Source: an uncultured Mailhella sp. (lineage in GTDB: Bacteria; Desulfobacterota; Desulfovibrionia; Desulfovibrionales; Desulfovibrionaceae). Taken from it: a DNA stretch of 62,748 bases. The DNA lies in contig NZ_CALUYL010000020.1 in assembly GCF_944324995.1 (NCBI RefSeq), positions 1 to 62,748 of the forward strand, given 5' to 3'. The notes below the pieces were generated by a model, which searched no databases, was not told the DNA's origin, and saw only the letters and a list, made by a program, of their open reading frames with translations. Shown here in pieces: positions 1 through 62,748 of the stretch. Every line of letters starts with the position of its first letter. Within the stretch, counting starts at the first letter, position 1. The translations under genes and the position numbers were made by a program.

Positions 1-64
1 TTTTTTCAGGCGGCGCTTTCGGCGGGGCGCTCGTTTGAGCCGCTGTGCCTCAGCGCGTTTTCGA

Positions 65-93
65 GTTATGCCCATTTCGCCCCGACTTGTCAA
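65..93 (-). promoter_or_regulatory. strong sigma-70 promoter firing off the left edge
   Basis: On the minus strand TTGACA (93-88) is followed after 17 bp by CATAAC (70-65). The 35 bp upstream are very rich in A tracts, like an UP element. No minus-strand gene lies between this promoter and base 1, so the transcript leaves the window. The strength and the UP-like tract resemble stable-RNA promoters; that the target is an rRNA or tRNA operon is inference. Confidence 0.6.
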
Positions 94-220
94 ACACTTT
101 TTTGCGATTTTTTCATTCTTTTTGCATTTTCCTTCGTAACATATTGAGAATACAGCATAAAAAAAATGAGGCAAAGATCACTCTCCGCCCCATTTTTTGA
201 CCTTTTCCCGGCGTTTTCCG

Positions 221-799
221 TCAGGAAGAGCGTTTCACCGTCTTTCCCACGGCAAACGCGCGGGCCACAAATTCGCCCGTGCCGTAATACTCCTTGGTCA
301 GCGGAGCAAAGGAAAGCGCGTCGATGCGGGATGCATCGGGCAGGCCCTCGGGCGTCAGACAATCCCTGTTCACCTTCACGTCCATGATCTCGCCCACGAA
401 CTGGATATGGGAACCGAGTTCCAGCGTATGGCGGAGAAGCAGCTCCAGCACCACGGGACATTCCGCCACAAACGGGGCGTCCACATGATCGCCCGGCACC
501 GGCGTGAGCCCGAGCGTCTGAAACTTGTTTTCCTGACTGCCGGACACCAGTCCGGCGAAATCCGCCTGTCCCGCCATTCCCCTCGCGGGAATGCTCACCG
601 TAAACGCCTTTTTCTGCTGCAGCGCGCGGCAGGTCCACGTGGAGCGGCGAAGAGAAACCGAAAGACACGGGGGCTGCGAACAGCATACGCCTCCCCATGT
701 CGCCGTCATGATATTGGGTCGCCCCTCAACATCGTAGGTTCCCACCAGCATGACGGGAGCCGGAGAAAGGAAGGCCTGCGGCCCGAGAGAAATCAACAT
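221..799 (-). CDS. flavin reductase family protein (FMN-binding split barrel)
   Basis: A 192-residue protein whose N-terminal part (PAPVMLVGTYDVEGRPNIMTATWGG) has the usual opening of flavin-reductase-like FMN-binding proteins, followed by a Ser/Pro-rich segment and a G-x-F-like C-terminal half. Such proteins bind FMN and reduce it with NAD(P)H, or act as flavoproteins in the cytoplasm. The ATG at 799 was chosen because GAGG sits 6 nt upstream; an in-frame TTG 12 nt further up lacks this. It lies 15 nt after the S24-like regulator and probably shares a transcript with it and hflKC. The physiological partner is unknown. Confidence 0.82.
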   Translation of the reverse strand: MLISLGPQAFLSPAPVMLVGTYDVEGRPNIMTATWGGVCCSQPPCLSVSLRRSTWTCRALQQKKAFTVSIPARGMAGQADFAGLVSGSQENKFQTLGLTPVPGDHVDAPFVAECPVVLELLLRHTLELGSHIQFVGEIMDVKVNRDCLTPEGLPDASRIDALSFAPLTKEYYGTGEFVARAFAVGKTVKRSS

Positions 800-814
800 G
801 AAACGCCTCAACCA

Positions 815-1504
815 TTAAAGGGGCTGGAAGGCCCAGACGGCTCTTCCATAATAAAGGTTCGGCCAGTCTTCTTTCGACACCAGCCTTGTTTTCTTGCCTT
901 CCTCGCCGCATTCGGCGCGAAGTTCATAGCCCTTGGGCGTGATGCACAGGCGGCGGAACTGCAGTCCGCTGCCGCCGAGCACCGCCACCAGCGCGCCGTT
1001 TTCCGCTTCGACTTCCCGTGCAACGGCCACGAGCGCGCCTGCATTGAGCGCCGGAGCCATGCAGGTCTCCAGCACCCGGAAGATTTCCACGCCCCGCCTG
1101 GTGAACTCCAGAGGAAAAATCTGACGATCCACCACGGGAAAGACGCCGTCGGCGGAACGCACGGTGCCGTACACGGGCAGTTCCCCCGGACGCGTCCTTT
1201 CCAGCGGCGGGGGGGGAGGCTGTCGGAATCCCGACGCACCCTCCTCCCTCGCCGGATACTCCTGACGCGCGGAACTCATGAACACCGGCGGCTCGCCGAA
1301 GCGAAGCCAGTCCATCCGGACATGGAACAGGTCAGAAACCCTGACGCACCACGACAACGGAATAATCCCCCTCTTTTTGGCTTCCGAAATGCTTCCCTGC
1401 TGCAGATTGAGCAGTTCGGCAAGTTCCGCCTGCGTCCTTTTCCCGGACACAAAGAGCATGCGGGCGTACACCGCGTCGAACTGATCCATATCCAGTCGTT
1501 CCAT
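815..1504 (-). CDS. HTH / S24-like (CI-type) transcriptional regulator
   Basis: A 229-residue protein. Residues about 5-65 form a CI-repressor-type helix-turn-helix (QAELAELLNLQQGSISEAKKRG). A Pro-rich linker follows, then a C-terminal half that resembles the S24 peptidase fold of LexA/CI. In LexA-like proteins the nucleophile lies in a G-x-S-M motif; here the corresponding motif reads E-T-C-M, and no clear catalytic lysine is visible, so autoproteolysis is doubtful. The Pro linker is encoded by an uninterrupted run of eight G/C (1209-1216). It starts 11 nt after the hflC stop and is followed closely by the flavin reductase, so it is probably in the hflKC transcript. Its target is unknown. 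Confidence 0.8.
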   Translation of the reverse strand: MERLDMDQFDAVYARMLFVSGKRTQAELAELLNLQQGSISEAKKRGIIPLSWCVRVSDLFHVRMDWLRFGEPPVFMSSARQEYPAREEGASGFRQPPPPPLERTRPGELPVYGTVRSADGVFPVVDRQIFPLEFTRRGVEIFRVLETCMAPALNAGALVAVAREVEAENGALVAVLGGSGLQFRRLCITPKGYELRAECGEEGKKTRLVSKEDWPNLYYGRAVWAFQPL

Positions 1505-1515
1505 GCTTCCCCCGG

Positions 1516-2367
1516 CTACTTGATGGGCTGAAGCAGAGGACTGTCGGGCGTGAGAACCATGCGGGTGTTTTCTCCAAGAGACTTGCGGAGCGCTTCCAGA
1601 CCGCGCTGGAAGGAATAGAATTCCGGAGAACGCGAGAAGGCTTCGGCGTAGATGCGGGCCGCCTCGGCGTCGCCCTGACCGCGGAGCACCTGCGCCTTCT
1701 TGTTGGCCTCGGCCAGAATGACGGCGCGTTCCTTGTCGGCGCCGGAGCGGATCTTGGTGGATTCCTCCGCGCCTTCCGAACGGTACTGCGTGGCCTGACG
1801 TTCGCGTTCCGCGCGCATGCGGTCGAAAATGGCGCGCTGGTTTTCGGCGGGCAGGTCGGTGCGCTTGATGCGCACGTCCACGATCTCGATGCCGAATTCC
1901 TTCATCTGCTGCGAAGCCTTTTCCGTCACCGACTCCATGATGGACGTGCGTTCGTCGGCCACGACCTGCGTGAGCGTGTGGCGGCCGATGTGCGCGCGTA
2001 TCTGCGAATAGATGACCGCGTCGAGACGGGCCTGCGCGTTGTGTTCCGTGCGCATGGTGCGGTAGAAGCGCAGCGGATCGACGATTTTCCAGCGGGCGTA
2101 GTTGTCGAGCACGATGGATTTCAGATCGCTCGTGAGCGCTTCGGCCGGACGGGCGTCATAGTCCAGAATGCGGGCCTCGAAGTACACCACCTTCTGCACG
2201 AAGGGAAGCTTGACGTGCAGGCCGGGACCATACACCTTGTCCAGCGGATGACCGAGCTGGATGACCAGCGCCTGCTGCGTCTGATTCACGATGAACAGGC
2301 TCTGCTGCACCCCCAGGAGCACGATCATAAAAACAATCAGAAAAAAGAAGGGCTTCACGGCTTTCAT
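1516..2367 (-). CDS. hflC: HflC, FtsH-associated SPFH/prohibitin protein
   Basis: A 283-residue SPFH-domain protein with a single N-terminal membrane segment (about residues 5-28) and the family motif VNQTQQALVIQLG just after it. A C-terminal helical region rich in Glu/Arg/Ala (RAEREREATQ-like) is typical of prohibitins. HflK and HflC form a large periplasm-facing ring around the FtsH protease and modulate membrane protein turnover. The start codon overlaps the hflK stop (ATGA), so translation is coupled. Confidence 0.96.
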   Translation of the reverse strand: MKAVKPFFFLIVFMIVLLGVQQSLFIVNQTQQALVIQLGHPLDKVYGPGLHVKLPFVQKVVYFEARILDYDARPAEALTSDLKSIVLDNYARWKIVDPLRFYRTMRTEHNAQARLDAVIYSQIRAHIGRHTLTQVVADERTSIMESVTEKASQQMKEFGIEIVDVRIKRTDLPAENQRAIFDRMRAERERQATQYRSEGAEESTKIRSGADKERAVILAEANKKAQVLRGQGDAEAARIYAEAFSRSPEFYSFQRGLEALRKSLGENTRMVLTPDSPLLQPIK

Positions 2368-3536
2368 TTCTGCGCACCTCCCTTTGCCGCATCGCCGCCT
2401 TTCCAGCCGTCGAGCGGAAGCAGGGGAAGCACATGGCTGCCGGTGTCGGACGGAAGCACCAGCTTTTCCATGCCGGGCTTGCTCAGTATGTCTTCAAAGG
2501 TTTCGTAGAGCATGCGTTTTTTCGTCACGTCCTCGGCCTTTTCGTATTCGGCGAGCACGGAAAGGAAGCGCTGCGCCTCGCCTTCGGCCTCGCGCACGCG
2601 CGTTTCCTTGTAGGCTTCGGCCTTGTTGATCATTTCCTGGGCCTGGCCCTGCGCCTTGGGCAGAATGTCGCGGCGGTAGGCTTCGGCCTCGTTGATGCTG
2701 CGCTGCTTGTCTTCGCGGGCGCTCGCCACATCCTTGAAGGAATCGCTCACTTCTCTGGGCGGCTGCACGTCCTGCATCTGCACGGCCACCACCTGCACGC
2801 CCACCTGATAGCGGTCAAGAATGCGCTGCAGAAGATCGGCCACGTCGTTCTGAATCTGCACTCGTCCGTCGGTGAGCGCGGAATCGAGCGTGGTCTTGCC
2901 GATGACCTCGCGCATGGACGCCTCGGCCGCGCGCTTGACCACCTGATCGGGCTGAATCACGTTGAACAGGTAATCCACCGCGCCGTCGGGCTTGATCTGA
3001 TACTGAATGTTGAACTGCACGTTGATGATGTTCTCATCGCCCGTGAGCATGGCCGATTCCTCGTTGACCGCCTGCACGCGTCCCTGCTGGAACACGCCGC
3101 CCACGGACTGGGCGCGATAGCCCACGGCCGTCTGACGCACCTGCGAAACCTTGGGCTTGTACACGGTTTCTATGGGGTACGGCAGATGAATGTGCGGTCC
3201 GGGATTTTCGGTGCGCACGTACTTGCCGAAGCGAAGCACCACGCCGGATTCGTCGGGCTGAACGATATAGATGCCGGAAAGCATCCAGACCACCAGCGCG
3301 CCAAGAATCCACCAGCGCATTTTCGGCAGACCGTCGATCTGCGGAGCCTTGGGCCATGAAAACGAAGGACGTCCGCCCTTGGGAGAACCGCCGCCCTGCC
3401 TGTTCCGGTTGTCGTCTTTCCGGGAATCGTCGCGATCATCGTCGCCCTTTCCCCAGTTGCCCCTGCCCGCGGAACCCCAGCCGTTTTTCTGCTGTTGTTG
3501 CCGCTTTTCCTGTAGTTTATCCCAGTCCCAGTTCAT
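2364..3536 (-). CDS. hflK: HflK, FtsH-associated SPFH/prohibitin protein
   Basis: A 390-residue protein with the classic HflK N terminus (MNWDWDKLQ), a Gly/Asp/Arg-rich disordered stretch, one membrane segment (about residues 74-93) and an SPFH domain that begins VQPDESGVVLRFGKY. Partner of HflC, which follows with a 4-nt overlap. The start is well supported by the family N terminus, yet no Shine-Dalgarno is present, and the only good promoter puts the transcription start about 3 nt upstream, so the message may be leaderless. Confidence 0.97.
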   Translation of the reverse strand: MNWDWDKLQEKRQQQQKNGWGSAGRGNWGKGDDDRDDSRKDDNRNRQGGGSPKGGRPSFSWPKAPQIDGLPKMRWWILGALVVWMLSGIYIVQPDESGVVLRFGKYVRTENPGPHIHLPYPIETVYKPKVSQVRQTAVGYRAQSVGGVFQQGRVQAVNEESAMLTGDENIINVQFNIQYQIKPDGAVDYLFNVIQPDQVVKRAAEASMREVIGKTTLDSALTDGRVQIQNDVADLLQRILDRYQVGVQVVAVQMQDVQPPREVSDSFKDVASAREDKQRSINEAEAYRRDILPKAQGQAQEMINKAEAYKETRVREAEGEAQRFLSVLAEYEKAEDVTKKRMLYETFEDILSKPGMEKLVLPSDTGSHVLPLLPLDGWKGGDAAKGGAQK

Positions 3537-3545
3537 AATGAGAGT

Positions 3546-3574
3546 AAATTATGACACGTTCTTTCCATGGTCAA
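3546..3574 (-). promoter_or_regulatory. promoter of hflK-hflC operon
   Basis: On the minus strand TTGACC (3574-3569), 17 bp, TAATTT (3551-3546). Transcription would start at about 3539, only a few bases before the hflK ATG at 3536. Confidence 0.7.
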
Positions 3575-3685
3575 GGCGCAAGGCAGGATTACGGCGCAAG
3601 GCTTTTGGGAAAAACGACGCCGCCGGACGCCGAAGGCGATTCCGGCTCCTCTGACGAAAAAAATGCGCGCATGAGAAAAAAACGC

Positions 3686-3714
3686 TTGACGACCACCAGC
3701 CTTTTGCCTATGTT
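3686..3714 (+). promoter_or_regulatory. promoter of first tRNA-Arg gene
   Basis: TTGACG (3686-3691), 17 bp, TATGTT (3709-3714). The tRNA begins 12 bp after the -10 box. Confidence 0.72.
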
Positions 3715-3726
3715 GGCGGTTGTCGG

Positions 3727-3803
3727 GCGCTCGTGGCTCAGCTGGATAGAGCAACAGGCTACGAACCTGTGGGTCGGGAGTTCGAATCTCTCCGGGCGCA
3801 CCA
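3727..3803 (+). tRNA. tRNA-Arg (anticodon ACG), copy 1
   Basis: A 77-nt cloverleaf. The 7-bp acceptor stem (GCGCTCG with CGGGCGC, one G-U pair) is followed by discriminator A and an encoded CCA. The anticodon stem ACAGG/CCTGT holds the loop CTACGAA, giving anticodon ACG (inosine-modified by TadA in bacteria to read CGU/CGC/CGA). The T-loop TTCGAAT is intact. It differs from copy 2 at three positions. Confidence 0.97.
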
Positions 3804-3820
3804 CACCATGACAGTCGGAA

Positions 3821-3849
3821 GGCTTGCCGCAAAAGGCAAGCCTTTTTCT
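3821..3849 (+). terminator. rho-independent terminator after tRNA-Arg copy 1
   Basis: GGCTTGCC, 6-nt loop, GGCAAGCC, then five T. Confidence 0.85.
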
Positions 3850-3870
3850 TCGGAAAAGGCAAAAAAATGC

Positions 3871-3899
3871 TTGACGTTTTTCCGAAGCGCGACTAATGT
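3871..3899 (+). promoter_or_regulatory. promoter of second tRNA-Arg gene
   Basis: TTGACG (3871-3876), 17 bp, TAATGT (3894-3899). The tRNA begins 14 bp after the -10 box. Confidence 0.75.
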
Positions 3900-3912
3900 C
3901 CATTTTCACCAA

Positions 3913-3989
3913 GCGCTCGTAGCTCAGCTGGATAGAGCAACAGGCTACGAACCTGTAGGTCGGGAGTTCGAATCCCTCCGGGCGCACCA
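3913..3989 (+). tRNA. tRNA-Arg (anticodon ACG), copy 2
   Basis: A 77-nt gene with the same acceptor stem, anticodon loop CTACGAA and encoded CCA as copy 1. The three differences are G9A, one G-to-A after the anticodon stem, and T-to-C in the T stem. It has its own promoter and terminator, so the pair is a duplicated stand-alone unit and not a polycistronic tRNA transcript. Confidence 0.97.
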
Positions 3990-3999
3990 TTCGAGAGCA

Positions 4000-4032
4000 A
4001 AGGCTTATGAGAATATCTCATAAGCCTTTTTT
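4000..4032 (+). terminator. rho-independent terminator after tRNA-Arg copy 2
   Basis: A perfect 12-bp stem (AGGCTTATGAGA, loop ATA, TCTCATAAGCCT) followed by six T. Confidence 0.92.
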
Positions 4033-4137
4033 CTTATGCTTTTTCAGCATTTCCGGGAGCTTTCCGCTTCCGCGCGCTTCCAAGCTTCTTCCCTGCCGGG
4101 TTCTCCGGCGAGGCCTTTTTCCTCCCTCTCCCCCCCC

Positions 4138-4185
4138 AAAAAAAGCGCACCGACGGCGCGCCTCAAAAACGCACGCCGTCGGCGC
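4138..4185 (-). terminator. terminator of the cyanate operon
   Basis: On the minus strand a GC-rich stem (CGCCGACGGCG pairing with CGCCGTCGGTG, bases 4185-4145) is followed by seven T (4144-4138). It lies just after the ATPase gene. Confidence 0.8.
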
Positions 4186-4218
4186 ACCATGTCCGATTCC
4201 GGGAATCCCGCCTCAAAG

Positions 4219-5013
4219 CTACGCGGCCTGCGACGCCCCCTTCTCACTGAGAAACTGAATGATCCGGTTGCGCAGCTTGTAGTAGTCGGGATGCTCGATG
4301 ATGGACGCCCTGGTTCGCGGCCGCGGAATCTCGATGGGAACCACCTCCCTGATTGCCGCGAACGGCCCGGCGCTCATGAGCAGAATGCGGTCCGAAAGCA
4401 GTATGGCTTCGTCCACGTCGTGCGTCACCATGAATATGGTCACGCCCGTATCGTTCCACATGCGTATGAGCTCATCCTGAATGGTTCCGCGCGTCAAGGC
4501 GTCGATCTGGGCAAAGGGCTCGTCCAGCAGCATCATGGGAGGCTGCACGGCAAAAGCCCGGGCAAGGCCGCAGCGCTGCTTCATGCCGCCGGAGAGCGCC
4601 GAAGGATACTTGCCCTCCGCGCCCTTCAGATTGACGAGCTCCAGATAATGCGACACGCGTTCGTGAATCTTGCTGCGGCTCCAGTGCGGATACGCGGCCT
4701 GCACGGCAAGGCGCACGTTCTGATACACGGTCATCCACGGCATGAGCGCAAAGTTCTGGAACACCACCATGCGGTCGAGTCCGGGGCTGCTCACCTCCCT
4801 GCCCTTCAGAAGAATGACGCCTTCATCGGCGTGGTCGATGCCGGCAATGATGTTGAGCAGGGTGGACTTGCCGCAGCCGGAATGCCCGATGACGGAAACG
4901 AATTCCCCTTCCCGTATCTGCAGGGAAATGTCGCGAAACACGCAGTAGGGTTCTTTCATGCCGGGAACGTTGTACGTCTTGCTTACCCGGTCCACTTCAA
5001 GAAGAGGTGTCAT
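4219..5013 (-). CDS. cynD: ABC transporter ATPase, nitrate/sulfonate/cyanate type (CynD-like)
   Basis: A 264-residue ATP-binding subunit with Walker A GHSGCGKST (residues 43-51), Q-loop FQNFALMPW, signature LSGGMKQR and Walker B MMLLDEPFAQ, followed by the H-loop MVTHDVDEA. It energises import of the substrate bound by the protein encoded at 5904-7268. The Nrt/Ssu/Tau/Cyn ATPases are hard to tell apart by sequence alone; cyanate is assigned from the cynS neighbour. It lies 24 nt after the permease and is the last gene of the operon. Confidence 0.9.
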   Translation of the reverse strand: MTPLLEVDRVSKTYNVPGMKEPYCVFRDISLQIREGEFVSVIGHSGCGKSTLLNIIAGIDHADEGVILLKGREVSSPGLDRMVVFQNFALMPWMTVYQNVRLAVQAAYPHWSRSKIHERVSHYLELVNLKGAEGKYPSALSGGMKQRCGLARAFAVQPPMMLLDEPFAQIDALTRGTIQDELIRMWNDTGVTIFMVTHDVDEAILLSDRILLMSAGPFAAIREVVPIEIPRPRTRASIIEHPDYYKLRNRIIQFLSEKGASQAA

Positions 5014-5037
5014 GATGCCTCCTTCGACGGTAAGAAA

Positions 5038-5844
5038 TCAGTCCGTGTAGGCCAGGCGTCTGGCGAGCCTGGTGAACAGCCAGTCCACGATCACGCCGAC
5101 GACGCCGATGGTGAGAATGGCGAAAATGACGCTCGGCAGAGACAGGTTGTTCCATTCGTTCCACACGAAATAGCCCAGTCCCAGGGAGCCGAGCAGAGCC
5201 TCGGCGGGAATGAGCGCGACCCACGCGCTGCCCATGGATATCTTCAATCCGGCAACGATGGCGGGACCGGCCGCGGGAAGAATGACCTTGAAGAACTTTT
5301 CCGAGGGCCGCATCTGCAGGATGGACGCCACGTTGAGATATTCCTTGCGTATATTGCCCACGCCGAAGGCCGTGTTGGCCAGCGTAGGCCACAAGCTGGC
5401 CATGAAAATGACGAAAAAGGCCGTCATTTCGCTGTCTCTGACGGAATACAGAAGCAGCGGCATCCACGCGATGGGCGAAATGGAGCGCAGAATCTGAATG
5501 TACGGATTGGCGGCGGCAAACAGGGTCTGACTGCGGCCGAGAATCACGCCCAGAATGACGGCCACCACGCTTGCCAGCACAAAGCCCGAAATCAGACGCA
5601 GGAGACTGTAGCCCACAAGAATGGCTATTCCCTTGTCGTTGGGGCCCGCGTCGTAGAAAGGATCACTGAGAAACTCCAGAGACACCGTCGCCACCTCGCC
5701 GGGAGTGGGCATTTCCGAGCCCTGAGCCAGAAGCTGCCACAGCGCAAGGAAAACGACGGCAAGCAGCAGACAGAGAAAAAGGGATTTACTGTTCATGAGC
5801 GTACCCGAAAAAAGATGCGGGACAGAAGCCGGCATGACGATCAT
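5038..5844 (-). CDS. cynB: ABC transporter permease, nitrate/sulfonate/cyanate type (CynB-like)
   Basis: A 268-residue inner-membrane permease of the binding-protein-dependent family with about six hydrophobic segments and the EAA-type cytoplasmic loop (KFFKVILPAAGPAIVAGLKISMGSAW). The ATG at 5844 has AGAGG 5 nt upstream; a later ATG (5796) has a poorer site. Cyanate is the likely substrate from context; nitrate or a sulfonate cannot be excluded from this sequence alone. Confidence 0.88.
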   Translation of the reverse strand: MIVMPASVPHLFSGTLMNSKSLFLCLLLAVVFLALWQLLAQGSEMPTPGEVATVSLEFLSDPFYDAGPNDKGIAILVGYSLLRLISGFVLASVVAVILGVILGRSQTLFAAANPYIQILRSISPIAWMPLLLYSVRDSEMTAFFVIFMASLWPTLANTAFGVGNIRKEYLNVASILQMRPSEKFFKVILPAAGPAIVAGLKISMGSAWVALIPAEALLGSLGLGYFVWNEWNNLSLPSVIFAILTIGVVGVIVDWLFTRLARRLAYTD

Positions 5845-5872
5845 TCCGGCCTCTGTCCCCGTGCTTTGGACA

Positions 5873-5891
5873 ACGGCCTCTCGTCGGCCGT
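5873..5891 (-). promoter_or_regulatory. intercistronic hairpin between binding protein and permease
   Basis: A 6-bp perfect inverted repeat (ACGGCC, 7 nt, GGCCGT) without a T run. Hairpins here commonly stabilise the upstream message, giving more binding protein than permease; that role is inferred. Confidence 0.4.
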
Positions 5892-5903
5892 CGGGAAAAC
5901 AGA

Positions 5904-7268
5904 CTATGCCTTTCTGATGGCAAAGCTCTTGATGTACTCTTCCGGTTTGTCGGGATCAAACTCCTTGCCCATGACGACGTGCTTCTTGTACGCCGAGGTC
6001 GGGGGCGTGAATCCCATTTCCTTCATGACCGAAGCGCAGTCCGCGGCAAGGAAGACCTGTTCGGCTATGCCGCGATAATCCACGTCGCCCTTGAGGTAGC
6101 CCCAGCGCTTGAGCTGGCTGAGAATCCACACGGCCATGGAATCCCACGGGAAGGGATCGAAATTGATGCGCTCGGGCACGTGACACATGTTGCCGAGACC
6201 GTCGGGGAACTCGCCGGTAAGCACCTGTTCCACCACTTCCACGGGCTGGTTGAGATAGTTGCGGGGAGCGATGGCCTTGGCGATGTCCTTGCGGTTGGCC
6301 GGATCGGAACTGAACATGGTGGCGTCGATGATGGCGCGGAAAATGGCCTTGAAGGTATTGGGAGCCTCTTCCGCGAACTTCTTGGAAGAGGTGAAGGCGC
6401 AGCAGGGATGCCCGGGCCAGATGTCGCGGGTCAGCATGAAGATGAAACCGGCCTTCTCGTACACGGCACGCTGATTGAACGGGTCGGGCGACAGGAATCC
6501 GTCGATGTTGCCCGCCTTGAGGTTGGCCACCATTTCCGGCGGGGGCAGAATGCGGATCTGCACTTCCGTGTCGGGATTCACGCCGCCTTCGGCCAGATAG
6601 TAGCGGAGCAGCAGATTGTGCATGGAATAGTCGAAGGGAACGGCAAACACGAAGCCCTTCATGTCCTTGGCGGACTTCACGCCCTTGTGATCCATGCGCA
6701 GGGTAATGGCCTGTCCGTTGACGTTTTCCAGCGCGGGAGTGAGGAAAGGCATCTTGGGCGAGCCCAGGCCGAGCGACATGGCAATGGGCATGGGGGCGAG
6801 CATCTGGGTGTAGTCCGTCTGACCGGAAACCGCCCAGTCGCGTATCATGGCCCAGCCGGAAGCCTTGTAGGGCTGCGCTTCCGTAAGACCGTATTTCTTA
6901 TAAAATCCCATGGGATGCGCCATCACAATGGGCGTGCCGCAGGTGAGCGGCATGAAGCCTATCTTCACATCCTTCTTTTCAATGGGGCCTATGGCGTCAA
7001 GAGCCATGGCCTTGGCGGCGTCCAGAGGAAAAATACTGCTGATGACGGCCATGGCCGAAGACGCGCCGAGCATTTTCATGAATGAGCGTCGACTGACGTC
7101 GTTGCCGCCGAATATCTTGCGTACCACGGAGGATTCCACGGCGCGCAGCATGGCGGATTCGCCGTCGACGGGGGACGAAGGGGACACGGCCGCATGGTCA
7201 TGGGCCAGTCGAGTGGTGGAGCTGAACGGATCGGCCAGACTGGCCGGCCCTGTATGATGCTGAGACAT
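5904..7268 (-). CDS. cynA: exported cyanate/nitrate-type substrate-binding protein (CynA/NrtA family)
   Basis: A 454-residue NrtA/CynA-type binding protein. A twin-arginine signal is clear: S-R-R-S-F-M-K at residues 59-65, then a hydrophobic stretch and a likely cleavage near residue 87 (DAAKA). About 58 residues precede the twin arginines, much longer than a usual n-region. The mature part has the family motifs KIGFMPLTCGTPIVMAHPMG and GFLSPDPFNQRAVYE. It follows cynS by 48 nt and starts with AGGAAA 7 nt upstream. The folded export route fits the tat genes at 60567-62196. Substrate is inferred from cynS. Confidence 0.9.
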   Translation of the reverse strand: MSQHHTGPASLADPFSSTTRLAHDHAAVSPSSPVDGESAMLRAVESSVVRKIFGGNDVSRRSFMKMLGASSAMAVISSIFPLDAAKAMALDAIGPIEKKDVKIGFMPLTCGTPIVMAHPMGFYKKYGLTEAQPYKASGWAMIRDWAVSGQTDYTQMLAPMPIAMSLGLGSPKMPFLTPALENVNGQAITLRMDHKGVKSAKDMKGFVFAVPFDYSMHNLLLRYYLAEGGVNPDTEVQIRILPPPEMVANLKAGNIDGFLSPDPFNQRAVYEKAGFIFMLTRDIWPGHPCCAFTSSKKFAEEAPNTFKAIFRAIIDATMFSSDPANRKDIAKAIAPRNYLNQPVEVVEQVLTGEFPDGLGNMCHVPERINFDPFPWDSMAVWILSQLKRWGYLKGDVDYRGIAEQVFLAADCASVMKEMGFTPPTSAYKKHVVMGKEFDPDKPEEYIKSFAIRKA

Positions 7269-7316
7269 GGCGATTTCCTTGAAGATAAAACATGATGAAA
7301 GGATTCCTGCCGACGA

Positions 7317-7757
7317 TTACCACTTCTTGTAGGGAAGGAACTTGCCGTTCAGGGTCACCACCACGCGGTCGCCGTGGGGATTTTCTTCCTTCTGAATGTC
7401 CATGGTGAAGTCGATGGCGCTCATGATGCCGTCGCCGAACTTCTCATGAATGACTTCCTTGATGGTTCCGCCGTATACCTGCATGATTTCATAGAAGCGA
7501 TAGATGAGCGGATCGGTGGGCACGATGGTGTCCGTTCCCTTCATGGGGCACTCCTGCAGGGCTTCCGCCACTTCCGCAGGAAGGCCCAGAATCTCCACGG
7601 CCTTTGCCGCCTGCTCCGCCGTCATGCTGTTCTGACCCAGCAGCGCGGAAGTAACCCATACCGGATGTCCGCCCACATGAGCGGCAATGGCTTCCCAGGA
7701 AAGATGTTTGCTGAGCTTGGCTTCCTTTATCATCTTGGTAGCTTGGCTGCGTTCCAT
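7317..7757 (-). CDS. cynS: cyanate hydratase (cyanase)
   Basis: A 146-residue cyanase, which converts cyanate plus bicarbonate to ammonia and two CO2 in the cytoplasm. The C-terminal catalytic domain is well conserved: the Arg and Glu in YRFYE and the Ser in IMSAIDF occupy the positions of Arg96, Glu99 and Ser122 of the E. coli enzyme, with identical spacing (26 residues from Arg to Ser). The ATG at 7757 has GGAG 7 nt upstream; the TTG at 7775 does not. It is the first gene of the operon, before its transporter. No carbonic anhydrase (cynT) or CynR regulator is adjacent. Confidence 0.97.
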   Translation of the reverse strand: MERSQATKMIKEAKLSKHLSWEAIAAHVGGHPVWVTSALLGQNSMTAEQAAKAVEILGLPAEVAEALQECPMKGTDTIVPTDPLIYRFYEIMQVYGGTIKEVIHEKFGDGIMSAIDFTMDIQKEENPHGDRVVVTLNGKFLPYKKW

Positions 7758-7795
7758 GTGTATGCTCCTTTGCAATGACTGTTTGTCGCAAGTAT

Positions 7796-7811
7796 TGCAA
7801 GAAGCATGCCA
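7796..7811 (-). promoter_or_regulatory. sigma-54 promoter of the cyanate operon
   Basis: The minus strand reads TGGCATGCTTCTTGCA. This matches the sigma-54 -24/-12 consensus TGGCAC-N5-TTGCA at all but one base, with correct GG-to-GC spacing. Transcription would start near 7785, about 28 nt before the cynS ATG. Confidence 0.78.
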
Positions 7812-8118
7812 ATAAAAATATAATGTTATTTCAGCGAGATATATTTTATTCCTGCTGTTTTTGCCTGGAGAAAGAACAAATACGTATCAAATAACGGTGA
7901 TCATGTCACAAAACCGAAAAGAATCAGAGCAACAAACGGACTGCCCTGTTCCGCCGCCGGGCAACAGCCTGTCGCCTGCGGCGTCGGCACGGCGATCCCC
8001 GGCCATGCAGGAGGCAGCGCCTTCCGCCATGCCCGAACGTTGCCAGCCGTGCCGCATGAAGGCATCGCCCTGCTCCTGCCGAACGCACGTCAGGCGTCCC
8101 GCCCTGTTTACTGACGGA
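7812..8118. other. gene-free region upstream of the cyanate promoter
   Basis: The first 50 bp upstream of the sigma-54 element are AT-rich. An 8-bp palindrome ATACGTAT lies at 7880-7887, where an activator could bind, but this is a short and weak signal. The rest is GC-rich sequence with no recognisable gene or RNA. Confidence 0.5.
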
Positions 8119-8161
8119 CAAAAAAGCCGCCCCGGCCCGGAATCTCCGGACAGAGGCGGCG
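8119..8161 (-). terminator. terminator of the glucoamylase-family gene
   Basis: On the minus strand CCGCC and GGCGG arms flank a further inner stem (TCCGG with CCGGG), followed by six T (8125-8120). Confidence 0.75.
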
Positions 8162-8197
8162 GAACGTTGCGCATGCGTGCCTGAGCCGCACGTCAGA

Positions 8198-9901
8198 TCA
8201 GTTCATACGGATGGGCAGTCCTGCGGTCAGATCGCCGATGTGCATGATGAGCTGATACTTTTCCTGCGTGGCAGGCATGAACTGGGGAAATTCCAGCAGG
8301 TTGGGGCCCTTGCGCCCTTCACGGGTAAAGCGTTTGACGACCTTGCCGGAGGCGTCTTCCAGCGTGAAGAAGACCATGCCGTCCTTCTCGCAGCTGTAGG
8401 GCACGGTGTAAAGTCCGGTGTCGGGATGACGGCGCAGATCAAGAGCGTCCAGTTCGTAGCCGGATTCCGTCTTCTTCAGCGGCACCACCACCTGCGGGAA
8501 GCCGTTGACCGCGGGAAGCGGCTGCACGCCCATGCGGGCAAGTCCTTCCTGCACTTCGGGAATGTTCATGAACAGCGACCAGAGCAGACCGCTGCGGTAG
8601 TTTTCCACCATGCTCACGATGGGAAGCTGGTCGATGGCAAGATAGCTGTTGTCGAACCAGGCGTCCTTCAGGCTGAAGGCGTCGTAGGGACCGTAGGGGC
8701 CCCACATCTTGTCCTTGTAGTTGTCGTAAATGTTCCACAGCACGCGCATGGAATATTCCGGCGTGTACGGCATGGAGGAAAGCGCGGCCGTAGGAGCCAC
8801 CGTGCCTATCTCGTTGTAGGCGGACTGGTAGCGATACCCGCCCTTCACGTCGCAGGCGGTCAGGCCCCAGAAGCCTTCGCTGAACTGATGCTCGGCCGGC
8901 GCGGATTCCAGCGCATAGGCGCGGTTCATGAGCGTGTGCGTGATGTTGCGCACCATGTAGCCGCGACGCACGTGTTCGTCGGCCATGCGGCGGGGATCCA
9001 GACCGATGAAGGAATAATGCGACAGGAACATGCAGCCGCCGTAGGCGTTGGCCGCCTCAATGGTGTAGCCGTTGCCGGTTTTCGGCTGATATTCCTCCGT
9101 GGAATACCAGAACTTGGCCGCCTCGCGGGAAATGGGATGCGTCGGCGAACCGAGCGCCAGCACATAGGCCACCATGGCTTCGTTGAACCCGGAAATCTTC
9201 ATGCCCATGCCGAAATCGGCGGTGGGGCTCCAGTGCCAGTACAGGCCGTTGTTTTCCGACTTCGTGAACCAGTGCCAGTCCACGTCGTGCCACAGTTCGG
9301 TAATGCAGTCGCGCAGGGCCTTTTCCTGCTCCGTGTCCGCCGTAAAATAGGCGCGGGCAATGAGCAGTCCCTGCATCATGAAGGCCGTTTCCACCAGATC
9401 GGCACCGTTGTCCTGCTCGCCGAAGGAAATCGTCTTGCCCGTGCGGCCGTCCAGCCAGTGCGGGAAGGCGCCGTGCAGATTCTTTCTGTCCGTCTTGTCG
9501 CGCAGGAACGTGGCTATCTTAAGCACGCGATCCAGCGCGTCCTGATGGGAGATCCAGCCGCGTTCCGCAGCCACGACAATGGCCGCCACGCCGAAGCCCG
9601 AACCGCCGATGGTGGCCTGTCCGGTTTCCTTGTTGCGGCTGTCCTCATAGGCCAGACCGGATTCCGGGAACGTGTGATCCCATATGTAACGAAACGCGTC
9701 GTACTGCAGACGATCAAGGAGATGACGATCCTTGCGGAAGGAGTCGTCGGGCTGAAATTCGTTCAGCGCCGCCGTATTGGCCTGAACGGCTTCGGGCTGC
9801 GGTGCGGCGGCCTGCTTCTGCGCCTGTGCGGCAAACACGGAACAGGGAAAGAGCAGAACGGCAAGCGCCATAGCCAGAAAAACATGTTTTCTCAGATTCA
9901 T
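8198..9901 (-). CDS. secreted glucoamylase-family (PF10091-type) protein
   Basis: About 567 residues. A Sec signal peptide (MNLRKHVFLAMALAVLLFPCSVFA) is followed by an alpha/alpha-barrel-type protein with the family motifs DAFRYIWDHTFPESGLAYEDS, HWSPTADFGMGMKISGFNEAM and VLALGSPTHPI. Members are related to glycoside hydrolases acting on beta- or alpha-glucans, often cyclic glucan or capsule polysaccharides; the true substrate is not known here. Start at 9901 chosen for the signal peptide; an ATG two codons upstream (9907) is equally possible. It stands alone with its own terminator. Confidence 0.85.
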   Translation of the reverse strand: MNLRKHVFLAMALAVLLFPCSVFAAQAQKQAAAPQPEAVQANTAALNEFQPDDSFRKDRHLLDRLQYDAFRYIWDHTFPESGLAYEDSRNKETGQATIGGSGFGVAAIVVAAERGWISHQDALDRVLKIATFLRDKTDRKNLHGAFPHWLDGRTGKTISFGEQDNGADLVETAFMMQGLLIARAYFTADTEQEKALRDCITELWHDVDWHWFTKSENNGLYWHWSPTADFGMGMKISGFNEAMVAYVLALGSPTHPISREAAKFWYSTEEYQPKTGNGYTIEAANAYGGCMFLSHYSFIGLDPRRMADEHVRRGYMVRNITHTLMNRAYALESAPAEHQFSEGFWGLTACDVKGGYRYQSAYNEIGTVAPTAALSSMPYTPEYSMRVLWNIYDNYKDKMWGPYGPYDAFSLKDAWFDNSYLAIDQLPIVSMVENYRSGLLWSLFMNIPEVQEGLARMGVQPLPAVNGFPQVVVPLKKTESGYELDALDLRRHPDTGLYTVPYSCEKDGMVFFTLEDASGKVVKRFTREGRKGPNLLEFPQFMPATQEKYQLIMHIGDLTAGLPIRMN

Positions 9902-10292
9902 AACCATCCACCGAGGTTGAAGGCATTTTTTCTGACGGCATTTCCCGGGGGAAACGCTTCAGGGAGCGCAAGGCTCCCGCGCCTATAAGTAGCCATAAAC
10001 GTTCCGCTGCGCAAGCATCCAGGTCGCCGGATTGTCACGGAATTGCCGGGGAAAGCGCTTCCGGCGCACCGTCGGAAACGCGCAGACGCGCGCGCCTCAA
10101 ATGGGAAGTCATCAAGGGCATGCAGACCTGTGACTCGAAAAGTAGCACGGAAAACGGTTTCGCCGCAATCGGCAGGACAGGCGCCCTGCCCGACGGTCCG
10201 TGTTGATCTTTGCAGACGGGGCTCACGCCGCGGCTCCGCCCCTGTTCCCTGACGGGAGCATGGCGCACGGAGGCAGAGGAGCTCCCTGCCCC

Positions 10293-10408
10293 TGATTCTG
10301 GAATCCGACCCGAGCCGCACAAATATGGGACACACGCCGCAGGCAAAGACGCAGGCGCAGCAACCGCGAATGCCCCGGAATCATGGCTGATGATTCCAGA
10401 ATCCGACC
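10293..10408. repeat. 18-bp repeat pair with palindromic core
   Basis: Copies at 10293-10310 and 10391-10408 share GATTC-NN-GAATCCGACC. The two central bases differ (TG in one, CA in the other), so the GATTC/GAATC palindrome is kept in both. Both are followed by a similar CG-rich stretch ending GCAC. Confidence 0.6.
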
Positions 10409-10663
10409 TGCTGCACACGAAGACAGTCAGGGCGAACGAAAATCGGAAGGCGCGAAAGCATAATGAGCTTGATCCACCAGTTCCCAAAGCAGTGACCAAC
10501 GCGGACGGCGCGGCAGACTGAGGACGCCGAGCCGGTTCTGCGGGAGTGACAAAGCTCAAACACAGCGGGCCCGTAGCCACCGAGAGAGTGGAGGAAGAAC
10601 ACAAGAGAATGAAAGATCGGCGTCGGCGCATGCGCCAGAAATCTGCGAGACCGAGTCAACGTG

Positions 10664-10876
10664 CTGCCTCCGCGCTCCATTTGCCGGCGGCAAGGCCCCC
10701 GGTCATCAGGCAGGCATGCCCCTGCCGGGAGCCGCCGCCCCCCGGCGTTCCGAATTTTCACGCCGGACAGCGGGCGCCGGAAGGCACACCGACTCCGCAG
10801 CCATCCCGTCAACGGCTCCGATCCTTGCGAAGATTCCGCCGCGAGCGTGCGGCATCTGCCTCCGCGCTCCATTTGC
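10664..10876. repeat. 21-bp perfect direct repeat pair
   Basis: Copies at 10664-10684 and 10856-10876 are identical over 21 bp (starting CTGCCTCCGCGC and ending CATTTGC), 192 bp apart. Similarity continues for about 15 bp as an imperfect hairpin in each copy. Confidence 0.75.
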
Positions 10877-11002
10877 AGGCTGCAAAGGAAAATCCCGGGC
10901 CTTCCCGACGCGACAACAGGGTGCATGACGTTTCCAGGAGCCGCCTGGGCCCAGCAACAAGCACGCATCCCAGCCGTTCCCCGCGTCCGAGGAGGCGATT
11001 AA

Positions 11003-11033
11003 CAAAAAAAGGGAACCACACATGTGGTTCCCT
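11003..11033 (-). terminator. terminator of the ribosomal protein superoperon
   Basis: On the minus strand a 9-10-bp stem GGGAACCACA/TGTGGTTCCC is followed by seven T (11010-11004). It ends the transcript after rplQ. Confidence 0.92.
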
Positions 11034-11055
11034 CTATGCGCAATGCAGAAAACGC

Positions 11056-11445
11056 TTACGCCTGAGCTTCGGCAGGAGCGTCGGCAGCCTGCTTGGTCAG
11101 TTCGATGATGGCCATCGGGGCGCAGTCGCCGCGACGGGGCATGGCCAGCTTCACCACGCGGGTGTAGCCGCCGGGGATGCCGGCGAAGCGGGGAGCGATT
11201 TCGTCAAACAGCTTCTGCACGAGCTGATGGCTGCCCAGTTCGCGGTAAGCGAGGCGACGGGCGGCCACGTCGTTGCGACGAGCCAGAGTAATGAGAGATT
11301 CGACCACGCCGCGCAGCTCCTTGGCCTTGATCTCGGTGGTACGAATCCGGCCGTGCGTAAGCAGGGCCTTGGACATATTGCGAAGCAGAGCCTTGCGATG
11401 CGAAGGATTTCTGCTCAGTTTCTTACCAGAGTTGCTATGCCTCAT
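11056..11445 (-). CDS. rplQ: 50S ribosomal protein L17
   Basis: 129 residues, starting [21 protein letters not shown], the L17 signature. It overlaps the end of rpoA by 11 nt and is the last gene of the superoperon, before a strong terminator. Confidence 0.98.
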
Positions 11446-12478
11446 GGTGCTGCTTCCTCTTCCATTCCTGGTATTTCTTATCGAAGGAGTCGACCTTCAT
11501 GCCGAAGTCAAGACCCATGTCGAGAAGCACGTTCTTGATTTCGTCCAAGGACTTCTTGCCGAAGTTCTTGGTCTTGAGCATTTCGTTTTCGGAACGCTGC
11601 ACCAGTTCGCCCACCAGCGCGATGTTGGCGCTGCGCAGGCAGTTGGTGGCGCGCACGGAAAGCTCAAGATCGTCGATGCTCTTGAAGAGATTTTCGTTGA
11701 ATTCCCCGTTGTCGCAGGCGCCGAGACCGCTCTCGTCAGAAATGTGCTCGTCGAAGTTGATGAACACGGAAATCTGATCCTTGATGATCTTCGCGCTGTA
11801 GGCAATGGCGTCTTCAGGGGTCACGGAACCGTCCGTCCAGACTTCGAGGATCAACTTGTCGTAGTTGGTCATCTGGCCCACGCGGGCGGCTTCGATGGTA
11901 TAGGCGACCTTGCGCACGGGAGAGAAGCTGGAATCAAGCTTGATGATGCCGATTTCGTCGGAGAGGCCTTCGTGCATGTCGGCGGGGACGTAGCCCTTGC
12001 CCATGCGGACCTCGAATTCAAGATTGAATTCCACGTCTTCGGTCAGCGTGGCAATGTGCAGTTCAGGGTTGAGCACGGTCACGTGCTGGTTGCCCTGAAT
12101 GTCGCCGGCGGTCACCTCGCCCTTCTTGTTCACGTTGAGAGTGACCGTCTGAGGAACGTCTGTATCCATCGCGAGACGAACCTGCTTGATGTTCAGGATG
12201 ATGTCCGTCACATCTTCAAGCACGCCGGGGATGGTGGTAAACTCATGCTGTACGCCCGCAATTTTGACGGACACAAACGCTGCGCCCTGAAGGGATGCCA
12301 AAAGCACTCTGCGCAACGCATTGCCGATGGTGGTGCCGTAACCGCGTTCCAGAGGTTCGCACACGAACTTGCCGTACATGGTATCGGCAGGGTCGTTCTC
12401 GCGGACGATCTGTTCGGGCTTGACGAGCACCGCCCAGTTGCGGGCGTTGATGAGCCTGTTGGCTTGTTTGCTGAGCAT
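11435..12478 (-). CDS. rpoA: RNA polymerase alpha subunit
   Basis: 347 residues. The N-terminal dimerisation domain carries [20 protein letters not shown]; the C-terminal domain (about 250-325) carries the helix motif [11 protein letters not shown] and [12 protein letters not shown] that contact UP elements and activators. It follows rpsD by 12 nt. Confidence 0.99.
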
Positions 12479-12490
12479 GGGAGTTCCTGC

Positions 12491-13117
12491 TTATTTCGAG
12501 TAAAGTTCGACGATAAGGGATTCTTCGATGGGAGTCTGAATATCGTCGCGCTGGGGAAGGGCCTTGATAACACCCTTGAAGGACGCGCCGTCAACTTCCA
12601 CCCAGGCGGGGCAGCCGCGGCGGGCGAGCACGTCCTGAGCGGCGGCGATCACGGGGATGTTGCGGTTCTTTTCCGGAACGGCGATTTCGTCGCCCACGCG
12701 GACCTGCAGGGACGGAATGGTCACCTTGTGGCCGTTGAGGGTGAAGATGCCGTGACGGACCAGCTGACGGGCCTGGCTGCGGGAGTTGGCGAAGCCCATG
12801 CGGTACACGACGTTGTCGAGACGGCGTTCGAGGATGACGAGCAGGTTGGCGCCCGTCACGCCCTTGGCCATTTCGGCGTCTTCAAAGTAACCATGGAACT
12901 GCTTTTCCAGCACGCCGTAAATACGACGGACCTTCATCTTTTCACGCAGCTGCACAGCATATTCGCTGAGCTTCTTGCGGGCGCGGCCGTGCTGGCCGGG
13001 GGCGTAGGGGCGGCGGTCCTGAGCGCACTTGTCAGTGAAGCAACGGTCGCCCTTCAGAAACAGCTTGGTGCCTTCACGACGGCAAAGCCGGCATTTGGCG
13101 TCATTATATTTTGCCAA
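12491..13117 (-). CDS. rpsD: 30S ribosomal protein S4, zinc-binding form
   Basis: 208 residues with an N-terminal four-cysteine site (C9, C12, C26, C31) and a C-terminal S4 RNA-binding domain ([22 protein letters not shown]). S4 organises the 5' domain of 16S rRNA and in many bacteria represses the alpha operon. No S4-type pseudoknot was looked for successfully in the intergenic gaps. Confidence 0.98.
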
Positions 13118-13143
13118 GGCTAGTTCTCCTTGTCTTCAAGGCG

Positions 13144-13533
13144 TTAGACGCGGCGCCGCTTGGGAGGACGGCAACCGTTGTGGGGAATGGGAGTCACGTC
13201 ACGAATGAACGCAACCTTGAAACCGGCGGCGTTGATAGCGCGCAGAGCGGATTCACGGCCGGCGCCGGGACCCTTCACATACACACCCACAGTACGCATG
13301 CCATTGTCCTGAGCGCGACGGGCGGCGTTTTCAGCCGCAACCTGAGCCGCGAAAGGAGTGGACTTGCGGGAACCCTTGAATCCGCTCTGGCCGGCGGAGG
13401 ACCAGCTCACGGTGTTGCCGCGAGTATCGGTGAAGGTAACGATAGTATTATTGAAAGAAGCCGCAATGTGGGCTATGCCCAGCGGAATGTTCTTCTTTTC
13501 CTTCTTTTTGACTGCACGTTTGGCTCTTGCCAT
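13144..13533 (-). CDS. rpsK: 30S ribosomal protein S11
   Basis: 129 residues with [21 protein letters not shown] and the C-terminal motif [17 protein letters not shown] typical of S11 in the platform of the 30S subunit. It lies between rpsM and rpsD. Confidence 0.98.
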
Positions 13534-13598
13534 CTTGCACTTCCTTGGAGCTATGGTGTCTCGATCAGCCGAAGATGGGCTGCATCAGATACAGCTTC

Positions 13599-13967
13599 CT
13601 ACTTCTTTTTACCCACATTGCCACGACGCGGACCCTTGCGGGTACGAGCGTTCGTGTGAGTACGCTGACCATGGACGGGCAGACCACGGCGGTGGCGCAG
13701 GCCACGGTAGCAGCCAATATCCATCAGACGCTTGATATTCGAAGCCACTTCACGGCGGAGGTCGCCTTCCACCTTGTGGTTCGTTTCGATTTCCTTACGG
13801 ACTTCGTTCACTTCATCGGCGCTCAGATCGTCGATGCTGCGGTTCCAGTCGACGCCGGAAGCAGCAAGGATTTCCAGGGCAGTAGCCCGGCCGATGCCAT
13901 AAATATAGGTAAGTGCGATATCCGCTCTTTTACCACGGGGCAGTTCAATGCCTGCAATTCTGGCCAC
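13599..13967 (-). CDS. rpsM: 30S ribosomal protein S13
   Basis: 122 residues, starting [14 protein letters not shown] and ending with the basic [15 protein letters not shown] tail that reaches the tRNA and the intersubunit bridge. It is preceded by rpmJ. Confidence 0.98.
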
Positions 13968-13985
13968 GTTAAGACTCCTGCAAGG

Positions 13986-14099
13986 TTAGCCCTGGCGCTG
14001 TTTATGCCGGGGGTTTTCGCAGATCACTCTCAAAACACCCTTGCGCCGGATAACCTTGCACTTAGGGCAGATTTTTTTGACGGACGGCCTGACTTTCAT
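13986..14099 (-). CDS. rpmJ: 50S ribosomal protein L36, zinc-binding form
   Basis: 37 residues: [19 protein letters not shown], then [17 protein letters not shown]. It has the C-x2-C, Cys and His ligands of the zinc-type L36. It lies between map and rpsM, the usual place in spc operons, and may start a subtranscript from a promoter just upstream. Confidence 0.97.
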
Positions 14100-14161
14100 C
14101 GCTCACTCCGTTAGTTACTTTTAGATACACGATTGCGGCGAAAAATCGCCTGGAACCGTTT

Positions 14162-14190
14162 CTCTTATCTTGTTATCATCACCCTGTCAA
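14162..14190 (-). promoter_or_regulatory. possible internal promoter ahead of rpmJ
   Basis: In the 115-bp gap after map the minus strand has TTGACA (14190-14185), 17 bp, TAAGAG (14167-14162). The -35 is perfect and the -10 weak. It would feed rpmJ, rpsM, rpsK, rpsD, rpoA and rplQ. Confidence 0.5.
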
Positions 14191-14214
14191 GGACAGTGTT
14201 TCACGACGCGAAAA

Positions 14215-15015
14215 TCACGGCCGGTAGTTCTCGGCCAGACTGAGTATTTCCGCTCCGTCCTGCCGGATGACCACCGTGTGTTCCCAATGGGCGGACAGAC
14301 TCCGATCCTTCATCTTCGTCGTCCAGCCATCGGACATGATTTCCACCTCATGGGTGCCGATTGCCAACATGGGCTCGATGGCCAAAACCATGCCAGGTTT
14401 CAGCGGAGTTCCGCCCGGAACGCCGTCCACCATGCCGCCGCGTGGCACGAAGTTCGGCACTTCCGGCTTTTCGTGAAGGCTGGCGCCTATGCCATGCCCG
14501 ACGAAATCACGGATCACATGGAGCCCTTCCATTTCGGCATGACGCTGCACCGCCGCCGAAATCGCATAGAGATTGTTGCCGGGATGCGCCTCGGCAATTC
14601 CGAGTTCGAGGCAGCGCTTCGTCACGTCGGAAAGATGCCTGGCTTCCTCCGACACCTCGCCGCAGAACGCGGTGCGGGCGGAGTCCCCGTTGAAACCTTT
14701 GTAATTCACGCCCATGTCAAAACTGACGATGTCCCCTTCCTTCAAAATGATGTCCTTTGAAGGAAAACCGTGAATGATGGTCTCGTTGACGGAACAGCAC
14801 AGCGCAAAAGGATAGCCGCAGTAGTTGAGGAAGTTGGGCACAACGCCCATGTCGCGGCACATCTTGCGGGCCAGTTCGTCGAAAAATATGGTGGGAACGC
14901 CGGGACGCACGTTGGCCACCAGTTCGTCAAGAATGGTCGCCGTCATGCCGTTGGCCACGCGCATGAGTTCGATCTCATGCTCATTCTTGATAAAAATGCC
15001 CCGAAACTTTTTCAT
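14215..15015 (-). CDS. map: methionine aminopeptidase, type I
   Basis: 266 residues. It removes the initiator methionine from nascent proteins. All five metal ligands are visible: D100, D111, H174, E214 and E245, in the motifs SFDMG, NGDSAR, GHGIG, IEPM and HWEHT. It follows the secY stop by 2 nt, as in other spc operons. Confidence 0.98.
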   Translation of the reverse strand: MKKFRGIFIKNEHEIELMRVANGMTATILDELVANVRPGVPTIFFDELARKMCRDMGVVPNFLNYCGYPFALCCSVNETIIHGFPSKDIILKEGDIVSFDMGVNYKGFNGDSARTAFCGEVSEEARHLSDVTKRCLELGIAEAHPGNNLYAISAAVQRHAEMEGLHVIRDFVGHGIGASLHEKPEVPNFVPRGGMVDGVPGGTPLKPGMVLAIEPMLAIGTHEVEIMSDGWTTKMKDRSLSAHWEHTVVIRQDGAEILSLAENYRP

Positions 15016-15017
15016 GC

Positions 15018-16319
15018 CTATCCCTTTCTTGCTTTGCTCATGAGGCCTTCATACTGCTGGGAGATGAGGTGGGATTCCACCTGGCTCATGAAGTCGATGG
15101 CCACGCCGACGAGAATCAGAAGACTGGTTCCGCCGAAGTAGAACGGCACGTTGAACTGAGCGATCAGCAGCATGGGCAGCACGGAGATGATGGAAATGTA
15201 GATGCCGCCCCACAAGGTAAGACGAGTAAGCACGTTGTCGATGTATTCGCGGGTCTTGTCGCCGGGACGAATGCCGGGCACGAACCCGCCTGCCTTCTTC
15301 AGGTTCTCCGCGATGTCCTTCGGATCGAAGATGATCGCGGTATAGAAGAAGCAGAAGAAGAAGATCAGCGCAATGAAGATGACGTTGTACACGATGGACG
15401 TGGGCTGAAACCACGACACCACGGTCTGCAGCCATTCGGCGGTGGAAAAGCCCGCCACGGTCGCCGGGAAGAGCAGAAGGCTCTGGGCGAAGATGGGGGG
15501 AATCACGCCGGCGGTGTTGATGCGCAGGGGCAGATGCGTGGTCTGTCCGCCGTACATCTTGCGGCCGATCTGACGCTTGGCGTACTGAATGGGTATTCTG
15601 CGCTGAGCGCGCTCAACGAACACAATGCCCACGGTGACGGCCAGCATCATGATGACAATGAAAATGGCGAACAGCACATTCATGTCGCCGGCCTTGATCA
15701 GCTGATAGGAGCGCATGAGCGCGCTCGGAATGCCGACCACGATACCGGAGAAGATGATGAGCGATATGCCGTTTCCAATGCCTTTGGCGGTAATCTGCTC
15801 GCCAAGCCACATGATGAGGATGGTACCTGCCGTCAGGGTGACGATGGTCACCAGACGGAATTCCCAGCCGGGATTCATGACGACGGGAGCATTTTCAGGG
15901 CTGACCATGCCTTCCAGAAGGGCGGCAATGCCGAAGCCCTGTATAAGGGTGATCGCGACAGTGAGATATCGCGTGTACTGCGTGATCTTGCGTCTGCCGG
16001 CCTGCCCTTCTTCCTTGGCCATGCGCTTGATGTCGGGGCTCACCACCTGCAGAAGCTGCAGAATGATGGACGCCGAAATGTAAGGCATGATGCCGAGGGC
16101 GAACACAGAAACGTTTCTGAGGCCGCCGCCGGAGAACATGTCGAGCAGAGCAAAGACCGAACCCTGCATACTGGCGAAAAAGTGAGACAGCGCGCCGGCA
16201 TCAATGCCAGGCACCGGAACATGGACCCCCACCCTGTACATGCACAGGATGAAAAGGGTCCATGCCAGCTTTTTACGCAGCTCAGGCATTTGCGCCATTT
16301 TGTCCACGCCGTTCGCCAC
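15018..16319 (-). CDS. secY: Sec translocon channel subunit SecY
   Basis: 433 residues with ten hydrophobic segments. The plug and second-helix region has PGIDAGAL, and the cytoplasmic loop has YAKRQIGRKMYGGQTTHLPLR, as in SecY. It forms the protein-conducting channel with SecE and SecG. It follows rplO by 3 nt. Confidence 0.99.
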   Translation of the reverse strand: MANGVDKMAQMPELRKKLAWTLFILCMYRVGVHVPVPGIDAGALSHFFASMQGSVFALLDMFSGGGLRNVSVFALGIMPYISASIILQLLQVVSPDIKRMAKEEGQAGRRKITQYTRYLTVAITLIQGFGIAALLEGMVSPENAPVVMNPGWEFRLVTIVTLTAGTILIMWLGEQITAKGIGNGISLIIFSGIVVGIPSALMRSYQLIKAGDMNVLFAIFIVIMMLAVTVGIVFVERAQRRIPIQYAKRQIGRKMYGGQTTHLPLRINTAGVIPPIFAQSLLLFPATVAGFSTAEWLQTVVSWFQPTSIVYNVIFIALIFFFCFFYTAIIFDPKDIAENLKKAGGFVPGIRPGDKTREYIDNVLTRLTLWGGIYISIISVLPMLLIAQFNVPFYFGGTSLLILVGVAIDFMSQVESHLISQQYEGLMSKARKG

Positions 16320-16322
16320 GTC

Positions 16323-16799
16323 TTATTCCTCGGAGGTAGCGGGTTCTTCAGCGTCGGCGAGAAGTTCCTTCACTTCGCCGCCGGCGGCAAGAATCTTGTC
16401 CTTGGCAGACTGGCTGAAGCGGAAGGCTTCAATGCTGACGGGGCGGGTCACTTCGCCTTCGCCCAGGATCTTCACGAGGGCGCTCTTGACGAGACCGCGG
16501 CTGTAGATGTCTTCCAGCGTGATTTCCTTCTGATCGGGGAAGGCCGCCAGCAGACGATCGAGGTTAATGACTTCGTAGGTCACCTTGAACAGATAGTTCT
16601 TGAAGCCACGCTTGGGCAGACGGCGCTGCAGGGGCATCTGACCGCCTTCAAAGCCGGGACGGACACCGCCGCCGGAACGGGCGTTCTGGCCCTTGTGGCC
16701 CTTGCCGGAAGTGCCGCCGAGGCCGGAACCGGCACCGCGGCCGACGCGCTTGCGGCTCTTGCGTTCTTCAGGGAAAGGATACAGATCGTTAAGTCTCAT
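16323..16799 (-). CDS. rplO: 50S ribosomal protein L15
   Basis: 158 residues; the N terminus has the Gly/Arg-rich RVGRGAGSGLGGTSGKGHKGQ of L15. It ends with an acidic tail (EEPATSEE) that is longer than usual. Its ATG overlaps the rpmD stop by one base (TAATG). Confidence 0.98.
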   Translation of the reverse strand: MRLNDLYPFPEERKSRKRVGRGAGSGLGGTSGKGHKGQNARSGGGVRPGFEGGQMPLQRRLPKRGFKNYLFKVTYEVINLDRLLAAFPDQKEITLEDIYSRGLVKSALVKILGEGEVTRPVSIEAFRFSQSAKDKILAAGGEVKELLADAEEPATSEE

Positions 16800-16975
16800 T
16801 ATGCAATGACCTCAACCAGGTGGGACACGCTGGCGATCATGCCGCGGGTGGCGGCGTTATCCTTAAGGGTTTTTACCATCTCACGACGGCGCAGGCCCAT
16901 GGCGTCCAGAACCTTCTTCTGGGCAGGGGTCGTGCCGATGCGGCTTTTGATGAGCTTCACCTTGATTTCAGACAT
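16799..16975 (-). CDS. rpmD: 50S ribosomal protein L30
   Basis: 58 residues, starting MSEIKVKLIKSRIGTTPAQKK, the L30 signature, and ending HLVEVIA. Found by reading the minus strand between rpsE and rplO. Confidence 0.96.
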   Translation of the reverse strand: MSEIKVKLIKSRIGTTPAQKKVLDAMGLRRREMVKTLKDNAATRGMIASVSHLVEVIA

Positions 16976-16994
16976 GGTACTCTACCTTATGACC

Positions 16995-17501
16995 CTACTT
17001 GCGGGGGGCTTCCAGTTTCTTGCCGCGCACTTCGGAAACTTCCTCGGCGCTGCGCAGGGAGCTGAGTCCGGCGACGGCGGCGCGAAGAACGTTGTGCGGG
17101 TTGTTGGTACCGATAGCCTTGGCGAGCACGTCGGTGACACCGGCGGCTTCCATGACGGCGCGCACGGCGCCGCCGGCGATGATGCCGGTACCGCGGGAGG
17201 CGGGCTTCAGAAGCACGCGGCCAGCACCGAAGCGGCCGAGCACTTCATAAGGCAGAGTGCCTTCCACCAGGGGAACCCGAACCATGGACTTGCGGGCGCG
17301 TTCGGTAGCCTTGCGGAGGGCTTCAGGAACTTCCTGAGCCTTGCCGAGGCCGTAGCCCACATTGCCCTTGCCGTCGCCAACGACGATGAGGGCGCTGAAG
17401 CTGAAACGACGGCCACCCTTCACGACCTTGGCAACACGGTTCAGACTAACGATCTTTTCAATGTAGCCGGAATCCTGCTGCGTTTGCTGCTGCTGTTCCA
17501 T
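16995..17501 (-). CDS. rpsE: 30S ribosomal protein S5
   Basis: 168 residues with [24 protein letters not shown], the S5 fidelity loop region, and [12 protein letters not shown]. The start at 17501 (MEQQQQ) has AGGA 5 nt upstream and gives the usual length; a GTG 33 nt earlier would overlap the rplR stop. Confidence 0.97.
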
Positions 17502-17533
17502 ATTTATCCTGCTCTTGTTGTCCTTGCGGACCA

Positions 17534-17893
17534 CTAGAATTCGAGGCCGCCTTCACGGGCGCCTTCGGCCACAGCCTTCACGCGACCGTGATACAGATAG
17601 CCGTTACGATCGAAGACAACCTTGTGGATGTCCTTCTCCAGGGCCAGGCGGGCAATTTCCTTGCCCACGCGTTCTGCGCCGGCCTTGTTGCAGGAAGCCT
17701 TCTCGCCGCCCTTGGACAGGGCGAGGGTGGAGGTGGCTACCAGCGTGTTGCCGGAGGCATCATCCACAACCTGGGCGTAGATATGCAGGTTGGAACGGTA
17801 CACAACCAGACGAGGTCTTTCGACCGTGCCGGAAATCTTCTTCCGGATATGCACCTTGCGGCGCTTCCGGCTTTCATTCTTAGAAAGAATCAT
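17534..17893 (-). CDS. rplR: 50S ribosomal protein L18
   Basis: 119 residues with [18 protein letters not shown] and a basic N terminus. It binds 5S rRNA with L5. Confidence 0.98.
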
Positions 17894-17904
17894 GTCCGTT
17901 ACCC

Positions 17905-18447
17905 CTATTTGCCCTTGCCGCCGGACTTGCCGGCCTTGCGACGGATGATTTCGTTTTCATACTTGATGCCCTTGCCCTTGTAGGGTTCGGGCTCGCGCAC
18001 ACGGCGGACGCGGGCGGCGAATTCGCCCACCAGTTCCTTGTCAATACCGGAAATGGTAAGCTTGGTGCCCTCCGCCTTGGCTTCCAGACCCTTGGGAAGC
18101 TCAAGCAGCACGGGGTGGGAGTAACCGACGGAAAGGTCAATGATGTTGCCCTTCACGGCCACCTTGAAGCCCACGCCGACGACTTCGAGAGTCTTGGAGA
18201 AACCCTTGCTCACGCCCTCCACGCAGTTGGCGATGAGGGTACGGCGCAGGCCGTGCTGAGCGTTGCTCTCGCGGGTGTCGTCCTTGCGGGTGATGGTAAG
18301 GTGACCATCGGCGATTTCGTAGTTCAGCAGGCTGCAAATCGGAGTCTGCAGGGTCCCCTTGGGGCCTTTCACTTCGACCATATCTTCACCCAACTTAACT
18401 TCCACGCCCTTGGGAAGTTCGATGGGCTGTTTACCTATTCTCGACAT
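17905..18447 (-). CDS. rplF: 50S ribosomal protein L6
   Basis: 180 residues, start chosen at [15 protein letters not shown], the invariant L6 N terminus. The C-terminal signature [14 protein letters not shown] is present. A frame extending 27 nt upstream has no family support. Confidence 0.98.
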
Positions 18448-18491
18448 ATGTTTTCTACCTTGGCTGAAGGTCAACGGCGGTTAAGCCGCGA

Positions 18492-18872
18492 TCACCAGAC
18501 TTCGCAAAGAAGTTCGCCGCCAGTCTTGTCCGCATGGGCGGTCATGCCGTCCAGAACGCCACGAGAGGTGGACAGAATGCAGATGCCAAGACCATTCTGA
18601 ACGCGGGGAATCTGATGAGCGCCCACATAGACACGGCGACCAGGCTTGCTGATACGCTTGAGGCCCGTTATGGCCGGACGCCCCTTCACATACTTCAGCG
18701 CAATGGTGATGTTACGGTCATCGACGGTAACATCTTCCACATAGCCTTCCTGCTTGAGGATGGACGCCATGGCTTCCTTCATCTTCGAGCGCGGCACACT
18801 TACTTCCTTGTGAAGGGCCAGGTGTGCGTTGCGGATACGCGTAAGCATATCGGCAATGGGATCGGTCAACAT
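18492..18872 (-). CDS. rpsH: 30S ribosomal protein S8
   Basis: 126 residues, [16 protein letters not shown] at the start and [15 protein letters not shown] near the end, both S8 signatures. S8 represses spc operons in E. coli by binding near rplE; that control was not tested here. Confidence 0.98.
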
Positions 18873-18899
18873 GGTATATCTCCTGAAAGTTAGCCGGAA

Positions 18900-19085
18900 T
18901 TACCAGCTGGATTTGCGGACGCCGGGCAGTTCGCCGTTCAGCGCCTTTTTGCGGAAGCAGATACGGCACAGGCCGAACTGACGCATGAAAGCATGGGGAC
19001 GACCGCACACAGGGCAGCGATTGTAAGCGCGAACAGCAAACTTGGGCTTGCGGGCGGCTTTTACTTTAAGAGCAGTACGAGCCAT
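18900..19085 (-). CDS. rpsN: 30S ribosomal protein S14, zinc type
   Basis: 61 residues with the C-x2-C ... C-x2-C zinc ribbon ([20 protein letters not shown]). This is the short type, alone in the spc operon. Confidence 0.98.
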
Positions 19086-19095
19086 TGCTCACTCC

Positions 19096-19635
19096 TTACT
19101 TGCGGAAAGGCATGCCGAGCTGTTCGAGCATCAGCTTGCTTTCCTTGTCCGTGGTTGCGGAGGTCACGATGGTGATGTTCATACCCACGGGGTTTTCCAC
19201 ACGGTCGGATTCCATTTCAGGGAAAATGGTGTGTTCCTTGATACCGAGGGTGAAGTTGCCACGACCATCGAAGCCACGATCCGGGATGCCGCGGAAGTCG
19301 CGGACGCGGGGCATGGCGAAGTTCATGAGTTTGTCAAGGAAGTCCCACATGGCGTCCTTGCGCAGGGTGACGCGCACGCCGATGGGCATGCCTTCACGCA
19401 GCTTGAACGCGGCAATGGACTTCTTGGCGCGGGTGACTACGGCCTTCTGACCGGCAATGGCGGTCAGATCGGCCACGCAGTCGTCGATCAGCTTCTGGTT
19501 CTGGTTGGCAGAACCAAGACCGATATTCAGGGAGATCTTCTCGATCCCAGGGATCTGCATAGGAGACTTGTAAGCGAACTCCTTCTGCAATGCCGGGACC
19601 ACCTTCTCACGGTATATCGTTTCCAGACGGGTCAT
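19096..19635 (-). CDS. rplE: 50S ribosomal protein L5
   Basis: 179 residues with [14 protein letters not shown] and [18 protein letters not shown] motifs of L5, the 5S rRNA-binding protein of the central protuberance. Confidence 0.98.
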
Positions 19636-19648
19636 CGTCGTTCACCTT

Positions 19649-19969
19649 CTAGAGGGTTTCGTTGCACTTCTTGCAGAAACGGACTTTCTTCCCGTCTTCG
19701 GTCACCCGATAACCAACGCGGGTGGGCTTTGCGCAGTGCGGGCAAACCACCATCAGGTTGGAGACGTGGATAGGCATTTCCTTTTCAACGATGCCGCCGG
19801 CTTCGCGCTTGTAGGGGTTGGGGCGCACGTTGCGCTTCACAACGTTCACCTTTTCCACCAGGATGCGGTCGGACTTGCGCAGGACCTTCAGAACCTTGCC
19901 GATCTTGCCTTCGTCCTTGCCGGCGATCACCATCACCTTGTCGTCTTTATGAATACGAAACTGTTTCAT
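19649..19969 (-). CDS. rplX: 50S ribosomal protein L24 with C-terminal zinc ribbon
   Basis: 106 residues. The KOW motif ([20 protein letters not shown]) is N-terminal. The C terminus carries two Cys pairs (VCPHCAKP and FCKKCNETL), a zinc ribbon absent from E. coli L24. Confidence 0.98.
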
Positions 19970-19980
19970 AGCCTTGGCTC

Positions 19981-20349
19981 CTACAGCACTTCAGGGGCAA
20001 GGGACACGATCTTCATGAAGTTGCGGGCGCGAAGTTCGCGGGCAACGGGTCCGAAGATACGGGTACCCACAGGTTCACCCTGCTTGGTCAGAAGCACGGC
20101 GGCGTTCGTATCGAACTTGATGTAGGAACCGTCGGCGCGGCGCACTTCCTTGGCGGTACGCACGACCACGGCTTCCATGACATCGCCCTTCTTCACCTTG
20201 GCGTGGGGGATGGCGTCCTTCACGGACACCATGATGATATCGCCCACCGTGGCATAGCGACGGTGAGAGCCGCCCAGCACCTTGATGCAGGCCACTTCCT
20301 TGGCGCCGGAGTTGTCGGCCACCTGGAGTCTGGATTCTACCTGGATCAT
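19981..20349 (-). CDS. rplN: 50S ribosomal protein L14
   Basis: 122 residues, [18 protein letters not shown] at the start and the central [16 protein letters not shown] motif, both diagnostic for L14. Confidence 0.98.
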
Positions 20350-20379
20350 AGTGTTTCCTTTTAGTCAGCCCGAATGGGA

Positions 20380-20646
20380 CTAGACGGCCTTTTCAAGCAC
20401 GGACACCAGGTGCCAGCGCTTGTTCCGGCTCATGGGCCGGTATTCCACAATCTTGACCTTGTCGCCGATGCCGCACTCATTCATAGGATCGTGGGCGGTG
20501 AACTTCTTGCGCCGACGAATGTACTTCTTGAGAAGCGGATGCTGCACCAGGGTTTCAACGAGAACGACAATGGTCTTGTCGCACTTGTCGCTGATGACAG
20601 TACCGACGAGCGTTCTGCCGTTGCGCTGTTCGATTGCGCTGTTCAT
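20380..20646 (-). CDS. rpsQ: 30S ribosomal protein S17
   Basis: 88 residues with [19 protein letters not shown] and [16 protein letters not shown], typical S17. Confidence 0.97.
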
Positions 20647-20654
20647 ATCCGCTC

Positions 20655-20846
20655 CTAGTTCTTCGCGGCCGCGGCCAGAGCCGTCAGCACACGGGCAATA
20701 TCTTTCTTGGTGGCCGGAATGGACGCCGTCTTTTCCAACTGAGCAGTGGCATGCTGGAAGCGCAGGTTGAAAAGTTCCTGACGCAGTTCAGTCAGCTTCG
20801 CCTGGAGCTGCTCGACGCTCATTTCGCGCAATTCCTTCATTTTCAT
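20655..20846 (-). CDS. rpmC: 50S ribosomal protein L29
   Basis: 63 residues, [18 protein letters not shown], with the [16 protein letters not shown] motif. Its ATG overlaps the rplP stop (ATGA); a second ATG 6 nt later is possible. Confidence 0.97.
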
Positions 20847-21261
20847 TCGAAGGCCCCCTCTCTCACCACGATCACGGTCTTCACGGGCAGCTTGTGGCTG
20901 GCCAGCGTCAGAGCGCGCTTGGCAAGTTCAAGGTCAACACCCTTGATTTCATACAGCACGCGGCCGGGCTTGACCGGTGCGCACCAGCCCACAGGGGCAC
21001 CCTTACCGCTACCCTGACGAGTGGCCAGAGGCTTGGCGGTCACGGGATGATCGGGGAACACCCTGATCCAGACTTTGCCGCCGCGGCGGATGTGGCGCAT
21101 CATGGCGATACGGGCGGCTTCAATCTGCTGACTGGAAAGCTTGCCATGTTCGACAGCCTTCAGGCCAATTTCACCAAACGCGATGGTAGCGCCACGGTTG
21201 GCCGGGCCACGCAGGCGGCCTTTCTGCCACTTGCGGAATTTGATTCTCTTGGGAGCAAGCA

Positions 21262-21262
<1 letters not shown>
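20843..21262 (-). CDS. rplP: 50S ribosomal protein L16
   Basis: 139 residues with [15 protein letters not shown] and RMGxGKG-like [16 protein letters not shown] near the peptidyl-transferase-facing loop. Coupled to rpsC by a TAATG overlap. Confidence 0.98.
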
Positions 21263-21904
<642 letters not shown>

Positions 21905-21906
21905 GC

Positions 21907-22245
21907 CTATTCCTGTCCTTCCGCGAGAATTACGGTAATGTGGCTGGTACGCTTGCGAATGTGCATAGCACGACCCTGAGAACGAGGCATGAAGCGCTTC
22001 CAGGTGGGGCCTTCGTTGACCACCACGTCCTTGACGTACATGGAGTCCACATCAATGCCAGGGAACTGGGAGGCGTTGGCCAGCGCCGAACGCACCACTC
22101 CGTAAAGAACACCGGCAGGCTTGTTGGGCGTGAACTTGAGCTGGTTCAGGGCATCTTCCACAGGAAGACCCTTGATGTTCTGGGCAACCAGACGGGTCTT
22201 GCGGGGAGAAACGCGCTGAAACTTGCAGATTGCTTTCGATTCCAT
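21907..22245 (-). CDS. rplV: 50S ribosomal protein L22
   Basis: 112 residues with VSPRKTRLVAQNIKGL and the C-terminal RAMHIRKRTSHITVIL of the exit-tunnel hairpin region. Confidence 0.98.
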   Translation of the reverse strand: MESKAICKFQRVSPRKTRLVAQNIKGLPVEDALNQLKFTPNKPAGVLYGVVRSALANASQFPGIDVDSMYVKDVVVNEGPTWKRFMPRSQGRAMHIRKRTSHITVILAEGQE

Positions 22246-22257
22246 GAACGTTACTCG

Positions 22258-22542
22258 CTATTTTTTGACCGCTTTCGTCTTCTTGTCCGCAGCGTGGCCG
22301 TGGAACGTACGAGTGGGCGCAAATTCGCCCATCTTGTGACCGACCATGTTTTCCGTCACGAAGACCGGGATGAACTTCTTGCCGTTGTGCACGGCGAACG
22401 TCAAACCAACCATTTCAGGCAGAATCATGGAACGGCGGGACCAGGTCTTGATGACCTTGTGGTCGTTGCTGGCAACGGCCGCGTCTACCTTCTTCATGAG
22501 GCTGCCGTCCACAAAGGGACCTTTTTTAAGAGATCTGGGCAT
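22258..22542 (-). CDS. rpsS: 30S ribosomal protein S19
   Basis: 94 residues, [15 protein letters not shown] and [15 protein letters not shown], both S19 signatures. Confidence 0.98.
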
Positions 22543-22554
22543 GTCCGGCTCCTC

Positions 22555-23385
22555 TTACTTCTGACCGCGGCTCTTGATGATGAGACGGCCGGAAGGCTTC
22601 TTCTTTGCGCGGGTCTTGTAGCCCTTGGTAGGAATGCCCCAGGGAGTCACAGGATGACGACCACCGGAGCTGCGACCTTCACCACCACCCAGAGGATGGT
22701 CGACAGGGTTCATCGCGACGCCGCGGACCTTGGGACGACGGCTCAACCAGCGGTTGCGGCCGGCCTTGCCAAGGCTGATGTTTTCATGCTGCACATTGCC
22801 GACCTGCCCCACAGTGGCGATGCAGGTGGCGAGCACCTTGCGGACTTCGCCGGAGGGCAGGCGCAGGATGACGTACTTGCCGTCCTTGCCCACGAGCTGG
22901 GCATAGGTGCCGGCGGCACGGCACATCTGGCCGCCGCGGCCGGGGTGCATTTCGATGTTGTGCACGTTGGTGCCCACGGGAATGCGGTTCAGAGCCAGAG
23001 CGTTGCCGGGCTTGATGTCGGCCTTGTCGCCGGCTTCAATCACGTCGCCCTGCTGAATGCCCACGGGGGCGAGAATGTAGCGCTTTTCACCGTCGGCATA
23101 GTTCAAGAGAGCAATGCGGGCGGTACGGTTGGGATCGTATTCGATTTCGGCGACGCGGGCGGAAATGCCCATCTTGTCGCGCTTGAAGTCGATGATGCGA
23201 TACAGGCGCTTATGACCGCCGCCACGGCGACGGCTGGTAACGCGGCCGTTGTTGTTGCGGCCGCTCTTCTTGGTAAGACCTTCGGTGAGAGACTTTTCCG
23301 GCGTAGATCTGGTGATCTCAGCGAAGTCGGACACAGTCTGGAAACGACGTCCAGCCGAGGTCGGTTTCATCTTCAGAACAGCCAT
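22555..23385 (-). CDS. rplB: 50S ribosomal protein L2
   Basis: 276 residues with the peptidyl-transferase-proximal motif [19 protein letters not shown], including the conserved His, and the C-terminal [15 protein letters not shown]. Confidence 0.99.
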
Positions 23386-23388
23386 TGA

Positions 23389-23676
23389 CTAGACTCCCTC
23401 GAAGAAATCGATTTTGTTGTCAGCGGCGAGGGTGACATAGGCCTTGCGATAGCCCGGGATGCGACCCTTCACGCGGCCCTGACGCACGCGACGGCGCGGC
23501 TTGACCGTAATGACATTGACATTCGTGACCTTGACCTTGAAGGCTTCTTCCACTGCCTTACCGATCTCGATCTTGTTGGCCTTGGTATCGACGAAGAAGG
23601 CGTACACGCCTTCTTCACGAAGAGCGGTGGCCTTTTCGGTCACCACGGGCCGAAGAAGAATTTTAGTGTAATCCAT
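23389..23676 (-). CDS. rplW: 50S ribosomal protein L23
   Basis: 95 residues from MDYTKILLRPVVTEKA. The ATG at 23676 has AAAGGA 6 nt upstream; a TTG 15 nt earlier has none. L23 lines the tunnel exit and binds SRP and trigger factor. Confidence 0.97.
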   Translation of the reverse strand: MDYTKILLRPVVTEKATALREEGVYAFFVDTKANKIEIGKAVEEAFKVKVTNVNVITVKPRRRVRQGRVKGRIPGYRKAYVTLAADNKIDFFEGV

Positions 23677-23700
23677 GTCCATTCCTTTCAAGGCGAGCGA

Positions 23701-24330
23701 CTACTTCAGTCTCTCTTCCAGGTGGGGCAGAGCACCTTCCAGCACCACGAGCTGCTTGCAATTGAGCACATCGTACACAGTCACGGCATCGGGGGTGACG
23801 AGGGTGATACCAGGGAGGTTGCGGGAAGCGAGAGCCAGCGTGGGATTCACGCCGTTTTCTTCGGGAGCGGCCACAACCAGAGCCTTGGTAAGGCCGAGGT
23901 TCTTGGCGACGCCGGCGAAGAGCTTCGTCTTGGCTTCGGCAAGTTCAATGCCCTTCACCACCATGAGGCCGTCGGCCACGCGGGAGGAAAGAGCCATGCG
24001 CAGAGCCAGAGCGCGCACCTTCTTGTTGACCTTGAAGCTGTAGTCACGCGGCTGGGGTCCGAAGACGATCGCGCCACCACGCATGATGGGCGAACGGTTG
24101 GATCCCTGGCGTGCATTGCCAGTGCCCTTCTGCTTGAAGGGCTTCTTGCCGCCGCCGGACACAAAGGCGCGGGTCTTGGCGGCGTGAGTACCGGCACGCT
24201 GGGCGGCGCGATAGGCACGAACCACAAGGTTCAGAATCTCCGGCCTCACTTCGACTTCGAACACTTCGGGAGCGAGGGTGACTTCCCCGGCTTCCTGATT
24301 GTTCTGATCGTAAACTTTCATAACAGCCAT
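23701..24330 (-). CDS. rplD: 50S ribosomal protein L4
   Basis: 209 residues from MAVMKVYDQNNQEAG; AGGAG precedes this ATG by about 9 nt. The extended tunnel loop is present (FKQKGTGNARQGSNRSPIMRGG). In E. coli L4 represses its own operon through the S10 leader; the long leader upstream of rpsJ here may serve similarly (inference). Confidence 0.98.
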   Translation of the reverse strand: MAVMKVYDQNNQEAGEVTLAPEVFEVEVRPEILNLVVRAYRAAQRAGTHAAKTRAFVSGGGKKPFKQKGTGNARQGSNRSPIMRGGAIVFGPQPRDYSFKVNKKVRALALRMALSSRVADGLMVVKGIELAEAKTKLFAGVAKNLGLTKALVVAAPEENGVNPTLALASRNLPGITLVTPDAVTVYDVLNCKQLVVLEGALPHLEERLK

Positions 24331-24353
24331 TGCTTCATCTCCTGTGTTGCGCA

Positions 24354-24983
24354 CTACTGCTTGCGCACCAGCACCAGACCGTTCTTCGGTCCGGGCACGG
24401 CACCCTTAATAAGGATGACGTTATCCTCGGGGCGAACTTCCACGATCTTCAGGCCCTGCTGCGTGACGCGTTCGGCGCCCCACTGACCGGCCATCTTCTT
24501 GCCCTTGAACACATGTCCGGGGAAGGTGTTGTTACCGATGGAACCACCGGAACGATGCACCTTTTCGTCGCCATGGCCATCGTCAATGCCATGGAAGTTC
24601 CAACGGCGCATAACGCCCTGATAACCTTTACCAATGCTGGTTCCCGTCACCTTCACGGTGTCGCCGGCGGCGAACACTTCGGCGGTGAGGACCTGACCGA
24701 CTTCAACGGCGGCCGGTTCGGCGAGACGGATCTCGCGAACTTCGCGGCAGGGAGCCACGCCGGCCTTGGCGAAGTGACCGCGCATAGCCTTGGTCACCTT
24801 CTTTTCAGCCACTTCTTCAAAGGCGATCTGAAGAGCGTTGTAGCCGTCCTTTTCCACCGTCTTTACCTGGGTCACGGGGCAGGGACCTGCCTTGACCACG
24901 GTAACGGCAACAGCGCTGCCGTCGTCGGCGAAAATACGGGTCATGCCCAGCTTTCGTCCAATAATACCCATTTTTTCAGACAT
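24354..24983 (-). CDS. rplC: 50S ribosomal protein L3
   Basis: 209 residues, [13 protein letters not shown] near the start and [20 protein letters not shown] in the C-terminal part, both L3 signatures. Confidence 0.98.
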
Positions 24984-24994
24984 GACGCCCCTCT

Positions 24995-25312
24995 CTAGAG
25001 CTTAATTTCCACATCCACGCCGGCGGGCAAGGAAAGCTTGCCCAGAGCGTCCACGGTCTGCTGCGTGGGGTCGAGGATGTCCATAAGGCGCTTGTGGACC
25101 CTCATCTCGAACTGTTCACGGGACTTCTTGTCCACATGGACCGAGCGCTGAATCGTGTACTTGTGAATGTTGGTGGGCAGAGGAATAGGCCCAGCCACAC
25201 CCGCGCCGGTATTGCGCGCAGTGTCCACGATTTCCGCCACAGCCTTGTCCAGGATGCGGTAATCGTAAGCCTTAAGCTTGATACGGATACGATCACTGCC
25301 AACTGTCGTCAT
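24995..25312 (-). CDS. rpsJ: 30S ribosomal protein S10
   Basis: 105 residues with [17 protein letters not shown] and [17 protein letters not shown]. First gene of the superoperon. S10 also pairs with NusB in antitermination. fusA and rpsL/rpsG are not adjacent. Confidence 0.98.
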
Positions 25313-25883
25313 TGCGAATCTCCATTTTCTGGCAAACCCGCTCCGGCTGATCCCTGTCGGAGTATTTCAACCGGAGAATCCACCGCCGAAAGGGCGGCTG
25401 ACCGGTCAGAGGAACCGGTCATTTCATGAGGCGCGCTCACGCTCACCTTGCGTGGAGAAGCGCCCTTCGTTCCTACACCTAAAGTCAGGCAACGACCAAA
25501 AACGCCTTTGAAAAAGCATCAAAGTCGTTCGGCTCATGGATATGTATGCGGGGGATAAAGAGAAGAACGGACCACTCGGCAACCGTTCGAGCCCTGCAAA
25601 AAGTCCATAAAAGCCGATCCTGGTCGCCAACCCGGCCTGCACGGAATTCATTCCGTCAAACAGGTGGTCCCGCAGGAGCCAACACACACCCGGCGCATGG
25701 ATTGCCCATCCACCGGAAAACCTTGCAATCCGCGAAGTTCGGATTGCTGCGGTCTGACATCTTAGGCATGTGCGACGCCTGCAAATGTCAAAACCCTGAT
25801 CGAATGCTCAGAGTACAGCAGGACAGATTCCATCTGCCCTTCCCTGCCGTCCAGGGAAACGCCCACAACTTGGGCGAGGTCTA
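25313..25883 (-). promoter_or_regulatory. long hairpin-rich leader of the ribosomal superoperon
   Basis: The transcript from the promoter at 25884-25912 would carry an untranslated leader of about 560 nt. Perfect short hairpins are seen at 25725-25747 (8-bp stem), 25641-25656 (7-bp stem), 25399-25421 (TGACCGGT with ACCGGTCA) and 25383-25397 (CCGCC with GGCGG). A further CTCCGG/CCGGAG pair lies within 40 nt of the rpsJ start region. No gene family is recognised in it. The role as an autogenous control leader is inferred from the position. Confidence 0.55.
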
Positions 25884-25912
25884 TTTGTATCTTCACTACC
25901 CCCGGCAGTCAA
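25884..25912 (-). promoter_or_regulatory. promoter of the ribosomal protein superoperon
   Basis: On the minus strand TTGACT (25912-25907), 17 bp, TACAAA (25889-25884), preceded by an A/T-rich stretch. It is the best sigma-70 match between the K+ channel gene and rpsJ. Confidence 0.68.
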
Positions 25913-26015
25913 GTTTTTTTTGAAAAATTTTCATTTTTTCCCGCGTGTGCGCAAAAAAACGGGGAATTCATTTTTTCTTAAGGATCATGCGCAGTTAAAT
26001 CCGCATGTTCCGCAC

Positions 26016-26053
26016 GAAAAAGGGCCCGGAAACGATGTCTTCCGAGCCCTTTT
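26016..26053 (-). terminator. terminator of the K+ channel gene
   Basis: On the minus strand GGGCTCGGAA, 8-nt loop, TTCCGGGCCC, then five T; one G-U pair. Flanking A and T runs could make it work on both strands. Confidence 0.75.
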
Positions 26054-26248
26054 CCACATTTTTTCAAAAAATTTTTTGCGACTTCGCTCCGTCCGGATAA
26101 AAAAACGGAAAAAACGCCGTCGAAATCCCTGCCGAGGCGGCTCCCGACGTTCTCCGACGAAAAAATTTTCCCAAAAAACGCCGGGGGTGTTCCCCGAACA
26201 TGCATCTGGAAACGAACTTCTGCCGGCGCGCTTTCGGCATCCCGGCGG

Positions 26249-28033
<1,785 letters not shown>

Positions 28034-28074
28034 GGGGGCAGTATGCTCCGAGCCGCGCTTCTAGGCAAGAGTCT

Positions 28075-28110
28075 GAAAAAGGCCGCCGCCCCTTTTAGGA
28101 GCGGCGGCCT
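28075..28110 (-). terminator. terminator of gap
   Basis: On the minus strand a perfect 9-bp stem GGCCGCCGC/GCGGCGGCC with an 11-nt loop, followed by five T. Confidence 0.9.
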
Positions 28111-28171
28111 GTCTGTTTGCCGGTTGCGTCTTACAACGCGCGTCCGAGGTTCCGCGAAAGCGGAGCCGGGC

Positions 28172-29218
28172 TTAGAAGCCCTTGGACTGCATGTAGTGAA
28201 TGAGGTCGGTCACGCGGACGGAGTAGGCCCATTCGTTGTCGTACCAGCTCACCACCTTGGCGAGGTTGCCGTCCTGCACGGTGCAGTATTCGGATTCCAC
28301 GATGGAGGAACGGGAGTCGCCCTTGAAGTCCATGGAGACGAGGGGCAGATCGTTCACGCCGAGAATGCCCTTGAGGGAGCCTTCGGCGGCGGCGCGGAAG
28401 GCGTTCACCAGGGTTTCGGCGTCGGTGGACTTTTCAAGAATGGCGGTGAAGTCCACGATGGAGACGGTGGGGGTGGGCACGCGCAGAGCGTAGCCGGAGA
28501 AGCGGCCCTTGAGGGCGGGAATCACTTCGGCCACGGCCTTGGCGGCGCCGGTGCTGGTGGGAATGATGTTCAGAGCGGCGGCGCGGGCGCGACGCAGATC
28601 CTTGTGGGGCAGGTCGAGGATGCGCTGGTCGTTGGTGTAGGAATGCACGGTGACCATGCTGCCGAGCTTGAGGCCGAATTCCTCATGCATGACCTTGGCC
28701 ACGGGAGCGAGGCAGTTGGTGGTGCAGGAGGCGTTGGACAGAATGTTGTGCTTGGCGGGATCGTACATGTCCTGGTTCACGCCCATGACCACGGTGAGAT
28801 CGGGCTGCTTGGCGGGAGCGGAAATGATGACCTTCTTGGCGCCTCGTTCCAGATGCACGCCGGCCTGAGGAGCGGTGCGGAAGATGCCGGTGGATTCCAC
28901 CACCACGTCCACGTCGAGGGCCTTCCAGGGCAGGTTGTTGGGATCGCGTTCGGCGAGGCAGGCCACGTTCCAGTCGCCCACCTTGACCATGGTGCAGTCC
29001 ACGCCGCCCACGGAGGTCTTTTCGGGAGCCACTTCGCAGGTGAAGGCGGAAGGACCGTAGGAGGTGTCGTGCTGGAGCAGATGGAAATTGGTGTTGGCGT
29101 CCATCAGGTCGTTGATGGCCACGATTTCGGCGCTGTCGGCGTACTTGCCGTACATGGCGCGGAAGACCTGACGACCGATGCGGCCAAAGCCGTTGATTGC
29201 AACTCTAACCTTTTTCAT
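28172..29218 (-). CDS. gap: glyceraldehyde-3-phosphate dehydrogenase, type I
   Basis: 348 residues. The N-terminal NAD fold has [14 protein letters not shown]; the active site SNASCTTNC places the catalytic Cys at 165 and the partner His at 192 (TVHSYTNDQ). It interconverts glyceraldehyde-3-phosphate and 1,3-bisphosphoglycerate in glycolysis and gluconeogenesis. GGAAAGGAATT precedes the ATG. Single-gene unit. Confidence 0.98.
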
Positions 29219-29363
29219 AATTCCTTTCCTTTGCCCGGCAGACCGGGACTTTCGGTGAACGTCTCATGGCATGACGCCGATGTCTGCGGACGGATCAGCC
29301 TTTTCCGTCCGGCGTCGGGGAGAATTCTGCCACCGTGTTTAAAAAATCACAAGAGCGGGAGTG

Positions 29364-29392
29364 AGCATAGCAGAATACGCCCCGGCGCGCAA
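29364..29392 (-). promoter_or_regulatory. probable promoter of gap
   Basis: On the minus strand TTGCGC (29392-29387), 17 bp, TATGCT (29369-29364). It would give a leader of about 140 nt. Confidence 0.5.
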
Positions 29393-29509
29393 ATGCTTTC
29401 TGTGGTTCTCCTTTTGGGAAAAACATTCGGGAGCCCTCCAAGCCCTTGCAAAGCCGGGGCAAGGGGGATATTTTTTCTGACTCATCTTTATTTCCGAGGG
29501 GGGAATCCC

Positions 29510-30064
29510 ATGCATCGTTTCGCTTCCGCTCCGCAGGCGGCCGTTTCCGGCGAGCAGTCCATGCTGCCGGACATCAGCGGCATTTCGCTGCCGGCAACGC
29601 TCGCCAGCCGCAAGGCAAAAATTCAGGACGTGGACGGCATGTCCAGTCTCATCAACGAGTTTGCCTCGGCGCGCATCATGCTTGCCCGCGGGCCGCTGTA
29701 CCTGTATCAGAACATTCAGGACTACCGGGTCATTACCGTGAACGCGGGCGAGAAGGAAATCGTGCTTGCGTGCGGCGGCCTGCACGTGCTCTGGGAAGAT
29801 CTGGCCGAAGTGCGTTCCGTGGCCGTGCATCCGCAGCTTCAGCACAAGGGCATAGGCCGCCTGCTCGTGCAGGATCTCATTGAAGACGCGCGCGCTCTCG
29901 GCGCGGCGCACGTGTTCACCTTCACGCTGGCCCCGGGATTCTTCTCCTCGCTGGGCTTTTCCGCCGTGGATCGCGACACGCTCTCCCCCGTGGTGTGGGC
30001 CGAGTGCAGCAAGTGCCCGAAATTTTATAAATGCGACGAAGTCGGCATGATGCTGCACTTCTGA
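29510..30064 (+). CDS. argA: GNAT-type N-acetylglutamate synthase
   Basis: 184 residues of GNAT fold. The acetyl-CoA loop is VRSVAVHPQLQHKGIGRLLV (about 104-123). The C terminus has the Cys-rich stretch ECSKCPKFYKCDEVGM typical of short stand-alone N-acetylglutamate synthases. It would acetylate glutamate at the entry to arginine synthesis. About 30 extra residues precede the GNAT core. It ends 24 nt before argF, which supports the assignment. Start ATG at 29510 follows a GAGGGGGG tract. Another amino-acid acetyltransferase is possible from sequence alone. Confidence 0.8.
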   Translation: MHRFASAPQAAVSGEQSMLPDISGISLPATLASRKAKIQDVDGMSSLINEFASARIMLARGPLYLYQNIQDYRVITVNAGEKEIVLACGGLHVLWEDLAEVRSVAVHPQLQHKGIGRLLVQDLIEDARALGAAHVFTFTLAPGFFSSLGFSAVDRDTLSPVVWAECSKCPKFYKCDEVGMMLHF

Positions 30065-30088
30065 TGCCAGTTCTTACAGGAGCCTGCC

Positions 30089-31108
30089 ATGACCAACCTC
30101 AAGAATCGTGACTTTCTGAAAATCGCGGACTTCAACCAGGAAGAGCTCTCCTACCTGCTCCGCCTCGCCGCCCGCCTCAAGAAACTCCGCAAGGAAGGCA
30201 AGGAACCGCAGTTCCTCAAGGGCAAGAACGTGGCCCTGGTGTTTGAAAAAACGTCCACCCGCACGCGCTGCGCCTTTGAAACCTCCCTGTACGACCAGGG
30301 CGCCCACGCCACCTACCTTTCCGACGGCTCGCAGATAGGCAAGAAGGAATCCATGGCCGACACCGCCCGCGTGCTCTCCCGCATGTACGACGGCATCGAA
30401 TACCGCGGCTACGGACAGAACATCGTGGAAAAGCTGGCCGAGTTCTCCCCCGTGCCCGTGTGGAACGGCCTGACCAACGAAGCGCATCCCACGCAGATTC
30501 TGGCCGACTTCCTCACCATGATGGAACACAGCGACAAGCCGCTCAACGAAATCACCTTCGCCTACCTCGGCGACGCCCGCTACAACATGGGCAACTCCCT
30601 CATGATGGGCGCGGCCAAAATGGGCATGAACTTCCGCTCCGTGGCTCCCGTCTCGCTCCAGACCAGCGACGAAATCTACAACATGTGCCTCGCCGAAGCC
30701 GAAAAGTCCGGCGCCACCATCGTGCGCACCGACAACGTGGCCGAAGGCGTGAAGGGCTGCGACTTCATCTACACCGACGTGTGGGTGTCCATGGGCGAGC
30801 CCGACGAAGTGTGGAAGGAACGCATTGAAAAGCTCCTGCCCTACCAGGTGAACGCCCGCGTCATGGAACTGACCGGCAACCCGAACTGCAAGTTCATGCA
30901 CTGCCTGCCCGCCTACCACAACCGCGAAACCGCCGTGGGCGAATCCATCTACCAGAAATTCGGCCTCGACGCCCTCGAAGTCACCGAAGAAGTCTTTGAA
31001 TCCGAAAACTCCATCGTCTTCGACGAAGCCGAAAACCGCAAGCACACCATCAAGGCCGTCATGGTCGCCACCCTCGCGGACGTGCCGCCCATCTTTTTTG
31101 AAGACTAG
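30089..31108 (+). CDS. argF: ornithine carbamoyltransferase
   Basis: 339 residues. The carbamoyl-phosphate site S-T-R-T-R lies at 56-60, and the ornithine-side motif H-C-L-P-A at 271-275. The reaction makes citrulline from ornithine and carbamoyl phosphate. Sequence alone does not separate the biosynthetic from the catabolic (ArcB) enzyme, but the N-acetylglutamate synthase neighbour favours biosynthesis. AGGAG lies upstream of the ATG. Confidence 0.96.
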
Positions 31109-31115
31109 GACGGGC

Positions 31116-31162
31116 GGGGGAAGGAGGAAACCCTTTTGAAAAAGGGCTTTCCTCCTTCCCCC
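31116..31162. repeat. large inverted repeat after argF (terminator or dispersed element)
   Basis: Two 22-nt arms pair almost perfectly with a 2-nt loop and one bulged C. The left arm is purine-rich (GGGGGAAGGAGGAAA then CCCTTTT). There is no long T run after it. A second, weaker CCTCC/GGGAGG hairpin follows at 31172-31206. Similar purine/pyrimidine hairpins recur in Desulfovibrio intergenic regions, to my recollection. Confidence 0.7.
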
Positions 31163-31369
31163 GCACCCCCATCCTCCTTCCGAAAACTTTTGTTGGGAGG
31201 AAGACGGATCGGGGAAAAGCGCCTGCTTCCGAAGGCGGCCGCCGAATTTTTTGGAGAGATTTTTTAATGTTCTGAAAATTCAGGCGGTTTTGCGCGTTCA
31301 CGGCGGGAAGCTGCGGGAGCGTTCCGGCCTGCGGAAGCGTTCTGGCCCGGAACTTGCGGTCGTTTCCAC

Positions 31370-31398
31370 TTGCCTTTTTTTAAAATTCAGGCTATTGC
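31370..31398 (+). promoter_or_regulatory. promoter of rpmB
   Basis: TTGCCT (31370-31375), 17 bp with an A/T run, TATTGC (31393-31398). Confidence 0.5.
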
Positions 31399-31477
31399 TA
31401 GCAGTCCTTACGATACAAAAGGTATCGAATTTCAGCAGCATTCCGCCCCACACGGGCTTTTTTATGGAGGATATACC

Positions 31478-31690
31478 ATGGGTAAACAGTGTGAAATCTG
31501 CGGCAAGAAAGCTCAGGTGGGCAACCTTGTGAGCCATTCCAATATCAAGACCAAGCGTCGCTTCAACCCCAACCTGCAGGCTGTCCGCCATCAGGAAGCC
31601 GACGGCACCGTGCGCACCATCAACGTGTGCACCCGTTGCCTCCGTTCCGGCGCCGTGGTGAAGCCCGTCGTCAAGAATGACGCCGAATAA
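31478..31690 (+). CDS. rpmB: 50S ribosomal protein L28, zinc-binding form
   Basis: 70 residues, [16 protein letters not shown], with two Cys pairs (CEIC and CTRC) of the zinc-type L28 and the central [13 protein letters not shown] motif. GGAGG lies 8 nt upstream of the ATG. Not linked to rpmG here. Confidence 0.97.
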
Positions 31691-31710
31691 TCAGGTTTGC
31701 CGATCTTTCC

Positions 31711-31741
31711 TAAGGCGGGGATAACATCTCCGCCTTTTTTT
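31711..31741 (+). terminator. terminator of rpmB
   Basis: AAGGCGGGGAT, loop AAC, ATCTCCGCCTT with one G-U pair, then seven T. Confidence 0.88.
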
Positions 31742-31807
31742 GATTAATAATTCCCCCGCACTTTTCCGCCGCGCCGCCTGCGCCGCGATCTTCGGGCCGT
31801 CCGAGTC

Positions 31808-32803
31808 ATGAGCGATCTTCGAGCCGCCTTCCGTCATCGTCCGAAAAGCCACGTTTCCATGTGGCGTCGTTCCCTGCGCGCGCCGGAAGGCTGGAGAGTT
31901 GTGGACTTCCGCGGGCCGGGACACATGGGCCGCTCGCTTCCCGCCCTCGGCACGCGGCAGATGGAACTGCTGCGCCTCGTGCTCGACTCCAAGAACATTC
32001 CCTATATCGTCACCGGGCACGGCTCCCAGACGCGGGCCTTTGTTCCGGCCATGTTTGAAGACGTGGCGCGCAGCGAGCTTTCCGCCCTGGAATCGGAAAA
32101 AACGCCCCCGCCTCCGCCCGTGCCCCTGCGCCGGAACGCGCACTGGTCCATGCTCGTCATGCTCTTTCTCGTCTTCTGGTACGGGCTCTGCATGGGCTGG
32201 TGGCCCCTGCCCTTCGAGCATCTGCCCGATCCGGAATACTGGGTGCGCTGCGGCAAGCTCAACGTCACCGAAGTACGCGCCGGAGAATGGTGGCGCACGG
32301 CCACCGCGCTCACGCTCCACGCCGACACGCTTCACCTTTTCAGCAACGTCATCTTCGGCACGCCCTTCCTCATTCTGCTCGCGCAGCGCCTCGGCCTCGG
32401 GCTCACGCTCGCCTCAACCCTCGCCGCCGGCATGCTGGGCAACGCCATGAACGTGTGCTACCGCGATCCGGGCTATTCCAGCCTCGGCTTCTCCACGGCC
32501 ATGTTCGGCATGGTGGGCCTGCTCTGCGCCGACATCGTGGTGCGATCCCCCGCGCACATGCGGGGCTTCCGCAGGCTGGCGCTGCCCGTGGCCGCCGCCC
32601 TCGCCTTTCTGGCCATGCTCGGCGCGGAAGGCAAGAACGTGGACTACTCCGCGCATATTTTCGGCCTTCTTTCCGGCTTTCTCATCGGCCTTGCCGTCAG
32701 CTTCGCCTTGCGGCATCATAACGCCCTCCCCCGCCCACTGGAATTCGCGCTCGGCTGCGCCGCGCCGCTCGTCCTCCTGCTGTGCTGGGATCTCGCACTC
32801 TAA
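31808..32803 (+). CDS. rhomboid-family intramembrane serine protease
   Basis: 331 residues. A soluble N-terminal part of about 110 residues precedes six or seven hydrophobic segments. The catalytic dyad is visible: Ser229 in G-F-S-T-A and His283 in DYSAHIFG; a His in LHLFSN (176) is also typical. It would cleave membrane proteins within the bilayer; the substrate is unknown. It ends 18 nt before tgt. Confidence 0.9.
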   Translation: MSDLRAAFRHRPKSHVSMWRRSLRAPEGWRVVDFRGPGHMGRSLPALGTRQMELLRLVLDSKNIPYIVTGHGSQTRAFVPAMFEDVARSELSALESEKTPPPPPVPLRRNAHWSMLVMLFLVFWYGLCMGWWPLPFEHLPDPEYWVRCGKLNVTEVRAGEWWRTATALTLHADTLHLFSNVIFGTPFLILLAQRLGLGLTLASTLAAGMLGNAMNVCYRDPGYSSLGFSTAMFGMVGLLCADIVVRSPAHMRGFRRLALPVAAALAFLAMLGAEGKNVDYSAHIFGLLSGFLIGLAVSFALRHHNALPRPLEFALGCAAPLVLLLCWDLAL

Positions 32804-32821
32804 CATCCTATCGAGGCATTC

Positions 32822-33970
32822 ATGGACAAAGCCCCCGGCACCTTTGAACTCCTGGGCAAGGACGGCAACGCCCGCGCCGGCCTTCTCCATACCGCGCACG
32901 GCGTCATCGAAACGCCCATCTTCATGCCCGTGGGCACGGTGGGCAGCGTAAAGGCCCTCGCTCCCGACGATCTCAACGCCATCGGCGCGCAGATCATTCT
33001 CGGCAACACCTATCATCTGTACCTGCGCCCCGGCGACGAACTCGTGGCCCGGCGCGGAGGTCTGCACGAATTCATCCGCTGGAACAAGCCCATCCTCACG
33101 GACAGCGGCGGCTTTCAGGCCTTCAGCCTGAGCAAGCTGAACAAGATGAAGCCCGACGGCGTGGAATTCCGCTCGCACATCGACGGCTCCAAACACATGT
33201 TCACGCCGGAAAAGGTCATTTCCATCCAGCGCAATCTCAATTCCGACATCATGATGCCGCTCGACGTGTGCCTCGGCTACGGCGCCACCCATGAAGAAGC
33301 CGAAAAGGCCGTGAAGCGCACCACCGAATGGGCGCAGCGCTGCCGCGACGCCTATCCTGCGGGAAGCGCGGGCAATCTTCTCTTCGGCATCGTGCAGGGC
33401 TGCACCTTCCCCGAGCTTCGCGAAGCCTCGGCAAGGCAGCTCATGAACATCGGCTTCGAGGGCTACGCCATCGGCGGCCTGGCCGTGGGCGAACCCAAAA
33501 ATCTCATGATGAAGAATCTGCGCGCGCTCAACCCCGTGCTGCCGCAGGACAAGCCACGCTATCTCATGGGCGTGGGCACGCCGCTGGACATTCTGCACGG
33601 CATAGAGGCAGGCGTGGACATGTTCGACTGCGTGCTGCCCACCCGCAACGCCCGCAACGGCACGCTCTACACCTCGGAAGGCAAGATCAACATCAAGCGC
33701 CTCCAGTACGCCGAAGACGACAGCCCCCTCGATCCGAAATGCAACTGCTACACCTGCCGCACGTTCAGCAAGGCCTACCTGCGCCACCTGTACGTCAGTC
33801 AGGAACTGCTCGCCTTCCGCCTCAACTCTCTGCACAACCTCACCTACTTCCTCAACATGGTGCGAGGCGCACGAAAAGCCATTCTCGAAGGCAGATACGC
33901 CGCTTTCAAGGCGGAATACGAGGCCAAATACCCCGAAGAGGACGCGCTCTTCGACGCGCCGGAACTTTAA
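32822..33970 (+). CDS. tgt: tRNA-guanine transglycosylase
   Basis: 382 residues. It exchanges G34 for preQ1 (queuosine pathway) in tRNAs with GUN anticodons. Catalytic Asp94 lies in TDSGGFQ and Asp269 in [13 protein letters not shown]; the zinc ligands are in [17 protein letters not shown]. Followed by a strong terminator. No other queuosine gene is nearby. Confidence 0.98.
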
Positions 33971-34004
33971 TCCGTCCGCTTTTTGCCGACGCCGTCGGCA
34001 CGGC

Positions 34005-34036
34005 AAGGGCGCGCCCAACCGGGCGCGCCCTTTTTT
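34005..34036 (+). terminator. terminator of tgt
   Basis: Perfect 10-bp stem GGGCGCGCCC, loop AACC, GGGCGCGCCC, then six T. Confidence 0.93.
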
Positions 34037-34159
34037 CGTGACTTCGCCCCCTCTGCTCCGCCGCGCCCTGCGAGCGTCGGAAGGCCCCGGGCCCGCAGCT
34101 TCGGCGACGCAACAGACCGGCGCAAAAAGTTCCCGCTCCGAAGGGCGGGGCGTTTAAAC

Positions 34160-34187
34160 GCAAAGGCCGGCGTCGAAGACGCCGGCC
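34160..34187 (-). terminator. probable terminator of the ATP-grasp/M14 operon
   Basis: Perfect 10-bp stem (GGCCGGCGTC, loop GAA or TTC, GACGCCGGCC), followed on the minus strand by an interrupted T run (TTTGCGTTT). Confidence 0.65.
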
Positions 34188-34208
34188 CGAATGCCGCTGC
34201 AATCTCGT

Positions 34209-35135
34209 TCAGCTCGCGATAAGCCGGAACAGCATGGAATTTTCCAGCACCAGCGGACGCGTCTGCATGAAGAACACCGTGCCGTCGGCGGGAGCGCGAA
34301 CCTCCCAGCGCACGGAGCCGTCGTAGGGATCAAGAATGCTGGCAAGGTGCTGATGACGACGCACCACGTCGTCGGGGCGGCAGGTGCAGTACATGATGCC
34401 CGCCCGGCAGGCCTTGACGTTGATGAGTTCCTCTTCCTGCACCACCTGGGAATAGTAGCCCGGATGAGAACGGTAGCGGATGATGCCGTGCAGCGCCATG
34501 AAGCGCAGAATGGCGGCCAGACTGTCGTCGGCGGTGGCGACGTCGATGACGCCGGTATGCCCGGCGTACACGGAAAACGCCTGCGTTTCCCAGATCTGCC
34601 AGTTGTAGTTCAGCGTGGTGGTGTCGATGGGCAGGGGATTGCGCACCAGCGTGTAGGGCAGCCCGAAGCCCTGGGCGAGCTCCACATTTTCGTATCCGGT
34701 GTGCATCATGCGCACATGGGGAATGAAATCTCCGGCGAGGTAGTAGCTCGCGAGCTGCACGCCGAATTCATAGCCCTGAATGTGCTCGAACAGGGCCGAG
34801 GCGATGCGCTGCGTGGTTTCGCCGAGGGCGTAGCCGGGGAACATCCGGTTGATGTCGGTGTTGTCCATGGCCCAGAAGCGCTTGCCGATGTTCATGGCAA
34901 AGGGGTTCGCCGAGGGAATGACGAGAATTTCATGACCGGGCATGAGCTCGCCGCGCTCTTCCAGATCCTGAAGCTTGTGGACTAGACGCGAACAGACGAA
35001 CTGCTGCTGAAGCTCGTCGCCGCGCATGGCGCCCACCACAGCGAGACTCTTTTTGCCGGAGCCGAAGCGAAAGCCGTGAATGCGGAACTCGTCGCGGAAC
35101 GGAGACGGCATGACGAAAAGACGTTCACGTTTCAT
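34209..35135 (-). CDS. M14/aspartoacylase-like protein lacking catalytic residues (paralogue B)
   Basis: 308 residues, same fold family as its upstream neighbour (AstE/AspA-like, with a C-terminal beta-barrel). The zinc motif G-x-H-G-x-E is replaced by G-A-M-R-G-D-E, with Arg38 in the His position. The D-I-H-S-S motif is lost (GVQLAS at about 125-130), and the catalytic Glu of V-V-E-M-G is not found. The substrate Arg motif (DINRMFPG) is kept. It is probably a ligand-binding pseudoenzyme, perhaps a partner of paralogue A. Its ATG at 35135 overlaps the stop of paralogue A (ATGA) and has GGAGG upstream. Confidence 0.82.
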   Translation of the reverse strand: MKRERLFVMPSPFRDEFRIHGFRFGSGKKSLAVVGAMRGDELQQQFVCSRLVHKLQDLEERGELMPGHEILVIPSANPFAMNIGKRFWAMDNTDINRMFPGYALGETTQRIASALFEHIQGYEFGVQLASYYLAGDFIPHVRMMHTGYENVELAQGFGLPYTLVRNPLPIDTTTLNYNWQIWETQAFSVYAGHTGVIDVATADDSLAAILRFMALHGIIRYRSHPGYYSQVVQEEELINVKACRAGIMYCTCRPDDVVRRHQHLASILDPYDGSVRWEVRAPADGTVFFMQTRPLVLENSMLFRLIAS

Positions 35136-36070
35136 GCGTTGTCCTCCCTGTACACGCGCGCGAGCAGCGACCCTTCGTACACGACGGGGTACGCCCGGAT
35201 GGTGAAGACGAATCCCGGCTTTTCCACGGCCACTTCCTGGAGCACCACGCCGCGCAGCGGATCGACGATGCGCCCGATGGACTGTCCGGCCTCGACCTGA
35301 TTGGACTGACGGATGAGCGGAATGAACACGCCCGACGCGGACGCGTTGATGAATTCCACGGAACCGCCGGTGGAAAGTATGGTCTTGTGCCCGGGCGCAG
35401 GCTCGGGCACGTCGCCCTTCCAAACGCCGAGATGACGCATCAGATTCAGGATGCCGCCCACGAGCTGATCGCCGTAGCTTTTGGTAATGCGCATGCCCAC
35501 GCCCATTTCCACCACCAGCGTGGGCGTATTCAGGGCGTTGAGGGAATAGGCCAGCGTGGCTTCCAGCACGGTGGCGGCCTCATGCACCCACAGAAAATCC
35601 AGATTCAGATGCTTGGCCAGCGGCACCAGACGTTCCGCGGTCAGCTGATTGATGCGGACCTGCGGCACCTCGTACAGAAAAATGTTGCTGGAATGGATGT
35701 CCAGCACGAGATCCGCGCCCTTCAGGTCCTCAATGATGTTGTAGGCCGTATTTTCCGCCATGCTGCCCCGGGGATCGCCGGGAAAAATGCGGTTCATGTC
35801 CAGATCGAAGTTGGGAATGCCGCGCGTGATGGAGTCTATGCCCAGCGGATTGAGCGCAGGATAGATTTCCACCGTGCCGTCCAGGCATTCGGGATGTTCC
35901 TGCAGAATGCTGCCGATGCGATAGCAGATGTACTGCCCTTCCAGTTCGTCGCCGTGGGTGCCGGTGACGATGCAGATGCGTTTTTTGCCGGAGCCGGAGG
36001 AAATGCTGTTCTTGCGGATGAGCAGATGCTCGTCCACGGGCAGCTCCGTGGATATGACGGTTTTTATCAT
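35132..36070 (-). CDS. M14-family (succinylglutamate desuccinylase/aspartoacylase-like) hydrolase (paralogue A)
   Basis: 312 residues. Zinc ligands H39 and E42 (GTHGDELEG) and H126 (LDIHSSN), substrate-binding Arg in DMNRIFPGD (about 91-99), and the general-base Glu188 (VVEMG) are all present. Family members hydrolyse amide bonds of acylated amino acids, or trim peptides. In this operon it may remove or edit the product made by the ATP-grasp protein (inference). Start at 36070 overlaps the transglutaminase stop by 4 nt. Confidence 0.87.
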   Translation of the reverse strand: MIKTVISTELPVDEHLLIRKNSISSGSGKKRICIVTGTHGDELEGQYICYRIGSILQEHPECLDGTVEIYPALNPLGIDSITRGIPNFDLDMNRIFPGDPRGSMAENTAYNIIEDLKGADLVLDIHSSNIFLYEVPQVRINQLTAERLVPLAKHLNLDFLWVHEAATVLEATLAYSLNALNTPTLVVEMGVGMRITKSYGDQLVGGILNLMRHLGVWKGDVPEPAPGHKTILSTGGSVEFINASASGVFIPLIRQSNQVEAGQSIGRIVDPLRGVVLQEVAVEKPGFVFTIRAYPVVYEGSLLARVYREDNA

Positions 36071-36894
36071 GCTTGTTCCACTTTGATGTCTAGGGTGTTC
36101 CGCTGCGCGGCCAGGCCGCTGAACACGCCCCTGTTCACGGAACAGTCGGCGCTGTCGCGGCCGTGCGCCACCTTGATGCAGCCATAACGGAGCAAACGGT
36201 TGTTGGTGGGGTCGAGACCTCTCCACACTCCCTGATCGAAAACCTCCACCCATGCGTGGGTGGCTCCCTCGCCGACAAGATAGCCGCAGGCGTACCGCGC
36301 CGGAATGCCGCACAGACGCAGCAGGGCAAGAAGCACGTGGGCGTAGTCCTGACAGACGCCCTGCCCCAGTGCAAAGGCCTGCGCCGCGGTGGTGTTCACC
36401 GTGGTCACGCCGGGAACATAGCTCATGCGTGCATGCACGGCCCCGCACAGCGAAAGCGCCTTCGCAAGCGCGGGCCCGCCGATCTCTTCCGCAGCGTCCG
36501 CAACGGCGAAATCCCCGCCGTCCGCCTGCGCGGCAAAGCGCTTCATGTCCGCGTCGGGAAGGGTCAGCGCGGTATGCTCCAGAAACATGCCGTGCGCCGT
36601 GCCGCAGATGCGGTACGGCGTCTGACGCACCACCCCCTCGGACACGATGCTGAATCGAACATGCGCTCCGGCAACATACCCCGTCTGCACGGCGTTGCCG
36701 AAGGCGTCGAGCCCGTCGCTGACGGGCAGTACAAATTCGTTCTCATCGTCCTGCGCGACGCTCACGCGCAGCAGAGCCCGTTCCACCTTCTGGAAGGACT
36801 CCGACTTCGGCACGCACCGCAAAAGCCAGGAATGGGCGGAAACCGGCGAGGAAAAGTGAATATGGCTTTCGTAACGATAAAAAAACTGCTTCAT
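36067..36894 (-). CDS. transglutaminase-like cysteine peptidase/amidase
   Basis: 275 residues. The N-terminal beta domain (Bact_transglu_N type, FFYRYESHIHFSSPV) is followed by a transglutaminase core with a full triad: C181 (GQGVCQDYAH), H213 (ATHAWVEVF) and D228 (GLDPTNN). Bacterial members of this group act as proteases or amidases more often than as cross-linkers. The ATG at 36894 overlaps the alpha-E stop by 4 nt. Confidence 0.92.
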   Translation of the reverse strand: MKQFFYRYESHIHFSSPVSAHSWLLRCVPKSESFQKVERALLRVSVAQDDENEFVLPVSDGLDAFGNAVQTGYVAGAHVRFSIVSEGVVRQTPYRICGTAHGMFLEHTALTLPDADMKRFAAQADGGDFAVADAAEEIGGPALAKALSLCGAVHARMSYVPGVTTVNTTAAQAFALGQGVCQDYAHVLLALLRLCGIPARYACGYLVGEGATHAWVEVFDQGVWRGLDPTNNRLLRYGCIKVAHGRDSADCSVNRGVFSGLAAQRNTLDIKVEQA

Positions 36895-37571
36895 ACCAGG
36901 ACCAGGGAGTTCAACGAACCAAGCACGTCGGGAAGTTTCTTCCCGTAATCGCGCCCGTCGGAGAATATCTCCCTGAGCCTGTTTCTGCAACGCCCGTCCA
37001 CCATGTCTTCAATGTGCCCGAGACGGTGATCCAGACTTTCCCACTCCGCGGCGATGCGGCTGAACGGGTAGTCGAACCTTGAATACATATCAATGTATTC
37101 CACATGTTTGCCGATGAAAAGCATGTCCAGCGTGGCAATATTGGTCACGTGCTGGAACACGGAGCCCCAGAAGGCGAGAATATAGTCGGTGAGGGGCTGA
37201 AGCCGAACGATGTTGATGTCCTGCTTGTGGCGGCAGTGATTGATCGTGGCCATGCAGAGGTTCACATAGCTGATGGATGCCGTGGTGAGTTCCTCGCGCA
37301 GCACGATGCTGTTGTCGTTCAGGCATTCCAGGCAGTACAGCAGAGAGCCCGGCGTATTCTCGAAAAGATGCTGATACAGAAAACTTTCCCTGTCGGCAGG
37401 GCAGTTGGTCAGAGAAAGCTTGCGGCAGTAGATCTGAAGAGCGTCTTCCCGGCCTTCATCCAGGCACAGATCGTAGTACCGGCGCAGGAAATGAAGCTGG
37501 GCGAAGAGACGCTCGGCGTAGCGCCCCAGCCAGAAAAGATGGTTGGCCTTGGCGGGAGATATGGAAGACAT
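36891..37571 (-). CDS. alpha-E domain protein
   Basis: 226 residues, largely helical, opening with SPAKANHLFWLGRYAERLFAQ and later RFDYPFSRIAAEWESLDHRLGHIEDMVDG, both typical of the alpha-E domain. Known almost only in operons with circularly permuted ATP-grasp and transglutaminase genes; its own activity is not established. Starts 33 nt after the ATP-grasp gene. Confidence 0.9.
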   Translation of the reverse strand: MSSISPAKANHLFWLGRYAERLFAQLHFLRRYYDLCLDEGREDALQIYCRKLSLTNCPADRESFLYQHLFENTPGSLLYCLECLNDNSIVLREELTTASISYVNLCMATINHCRHKQDINIVRLQPLTDYILAFWGSVFQHVTNIATLDMLFIGKHVEYIDMYSRFDYPFSRIAAEWESLDHRLGHIEDMVDGRCRNRLREIFSDGRDYGKKLPDVLGSLNSLVLV

Positions 37572-37604
37572 GACGCGTCCTTTTTTCGATAACGGTGGAA
37601 GATT

Positions 37605-38948
37605 CTACAAGGATTTCAGATGCGACTGATGATCGCGCATGACCCAGGTATCCTTGAAGCCGCCTCCCTGACTGGAGTTGACCACGAAGGAATCGGCCTG
37701 ACGGGCAAAACGGGTGAGTCCGCTTTTCCAGACCACCTCGCCGTCGGAGGAAGAGAGCACAAAGGCGCGCAGATCGGCCTTGCGATAGACCACGCCGTGA
37801 TCTTCCATGGTTTCCAGATCCTTGAAATTGATGACTTCCTGCGCAATCCAGCGGCGGGGTTCGGAACGAATGAGATCCTTCAGCTTTTCCAGGCGGTCGT
37901 GTTCCAGGTCGCGTCCGAACACCACGCCGTAGCCGCCGGCCTCGCTCACGTCCTTGATGACCAGCCTTTCCGCGTTGGCGAGCACGTAATCTCTGTCTTC
38001 CTCGTAATAGGGGAGATAGGTGGGAGCATTCTGCAATATGGCCTTTTCGCCGAGATAGTATTCCACCATGCGGGGCACGAAGTAGTAAAGCCCCTTGTCG
38101 TCGGCCACGCCGTTGCCGGGACAGTTCAGCACGGCCACGTTGCCCGCGGCGTAGGCCTGCATGAGGTTCGGCACGCCGAGGAGGGAATCCGGCTCAAAGG
38201 CCATGGGATCGAGATACTCGTCGGACACGCGCCGGTAGATGGCTCCCACCAGCGTTTTTTCGTGGAAAATGCCCTGATAGTACACATGGTTGTCTTCCAC
38301 AAGAAGATCGCCGGGAAACGCCAGCACGGCTCCCGTGCGTTCCGCGAGATAGGAATGTTCAAAAAACGCGGAATTGTAGCGCCCGGGCGTGAAGACCACG
38401 TTCAGTCCGCCGTTGACGTTCATGTCGTCCATGGTGTGCTTCAGAAGCTGCGGATAGTCGCGGTTGTCTTCGATATGGTTGGCGGCAAACGTTTCCGGGC
38501 TCACCTTGCGGGAGATGGAACGGGCGATGAGCGGATAGGACGCTCCGGAAGGAATGCGGAGATTGTCTTCCAGAACGAACCAGCTTCCGTCCCTGGCCTG
38601 CACCAGATCTATGCCGGCTATGTGGGCGAACACGCCGTGCGGCGGACGAATGCCCTCGCACTGGGGAAGATAGCCTTTGGAGGCATAGATGAAGGATTTG
38701 GGCACGATGTTATTTTTAATGATGTTCTTTTCGCCGTAAACGTCGGCAAGAAACAGATTGAGTGCTCTGACGCGCTGCGCAAGTCCCTTTTCAAGATAGG
38801 CCCATTCTTCGGGCTCAATGACGCGGGGAATGGGATCAAAGGGGAAGAGCTGTTCCTTGAACTTCCCGTTTTTATAGATTCCAAAGCGCACGCCGTAGCG
38901 TTCCAACCAGTTGTTCACAGCTTCACGGCTTTCTACGAGTGAATACAT
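37605..38948 (-). CDS. circularly permuted ATP-grasp peptide/amide ligase
   Basis: 447 residues of the CP-ATP-grasp type 2 family. Recognisable motifs: FIYASKGYLPQCEGIRPPHG, DLVQARDGSWFVLEDNLRIPSGASYP, YYFVPRMVEYYLGEKAILQNAPTY, KDVSEAGGYG (ATP-binding glycine-rich loop), and LRAFVLSS. These enzymes are predicted to join amino acids or peptides with ATP. The ATG at 38948 has AGGAG 6 nt upstream; the frame runs on 99 nt upstream through a terminator hairpin, so a longer form is unlikely. First gene of a five-gene operon behind a sigma-54 promoter. Confidence 0.9.
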   Translation of the reverse strand: MYSLVESREAVNNWLERYGVRFGIYKNGKFKEQLFPFDPIPRVIEPEEWAYLEKGLAQRVRALNLFLADVYGEKNIIKNNIVPKSFIYASKGYLPQCEGIRPPHGVFAHIAGIDLVQARDGSWFVLEDNLRIPSGASYPLIARSISRKVSPETFAANHIEDNRDYPQLLKHTMDDMNVNGGLNVVFTPGRYNSAFFEHSYLAERTGAVLAFPGDLLVEDNHVYYQGIFHEKTLVGAIYRRVSDEYLDPMAFEPDSLLGVPNLMQAYAAGNVAVLNCPGNGVADDKGLYYFVPRMVEYYLGEKAILQNAPTYLPYYEEDRDYVLANAERLVIKDVSEAGGYGVVFGRDLEHDRLEKLKDLIRSEPRRWIAQEVINFKDLETMEDHGVVYRKADLRAFVLSSSDGEVVWKSGLTRFARQADSFVVNSSQGGGFKDTWVMRDHQSHLKSL

Positions 38949-38984
38949 GTCGGACTCCTGCTTGATATGTTCCGACTTTAATAA

Positions 38985-39000
38985 TGCAAAAAATGTACCA
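38985..39000 (-). promoter_or_regulatory. sigma-54 promoter of the ATP-grasp operon
   Basis: The minus strand reads TGGTACATTTTTTGCA. GG and GC of the -24 and -12 elements are in exact register, one mismatch to TGGCAC-N5-TTGCA. Predicted start near 38974 leaves a 26-nt leader containing the AGGAG site of the ATP-grasp gene. Confidence 0.78.
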
Positions 39001-39008
39001 GGTTGTCC

Positions 39009-39039
39009 AAAAAAAAAGCCCTCCCGGGGCTTCTTTTTT
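39009..39039. terminator. bidirectional terminator just upstream of the sigma-54 promoter
   Basis: AAGCCC, short loop, GGGCTT, with nine A on the left and six T on the right. On the minus strand it would stop readthrough from the pseudouridine synthase-CoaE gene before the sigma-54 promoter, which lies downstream of it. Confidence 0.75.
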
Positions 39040-39040
39040 A

Positions 39041-39528
39041 CATTCACGGCATAATGCTGAAATATAAGAACAAAAAAGGAACGTCAGTATTCAGACAGGC
39101 GCAGACAGGACATTGTTCCGCCTCCGGGCGGCGCAAACAGGAGCCGAACGCAACAAATGCAGAAAATACCTAAGATAACAGACACTATCGGCTGTCGGCA
39201 TGCCTTGTCGAATGGTGCAATAATGTATTGCAACTATATTTTCGAGATGATTTTATATTGAAAAATTTTATGGGCTTACAAATCCGTGTCTGCGCAAGAC
39301 GGCCTCTTTCTGCTGATGAAAGCAGCGCAACGCGGCGCACGACAGAGCGCGCAGCAAAGGCCAGAGACGCGCCTGTGCGGAAGCACCCTTTTCAGACGCG
39401 CGGCATAACGTCCAACGCAGGCTGCCGGGCATCGACGCGTTTTCCGCGCGGATGCGGCAGACTGTGCGCGTGCGGCCTGCCCCTGGACGGCAAGGAGATT
39501 GCCCCGCGGATGCCGCAGAGGACCCGCC
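39041..39528. other. gene-free region upstream of the ATP-grasp operon
   Basis: AT-rich between 39041 and 39280, as expected for an enhancer/IHF-type region. No gene recognised. Contains the palindrome at 39216-39232. The rest up to 39528 is GC-rich and follows the pseudouridine synthase-CoaE stop. Confidence 0.5.
39216..39232. promoter_or_regulatory. palindrome, candidate activator (enhancer) site
   Basis: Perfect inverted repeat TGCAATA-ATG-TATTGCA. It lies about 215 bp upstream of the sigma-54 -24 element, within the usual range for an enhancer-binding protein site. Confidence 0.5.
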
Positions 39529-41196
39529 TCAGTCCCGCGCCTGCCCTTCTTCACCGCTCCACAGAGCGCGCCACCTTTCCTCAAGCGTGGCTTCTTCGCT
39601 CTTCTGCCTTGCGGTGAGCGCGTCAAGAAACGCGCCGACTTCCCGGTCGAGGTCATCCAGCGTGCCGTCGTTGCGGATCAGAAGATCGGCCGCCGCAATC
39701 TTGTCCTCCGGCTTCCACTGCCAGCTCTCCACGGCGGCGATTTTGGCGTCGCTCCAGCTCCGTGTTTCCCGAAGGCGCGCATGACGCACGTCCTCCGGGC
39801 AGACGATGACCGCAATGTCCGCGCCCGGGCACGTCCACCCCGTTTCAAACCAGAGCGGCACTTCCGCCACGGCCACGCCTTCCCCGCGCTCCTGCGCCTT
39901 CCGGAAAAACGTCTCCATGGAATCGCGCACCAGCGGATGAATCATGCGTTCAAGCTCGCGCCGCATGCCCGGCGTTTCCGCAAGCAGCCTGGTGAGCGCC
40001 GTGCGGTTCACCCGGCCCGATTCGTCGAAAAAGGCGTCGCCCCAGCGCTGACGCATGAGACGCCAGCCGTCCGCGCCGGGCAGATACTGCGCGGCCACGG
40101 CCTTGTCCGCGCTCCACACGGGAATGCGGCGCGCCTCCATGCGTTCGAGCACGGCCGACTTGCCGCAGCCCGGCATGCCCGTAAGAATGACCCGGCGCAT
40201 GCAGCGCTCCAGCGCCAGCATGGCGCGGGGAAAATCTTCCGGCGGCGGACACGTGAAGCTCATGGGCTCGCCGCTCACCGGATGCGCAAACTCCAGCTTC
40301 CAGGCGTGGAGAAGCTGCCGCGCAGCGGGCGAAGTCTTATCATTGGGGCCGTACACGGCGTCGCCCCACAGCGGAAAGCCCGCCCGTGCGAGATGCACGC
40401 GTATCTGATGCGTGCGCCCGGTGAACAGGCGCACGGCAAGCAGCGCAAAACGGCCGGAAGGCGACGCGTAGAGCGTGCTCCACCTGGTGAGCGCGCAGCG
40501 CCCGCCCTTCTCCTCGGGCACCACGGCCATGCGCGTTTTTATCGTGGGATGCCGTCCGATGGGCAGATCGCTGCTTCCTTCGGCCGGAGGCACCCCGCGC
40601 GTGACCGCAAGATAGGTCTTATGCACGCGGCGCTGCGCAAAATCTTCGATGAGGCGCAGTCTGGCCCGTTCCGAAAGCGCCACGATCACAAGGCCGGAGG
40701 TGTCCTTGTCCAGACGATGCACGATGCCGGGACGCGGCCCTTCCTGAAGCGCAAGCTGCGGAAAGCGCGCCAGCATCCGATGCACCAGCGTGCCCGAAGG
40801 ACAGCTCGGACACGGATGCATGGTCAGTCCGGCGGGCTTGTTGATCACGGCGATGTCCGCATCGCTGTACACGATGTCGAGCGGCCCTTCTTCCGGCGCC
40901 AGCGCGTCCGACGCGCCGGGCATGGAAAGCTCCACGATCTGGCCGGGGCGAACCCTGTAATCGGCGTCCGCGCAGGGCGCGCCGTCCACAAGGCAGTCGC
41001 CCTGCTCCACCAGCTTCTTCACCCGGCTGCGGGAAAGCTCCGCCGCAGCGCCGAGAAAAGCATCCAGACGCATCTTCTTCGAGCCCGCAGGAACCTCGAA
41101 ACGCCGCTTCCGTCCGCCGCACGGCGTCTGCAGGGCGTCGTCATCGGCTGATTCCAGCTCGCCGGAAAACTCTTCCGTCCGCATGTCCTCAGTCAT
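39529..41196 (-). CDS. fused RluD-type pseudouridine synthase and dephospho-CoA kinase
   Basis: About 555 residues in one frame. N-terminal half: S4 RNA-binding domain (about 42-90), then the pseudouridine synthase core with catalytic Asp in HRLDKDTSG (166 counted from a GTG at 41205) and GRTHQIRVHL. C-terminal half, from about residue 336, is CoaE: P-loop GMPGCGKSA, then the SADKAV and EVPLWFETGW motifs. The two halves would modify 23S rRNA and make the last step of CoA. The junction has no stop or frameshift. Start taken at ATG 41196; ATG 41184 is an alternative. It overlaps the thioesterase stop by 8 nt. Confidence 0.88.
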   Translation of the reverse strand: MTEDMRTEEFSGELESADDDALQTPCGGRKRRFEVPAGSKKMRLDAFLGAAAELSRSRVKKLVEQGDCLVDGAPCADADYRVRPGQIVELSMPGASDALAPEEGPLDIVYSDADIAVINKPAGLTMHPCPSCPSGTLVHRMLARFPQLALQEGPRPGIVHRLDKDTSGLVIVALSERARLRLIEDFAQRRVHKTYLAVTRGVPPAEGSSDLPIGRHPTIKTRMAVVPEEKGGRCALTRWSTLYASPSGRFALLAVRLFTGRTHQIRVHLARAGFPLWGDAVYGPNDKTSPAARQLLHAWKLEFAHPVSGEPMSFTCPPPEDFPRAMLALERCMRRVILTGMPGCGKSAVLERMEARRIPVWSADKAVAAQYLPGADGWRLMRQRWGDAFFDESGRVNRTALTRLLAETPGMRRELERMIHPLVRDSMETFFRKAQERGEGVAVAEVPLWFETGWTCPGADIAVIVCPEDVRHARLRETRSWSDAKIAAVESWQWKPEDKIAAADLLIRNDGTLDDLDREVGAFLDALTARQKSEEATLEERWRALWSGEEGQARD

Positions 41197-41596
41197 GGGC
41201 GTCACCGCAGTCCAGCTTCTTCAGCACATATCCGGTCATCACGGCCTTGGCGATGTTGCGCCCTTCGCCGTCGTACACCATGATGTCGTACACGGCGAGC
41301 GTGCGTCCCAGCCGGACGGGCGAAGCCTTCGCCCGGAGCGGACCGCAGGTTCCCGGCAGAAGATAGGAAATGGAACACTGCGCACTCACGCACAGAATGC
41401 CGGCGCCGCGGCATCCGGCCGCAAAGGCCATGTCGGCCAGCGTGAATATGGCCCCGCCGTGGGCGTTTCCCATCACGTTGAGATGACGGGAGTCCAGCGG
41501 CATGGAAACTTCGCCGTTTCCTTCCGCGTCAAAACCTTCCACCCGAATGCCCAGCAGCGCGGACAGCGTTCCTTCGGTGACGACATCACAGCCCAT
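41189..41596 (-). CDS. PaaI-like hotdog-fold thioesterase
   Basis: 135 residues. The hotdog signature is clear: MDSRHLNVMGNAHGGAIFTLADMAFAAG-like region with N-x-x-G-x-x-H-G-G and a downstream Asp. Such enzymes hydrolyse acyl-CoA, often aromatic. The ATG at 41596 has GAGGAG 7 nt upstream; the long upstream extension of the frame lacks family similarity. Confidence 0.87.
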   Translation of the reverse strand: MGCDVVTEGTLSALLGIRVEGFDAEGNGEVSMPLDSRHLNVMGNAHGGAIFTLADMAFAAGCRGAGILCVSAQCSISYLLPGTCGPLRAKASPVRLGRTLAVYDIMVYDGEGRNIAKAVMTGYVLKKLDCGDAHD

Positions 41597-41802
41597 CGTG
41601 CGACTCCTCATGCGTAAAAATCGTTTCAGGGCGCGAGAATACGCGCGGCGGCCCGGCCTGGCAAGCCGCGAATCCGCAGGGCTCCGCCGAAAAAAACGCA
41701 GGAAAAGCCCGCCCGCGCGCCTCCGACGCCCTTCTTTCACTGGACAGCGCCGTTCGGAGAGTTTATACATTCTGGATACATTTTCTTTTAAGGAGCAATC
41801 TC

Positions 41803-41913
41803 ATGGCCCATAAAAAGATCGAACGCGCCAAGGAACTTGATCGCCGTCGTCATCGTCGTGCCCAGCGCATCAAGGAACGCATCCACGAAGCCAAGGCCGC
41901 TGCCAAGAAGTAA
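41803..41913 (+). CDS. 36-residue highly basic small protein
   Basis: MAHKKIERAKELDRRRHRRA, then QRIKERIHEAKAAAKK: about half the residues are Lys or Arg, in one predicted helix. AAGGAG lies 9 nt upstream of the ATG, and codon use matches the neighbours, so it is likely real. Such proteins resemble ribosome- or nucleic-acid-associated peptides; function unknown. Confidence 0.72.
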   Translation: MAHKKIERAKELDRRRHRRAQRIKERIHEAKAAAKK

Positions 41914-42026
41914 TTCTGGTCTGCGGATTCCTGCGGCCTTCCGGTTGCAGAGCCAGTTTCCGGCGTGTCGGCTCTTTTCTGCAGACACGCCGTTCCTGTT
42001 TTTTCTCTCAACCCTTTTCTTTTCCC

Positions 42027-42344
42027 ATGCCTATTTACGAATACGCCTGCCCTCACTGTCAGAAAACCTTTGAAGAGTGGCTCCGTTCCGGCGACGACGC
42101 CGAAACCCAGCCCTGCCCCGACTGCGGAGCGTCCTGCCATCGGGTGATTTCCAATACCTCCTTCATCCTCAAGGGCGGCGGCTGGTTCGCCTCCTCCTAC
42201 GGGCACGGGACCAGCAACCTTTTCGACAAAAGCAAGGGCGTGCCCTCCGTTTCCGACAGCAAGCCGGAAGAAAAAAGCGCCGCTCCCAAAACCGAAAGCC
42301 CGGCGCCCGCCAAGAGCGCGGAATCGCCCGCCGGAACGAAATAG
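42027..42344 (+). CDS. FmdB-family zinc ribbon protein
   Basis: 105 residues, MPIYEYACPHCQKTFEEWL and PCPDCG: the two Cys pairs of the FmdB zinc ribbon, followed by SFILKGGGW and a Ser/Ala/Lys-rich disordered tail. The role in most bacteria is a putative regulator, not proven. It ends 8 nt before purB, so they are probably cotranscribed. Confidence 0.9.
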   Translation: MPIYEYACPHCQKTFEEWLRSGDDAETQPCPDCGASCHRVISNTSFILKGGGWFASSYGHGTSNLFDKSKGVPSVSDSKPEEKSAAPKTESPAPAKSAESPAGTK

Positions 42345-42352
42345 AGGTCGCC

Positions 42353-43651
42353 ATGATCGAACGTTACTCCCGGCCCGAGATGGCCGGACTCTGGACCCTG
42401 GAAAACCGCTATCGCTACTGGTTCAAGGTGGAACAGGCCGTGTGCCAGGCTTGGAACGAGCAGGGAGTCATTCCCGACGAAGACCTGAAGAACATCATGC
42501 AGGACGTGGACTTCGACGTGGACAAGATTCTTGAAATCGAGTCCGTGACCCGCCACGACATCATCGCCTTCCTCACCTATCTCGAACAGAAGATCGGCCC
42601 CTCCGCGCGCTTCATCCATCTGGGCTGCACCTCTTCCGACATCGTGGACACCGCCATGGCCCTCCAGATGGTGGAAGCCGGCAAGATCATCATGGACGGC
42701 TTCGACCTCGTGCTCGACACGCTGCGCGCCTTCATCCGCAAGCATCAGGGCCTCATCTGCATGGGCCGCTCCCACGGCGTTCACGGCGAACCCGTGACCT
42801 ACGGCTTCAAGTTCGCCGGATTCTACGCCGAATTCATGCGCGACAAGAAGCGCTTTGCCGACGCCATTGAAGACATCCGCACCGGCAAGCTCTCCGGCGC
42901 CATGGGCACCTACACCGTCATCACGCCCGCCGTGGAAGCCCGCGCCTGCGAAATTCTCGGCCTCAAGGCCGACATCATCTCCACCCAGATCGTCCAGCGC
43001 GACCGCTACGCCCACTACTTCACCGCGCTCGCCATCGCCGCGGGCACCGTGGAGCGCATCTGCGTGGAACTGCGCCACCTCCAGCGCACCGAAGTGCATG
43101 AAGTGGAAGAAGGCTTCGCCAAGGGCCAGAAGGGCTCCTCCGCCATGCCCCACAAGCGCAATCCCATTTCCGCGGAAAACATGTGCGGTCTGGCCCGCGT
43201 CATCCGGTCCAACTCTCTCGCCGCCATGGAAAATCAGGCCCTGTGGCACGAGCGCGACATCAGCCACTCCTCGGTGGAGCGCATCATCACTCCCGACTCC
43301 ACCATTCTCATGGACTACGTTCTGCACCGCCTCAACCGCCTGCTCGAAGGCCTGCGCATTCTGCCCGAAAACGTGGAACGCAATCTCTGGGGCAGCTACG
43401 GCCTGTTCTTCTCCCAGCGCGTGCTCACCGCGCTCATCGAAAAGAACATGCCCCGTCAGCAGGCCTACGTGGTCGTGCAGAAGCGCGCCATGGAAAGCTG
43501 GGAAACCCACAAGTCCTTCCCCGATCTCATCCGTTCGGACGCGGAAATTCAGGCGCATCTCTCGCCCGAGGAACTCGACGCCATCTTCAACATCAATCAC
43601 TACACCCGCTACGAGGCCGAAATCATCGACCGCGTGCTCGCGGAAAAGTAG
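42353..43651 (+). CDS. purB: adenylosuccinate lyase
   Basis: 432 residues. The fumarase/ASL signature GSSAMPHKRNPISAEN (G261 onward, catalytic Ser263) and TSSDIVDTA are present. It acts twice in purine synthesis, releasing fumarate from SAICAR and from adenylosuccinate. guaB and guaA, the GMP branch, lie at 55.4-58.5 kb. Confidence 0.98.
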   Translation: MIERYSRPEMAGLWTLENRYRYWFKVEQAVCQAWNEQGVIPDEDLKNIMQDVDFDVDKILEIESVTRHDIIAFLTYLEQKIGPSARFIHLGCTSSDIVDTAMALQMVEAGKIIMDGFDLVLDTLRAFIRKHQGLICMGRSHGVHGEPVTYGFKFAGFYAEFMRDKKRFADAIEDIRTGKLSGAMGTYTVITPAVEARACEILGLKADIISTQIVQRDRYAHYFTALAIAAGTVERICVELRHLQRTEVHEVEEGFAKGQKGSSAMPHKRNPISAENMCGLARVIRSNSLAAMENQALWHERDISHSSVERIITPDSTILMDYVLHRLNRLLEGLRILPENVERNLWGSYGLFFSQRVLTALIEKNMPRQQAYVVVQKRAMESWETHKSFPDLIRSDAEIQAHLSPEELDAIFNINHYTRYEAEIIDRVLAEK

Positions 43652-43672
43652 TCCGATCTTGGCATCATGAAA

Positions 43673-43713
43673 GAGCGCCGCTTCCGGTTCGCCGGAGGCG
43701 GCGCTTCTTTTTT
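43673..43713 (+). terminator. terminator of fmdB-purB
   Basis: AGCGCCGC-TTCCGG, loop TTCG, CCGGA-GGCGGCGCT, then a T-rich tail (TCTTTTTTT). Confidence 0.88.
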
Positions 43714-43803
43714 TGCGCATTGTGTTCCCGAACTTTTTCCCTTAAAACGGAAAGGCGATCGACGCCGCATCCTCCGGCCACGTTACAACCAAGGAGACTC
43801 CCG

Positions 43804-44916
43804 TTGTTCCGCCTCCTTTCCCTTCTCATGCTCTGTCTCATGCTGCCCCTTCAGGCCGCGGCCGACTGGACGGCCCGCCTGCCCTCCCGCACTCCGGAAT
43901 ATTTTCTTGCCGCCGACAAATCGCGCAAGCTGCTCTTTCAGGTCGAAGAAACCGTGGACGGCAAGCCCGCCATCACGCGGCAGTTCGACTGCATCCACGG
44001 CAGACTCGAAGGCGACAAGCAGCGGGAAGGCGATCTGCGCACGCCCGAAGGCGTGTACTTCATCACGCACAAGATCACGCAGAAGCTCGACTTCATGGAA
44101 TACGGGCCGCACGCCTTCAATCTGAACTATCCCAATCCCGCCGACCGCCTGCGCGGAAAAACCGGCGGCGGCATCTGGCTGCACAGCAAGGGCCAGCCCA
44201 TTCAGGGCCTGACCACGCGCGGATGCATGGCCATCGATCAGCATGAAATCACGGATCTGCTTGCCGTGCTCGTTCCGGGCACGCCCGTGGTCATTGCGGA
44301 ACATCTCGAAGGCGAACCCTTCGTGCGGAACAGGGCGCTGGCCTCCCTGCCCTCGCCGGAAACGGGAGCCTCGCCGCTGCTGCCCCGCGCCGAAGACAAC
44401 ATGCCTCCGCAAACGCCTCCCGCGCAGGACAAGGCCCTGCCCGGCATCCCCGCCCCGCTGACGGAACACACGGAAACCGCCGAGGCTCCGGCGTTGCCGA
44501 CGGCAGGCGCGCCGGGCTCTTCCCTGACCGCGTCCGCTCCGCAGGCTGCGCCGCAAATCGCGCCTTCCGGCGACGATGAAAAGGTGCTGCGCCAGACCCT
44601 GCGCTGGATGGACGACAGGCTCCAGAAGTCTGAAAACATTTTCAGCATGTACGACAGGGAAAACTACCCGCGCGCCAGCCGGGAAAAATTTTCCGCGCTG
44701 CGCAAGCGCCTGCGTTCCGACTTCCGCAGGCAGCACGACCTCTTCCTCGACCGCGACGGCATCCGGCTGCTGGCCGGGCCCGGCTACTGGGTGTCGTGCT
44801 TCATCAAGAGCTACGAGCGCAAAGGGCAGTACCATCACGGTCTTCAGGCGCTCTACTGGATGCCCGACGATCTCGGCGAATATCACATCATCGGCGAAGT
44901 GTGGATAAACAACTAG
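43804..44916 (+). CDS. exported L,D-transpeptidase (YkuD domain) with C-terminal extra domain
   Basis: 370 residues. Signal peptide MFRLLSLLMLCLMLPLQAAA, then a YkuD domain (about 34-160) with the active-site His127 and Cys141 in H-x13-C (HSKGQ ... RGCMAI). It links or trims peptidoglycan stems in the periplasm. A Pro/Ala-rich linker (about 175-255) leads to a C-terminal domain of about 110 residues (LRWMDDRLQKSENIF to EVWINN) resembling NTF2/SnoaL-like tails of some L,D-transpeptidases. The start codon is TTG with AAGGAG 7 nt upstream. Confidence 0.87.
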   Translation: MFRLLSLLMLCLMLPLQAAADWTARLPSRTPEYFLAADKSRKLLFQVEETVDGKPAITRQFDCIHGRLEGDKQREGDLRTPEGVYFITHKITQKLDFMEYGPHAFNLNYPNPADRLRGKTGGGIWLHSKGQPIQGLTTRGCMAIDQHEITDLLAVLVPGTPVVIAEHLEGEPFVRNRALASLPSPETGASPLLPRAEDNMPPQTPPAQDKALPGIPAPLTEHTETAEAPALPTAGAPGSSLTASAPQAAPQIAPSGDDEKVLRQTLRWMDDRLQKSENIFSMYDRENYPRASREKFSALRKRLRSDFRRQHDLFLDRDGIRLLAGPGYWVSCFIKSYERKGQYHHGLQALYWMPDDLGEYHIIGEVWINN

Positions 44917-45675
44917 GCTTCGGCGCGTCTCACGGCGACTGTGCGGCAGCTCCGGATCCGGCCAGGCGCATTGCGGCGCGCTCTTTGCAGGCGTGCGCGG
45001 AAAGGCCCCCTTTCTGTTCAGCCGGATGTGAAGCTGAACAGCTCTTCACAGGCGTACATGGAAAGCGGCGCTCTTCCGCGGCCTTTGCATCCATGTTTTC
45101 ATGAGAATGAAGCGCCTCTCCTGAGCGAGAAAAGCGCCTTCCGCAGGGCGTGCTGAAACAATTTCGGGCCGCACATCCTGTACGCGCGCCCGGAGCGTCG
45201 CCCGCCCGGCCATCATCGCAAGCCCCTGCGCATGACAGCACTCGGCGCTTCGCCCTCGGAGCGTCGCATTGCCCAACACATTGAAGCGTTCAGCGCATCA
45301 CGGACTGCCCATCATACTACGCCGACGCCTCACCCCGACTCGGCGCAGTGACTGCCCATCGCAAGCCCCGGCGCGTCAGCACCGCTCCCGGAGCATCAAA
45401 AAATCAGAATCGACGAATGGTAATTGCGCTGAAGCGACCCGGCAGCGTGAACGCCTTTGCTCGCTCCGCAAGAAAGCGCCGCTCGTGCAGAAAACGCCAG
45501 GGGAAAAAAGCGAAGCCGAACACTCCTCATGCGCAAAAGCGAGGAAGAAGGCCCCTGAGCGCACTTACCCCGGAAAAAGCGTGCGGCAGTGTTTCAGAAA
45601 CGCCGGGCGCGCCTCTCTTCCTGCACTGCCCGCGGCAGTGACGGCAAAAAGCGCCATGCGCCCGTCTCAGGGGTA
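44917..45675. other. gene-free 760-bp region with imperfect short repeats
   Basis: No recognisable gene on either strand. An 18-bp sequence (CATCGCAAGCCCC, T or G, GCGC) occurs at 45214-45231 and 45357-45374 with one mismatch; CGGAGCGTCGC occurs at 45191 and 45257. The composition is GC-rich throughout. It resembles the 9.9-11.0 kb gap. Confidence 0.5.
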
Positions 45676-46344
45676 TCAGTGAACCTCGTGCCCTTCATGC
45701 ACCAGAAGGGAAAGACGCTCCCCCACTTCCTCGTAATGCCGACGCAGCACCATTTCGATGTTTCTGCCGTCGCCTGCGGCCACGGTGTCGGCAATGAGCA
45801 TGTGCCGGTCGTAAAACTCCTTGGGCGTGAACAGCGTGCGCCAATAGGTGTAGTAGAGAAACTTCGCCAGCGAAGAGCAGGACGTGCGGGCAATGTCGAT
45901 GAGTCTTTCGTTGGTGCAGGCGGAAAGCAGCGTCATGTGGAAGGCTTCGTCTATTTCCGCGAGCGTATCCAGATGCGCGGCGTAATTCACCTGATCGTTG
46001 AGACGATGCACCACGTCGGCAAAGGCGTCGCGCTCCTTGCCCGTCCAGGTCGGCAGCGACTGCGCCACGGCCGCGCCTTCAAGAATGCCTGCCACGACGT
46101 AACTGTCGTAAATTTCCTTGGCGCTCATGGAACGAACGTATTTTCCCTTTTGCGGTTCGGAGCAGATGAGGCCCTGATGCGCCAGTATGAGCAGGGCTTC
46201 GCGGATGGGAGCGCGGCTGATGTTGAGCTTTTCCGATATCTGAGCTTCCCTCACGGGCTGGCCGGGCTGAAGCGCTCCGGAACGGATAAGACCGCGTATA
46301 TATTCGGCTGCCTTGATGCTGTATGTTTCTTTTTTAAACTGCAT
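45676..46344 (-). CDS. GntR-family (FCD-type) transcriptional regulator
   Basis: 222 residues. N-terminal winged helix: EAQISEKLNISRAPIREALLILAHQGLI. C-terminal all-helical FCD-type ligand domain with Asp/His metal ligands (YDSYVVAGILEGAA, EIDEAFHMTLL, YDRHMLIAD). Likely senses an organic acid or amino acid and controls the adjacent cysteate/cysteine module. ATG at 46344 lacks a strong SD; an upstream GTG start is possible. Separated from the lyase gene by a terminator. Confidence 0.88.
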   Translation of the reverse strand: MQFKKETYSIKAAEYIRGLIRSGALQPGQPVREAQISEKLNISRAPIREALLILAHQGLICSEPQKGKYVRSMSAKEIYDSYVVAGILEGAAVAQSLPTWTGKERDAFADVVHRLNDQVNYAAHLDTLAEIDEAFHMTLLSACTNERLIDIARTSCSSLAKFLYYTYWRTLFTPKEFYDRHMLIADTVAAGDGRNIEMVLRRHYEEVGERLSLLVHEGHEVH

Positions 46345-46530
46345 AGCTGACGGAACGACCACGAATAAAAGGCATTCTTTCCGGAAAAGGATGCGTCGAA
46401 GGTAAACAGCTTTCGCCCGGAACGATTTAAATACAACCGCCGCGACTATGAAACATCGCGGAAAGATTCCATCTTTTCTGTACCGACGTTATAAAGCAAA
46501 CGCAGCCTGCAACGCTGAAACCGACAAGAG

Positions 46531-46552
46531 AAAATCTTCAATTCAAGATTTT
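46531..46552. promoter_or_regulatory. inverted repeat between the lyase gene and the GntR gene
   Basis: Perfect 8-bp arms AAAATCTT and AAGATTTT with a 6-bp centre. It could be a regulator site in the AT-rich upstream region of the GntR gene. Role unproven. Confidence 0.4.
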
Positions 46553-46598
46553 GTCAGATTTTTTTGCATTTGAAAAGCATATCAGTCCAAAGTCAAAA

Positions 46599-46636
46599 GA
46601 AAAAACGCCCCCGGCATCGGGAAGACGCCGGGGGCG
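46599..46636 (-). terminator. terminator of the sulfonate/cysteine module
   Basis: On the minus strand CGCCCCCGGC, 11-nt loop, GCCGGGGGCG, then six T. It closes the ridA-symporter-racemase-lyase unit. Confidence 0.9.
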
Positions 46637-46674
46637 GAGAGAGAGGTTGTTTCAGCAGGAGGTCCTGCTACCTG

Positions 46675-47673
46675 CTAGCGGAAGGTGGGCAGGTAGGCGT
46701 ACAGGGCCGGAGAACCGCCGGTGTGCAGGAAGAGCACGTTGGCGCCCTTGGGGAAGTAATCCTTGCGGATGAGGTCGATCATGCCGGACATGGCCTTGCC
46801 GCTGTACACGGGGTCGAGCAGGATGGCTTCGGTCTGGGCGAGCATCTTCACGGCTTCCACCATGCCGTCGTTCGGGATGGAGTAGCCGGGCTGATAGTAG
46901 TCGCCGAAGCAGACAACCTTTTCTTTGGGAAGCTGCACGCCGGCGCCGATGTAATCCAGGGTTTCCTGGGCCAGCTTGTGCACGATGCCCTGCTGCACGT
47001 CGCCGGGACGGCTCACGTCGATGCCGGACATGGGGATGTCCATGTTGTTGCCGTAGAAGCCGGCGATCATGCCGGCGTGGGTGCCGGCGCTGCCGCTGGG
47101 CACCACGACGTGGTCGAAGTTGAGGCCCATTTCAAACATCTGCTGCATGATTTCCTGAGCGCAGGAAACGTAGCCCAGAGCGCCGATGTGGTTGGAAGCG
47201 CCGCCGGGGATGATGTAGGGCTTCTTGCCCTGAGCGCGCAGCTTTTCAGCCACCTTTTCCATTTCTTCCATCATGGGGGAGCCGCCGGGCACCACGGTGA
47301 TGCTCTTCACGCCCAAGAGATGATACAGGAAGTTGTTGCCGGAAGCTTCGGGATTGTAGCTGCCCTTCACGCGTTCTTCGAGCACCAGATGGCAGTCGAG
47401 GCCTTCATGCACGGCCCAGGCGAGGGTCAGACGGCAGTGGTTGGACTGCACGGCGCCGCAGGTGATGACGGTGTCCGCACCCTTGGACAGAGCGTCGGCG
47501 ATGGCGAAGTCCAGCTTACGGGTCTTGTTGCCGCCGGCGCAGCCGGGGAGCAGGTCGTCGCGCTTGATGTACACGTTGACCTTATTGCCCAGAGCCTTGG
47601 AGAAATTGGGCAGATATTCGATGGGGGTAGGTTCCTTGACATAACCACGACGGGGGAACTTGGCGAGATTCAT
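46675..47673 (-). CDS. cuyA: PLP lyase of the L-cysteate sulfo-lyase / D-cysteine desulfhydrase family
   Basis: 332 residues of the ACC-deaminase-like fold-II family. PLP lysine K50 lies in G-G-N-K-T-R-K-L, followed by CGAVQSNHCRLTL (S77-N78-H79) and the phosphate loop VVPSGSAGTHAG. L-cysteate sulfo-lyase gives pyruvate, ammonia and sulfite; D-cysteine desulfhydrase gives pyruvate, ammonia and sulfide. The features GGNKTRKL, CGAVQSNHCR and E-A-S-G-N-N match my memory of CuyA better than E. coli DcyD (GGNKLRKL, AGAIQSNHVR). The acidic-amino-acid symporter and RidA neighbours fit CuyA. Confidence 0.83.
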   Translation of the reverse strand: MNLAKFPRRGYVKEPTPIEYLPNFSKALGNKVNVYIKRDDLLPGCAGGNKTRKLDFAIADALSKGADTVITCGAVQSNHCRLTLAWAVHEGLDCHLVLEERVKGSYNPEASGNNFLYHLLGVKSITVVPGGSPMMEEMEKVAEKLRAQGKKPYIIPGGASNHIGALGYVSCAQEIMQQMFEMGLNFDHVVVPSGSAGTHAGMIAGFYGNNMDIPMSGIDVSRPGDVQQGIVHKLAQETLDYIGAGVQLPKEKVVCFGDYYQPGYSIPNDGMVEAVKMLAQTEAILLDPVYSGKAMSGMIDLIRKDYFPKGANVLFLHTGGSPALYAYLPTFR

Positions 47674-47686
47674 GATGCTTCCTTCT

Positions 47687-48493
47687 CTAAAATTGAAGTT
47701 TTGAGGGTTCCTTAAGTCGTTCCGGACAACTGGCCCGGATCAGTTCCCGAGCGAGCACGCTTGTGGCGTCCACGACAGGAGTATCCAGCAGACTGGTCTC
47801 CGTGACCGCAACGGGGATTTCCGTGCAGCCAAGAAGTATGACGGATACCTGTTTCTTTTCCACAAGGCGGCGGGCGGTGTCGAGAAGTATCTGACGCGCT
47901 CTCGGGGAAACAGGATCGGAAAAAGCCTTCACGCCGAATTCAGGATCGCTGATGGCGCGCTGAACAAGAGCGCACTCGTCGTCGTCCGGGAGCACGGGCT
48001 CAAGCCCGGCCTTTTCCAGAGCGTCCTGATACAGGCGGGTCTGCAGCGTGGCCACCGTGCCCATGAGGCCTATGCGGCCTCCGTTCGGACACATGGCCTG
48101 CATGTGACGCACCGCACTGTCGATGATCGACACGAACGTCACGTCCAGACCGGTTTCGCGCAGGCGCTCCAGAGCCACATTCAGAATGCGGGGGCTGTGC
48201 GCCGTGTTGCAGGGCATGCCTATGACGCGGGCGCCGTTTCTGGCGAGCTGCGCCATAATGCCGCCGATGTCCTCCCCGGGATTTTCCTTCGTCTGCCCCA
48301 GCAGAAAGGCGGGACGCTCCGGAATCCACCCGGGGAAGGAGTGAAGCATGAGGGGAAGATGGTCCTGATCTCTGCTGGCCCTGGTCCAGCGGAAGATCTT
48401 GCGCACGAGGTCATACCCGGCGTAGGGACCAAGCCCCCCCACAATGCCTATGGTGCGGGGCACGGGCGAATGATCGGCAAAACGCTGAATCAC
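47687..48493 (-). CDS. aspartate/glutamate racemase family protein
   Basis: 268 residues of the PLP-independent Asp/Glu racemase family. Both catalytic cysteines are present: C95 in MPCNTAH and C223 in LLGCTEIP. The nucleotide-free fold starts IGIVGGLGPYAG. In this operon a cysteate or cysteine racemase is the natural inference, because cysteate is an aspartate analogue. GTG at 48493 has AGAGG 6 nt upstream; the 48508 GTG would overlap the symporter stop. Confidence 0.85.
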   Translation of the reverse strand: MIQRFADHSPVPRTIGIVGGLGPYAGYDLVRKIFRWTRASRDQDHLPLMLHSFPGWIPERPAFLLGQTKENPGEDIGGIMAQLARNGARVIGMPCNTAHSPRILNVALERLRETGLDVTFVSIIDSAVRHMQAMCPNGGRIGLMGTVATLQTRLYQDALEKAGLEPVLPDDDECALVQRAISDPEFGVKAFSDPVSPRARQILLDTARRLVEKKQVSVILLGCTEIPVAVTETSLLDTPVVDATSVLARELIRASCPERLKEPSKLQF

Positions 48494-48495
48494 GG

Positions 48496-49704
48496 TCAGC
48501 CTCTGCACTCGCCGTTGTGCTCAAGCTTGGACACCAAGATGGCGCCGGTGGCGTCGCCGAGCACGTTGATGGTGGTACGGGCCATGTCCATGATACGGTC
48601 AACGCCGGCGATGAGGGCGATGGCTTCCAGCGGAATGCCGACCTGCGTGAACACCATGGTGATCATGATGAGCGCCGCGCCGGGCACGCCCATGGAGCCG
48701 ATGGAGGCAAGCACGGCCAGCAGAATGACGGTGAGCTGCTTATCGATGGGCATGGGGATGCCGTACACTTCCGCGGCAAAGATGGCCGCAACGCCCATGT
48801 AGATGGCCGCGCCGTCCATGTTGATGGTATTGCCGAGCGGAATGGAGAAGCTGGACACGGACTTGGAAGCGCCGAGCTTCTGCACGGAAAGCAGGTTGGA
48901 GGAAAGAGCGGCCGCGGAGGAGCAGGTGGAGAAGGAGATCATGAGAGGTTCAGAGAGCCCCTTCAGGAACGTGCTGGGCGTAAGGCCGGAGAACTTGGCG
49001 CAGGGCAGATAGACCAGCAGCACCTGGAAGATGCAGGCCAGATACATGACGCCGACCAGCTTGATGAGCGGCAGCAGCACGCTCAGGCCGTGGTTGGCCA
49101 CGGTGAAAGCCATGAGGCCGAACACGCCGATGGGAGCGTAGCGCATGACGATGCCGGTCACCTTGATCATGACTTCGGCGCAGGAGTCGAAGAACACGAA
49201 GGCGGGACGGCCTCTGTCGCCGAGCATGCTGAGAGCAAAGCCGAACAGGATGGCGAAGAAGATGACCTGGAGCATGTTGCCCTTGGCCAGGGCGTCAATC
49301 GGGTTCAGCGGCACGATGTCCATGAGCACCTTGATGAGCGGAGGCGCGGAAACGTCCTTCACCTGCAGGTTTTCCATGGAGAGCGTCAGACCGAGACCGG
49401 GACGGAGCAGGTTGGCGAGAATAAGACCGATGATAACGGCCACGGTCGTCGTGAGCAGATAATAAATAAGCGTTTTTGAAGCAACGCGGCCGAGTTCCTT
49501 CACGTCGCACACGCTGGCGGCGCCGGCCACGAGCGTGGTGAACACGAGCGGCACAACCACCATGCGCACCAGAGTGATGAACAGATCGCCGAGCGGCTTG
49601 AACCAGCTGGCTTCCAGGTTGAAGGAAGGAGCCATGGCACCCACAACGATGCCGAGAACCATACCTATGCCCATCTGGGCGGGAAGACCTAAACGTTTTG
49701 ACAT
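48496..49704 (-). CDS. sodium/proton:dicarboxylate (acidic amino acid) symporter, DAACS family
   Basis: 402 residues with eight or nine hydrophobic segments. The DAACS hallmarks are present: a Ser-rich reentrant loop STCSSAAALSSNLL, then SFSIPLGNTINMDGAAIYMG (N-M-D-G motif). Family members import aspartate, glutamate or C4-dicarboxylates with Na+ or H+. Cysteate is a plausible substrate as an aspartate mimic. Start at ATG 49704. Confidence 0.9.
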   Translation of the reverse strand: MSKRLGLPAQMGIGMVLGIVVGAMAPSFNLEASWFKPLGDLFITLVRMVVVPLVFTTLVAGAASVCDVKELGRVASKTLIYYLLTTTVAVIIGLILANLLRPGLGLTLSMENLQVKDVSAPPLIKVLMDIVPLNPIDALAKGNMLQVIFFAILFGFALSMLGDRGRPAFVFFDSCAEVMIKVTGIVMRYAPIGVFGLMAFTVANHGLSVLLPLIKLVGVMYLACIFQVLLVYLPCAKFSGLTPSTFLKGLSEPLMISFSTCSSAAALSSNLLSVQKLGASKSVSSFSIPLGNTINMDGAAIYMGVAAIFAAEVYGIPMPIDKQLTVILLAVLASIGSMGVPGAALIMITMVFTQVGIPLEAIALIAGVDRIMDMARTTINVLGDATGAILVSKLEHNGECRG

Positions 49705-49839
49705 AACGACTCTCAATACTGACTGCTTGAATCCTTATCTCACGGCCACATCCGCGCGTTCACGCGGATTCGGCTCGCACGTCACTGCCTCTTTCAGTTC
49801 CTCTTGCGCTATCCTCCTTCTCCTCCTCCGGAATGGCAA

Positions 49840-49866
49840 CAAAGGGCTCCGGCCTGAGCCGGAACC
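49840..49866 (-). promoter_or_regulatory. hairpin between ridA and the symporter gene
   Basis: GGTTCCGGC, loop TCAG, GCCGGAGCC on the minus strand (one wobble pair), followed only by a weak T-rich tail (CTTTGTTG). It may reduce transcription past ridA without ending it; no separate promoter is obvious before the symporter. Confidence 0.45.
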
Positions 49867-49880
49867 CGCCGGCACTCAAA

Positions 49881-50258
49881 CTACTTGGCCACCACGACCT
49901 CGATTTCCACGAGTCCGTTCATGGGGAGCTGATGCACGGCCACGCAGGAACGGGCAGGGTACGCGCCGTCAAAGAACTTGCCGTACACTTCGTTCACTGC
50001 GGCGAAATCCGCAATGTCCACCAGGAAGATGGTGGTCTTCACAATGTCGGAAGGCTTCGCGCCCACGGAGGCGAGAAGAGCCGCGATATTCTTGAGAGAC
50101 TGCTCGGCCTGCGCCTTCACGCCGCCTTCGGCGAGCTTGCCGGTCGCGGGATCAATGCCGAGCTGACCGGAAAAGAACGTCATTCCGCAGGCCTGGATGC
50201 CCTGAGAATAGGGGCCGATGGCCGCAGGAGCCGCAGTGGTGGAAACAACTTTAATCAT
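49881..50258 (-). CDS. ridA: RidA-family enamine/imine deaminase
   Basis: 125 residues. Signature APAAIGPYSQGIQACGMTFFSGQ at the start and catalytic Arg103 in YPARSCVAVHQLP. RidA hydrolyses 2-aminoacrylate and related enamines, the reactive intermediates released by PLP lyases such as CuyA/DcyD, which explains its presence here. AGGAC lies upstream of the ATG at 50258. Confidence 0.95.
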   Translation of the reverse strand: MIKVVSTTAAPAAIGPYSQGIQACGMTFFSGQLGIDPATGKLAEGGVKAQAEQSLKNIAALLASVGAKPSDIVKTTIFLVDIADFAAVNEVYGKFFDGAYPARSCVAVHQLPMNGLVEIEVVVAK

Positions 50259-50294
50259 GGTGTCCTCGCATGATAAAAAATGGAGCAACTACGT

Positions 50295-50309
50295 TGTCGA
50301 ATGTCGACA
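50295..50309. promoter_or_regulatory. candidate GntR operator before ridA
   Basis: Palindrome TGTCGA-ATG-TCGACA immediately downstream of the -10 box, at the start of transcription, where a GntR repressor would act. The form fits FCD-type GntR sites (T-G-T...A-C-A). Confidence 0.5.
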
Positions 50310-50337
50310 TTTTTAGTGAATATTTGCCTTTTGTCAA
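50310..50337 (-). promoter_or_regulatory. promoter of the ridA-led operon
   Basis: On the minus strand TTGACA (50337-50332), 16 bp, TAAAAA (50315-50310). Confidence 0.55.
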
Positions 50338-50495
50338 GATCCTCTGGAAATTCTTATGAAAGTAATCTGTTTTTGTTTCGCGGTTCGGGCAGGCATCCAC
50401 ATTTTTGGACCAAAATCCAAGGAACACCAACCCTTAGCCGGCAAACTCCGCCACCTCCTTGTAACAGTTTTTCACAAACTAGCCGCAAACGGCAT
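50338..50495. other. intergenic region between ridA promoter and PaaK-like terminator
   Basis: AT-richer than its neighbours. No gene or clear RNA; no matching second operator seen. Confidence 0.5.
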
Positions 50496-50530
50496 TAAAA
50501 ACAAGGCGGCCGCCCCGAAGGACGACCGCC
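50496..50530 (-). terminator. terminator of the PaaK-like gene
   Basis: On the minus strand an 11-bp stem (GGCGGTCGTCC, loop TTCG, GGGCGGCCGCC, with wobble pairs), then TTGTTTTT. Confidence 0.8.
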
Positions 50531-50578
50531 CTGACAACGATTTTTTATCTCCCTCCGAAGGCGGAAAGCGTTCCGGGA

Positions 50579-51844
50579 TTAATCCCAGACGCGCTTGTCT
50601 TCGATGGGCTTGATCTGCGGAGGCAGACTGCCCGGAGCAAGAATGCGCAGTTCGGGGCGCAGCTTGATGCGCTCGCGGAACAGGTGCTGGAGTTCTTCCT
50701 TGCGCTTGAAGTTGCTCGCTTCGACGTAGAGCACCATTTCGTCCACGCCGCCGGGGTTGGTGACTTCGATCTGCCAGCGCTTGATTTCCTCGAAGCGGGC
50801 CATGACCTGTTCCACCTGATGCGGATACACGAACATGCCCTTGATGCGGGCGGTGGTGTCCACGCGGCCCACGATGCTGCCGAGGCGCGGGCTCGTGCGT
50901 CCGCAGGAGCAGGGCGTGCGGTCGATGTAGGAGAGGTCGCCCGTGGCAAGACGGATCAGCGGATAGGTCTTGTTGAAGGCGGTCACCACCACTTCGCCCA
51001 CTTCGCCGTCCTTGAGCGGAATGCCGGTGTCGGGATGGCAGATTTCCACATAGCAGCGGTTGGAAATGTGCAGACCGTTCTTCTGGAAGCACTCGTAGCC
51101 TATGCAGCCCACGTCGGCGGTGCCGTAGCCCTGGCGCATGATGATGTCGTACTTCTTTTCCATCTGGCTGCGGATTTTTTCCGACAGACGTTCGCCGGTC
51201 ACGAAGGCCACTTCCAGGAAGAGATCCTTGCGCAGGTTGAGGCCCTTTTCTTCGGCGCGCTGGGCAAGATGCATGAGGAAGCTCGGCGTGCCCACGTAGC
51301 CGGAAACGCGCAGCTTCTGCATGATGTCGAGCTGCGTGGCGGCGTCGGTGGGACCGGCGGGAATGGAGGCGCAGCCGAGATTGCGCAGCGGCTCTTCAAA
51401 CATCAGGCCCGCGGGAGCCAGGTGATAGTTGAAGGTCACCTGCACGGCGTCGCCGGGACGGAAGCCCACGGAATAGAAGGCTTCGGTGTATCCCCAGTAG
51501 TCGTCGTTTCTGTCTTCGGGGTCGAAGATGGGGCCGGGGGAAAGGAACACGCGGCGCAGTTCGCCGATGTCCTTGGTGAGCAGACCGCCGAGGCGCGGGC
51601 CCATGGTCTGCAGGAAGATGAGTTCCTTCTTTTTAAGGATGGGAATATGCTTGAGGTCGGACAGCGTCTTGAATTTTTCGACGTTGAACTGCGCGCGGTC
51701 GAAACGCTTCTTAACGTCTTCCGAATAGCGGTAGGCGTAGGAAAGCAGATCCTTGAGCTGAATGAGGTTGTACTGACGGCGTTCGCTCTCGTCGAGAACT
51801 TCGCGACGACTGTAGATACCTTCCGTACGATCTTTGCGGGTCAT
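50579..51844 (-). CDS. PaaK-like (phenylacetate-CoA ligase/adenylate-forming) protein, divergent P-loop
   Basis: 421 residues. The ATP-binding Y-G-T-A-D (in IMRQGYGTADVG), IRLATGDLSYIDRTPCSCGR, GRVDTTARIKGMFVYPHQVE and C-terminal EVTNPGGVDEMVLYVE follow PaaK. The Ser/Thr/Gly-rich P-loop that usually binds ATP phosphates (T-S-G-T-T-G-like) is replaced by S-P-G-P-I-F-D-P-E at 102-110. It may thus be a PaaK or F390-synthetase-like member with changed chemistry. Stands alone with its own promoter and terminator. Confidence 0.78.
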   Translation of the reverse strand: MTRKDRTEGIYSRREVLDESERRQYNLIQLKDLLSYAYRYSEDVKKRFDRAQFNVEKFKTLSDLKHIPILKKKELIFLQTMGPRLGGLLTKDIGELRRVFLSPGPIFDPEDRNDDYWGYTEAFYSVGFRPGDAVQVTFNYHLAPAGLMFEEPLRNLGCASIPAGPTDAATQLDIMQKLRVSGYVGTPSFLMHLAQRAEEKGLNLRKDLFLEVAFVTGERLSEKIRSQMEKKYDIIMRQGYGTADVGCIGYECFQKNGLHISNRCYVEICHPDTGIPLKDGEVGEVVVTAFNKTYPLIRLATGDLSYIDRTPCSCGRTSPRLGSIVGRVDTTARIKGMFVYPHQVEQVMARFEEIKRWQIEVTNPGGVDEMVLYVEASNFKRKEELQHLFRERIKLRPELRILAPGSLPPQIKPIEDKRVWD

Positions 51845-51895
51845 GGCTGGACTCCGTTTTAGGGAAATGTCTTTTGCTGGAGCTGAAAGTAAGCA

Positions 51896-51924
51896 TTTAT
51901 AGACGAATTGGCGGAATATTGCAA
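51896..51924 (-). promoter_or_regulatory. promoter of the PaaK-like gene
   Basis: On the minus strand TTGCAA (51924-51919), 17 bp, TATAAA (51901-51896). Confidence 0.75.
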
Positions 51925-51979
51925 GGATTTTTTTATTTTTTATGATATTTCAAATAGTTATGTTAATATTTTTCTTGGC

Positions 51980-52009
51980 TTGATTTCCTCCATTCGGAAG
52001 GGGTATCCT
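51980..52009 (+). promoter_or_regulatory. promoter of der
   Basis: TTGATT (51980-51985), 18 bp, TATCCT (52004-52009), in AT-rich sequence. It gives a leader of about 125 nt. Confidence 0.55.
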
Positions 52010-52141
52010 AAAAATGTTGGACAGACGGGGCAGTTCGGCGTAAAAGATTGCCTCCGTTCTGCACGATTTTCCTTTTTTCATGCTCGGGCGGCCTCCCGGC
52101 CGGCCTAACCATACATTCATTTTTTCGCGAGGTGTGCGCTC

Positions 52142-53566
52142 ATGATGCCCAAAGTCGTTCTGCTGGGCCGCCCCAACGTGGGCAAGTCCACCCTGTTCAA
52201 CCGCCTCATCCGCAGCAACCGCGCCATCACGCACGACCGTCCGGGCGTCACGCGCGACCGCATGGAAGGCGTGGTGCGTTCCCGCTACGGACGCGACTTC
52301 GCCATTGTCGATACCGGCGGCATCACGCTGGATCATCACGAAGCCGTGGCCGAAGGTCCGGCGGGCATCCGCGGCTTTGAGGCCGACATTCTGCGTCAGG
52401 CCGAGGCCGCGCTGAAGGAAGCCGACGTCATCTGCATGGTGGTGGACGGCCGCGACGGCCTCATGCCCTTCGACGAACATCTCGCCTCGTACCTGCGCAA
52501 GTGCGACAAGCCCATTCTGCTCGTGGTCAACAAGGTGGACGGCGCGGAAAAGGAAGAGCTCATGCTGGCCGAATTCCACGGCCTCGGCTTTCCCCTCATC
52601 GCCTGCTCCGCGGAACACGGGCACAACCTGCGCGCCCTTGAGGAAGAAATACGCGACATGCTGCCGGAAGACGACGGCTTCGACGAAGACGATCAGGAAG
52701 AAGCCTCCGAAGAGCTGGAAGAAGACCGCGACAAGCCCGGCATCCGCCGCCGCAAGGCGACCGATCATCTGCGCCTCTGCCTGCTCGGCCGCCCCAACGC
52801 GGGCAAGTCTTCCATGACCAACGCCTTCATCGGCGAAGACCGCATGATCGTGAGCGATCAGGCGGGCACCACGCGCGACAGCGTGGACGTTTCCGTGGAG
52901 AAGAACGGCAAGACCTACACCTTTGTGGACACCGCCGGCGTGCGCCGCCGCTCCCGCATCACCGACACCGTGGAGCGCTTTTCCGTGAACTCCTCGCTGA
53001 AGAGCACCACCAAGGCCGACGTGACCTTCCTGCTGCTGGACGCCACCGAAGGCCTCACCACGCAGGACAAGCGACTCATCGAGCTGCTCGACGAGCGCAA
53101 GACGCCCTTCCTCATCATCGTGAACAAGATAGACCTCATTCCCACCAAGGCCCGCGCCGACCTCATGAAGGATCTTCAGGAAGAGCTCAGCTTCTGCTAT
53201 CACGTGCCGCTGGTGCCCACGTCGGCGCGCACGGGCGAAGGCCTGAACAAGCTCATTCCGCTCGCCGAACGCATCTACGCCGAGTGCGGCACCCGCGTGT
53301 CCACCGGCCTGCTCAACCGAGCCATGGAAGAAACCCTCACCCGGCATCAGGCTCCCGTGGTGCGCCGCGTGCGTCCCAAGTTCTTCTATCTCACCCAGGC
53401 TGAAAGCGAACCGCCCACCTTCGTGTGCTTCGTCAACGACGCCGACCGCGTGGCGCCTTCCTACGCCCGCTATCTGGAACGCTCCCTGCGCCGCATGTTC
53501 GGCATACGGCATGCGCCCATGCGCCTGCATCTGAGATCCTCCCACGCCAAGCGGGAGAAAAAGTAG
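52142..53566 (+). CDS. der: ribosome-biogenesis GTPase Der (EngA)
   Basis: 474 residues with two GTPase domains: G1 GRPNVGKST and DTGG at residues about 8-60, NKVD; then GRPNAGKSS, DTAG, NKID; then a C-terminal KH-like domain (HAPMRLHLRSSHAKREKK at the end). Acts in 50S subunit maturation. An acidic linker (EDDGFDEDDQEEASEELEE) joins the domains and is longer than in E. coli. The ATG pair at 52142/52145 makes the exact start uncertain by one codon. Confidence 0.98.
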   Translation: MMPKVVLLGRPNVGKSTLFNRLIRSNRAITHDRPGVTRDRMEGVVRSRYGRDFAIVDTGGITLDHHEAVAEGPAGIRGFEADILRQAEAALKEADVICMVVDGRDGLMPFDEHLASYLRKCDKPILLVVNKVDGAEKEELMLAEFHGLGFPLIACSAEHGHNLRALEEEIRDMLPEDDGFDEDDQEEASEELEEDRDKPGIRRRKATDHLRLCLLGRPNAGKSSMTNAFIGEDRMIVSDQAGTTRDSVDVSVEKNGKTYTFVDTAGVRRRSRITDTVERFSVNSSLKSTTKADVTFLLLDATEGLTTQDKRLIELLDERKTPFLIIVNKIDLIPTKARADLMKDLQEELSFCYHVPLVPTSARTGEGLNKLIPLAERIYAECGTRVSTGLLNRAMEETLTRHQAPVVRRVRPKFFYLTQAESEPPTFVCFVNDADRVAPSYARYLERSLRRMFGIRHAPMRLHLRSSHAKREKK

Positions 53567-53574
53567 TCCGACGG

Positions 53575-53605
53575 GCCATGAGGAAACTGCCTCATGGCCT
53601 TTTTT
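53575..53605 (+). terminator. terminator of der
   Basis: GCCATGAGG, loop AAACTG, CCTCATGGC, then CTTTTTT. Confidence 0.93.
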
Positions 53606-53871
53606 CATGACGGCGCGCTCCCCTCGCCCGGCAGGCGGTTCCCGCGGCGCGCCGCGCGCGTCCCGAGTGACGCCCCTCCCCCCCCCCGGGCCGAAAGCAC
53701 CTCCCTTCATGTGCTTCGTCAGCGGCGCAACTTCCGAAACTTCACGGGATTCGGAAAGCGGCCCTCTCCGACAAGACCGCCTTTACCGAAGGCAGCGGCT
53801 CGGCAGGCACAGCGGCTGCGGCCCGGCGACGCTTCCGAAAAACGCCTTCATCCCAATGCTGTGGAGACTCC
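53606..53871. other. intergenic region before the GNAT gene
   Basis: No gene recognised. Contains a run of ten C at 53678-53687, just a GC-rich feature unless it is involved in slippage. Confidence 0.5.
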
Positions 53872-54309
53872 ATGACCATCGAAGAAATCAAGGATCGCCC
53901 GGAGGGGATTCTCGGATGCCTGCTGCTGATCTGGGAATCCTCGGTGGCGGCCACGCACGACTTTCTTTCCAATCAGGACATCATTCTGCTGCGCCCGCAC
54001 GTGCTTGAGGGGCTGCGCAAGGTTCCCGTGCTGCTTGCGGCTGTGGAGGACGACAATCCCGTCGCGTTTCTCGGCATGCACGGCGACATGGTGGACATGC
54101 TCTTCGTTGCGGCCTCCCATCGCGGCCGGGGGCTGGGGGGAGAGCTTCTCTATGAGGCCCTCCGGCGCGGCGCGCGCCGCGTGGACGTCAACGAACAGAA
54201 CGCGCAGGGTCTCGGATTCTACCTCCACGCCGGATTTGAGGTCGCGGGACGCAGCGCCTCCGACGCCCTCGGCCTTCCCTTTCCCATCCTGCATCTGAAG
54301 CTCGCCTGA
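53872..54309 (+). CDS. GNAT-family acetyltransferase (YjaB-like)
   Basis: 145 residues. MTIEEIKDRPEGILGCLLLIWESSVAATHDFL is the usual opening, followed by acetyl-CoA loop RGRGLGGELLYEA (about 85-97) and the C-terminal VNEQNAQGLGFYLHAGFEV. Substrate not predictable. Not obviously in an operon. Confidence 0.85.
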   Translation: MTIEEIKDRPEGILGCLLLIWESSVAATHDFLSNQDIILLRPHVLEGLRKVPVLLAAVEDDNPVAFLGMHGDMVDMLFVAASHRGRGLGGELLYEALRRGARRVDVNEQNAQGLGFYLHAGFEVAGRSASDALGLPFPILHLKLA

Positions 54310-54471
54310 ACGCGCCTTTTTTCTCATGACGCTCTGCAACTGCGGTCGCAACGGCGACGCATAAGCTCTCTACTGGTGCGGAAAATAACTTCGCGCCTGC
54401 CAAGTTTTTCTTCACAATACTCATAGCTTTTTATCGGCGCGCATGGTACCTGTAAAGAAAAAGGAGGTTCC

Positions 54472-55242
54472 ATGAGTACTCTTGTCGTCGTTGCCTATCC
54501 CAACGAGTTTCAGGCTGAAGAAGTACGTCTGAGACTTCTCAAAATGCAGCAGGAATATCTTGTCGATCTGGAAGACGCCGTCATCGCCGTCCGCAAGGAG
54601 GACGGCAAGATAAAGCTGCTCCAGCTCCACAACCTCACCGGCGCCGGGGCCGTTTCCGGCGGCTTCTGGGGCCTGCTCATAGGTCTGCTTTTCATGAATC
54701 CCCTGCTCGGCGCGGCCGTAGGCGCCGGGGCCGGCGCCCTTTCCGGCGCGCTGGCGGACGTCGGCATCAACGATCAGTTCATGAAGCAGCTGGGTCAGAA
54801 TCTGAAGCCCGGCGGCTCCATGCTGTTCATTCTCTTCCGCAGCATCACCCTGGACAAGGCTCTGCAGGAACTCGCGGGTACGGGCGGCACCATCATTCAG
54901 ACCTCGCTCTCCCACGAAGACGAACAGCGTCTGCGCGACGCCATGGACAAGGCCGACGCCGACCATGAATGCGACGCCGCCGAAACCACCATTTCCCGCA
55001 ATTCCAGCCACGGCTCCAACCTCCGCTGCGGCGAAGCGGCCCCCGCTCCCGCCCCCGCCGACAAGCCCGAAGAGGCGGAATGCGACCCTGCCGAAGAGAC
55101 CATCTCGCGCAACTCCAGCCGCGATTCCAATCTGCGCTGCGGCGAAGCCGAAGAGAAGCCCGCCGAAGACTCCGTCGAATGCGACGCCGCGGAAGAAACC
55201 ATTTCCCGCAACTCCAGCCAGGGTTCCAACCTCCGCTGCTGA
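54472..55242 (+). CDS. DUF1269-type membrane protein with triplicated Cys-bracketed tail
   Basis: 256 residues. Residues 1-160 look like the DUF1269 family: MSTLVVVAYPNEFQAEEV, a Gly-rich hydrophobic hairpin (about 57-97), then GGSMLFILFRSITLDKALQELA. The last 90 residues hold three 21-residue copies at 166-186, 203-223 and 236-256. Each starts E-C-D, holds T-I-S-R-N-S-S, and ends S-N-L-R-C; the last Cys is the C terminus. The copies differ mostly by synonymous changes. AAAGGAGG lies upstream of the ATG. Function unknown. Confidence 0.85.
   Translation: MSTLVVVAYPNEFQAEEVRLRLLKMQQEYLVDLEDAVIAVRKEDGKIKLLQLHNLTGAGAVSGGFWGLLIGLLFMNPLLGAAVGAGAGALSGALADVGINDQFMKQLGQNLKPGGSMLFILFRSITLDKALQELAGTGGTIIQTSLSHEDEQRLRDAMDKADADHECDAAETTISRNSSHGSNLRCGEAAPAPAPADKPEEAECDPAEETISRNSSRDSNLRCGEAEEKPAEDSVECDAAEETISRNSSQGSNLRC
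54967..55029 (+). repeat. tail repeat 1 of 3
   Basis: Encodes residues 166-186; variable positions read A-A-E-T and H-G. Confidence 0.9.
55078..55140 (+). repeat. tail repeat 2 of 3
   Basis: Encodes residues 203-223; variable positions read P-A-E-E and R-D. Confidence 0.9.
55177..55239 (+). repeat. tail repeat 3 of 3
   Basis: Encodes residues 236-256; variable positions read A-A-E-E and Q-G. Followed directly by the stop. Confidence 0.9.
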
Positions 55243-55267
55243 TTTTCCTCTGTCTCCGCATGGTTCC

Positions 55268-55298
55268 AGGCCGGAAAGCACGCTTTCCGGCCTTTTTT
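55268..55298 (+). terminator. terminator of the DUF1269-type gene
   Basis: Perfect 10-bp stem GGCCGGAAAG, loop CACG, CTTTCCGGCC, then six T. Confidence 0.93.
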
Positions 55299-55357
55299 GC
55301 ATTCCCGCCGCCCCCGTCTCCCGGGCCGGAGTCATGAGAGGGGCGTGATTCCTGCTG

Positions 55358-55386
55358 TTGACAGGCACATGTCACCTCGATATCCT
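55358..55386 (+). promoter_or_regulatory. promoter of guaB-guaA
   Basis: TTGACA (55358-55363), 17 bp, TATCCT (55381-55386); leader about 38 nt to the guaB ATG. Confidence 0.75.
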
Positions 55387-55429
55387 GACCTATCTTTTTC
55401 CGATTTTAATCCAACCCCGGAGGAAACAT

Positions 55430-56887
55430 ATGGCCACTGTGCTTGGCAAGGCATTGACATTCGACGATGTCCTTCTGGTTCCCGAATATTCGGAAGTCAC
55501 GCCGGACATGGTTGACGTGTCGGCATGGCTGACTCCCAGCATCAAGCTCGGCGTACCCTTCATCTCTGCCGCCATGGATACCGTAACGGAAGCCGAAATG
55601 GCCATTTCCATGGCCCGTCAGGGCGGCATAGGCATCATCCACAAGAACATGGACGTCGCCCGCCAGCGCCTTGAAGTGGAAAAGGTCAAGAAGTCCGAAA
55701 GCGGCATGATTCTCGATCCCGTCACCGTCGCCCCCGACGACACGGTGCAGCACGCTCTGGACCTCATGTCCGACTTCCGCGTTTCCGGCCTGCCCGTGGT
55801 GAAGAACAGCGCGCTCGTCGGCATTCTCACCAACCGCGACGTGCGCTTCGTCACCGAACCGCAGACCACTCTCGTCTGCGAAGTGATGACCCGCGAAAAC
55901 CTCGTGACCGTGCCCGTGGGCACCACCCTCGAAGAAGCCAAGCATCACCTGCACGCCCACCGCATCGAAAAGCTCCTCGTCGTGGATGAAAACCGCCAGC
56001 TGCGCGGCCTCATCACCATGAAGGACATCGACAAGGTGCAGCAGTACCCCAACGCCAGCAAGGACGACAAGGGCCGTCTGCGCGTAGGCGCCGCCGTGAG
56101 CATCAGCAAGGACTGCGAATATCGCGCCTCCGAACTGCTCTCCGCCGGCGTGGACGTGCTCGTGCTCGACTGCGCTCACGGCCATTCCGCCAACGTGCTG
56201 CGCAGCGTGGAAATGCTGCGTTCCACCTTCCCGAACTGCCAGCTCATCGCGGGCAACGTGGCCACCTATGAAGGCGCCAAGGCCCTCATCAAGGCCGGCG
56301 CCGACACCGTCAAGGTCGGCATCGGACCCGGCTCCATCTGCACCACCCGCGTGGTCGCCGGCGTCGGCGTTCCGCAGGTGACGGCCGTCATGGAAGGCAG
56401 CCGCGCCGCCCGTGAAGCCGACCGCTGCTGCATCGCCGACGGCGGCCTCAAGTTCTCCGGCGACATCGTCAAGGCGCTCGCCTGCGGCGCGCACACCGTC
56501 ATGATCGGCAGCATGCTCGCCGGCACCGACGAAAGCCCGGGCGAAACCATTCTCTATCAGGGCCGCGCCTACAAGACCTATCGCGGCATGGGATCCATCG
56601 ACGCCATGCGCGCCGGCAGCGCCGACCGCTATTTCCAGAACCCCACCAAGAAGCTGGTGCCCGAGGGCATCGTGGGCCGCGTGCCCGCCCGCGGTCCCGT
56701 TTCCGACACCGTGTTCCAGCTTGTGGGCGGCCTGCGCTCCGGCATGGGCTATCTGGGCGCTTCCACGCTGGACGAGCTCTATCAGAAGGCCCACATGGTG
56801 GAAATCTCCGCTTCCGGCCTGCGTGAAAGCCACGTCCACGACGTCATCATCACCAAGGAAGCCCCCAACTACAAGGTCGAAAACTAA
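55430..56887 (+). CDS. guaB: IMP dehydrogenase
   Basis: 485 residues. A CBS-domain pair (about 95-205) is inserted in the TIM barrel. Catalytic C304 lies in GPGSICTTR, and the flap region contains [10 protein letters not shown]. Oxidises IMP to XMP, the first step to GMP. GGAGG lies upstream of ATG 55430. guaA follows after 60 bp. Confidence 0.98.
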
Positions 56888-56947
56888 CCGTCACGGCCCT
56901 GCTTCGCCCTACCCGCGGAGCAGGGCCTCAACATCTCTGGAAATCGC

Positions 56948-58507
56948 ATGTCCAAAGTCATCATTCTCGACTTCGGCTCCCAGGTCACCCAGCTCATCGC
57001 CCGCCGCGTGCGCGAGGCCGGAGTCTATTCCGAAATTCATCCCTGCGTCACCTCCGCCGAGGCCGTGGCCGCCATGCATCCCGACGCCGTCATTCTTTCC
57101 GGCGGCCCCGCCAGCGTGGGCGAAAAGGACGCTCCCCGTCTCGACAAGGGCCTGCTTGAACTCGGCGTGCCGGTGCTCGGCATCTGCTACGGCATGCAGC
57201 TTCTCGCCCACGAGCTCGGCGGCGTGCTCGCCCAGTCCGAAACCCGCGAATACGGCCCCGCCGACTTTGAAAAGGTGGCCGACTGCCCCCTGTGGGACGG
57301 CATTGCCTCCCTCGCCGAAGGCAAAAGCTCCCGCGTGTGGATGTCCCACGGCGACAAGGTGCAGACGCCTCCGCCCGGCTTCATCGTGACCGGCCGCACC
57401 GCCACCCTCGACGTGGCCGCCATGAGCTGCGACGAACGCCGCATCTACGCCCTGCAGTTCCACCCCGAAGTGCATCACTCCGAAGACGGCGCGCAGATGA
57501 TCCGGAACTTCCTCTTCAAGGTGGCGAAGATCACGCCCGACTGGTCCATGAGCTCCTTCGTGGAACGCGTGGTCAAGCAGGTGCGCGAAACCGTGGGCGA
57601 CAGCCACGTCATCTGCGCGCTCTCCGGCGGCGTGGATTCCACCGTGGTGGCCGTGCTGCTCAACAAGGCCATCGGTCAGCAGCTGCACTGCATTTTCGTG
57701 GACAACGGCGTGTTGCGTCAGAACGAAGGCGAAGAGGTCGTGGGATACCTGCGCGAACACTTCAATCTGAACCTCAAGTACGTTCAGGCTTCCGACCTGT
57801 TCCTCGATCTGCTGGCCGGCGTGGACGATCCTGAAAAGAAGCGCAAGATCATCGGCCACACCTTCATCGACGTCTTCGACAAGGAAGCCCAGGCCATCAA
57901 GGACGCCGGTCACGACGTCAAGTTCCTCGCTCAGGGCACCCTGTATCCCGACGTCATCGAATCCGTGTCCTACAAGGGACCGAGCGCCGTCATCAAGAGC
58001 CACCACAACGTGGGCGGCCTGCCCGAAAAGATGAACATGAAGCTCATCGAGCCCCTGCGCGAACTCTTCAAGGACGAAGTGCGCGCCGTGGGCGCCGAAC
58101 TCGGCATTCCCGAATCCATCCTGTGGCGTCATCCCTTCCCCGGTCCGGGTCTTGCCATCCGCGTCATCGGCGAAGTGACGAAGCCGCGCCTGGAAATCCT
58201 GCGCAAGGCCGACGTCATCGTCATGGAAGAGCTCCGCGCCTCCGGCTGGTACCGCAAGGTCTGGCAGGGCTTCGCCGTGCTTCTGCCGCTCAAGACCGTG
58301 GGCGTCATGGGCGACGGCCGCACCTACGAGCACGTCATCGCCCTGCGCATCGTGGAGAGCGTGGACGCCATGACCGCCGACTGGGCGCGCCTGCCCGCCG
58401 ATCTGCTGGCCAAGATTTCCGGCCGCATCATCAACGAGGTGAAGGGCGTCAACCGCGTGGTGTACGACATCTCCTCCAAACCGCCGTCCACCATCGAGTG
58501 GGAATAA
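56948..58507 (+). CDS. guaA: GMP synthase (glutamine-hydrolysing)
   Basis: 519 residues. The glutaminase domain has the nucleophile Cys in [10 protein letters not shown] and the His-x-Glu pair in FHPEVHHS. The synthetase domain has the PP-loop [13 protein letters not shown]-terminal dimerisation part ends [14 protein letters not shown]. Converts XMP to GMP with glutamine. Confidence 0.99.
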
Positions 58508-58515
58508 GCCATTCC

Positions 58516-58545
58516 GCCCCGGAAGCCCGCTTCCGGGGCTTTTTT
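58516..58545 (+). terminator. terminator of guaB-guaA
   Basis: GCCCCGGAAG, loop CCCG, CTTCCGGGGC, then six T. Confidence 0.93.
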
Positions 58546-58750
58546 ATCTCCGCATCCGACGAATCTTTCCGATGTTCTCCCCATGGCGCGTCCGCGTCGC
58601 CCCTGCCCCCTGTTCTTTTTTCTCAAACTGCTCTACTCTGCGGCACGGCGCGCTTCCGCGCCCTTTCTGTTCCTGACTCCCTGCCTAATGCCGGGCAAAG
58701 CGGCCCCTTCCGGCCGAACGCTCCAACTCGTCATTTTGCGGAAATTTTCC

Positions 58751-60106
58751 ATGCGCACACCCAAAAACAGCATGACCGGCGGCTCCATATGGAAGGCCAT
58801 CACCTTCTTTGCCATACCGCTGATTCTCGGAAACTTCTTTCAGCAGCTCTACAACGCCGCCGACTCCCTCATCGTAGGCAACCTGCTCGGCGGCAAGGCG
58901 CTCGCCGCCGTCAGCGGCACAAGCAATCTTATCTTTCTGCTCGTGGGCTTCATCAACGGCATCAGCCTCGGCGCGGGAGTGGTCATCGCCCAGCAGTTCG
59001 GAGCCTCCCTCTTTCGGGACATGCGTCACTCCATTCATACGCTCGTGGCCTTCGGACTCGTTGCGGGACTCGCCCTCACCATCTTCGGCGTCGCCTTCAC
59101 CCCGCAGATACTGCGCTGGATGAACACCCCCGCCGACGTCTTTGCCGACACCGCCCAGTACCTGCGCGTGTACTTTGCCGGATCTCTCGGCCTCGTCGTG
59201 TACAACGTGCTCGCAAGCATTCTTCAGGCCGTGGGCAACAGTCGTTATCCGCTGTATTTCCTCATCTTTTCCTCCGTAGTCAACGTCGTGCTCGACATTG
59301 CCTTCATCAGTCTCTGCCACTGGGGCGTGTGGTCGGCCGCCGCGGCTACCGTCATTTCCCAGCTGCTCTCCGCCGTGCTCTGCGGAGTCGTCCTGTGCCG
59401 CACGAGCACTCCCTGTCATCTTTCCCTGCGAAACATCCGCTTCCACGCACACTGCCTGCGCCCGCTCGCCGTGTACGGCTTTCCCTCCGGCATGCAGAAC
59501 TGCGTCATCGGCCTGTCCAACGTGGTCATCCAGAGCTATATAAACACATTCGGCGCAGCTGCCATGGCAGCCTGCGGTGCGTATCAGAAAATAGAAGGCT
59601 TCTGCCTCATTCCCATCATGAGCATCGCGCTTGCCCTCGCCACCTTCGTGGGGCAGAACACCGGCGCGCATCATCCCATGCGGGTGCGCGCAGGCATGAA
59701 GTTCGGTCTGACGCTATCCATGATTCTGGCCGAAATCATCGGTTTCGGCGTTTTTGTCTGGCGAGAGGAACTCATAAGCGTATTCAGCCCCGATGCAGAC
59801 GTCATCCGCCTCGGGGCTGAATACGCCCGCGTGGCCGCGCCCTTCTATCTGCTGCCCGCCTGCACGCACGGCCTGGCCGCCGCCTTCCGCGGCGCAGGAC
59901 GCCCCATGTTCGCCATGGCCGTCATTCTCATCTGCTGGTGCGCCGTGCGCGTGACCATTCTCCCGCCGCTTCTCACGCTGTGTCCCGTCATCGCCGTCAT
60001 CTACTGGATCTATCCCGCCACCTGGACGCTGAGCTCCCTGACGTTTCTCTTTTCCTGGTGGAGAATGAGCGCCTCTCTGCGCAGAAAGCACACCCCTGCC
60101 GCCTGA
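58751..60106 (+). CDS. MATE-family multidrug/solute efflux transporter
   Basis: 451 residues with 12 predicted membrane segments. Start at MRTPKNSMTGGSIWKAIT, after which the MatE signatures FFQQLYNAADSLIVG and GISLGAGVVIAQQFG appear, and repeat in the second half (GFPSGMQNCVIGLSNVVIQ). Exports cationic drugs or metabolites against Na+ or H+ flow; the substrate is not evident. A longer frame upstream has no family similarity. Confidence 0.9.
   Translation: MRTPKNSMTGGSIWKAITFFAIPLILGNFFQQLYNAADSLIVGNLLGGKALAAVSGTSNLIFLLVGFINGISLGAGVVIAQQFGASLFRDMRHSIHTLVAFGLVAGLALTIFGVAFTPQILRWMNTPADVFADTAQYLRVYFAGSLGLVVYNVLASILQAVGNSRYPLYFLIFSSVVNVVLDIAFISLCHWGVWSAAAATVISQLLSAVLCGVVLCRTSTPCHLSLRNIRFHAHCLRPLAVYGFPSGMQNCVIGLSNVVIQSYINTFGAAAMAACGAYQKIEGFCLIPIMSIALALATFVGQNTGAHHPMRVRAGMKFGLTLSMILAEIIGFGVFVWREELISVFSPDADVIRLGAEYARVAAPFYLLPACTHGLAAAFRGAGRPMFAMAVILICWCAVRVTILPPLLTLCPVIAVIYWIYPATWTLSSLTFLFSWWRMSASLRRKHTPAA
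59780..59824. repeat. 14-bp perfect inverted repeat inside the MATE gene
   Basis: Arms GTATTCAGCCCCGA and TCGGGGCTGAATAC with a 17-nt centre. It lies within the coding region (SVFSPDADVIRLGAEYA). Function unproven. Confidence 0.7.
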
Positions 60107-60140
60107 ATCCGGATTCAAGGCCGTCACGAAAAACATCGTC

Positions 60141-60455
60141 ATGAACTTCTTTGAACTCGTCTATCGCATCGTGCGCGCCGTGCCGCCCGGGCAGGTCGTC
60201 AGCTACGGGCAGGTGGCGTTTCTGGCCGGCAATCCGCGCATGGCCCGGCAGGTCGGCTGGGCGCTGCACGTCTGCCCGTCGGACGTGCCCTGGCAGCGGG
60301 TGGTGCGGAAGGACGGCAGCCTCGCTCCCCTGCCGCCCGACGGCTCCTCGCGTCAGCGCGCCCTGCTGGAGGCCGAAGGCGTGACCTTCGATGCGCGCGG
60401 ACGCGTGATACGCAGGCATTTCGGCGACGGTCTTTCCGCGCGCGACGAGGCGTAA
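60141..60455 (+). CDS. alkyltransferase-like (ATL) DNA-repair protein
   Basis: 104 residues of the MGMT C-terminal fold (YRIVRAVPPGQVVSYGQVAFLAG, DNA-binding helix ARQVGWALHVCP). The methyl-acceptor motif P-C-H-R-V is replaced by P-W-Q-R-V at 50-54, with Trp51 in the Cys position. ATL proteins bind O6-alkylguanine without transferring the alkyl group and hand it to nucleotide excision repair. Starts 35 nt after the MATE gene. Confidence 0.9.
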   Translation: MNFFELVYRIVRAVPPGQVVSYGQVAFLAGNPRMARQVGWALHVCPSDVPWQRVVRKDGSLAPLPPDGSSRQRALLEAEGVTFDARGRVIRRHFGDGLSARDEA

Positions 60456-60566
60456 ACGCCCCTTCTGCCAAGCCCGCGGAAGACAAGGATGCACTTGAAG
60501 GCCCCACAACGATATGCTACCGTCCAAGGCTGACGGAGAGATAACCCTCTTGAGGAGTTTTTATAC

Positions 60567-60839
60567 ATGTTCGGCATCGGCAGCACAGAATTGCTGGTCA
60601 TCCTGGTCGTGGCCCTTCTCGTTCTCGGACCCAAGAATCTGCCCAAGATAGCGCACACGCTCGGCCGCGCCATGGGAGAATTCCGCCGCGTGTCCACGGA
60701 GTTTCAGCGCAGCCTCAATACGGAAATAGCCTTTGAGGAAGAAGAGGAAAAAGCCAAGGCAAAAAAGGCGGCGGAACGTGAAAAGACGACTTCCGGTTCG
60801 ACCGGCAGCTCCGCTTCGGAGACGGAAAACAAGGCCTGA
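60567..60839 (+). CDS. tatA: twin-arginine translocase subunit TatA/TatB family
   Basis: 90 residues. Short N-terminal membrane helix with polar Glu8 (MFGIGSTELLVILVVALLVLGP), LPKIAHTLGRAMGEFRR amphipathic helix, then acidic and Ser-rich tail. The Glu8 and LGP-LP motifs are TatB-like; the short tail is TatA-like. Paired with tatC 13 nt downstream. A lone TatA/B may do both jobs. Serves exported folded proteins such as the twin-arginine binding protein of the cyanate operon. Confidence 0.92.
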   Translation: MFGIGSTELLVILVVALLVLGPKNLPKIAHTLGRAMGEFRRVSTEFQRSLNTEIAFEEEEEKAKAKKAAEREKTTSGSTGSSASETENKA

Positions 60840-60852
60840 ACGGATCACCGGT

Positions 60853-62196
60853 ATGGAAGATAAAGACTATTCTCAGACCCCGATCGACGGGGACGACAAG
60901 CAGAACGACGCCAAAGACGCCAAGCCGGACCTTGCTTCCTATTACGCTTCCGCGGCCAGAGCCGCAGCCACCGGCCACGAGTTCCGCCCCGAACAGCCCG
61001 CGGACGACGCTTCCGCAGGCGAATCCGGCGAGCCCGCCGCCTCCGACGAGTCGCAGGCAGCGCCGTCCGACGCCCCGGCGGAAAAGCACGACGAGCCTTC
61101 CGACATTTCCGAAGACGGCAGCCCGCACGGCCCCCTCAATCTTTTCTCGGACGACTCCCGAACCGAAGATACCGAGGGCGCAGGCGACGACGCGCTGAAC
61201 CGCGACGACGCATCCGGCCCCGACATCGAAACGACGACGGACTCCGGCAAGGCTGACGAGACGCCCGATGACGGCAACGCCGACGGAAAAGAACCGGAAG
61301 CAGACAAGTCGCAGACAGAGGAAACTCCGCCGAAGGAACCCGCGCCGCCCTACGAGAACGCGCCCGCCTTTGCCGCGTTTCAGGCACCGGCAAAAACCGA
61401 CGACGATCGCGACGACGATGACGAACCCGAAGGCGCGGAAGACGACGTGCCCATGAGCATTCTCGGGCATCTCAACGAGCTGCGCCGACGTCTGTTCCGC
61501 ATCGTCATCATCGTGGTGCTCGGCTTCGTGGCCTTCTACGGCGTGTCCGAACAGCTTTACGCCTTCCTGTCCGCGCCGCTTCAGGCCTGCATGCCCGAGG
61601 GCAGCAAGCTCATCTACACCTCGCCTCAGGGAGCCTTCTTCACCTACATGAAGGTGGCGCTTGTGGCGTCGCTGTTCGGCACCAGCCCCTTCAGCTTCTA
61701 TCAGCTGTGGGCCTTCATCGCGCCGGGCCTCTACCGCGAGGAAAAAAAGGCCGTGCTTCCGCTCGCCTTCTTCTCCTCCATCTTCTTTCTGGCCGGTGCG
61801 GCGTTCTGCTTCTTCCTGGTGTTCCCCATCGCCTTCCAGTTCTTCATGGGCTTTGCCACCGACACCATCGTGCCCATGATCTCGGTGGAGGAATACCTCA
61901 GCTTTGCGCTCAAGCTGCTGCTGGCCTTCGGCCTGGTGTTTGAAATGCCCCTGTTCGCGTATTTCCTTTCGCGCTTCGGCATTCTCACGCCCGATCTCAT
62001 GCGGCGCTCCCGCCGCTACGCCATTCTGGCCATCTTCATCGTGGCCGCCATACTGACGCCGCCCGACGTGTTCTCCCAGTGCCTGATGGCCCTGCCCATG
62101 CTGCTGCTCTATGAGGTCAGCATCTACGTGTCGGCCATGGCCTACAAGAAAAAGGAAGACAAAAAGAGCGACGACGAAGACAAGAAGGAGGCCTGA
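60853..62196 (+). CDS. tatC: twin-arginine translocase subunit TatC with a long acidic N-terminal extension
   Basis: 447 residues. The TatC core starts near residue 201 ([16 protein letters not shown]), with six membrane segments and [21 protein letters not shown] at the end; a typical TatC is about 250 residues. Residues 1-200 are acidic, Ala/Asp/Glu/Pro-rich and low complexity, presumably cytoplasmic and disordered. ATG 60853 follows a GGA-containing leader. The end overlaps hisB by one base (TGATG). Confidence 0.93.
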
Positions 62197-62748
62197 TGTC
62201 GCAGAATGACGAACCCCGCAGCGCAACGCTTTCGCGCTCCACGGGAGAAACCTCGGTCAGGCTGGAACTTCGCCTCGACGGCAGGGGAGAAACCACCGTT
62301 TCCACGGGCTTCGGCATGCTCGATCACATGCTCACGCTCACGGCCTTCTGGGCCAGATTCGACCTTTGCCTCACCTGTTCCGGCGACATGCACGTCGATG
62401 CGCATCACACCACGGAAGACGTGGCGCTGTGCCTCGGCAGGGCCCTGCGCGACGCCCTCGGCGACAGAAAGGGCATAGCCCGCACGGGCTGGGCCCGCGT
62501 GCCCATGGACGAAGCTCTGGCCGACGTCACCGTGGATCTTTCGGGCCGCCCCTGGCTGGAATTCCGCGGCGACGAGCTGCTGCCTCCGGTCATCGCCGGC
62601 GAGGAAAAGGACGTGTGGCGGGAATTCTACAAGGCGCTCGCCTCGGCGGCGCAGTGCAATCTTCACATTAGCTTCCAGTACGGCAAAAACGGACATCACC
62701 TGCTGGAATCCGCCGCCAAGGGACTGGGCCTTGCGCTGGCGCAGGCTG
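62196..62748 (+). CDS. hisB: imidazoleglycerol-phosphate dehydratase (partial, runs off the right edge)
   Basis: 184 residues visible. Two copies of the H-H motif characterise HisB: GMLDHML then AHHTTEDVA (first half) with the second half starting [12 protein letters not shown]. Histidine pathway, cytoplasm. Probably nearly complete, lacking the last few codons. Confidence 0.95.

Follow-up and report, generated by a model that had tools for sequence, protein, structure and literature searches.

Why would an operon for a predicted amide-forming ligase end in two M14-type genes, only one of which appears to encode an active hydrolase? The operon lies on the minus strand at positions 38948 to 34209 of the window (the whole 62,748-nucleotide stretch of DNA from an uncultured Mailhella sp. 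that was analyzed) and consists of five genes, each assigned to a family by Pfam matches above the curated cut-offs. A circularly permuted (CP) ATP-grasp ligase of 447 amino acids (37605 to 38948; PF14403, E 1e-136; PF04174, E 1.2e-123) is followed by an alpha-E protein of 226 amino acids (36891 to 37571; PF04168, E 2.5e-16), a transglutaminase-like cysteine enzyme of 275 amino acids (36067 to 36894; PF01841 Transglut_core, E 7.4e-19; PF08379, E 3.6e-8), a predicted active AstE/AspA/DoeB-like zinc hydrolase of 312 amino acids that we call M14a (35132 to 36070), and a conserved M14 pseudoenzyme of 308 amino acids, M14b (34209 to 35135). The two matches to PF24827 (AstE_AspA_cat; E 6.9e-23 and 5e-16) bear out the AspA/AstE-like identity first proposed for both paralogues. 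Likewise, the initial annotation described a tight minus-strand operon with a 33-nt gap between the ligase and alpha-E genes and 4-nt ATGA overlaps at the three other junctions, and the family matches and exact gene coordinates agree with it (the gap spans 37604 to 37572). The ligase start, however, had been placed at 39040, about 90 nt too far upstream in what is a GTG extension of the ligase reading frame. We assign the start to the ATG at 38948, which is preceded by GGAG and is conserved in seven aligned Desulfovibrionaceae upstream regions. Downstream of M14b, a consensus match predicts an intrinsic terminator with an 11-pair stem and a short T tail (34164 to 34188, minus strand). No Rfam RNA element reaches its gathering score within 33900 to 39700.

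The states of the active-site residues distinguish the two M14 proteins. The alignments on which the following counts rest contain the window sequence plus 62 of 68 loci for the ligase (rows of at least 400 amino acids), 69 of 72 for alpha-E, 72 of 74 for the transglutaminase-like protein, 77 of 79 for M14a and 80 of 80 for M14b; their rows are not independent, near-identical sequences being counted except in the 50-locus correlation given below, and split genes were left broken. M14a carries the complete set of zinc ligands (His, Glu, His) together with the catalytic Glu, wherein H39, E42, H126, E188 and N93 are present in 78/78 rows and R94 in 77/78; one row of a 40-row set has Asp in place of Glu. 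The corresponding M14b residues are R38, E41, A129, Y190, N96 and R97. Of the three zinc ligands, Glu41 alone remains in M14b, and the catalytic Glu is missing as well. Arg38 replaces the first zinc His in all 81 rows, position 129 is A, S, P or T, and position 190 is Y, F or C. Yet Glu41 and the putative substrate-binding Asn96-Arg97 are kept in 81/81 rows, and most of the flanking segment DNTDINRMFPGY is also invariant or almost so. Judged by these residues, M14b is a conserved, catalytically dead copy preserved by evolution, and the pseudoenzyme label originally given to the second M14 gene holds at the aligned positions.

Structure models, each of a single chain, give M14b the overall M14 fold (pLDDT 87; match to 3cdx with E 1.7e-20 and TM 0.79). 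Foldseek matches of M14a include 3cdx, 6twm (DoeB) and 8ein (CphZ), and its scores against this branch are far better than those against carboxypeptidases. Going by the structure titles, DoeB is a deacetylase and CphZ a dipeptide hydrolase. M14a thus has the fold and the zinc and catalytic residues of the AstE/AspA/DoeB/CphZ branch (PF24827) and M14b has its fold; the difference is that here two paralogues adjoin, one of which is without two zinc ligands and the catalytic Glu. Neither M14 protein groups with the nine Desulfovibrionaceae proteins used as an outgroup. Of the operon's junctions, that between M14a and M14b has the smallest median gap (−4, with overlap in 39/79), as measured by a script that takes the ATG nearest the stop and so favors short gaps. 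Across 50 loci, the divergence of M14a and M14b is the best matched (r 0.90 versus 0.79 to 0.87 for the other nine gene pairs), although the congruent divergence of every gene pair may reflect joint inheritance alone.

The remaining three proteins are also well preserved. The alpha-E motif ER has E20 in 68/70 rows and R21 in 70/70, and the transglutaminase-like triad Cys181-His213-Asp228 is kept in 73/73. The sole solved-structure match of the ligase is 3n6x (E 3.5e-109), titled putative glutathionylspermidine synthase. A reasonable parallel to this system is glutathionylspermidine synthetase/amidase, which couples a ligase to a cysteine amidase. The amidase domain is fused in that enzyme, whereas Pfam gives CP-ATP-grasp domains alone for the window ligase and no fused CHAP-type amidase domain.

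How general is this gene set? From 440 relatives, a scan of genome contigs retained the best 80, and the resulting set is therefore biased to close ones. The full five-gene order is present in 67 of these 80 loci, from Bacteroidota, Bacillota, Spirochaetota, Fibrobacterota and Thermodesulfobacteriota, a count that takes in three loci whose ligase is split over two frames (L038, L043 and L049) and one with a split transglutaminase gene (L091). Ten more loci are cut by contig ends, and one (L052) is rearranged yet adjacent. The hosts are gut and other mostly anaerobic bacteria. Linkage was also examined in genome samples of three orders, whose names were inferred from the titled loci that led there and which include their centre genomes, chosen for having the system. 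A threshold of E 1e-30 was used in these samples because matches at E 1e-3 proved weak in a phylum-wide Bacteroidota sample, where the M14b profile matched 66/198 genomes and the best match outside the centre genome was 1.4e-17, compared with 3.4e-153 for the centre genome itself. M14b is present in 6/198 Bacteroidales genomes, all six with a linked ligase (Fisher p 9e-11); in 18/196 Lachnospirales genomes, 13 with a ligase that is linked in every case (p 1e-16) and none having the ligase without M14b; and in 4/146 Treponematales genomes, two with a linked ligase (p 0.002). All 21 genomes with both genes have them on one contig, a few kilobases apart. The conservation across phyla and these linkage tests place the five-gene association far beyond chance. 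Linkage of the M14 genes to the ligase genes, which had been set as a test of the original proposal, is mostly borne out.

Within the window's own order, a strong M14b match was found in 1 of 150 genomes, that of the window itself; nine others gave weak matches (E 2.9e-8 to 2.3e-12) to other AspA-like proteins. The M14-pair operon is therefore not typical of the window's family.

The first three gene families are also those of the Anbu operon (PMC6376114, PMC5666114), which supports the connection made initially to CP-ATP-grasp/alpha-E/transglutaminase clusters. In both cases the three families form one tight operon, and the ligases are homologous and fall within one tree. The Anbu operon includes the Ntn-hydrolase Anbu, whereas Pfam detects no such protein (PF00227-like) among the five of the window operon, which instead carries the active/pseudo M14 pair at its 3′ end. 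A profile built from nine Anbu proteins found Anbu in 0/80 M14 loci within the fetched stretches, and M14-type genomes may carry a distant Anbu gene. Reciprocally, the M14 pair is present in 0/40 stretches with other ligases (20 from Bacteroidota, representing 19 of 81 other genomes with a ligase match plus G555, and 20 from Desulfovibrionales, representing 19 of the 27 other ligase-bearing genomes in the window-order sample). Anbu adjoins the ligase operon in 9/20 of the Bacteroidota and 17/20 of the Desulfovibrionales stretches, and 17 of the 19 genomes examined in the window's order have Anbu-type operons. The M14 pair and Anbu thus follow an either-or pattern among ligase operons, and the five-gene set is a defined subtype in which the M14 pair closes the operon at the 3′ end and the Anbu gene of many sister operons is absent. 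The M14-type ligases, including that of the window, form a single clade (SH-aLRT 100; branch 1.26) apart from the Anbu-operon ligases in a tree made by a quick method with no bootstrap and with several long branches (L117, L118, L144 and others). The window alpha-E is also shorter, at 226 amino acids versus 309 to 364 for the stop-to-stop ORFs of 17 separate alpha-E genes (L101 to L120). Iyer et al. 2009, reportedly the key paper on CP-ATP-grasp/alpha-E/transglutaminase operons, lies beyond the coverage of the literature searched; the available text of that literature holds no description of the M14-pair variant, which does not establish that it is undescribed.

Upstream of the ligase gene is a sigma-54-like −24/−12 element, CTGGTACATTTTTTGCA (GG-N10-GC; 38985 to 39001, minus strand), that starts 53 nt before the ATG. 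It agrees with 11 of 13 consensus positions, a score reached by four sites on both strands of the whole window. GG-N10-GC occurs at a conserved place in 7/7 aligned Desulfovibrionaceae upstream regions, and the GG and TGCA of the element are among the few invariant upstream columns of these seven sequences. A sigma-70-like TGGACA-17-CATTAT overlaps the site and is not kept in L015, L016 and L019. Beyond the window, a score of 11 is reached by 4/65 M14-type upstream regions, which rules out sigma-54 control as a general trait of these operons and makes the site a lineage feature; among 41 upstream regions of other ligases there is one such site, distant from its gene. The element hints at nitrogen control. 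Available portions of published reports describe sister operons controlled by sigma-54/NtrC or by nitrogen limitation in Burkholderia (PMC5491218) and Pseudomonas putida (PMC7801951). Some operons of the Anbu kind are thus regulated by nitrogen limitation.

We give about an even chance to the reading that the operon represents a variant of the Anbu-type system that uses the active/dead M14 pair instead of Anbu. From the protein families, we infer that the ATP-grasp protein, with alpha-E as its partner, would activate a carboxylate as an acyl phosphate and join it to an amine, yielding a small amide or isopeptide; a sister ligase frees phosphate from ATP, according to the accessible part of one study (PMC6376114). 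The transglutaminase-like Cys-His-Asp enzyme would rearrange, transfer or hydrolyze the amide of this product, and M14a with its zinc would cut an amide beside an amino acid bearing a free carboxylate. M14b would be its dead partner and would most likely form a heteromer with it; the Asn-Arg site of M14b, still intact, may bind a ligand, and M14b may shape or gate the active half. The pair would be used in place of Anbu, though located at the 3′ end rather than beside alpha-E, and transcription in Mailhella would probably start from the sigma-54 promoter, as expected for a function in nitrogen limitation. A bolder version, which we offer tentatively and consider rather doubtful, is that a two-subunit M14 hydrolase whose live and dead chains work only jointly displaced Anbu in a widespread peptide- or amide-conjugation system, passed between anaerobes of five phyla, in the gut and elsewhere, by gene transfer, and serves to make and recycle an undescribed amide metabolite under nitrogen limitation.

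The synthesis-and-trimming cycle suggested in the initial annotation fits the linkage of the M14 pair to the ligase, but the pair is separable. It occurs without the ligase in eight genomes: 5 of 18 in Lachnospirales, 2 of 4 in Treponematales, and that of L054 (absence at E 1e-30 in the order samples and at E 1e-3 for the L054 genome). Synthesis and trimming thus does not fully account for the pair in every genome. In the ligase-free genome G748 the M14 pair lies on a 4.5-Mb contig that equals its entire genome in size, so the absence is not due to a missing contig; the genome of L021 also lacks a ligase match, but its M14b sits at a contig end and is uninformative. The ORF lists of L054, L044, L093, L094, L095 and L096 reveal no common context for the ligase-free pairs, L097 and L131 having been covered by profiles only. 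These eight genomes favor an alternative in which hydrolysis is the main activity and synthesis an accessory: the M14 pair would free amino acids from isopeptides or N-acyl amino acids that the cell takes up from the gut, and the ligase half would produce or regenerate a carrier for this chemistry. ABC ATPase genes located right after M14b in L017, L018 and L088 and the response of sister operons to nitrogen limitation, as given in the available text (PMC5491218, PMC7801951), point the same way. However, transporter neighbors are few, since a same-strand ORF begins within 200 nt after M14b in 29/71 assessable loci and these ORFs differ. Moreover, transglutaminase pieces in L044 and a 22-bit alpha-E fragment in L054 are remnants of the lost half, and these ligase-free loci may therefore reflect decay rather than function. 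We judge this scavenging role unlikely.

Similarly unlikely, in our estimation, is a role in protein tagging. Here the ligase and transglutaminase-like enzyme would label proteins with a peptide or an amino acid, and the M14 pair would shorten the label or take it off, M14a being the enzyme that detaches it. CCP5, an M14 enzyme that acts on protein tails, is a weak fold match of M14a, yet the DoeB/CphZ/3cdx branch is well ahead of the carboxypeptidases among its matches, and clustering of ORFs of at least 90 amino acids found no sixth gene widely common to the 80 loci. Tagging was proposed for the Anbu operon, which has the same three families, but the Yersinia Anbu study saw no peptidase activity, as far as its available text goes (PMC6376114). 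A different role for M14b, as a sensor rather than a structural subunit that binds the product through Asn-Arg and switches M14a or the ligase, is in our view somewhat improbable; the near-invariance of this site despite the lost catalytic residues would suit it, and would also suit a heteromer that merely keeps its fold. A cyanophycin-like storage cycle, in which the ligase would assemble a polymer linked by isopeptide bonds and M14a, like CphZ, would carry out the final step of dipeptide cleavage, appears very unlikely. Although both M14 proteins have CphZ among their matches to solved structures, the identity of CphZ to M14a is low (14 to 16%), and Pfam finds no cyanophycin synthetase or cyanophycinase among the five proteins.

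What CP-ATP-grasp/alpha-E/transglutaminase systems do is an open question, stated so for Anbu operons in the accessible literature, and the alternation between two hydrolases narrows the possibilities. Should the two act at the same step, the ligase product would have to be open to cleavage by a proteasome-like Ntn-hydrolase in one lineage and by a zinc hydrolase of the AspA/DoeB type in another, which argues for a small amide or isopeptide rather than a protein substrate. The substrate chemistry of the M14 branch can be tested, and the M14-pair variant is therefore a practical way of finding the product. A pseudoenzyme with binding residues invariant across phyla also makes a clean bacterial case for active/dead enzyme pairs. 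The mitochondrial MPP beta/alpha pair, whose dead subunit is directly involved in its partner's activity, resembles the proposed M14 pair in this idea and differs in that the review's table places MPP in M16 (PMC11266112). The M14 pseudopeptidases in the available text of that review are animal and yeast proteins (PMC11266112).

Spread of the system by plasmids was considered and dropped. A tblastn search of M14b against 72,556 plasmid records returned no plasmid-borne copy of the system; 15 records matched, all in the under-60% identity band and below 30% in the 10 rows shown. The ORF clustering produced 33 clusters with at least four loci, three neighbor clusters being named by family. Four clusters represent the families of the operon, and most of the others found in many loci are its genes read out of frame. 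The rest join close relatives, with two exceptions: a lyase cluster over L013 to L016 and L045, and an ABC-ATPase cluster over 11 loci, in which 9 of 12 ORFs lie outside operon genes and some still appear out-of-frame by eye. In the Mailhella loci L017 and L018, an ABC-transporter ATPase gene begins 70 and 11 nt after M14b, respectively, the latter with an oligopeptide/dipeptide C-terminal domain, and in L088 another ABC ATPase, named by eye, follows M14b by 6 nt.

The five-gene run lies on the minus strand at 38948–34209 and encodes, from 5′ to 3′, a CP-ATP-grasp ligase, an alpha-E protein, a transglutaminase-like protein, and two M14 paralogues, here called M14a and M14b. All five families, as named in the initial annotation, exceed their Pfam cut-offs, and the junctions also stand as it described them: a 33-nt gap separates the ligase and alpha-E genes, and the remaining three are ATGA overlaps. 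The ligase start that it placed at 39040 is corrected to the ATG at 38948. A predicted terminator-like hairpin of 11 pairs, found on the minus strand by sequence match, follows the M14b stop codon. The window's own genome has one CP-ATP-grasp match and is Mailhella-like Desulfovibrionaceae to judge by the syntenic loci L013–L016, which share 80 to 87% DNA identity with the window. Downstream of the operon is a queuine tRNA-ribosyltransferase gene. The upstream flank is a minus-strand ORF of 558 aa (39532–41205) in which a domain search finds S4, RNA pseudouridine synthase, and CoaE dephospho-CoA kinase domains; the latter two are unrelated housekeeping enzymes joined in one ORF.

The two M14 proteins form separate clades (SH-aLRT 100% each) that differ at the catalytic center. 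All 78 aligned M14a rows carry three zinc ligands (H39, E42, and H126), the catalytic residue E188, and N93, a substrate residue, and R94 is kept in 77 of 78; one row of a 40-row set that includes pairs lacking a ligase carries Asp for the catalytic Glu. These roles are assigned from those established for AspA and AstE, and an alignment with DoeB and 3cdx supports them. Throughout the 81 M14b rows, the first zinc ligand is Arg, the third is Ala, Ser, Pro, or Thr, and the catalytic Glu is replaced by Tyr, Phe, or Cys, which bears out the earlier pseudoenzyme label, while E41, N96, and R97 are invariant (81/81). The catalytic residues are intact in all nine Desulfovibrionaceae outgroup proteins. 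M14b is thus predicted to be a preserved dead enzyme. The best structural matches of the AlphaFold models (pLDDT 87 for M14b and 83 for the other) are 3cdx, DoeB (6twm), CphZ (8ein, 8eip), which is a hydrolase of cyanophycin dipeptides, and uncharacterised structures related to these.

A scan of a genome-contig collection with M14b returned 440 related stretches, the best 80 of which were fetched. The full order of ligase, alpha-E, transglutaminase, M14a, and M14b on one strand is found in 67 of these best 80 loci, with one gene split over two frames in four of the 67. Contig ends cut 10 loci, a Tannerella locus (L052) has the ligase trio inverted and still adjacent to the M14 pair, and two loci (L044 and L054) lack the ligase. 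No sixth gene is widely shared among the 80; a close same-strand ORF follows M14b in 29 of 71 assessable loci, and the identities of these ORFs differ. One Blautia assembly (JAMPFM) has two M14b loci on separate contigs (L061 and L082), reflecting either duplication or a mixed bin. The hosts belong to Bacteroidota, Bacillota, Spirochaetota, Fibrobacterota, and Thermodesulfobacteriota, and many assemblies are of gut or rumen origin by their record titles. In samples that include genomes picked for carrying the system, M14b is strongly matched in 6 of 198 genomes from Bacteroidales, 18 of 196 from Lachnospirales, and 4 of 146 from Treponematales. Among 150 genomes from the window's order, the single strong match is the window's own genome, and a second member of its genus among the 150 lacks one.

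Related operons are known in which the ATP-grasp, alpha-E, and transglutaminase genes are joined by a gene for the proteasome-like protein Anbu; published accounts leave the function of this operon unproven and report phosphate release from ATP by its ATP-grasp protein (PMC6376114, PMC5666114). We compared the M14 loci with 40 ligase stretches lacking M14b, half of them from Bacteroidota and half from the window's order (20 each). Anbu adjoins the ligase operon in 9 of the former and 17 of the latter, usually between alpha-E and transglutaminase. None of these 40 stretches has a match to M14a or M14b, and no Anbu was found in any of the 80 fetched M14 loci. The Pfam proteasome cut-off is passed by four of five Anbu proteins scanned, and the fifth (L133) falls just under it (21.7 versus 22.4). 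Neither Anbu nor an M14 pair is present in 14 of the 40, some of which are explained by the contig ending (L148) or by a ligase of a fused type (L117, L118, and L144). In these three (L144 being G093 C2), CP-ATP-grasp and alpha-E are fused in a single long ORF adjoining a transglutaminase-like gene, with no Anbu or M14 match in the fetched stretches, and their position in the ligase tree marks them as a putative third, distant subtype.

The 66 ligases from operons with the M14 pair form one clade together with that of L132, whose contig stops right after the ligase gene. Because these ligases are one clade, the operon with the M14 pair seems to have arisen once and to have spread afterwards. 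Within the ligase tree, two Treponema rows nest in Bacillota, and Fibrobacterales and Spirochaetaceae rows nest in Bacteroidota, a pattern that points to horizontal transfer.

The linkage of ligase and M14 genes is strong, not absolute. Across the three order samples, the two are linked in all 21 genomes that carry both ligase and M14b. The other two of the 23 ligase-bearing genomes lack M14b: one (G555) carries Anbu (L119), with its ligase spread over two frames, and the contig of the other (G843) ends after the ligase. Conversely, an M14 pair with no ligase match occurs in the genome of L054 and, among genomes with M14b, in 5 of 18 from Lachnospirales and 2 of 4 from Treponematales; one such pair (G748) sits on a 4.5-Mb contig. 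M14a and M14b remain adjacent in all eight of these genomes, and thus the two genes behave as one unit that can outlast the ligase. Their junction has the lowest median gap of the four (−4 nt, overlapping in 39 of 79), and of all gene pairs they agree most closely in divergence (r 0.90), all pairs being correlated as expected from joint inheritance. Remnants of the lost half persist in two of the eight. At the Treponema locus L044 (5844–6832), pieces of the transglutaminase gene lie in two frames, ligase and alpha-E are gone, and the M14 pair is intact; here the ligase half appears to decay first. At the Lachnospiraceae locus L054, a weak alpha-E fragment (22 bits) stands before M14a. Inspection of this stretch (1–9703) by eye identified a TRAP-transporter piece and genes for an MlrC-like peptidase, an aminotransferase, and kinase-like and HAD-like proteins near the pair, possibly a catabolic cluster for its substrate.

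The families themselves are already known, as is the idea that they form a peptide-synthesis system. In the literature searched, we found no description of a subtype with the M14 pair, of Anbu being excluded from it, or of the single ligase clade, the five-phylum spread, the invariant dead M14, or the ligase-free pairs; Iyer et al. (2009), outside that search, may mention part of this.

From the observed families and residues we infer activities, partners, and product; most likely, the five proteins run a cytosolic cycle in which a small amide or isopeptide would be made and cut. The location is suggested by the lack of signal-peptide-like starts, as judged by eye. The ligase, with alpha-E, would form the bond, and the transglutaminase-like Cys enzyme, whose catalytic triad is present in 73 of 73 rows, would rearrange or hydrolyse it. 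The M14 pair would then release an amino acid, with M14b probably completing or gating M14a. A main rival for M14b is that it acts as a product sensor, and for the operon, that it serves protein tagging or nutrient scavenging. Scavenging is favored by an ABC-transporter ATPase gene directly after M14b in two Mailhella relatives, starting 70 nt downstream in L017 (3236–4030) and 11 nt downstream in L018 (8939–9883), the latter of the oligopeptide/dipeptide type; another starts 6 nt after M14b in L088 (8940–9791). No such gene is seen after M14b in the window or in L013–L016.

The region upstream of the ligase gene contains a sigma-54-like element, CTGGTACATTTTTTGCA (39001–38985, minus strand), that is a good match. 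Its GG and TGCA are kept in seven of seven Desulfovibrionaceae sequences, where other upstream bases mostly vary, and an overlapping sigma-70-like match is kept only in the window, L013, L014, and L018. A terminator-like hairpin (AAGCCC/GGGCTT, 39011–39032) precedes the putative −24 element by about 10 nt; it was called on the plus strand, is judged by eye to be usable on the minus strand as well, and is not kept in L013–L016. Since only 4 of 65 other upstream regions of operons with the M14 pair reach an equal sigma-54 score (versus ∼1% of random stretches), with matches 40 to 74 nt before the ligase domain, the element is a trait of some lineages. In Burkholderia, a DUF404/407, DUF403, and transglutaminase cluster is reported to be sigma-54/NtrC dependent (PMC5491218). 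The Pseudomonas putida genes PP_2685–2688, which include a proteasome-like one, are reported to respond when nitrogen is limiting and appear in a list of genes under NtrB/NtrC control (PMC7801951), and a CP_ATPgrasp_1 gene is among those tabulated with predicted RpoN boxes for Bradyrhizobium (PMC13207237). Nitrogen control of the window operon is plausible.
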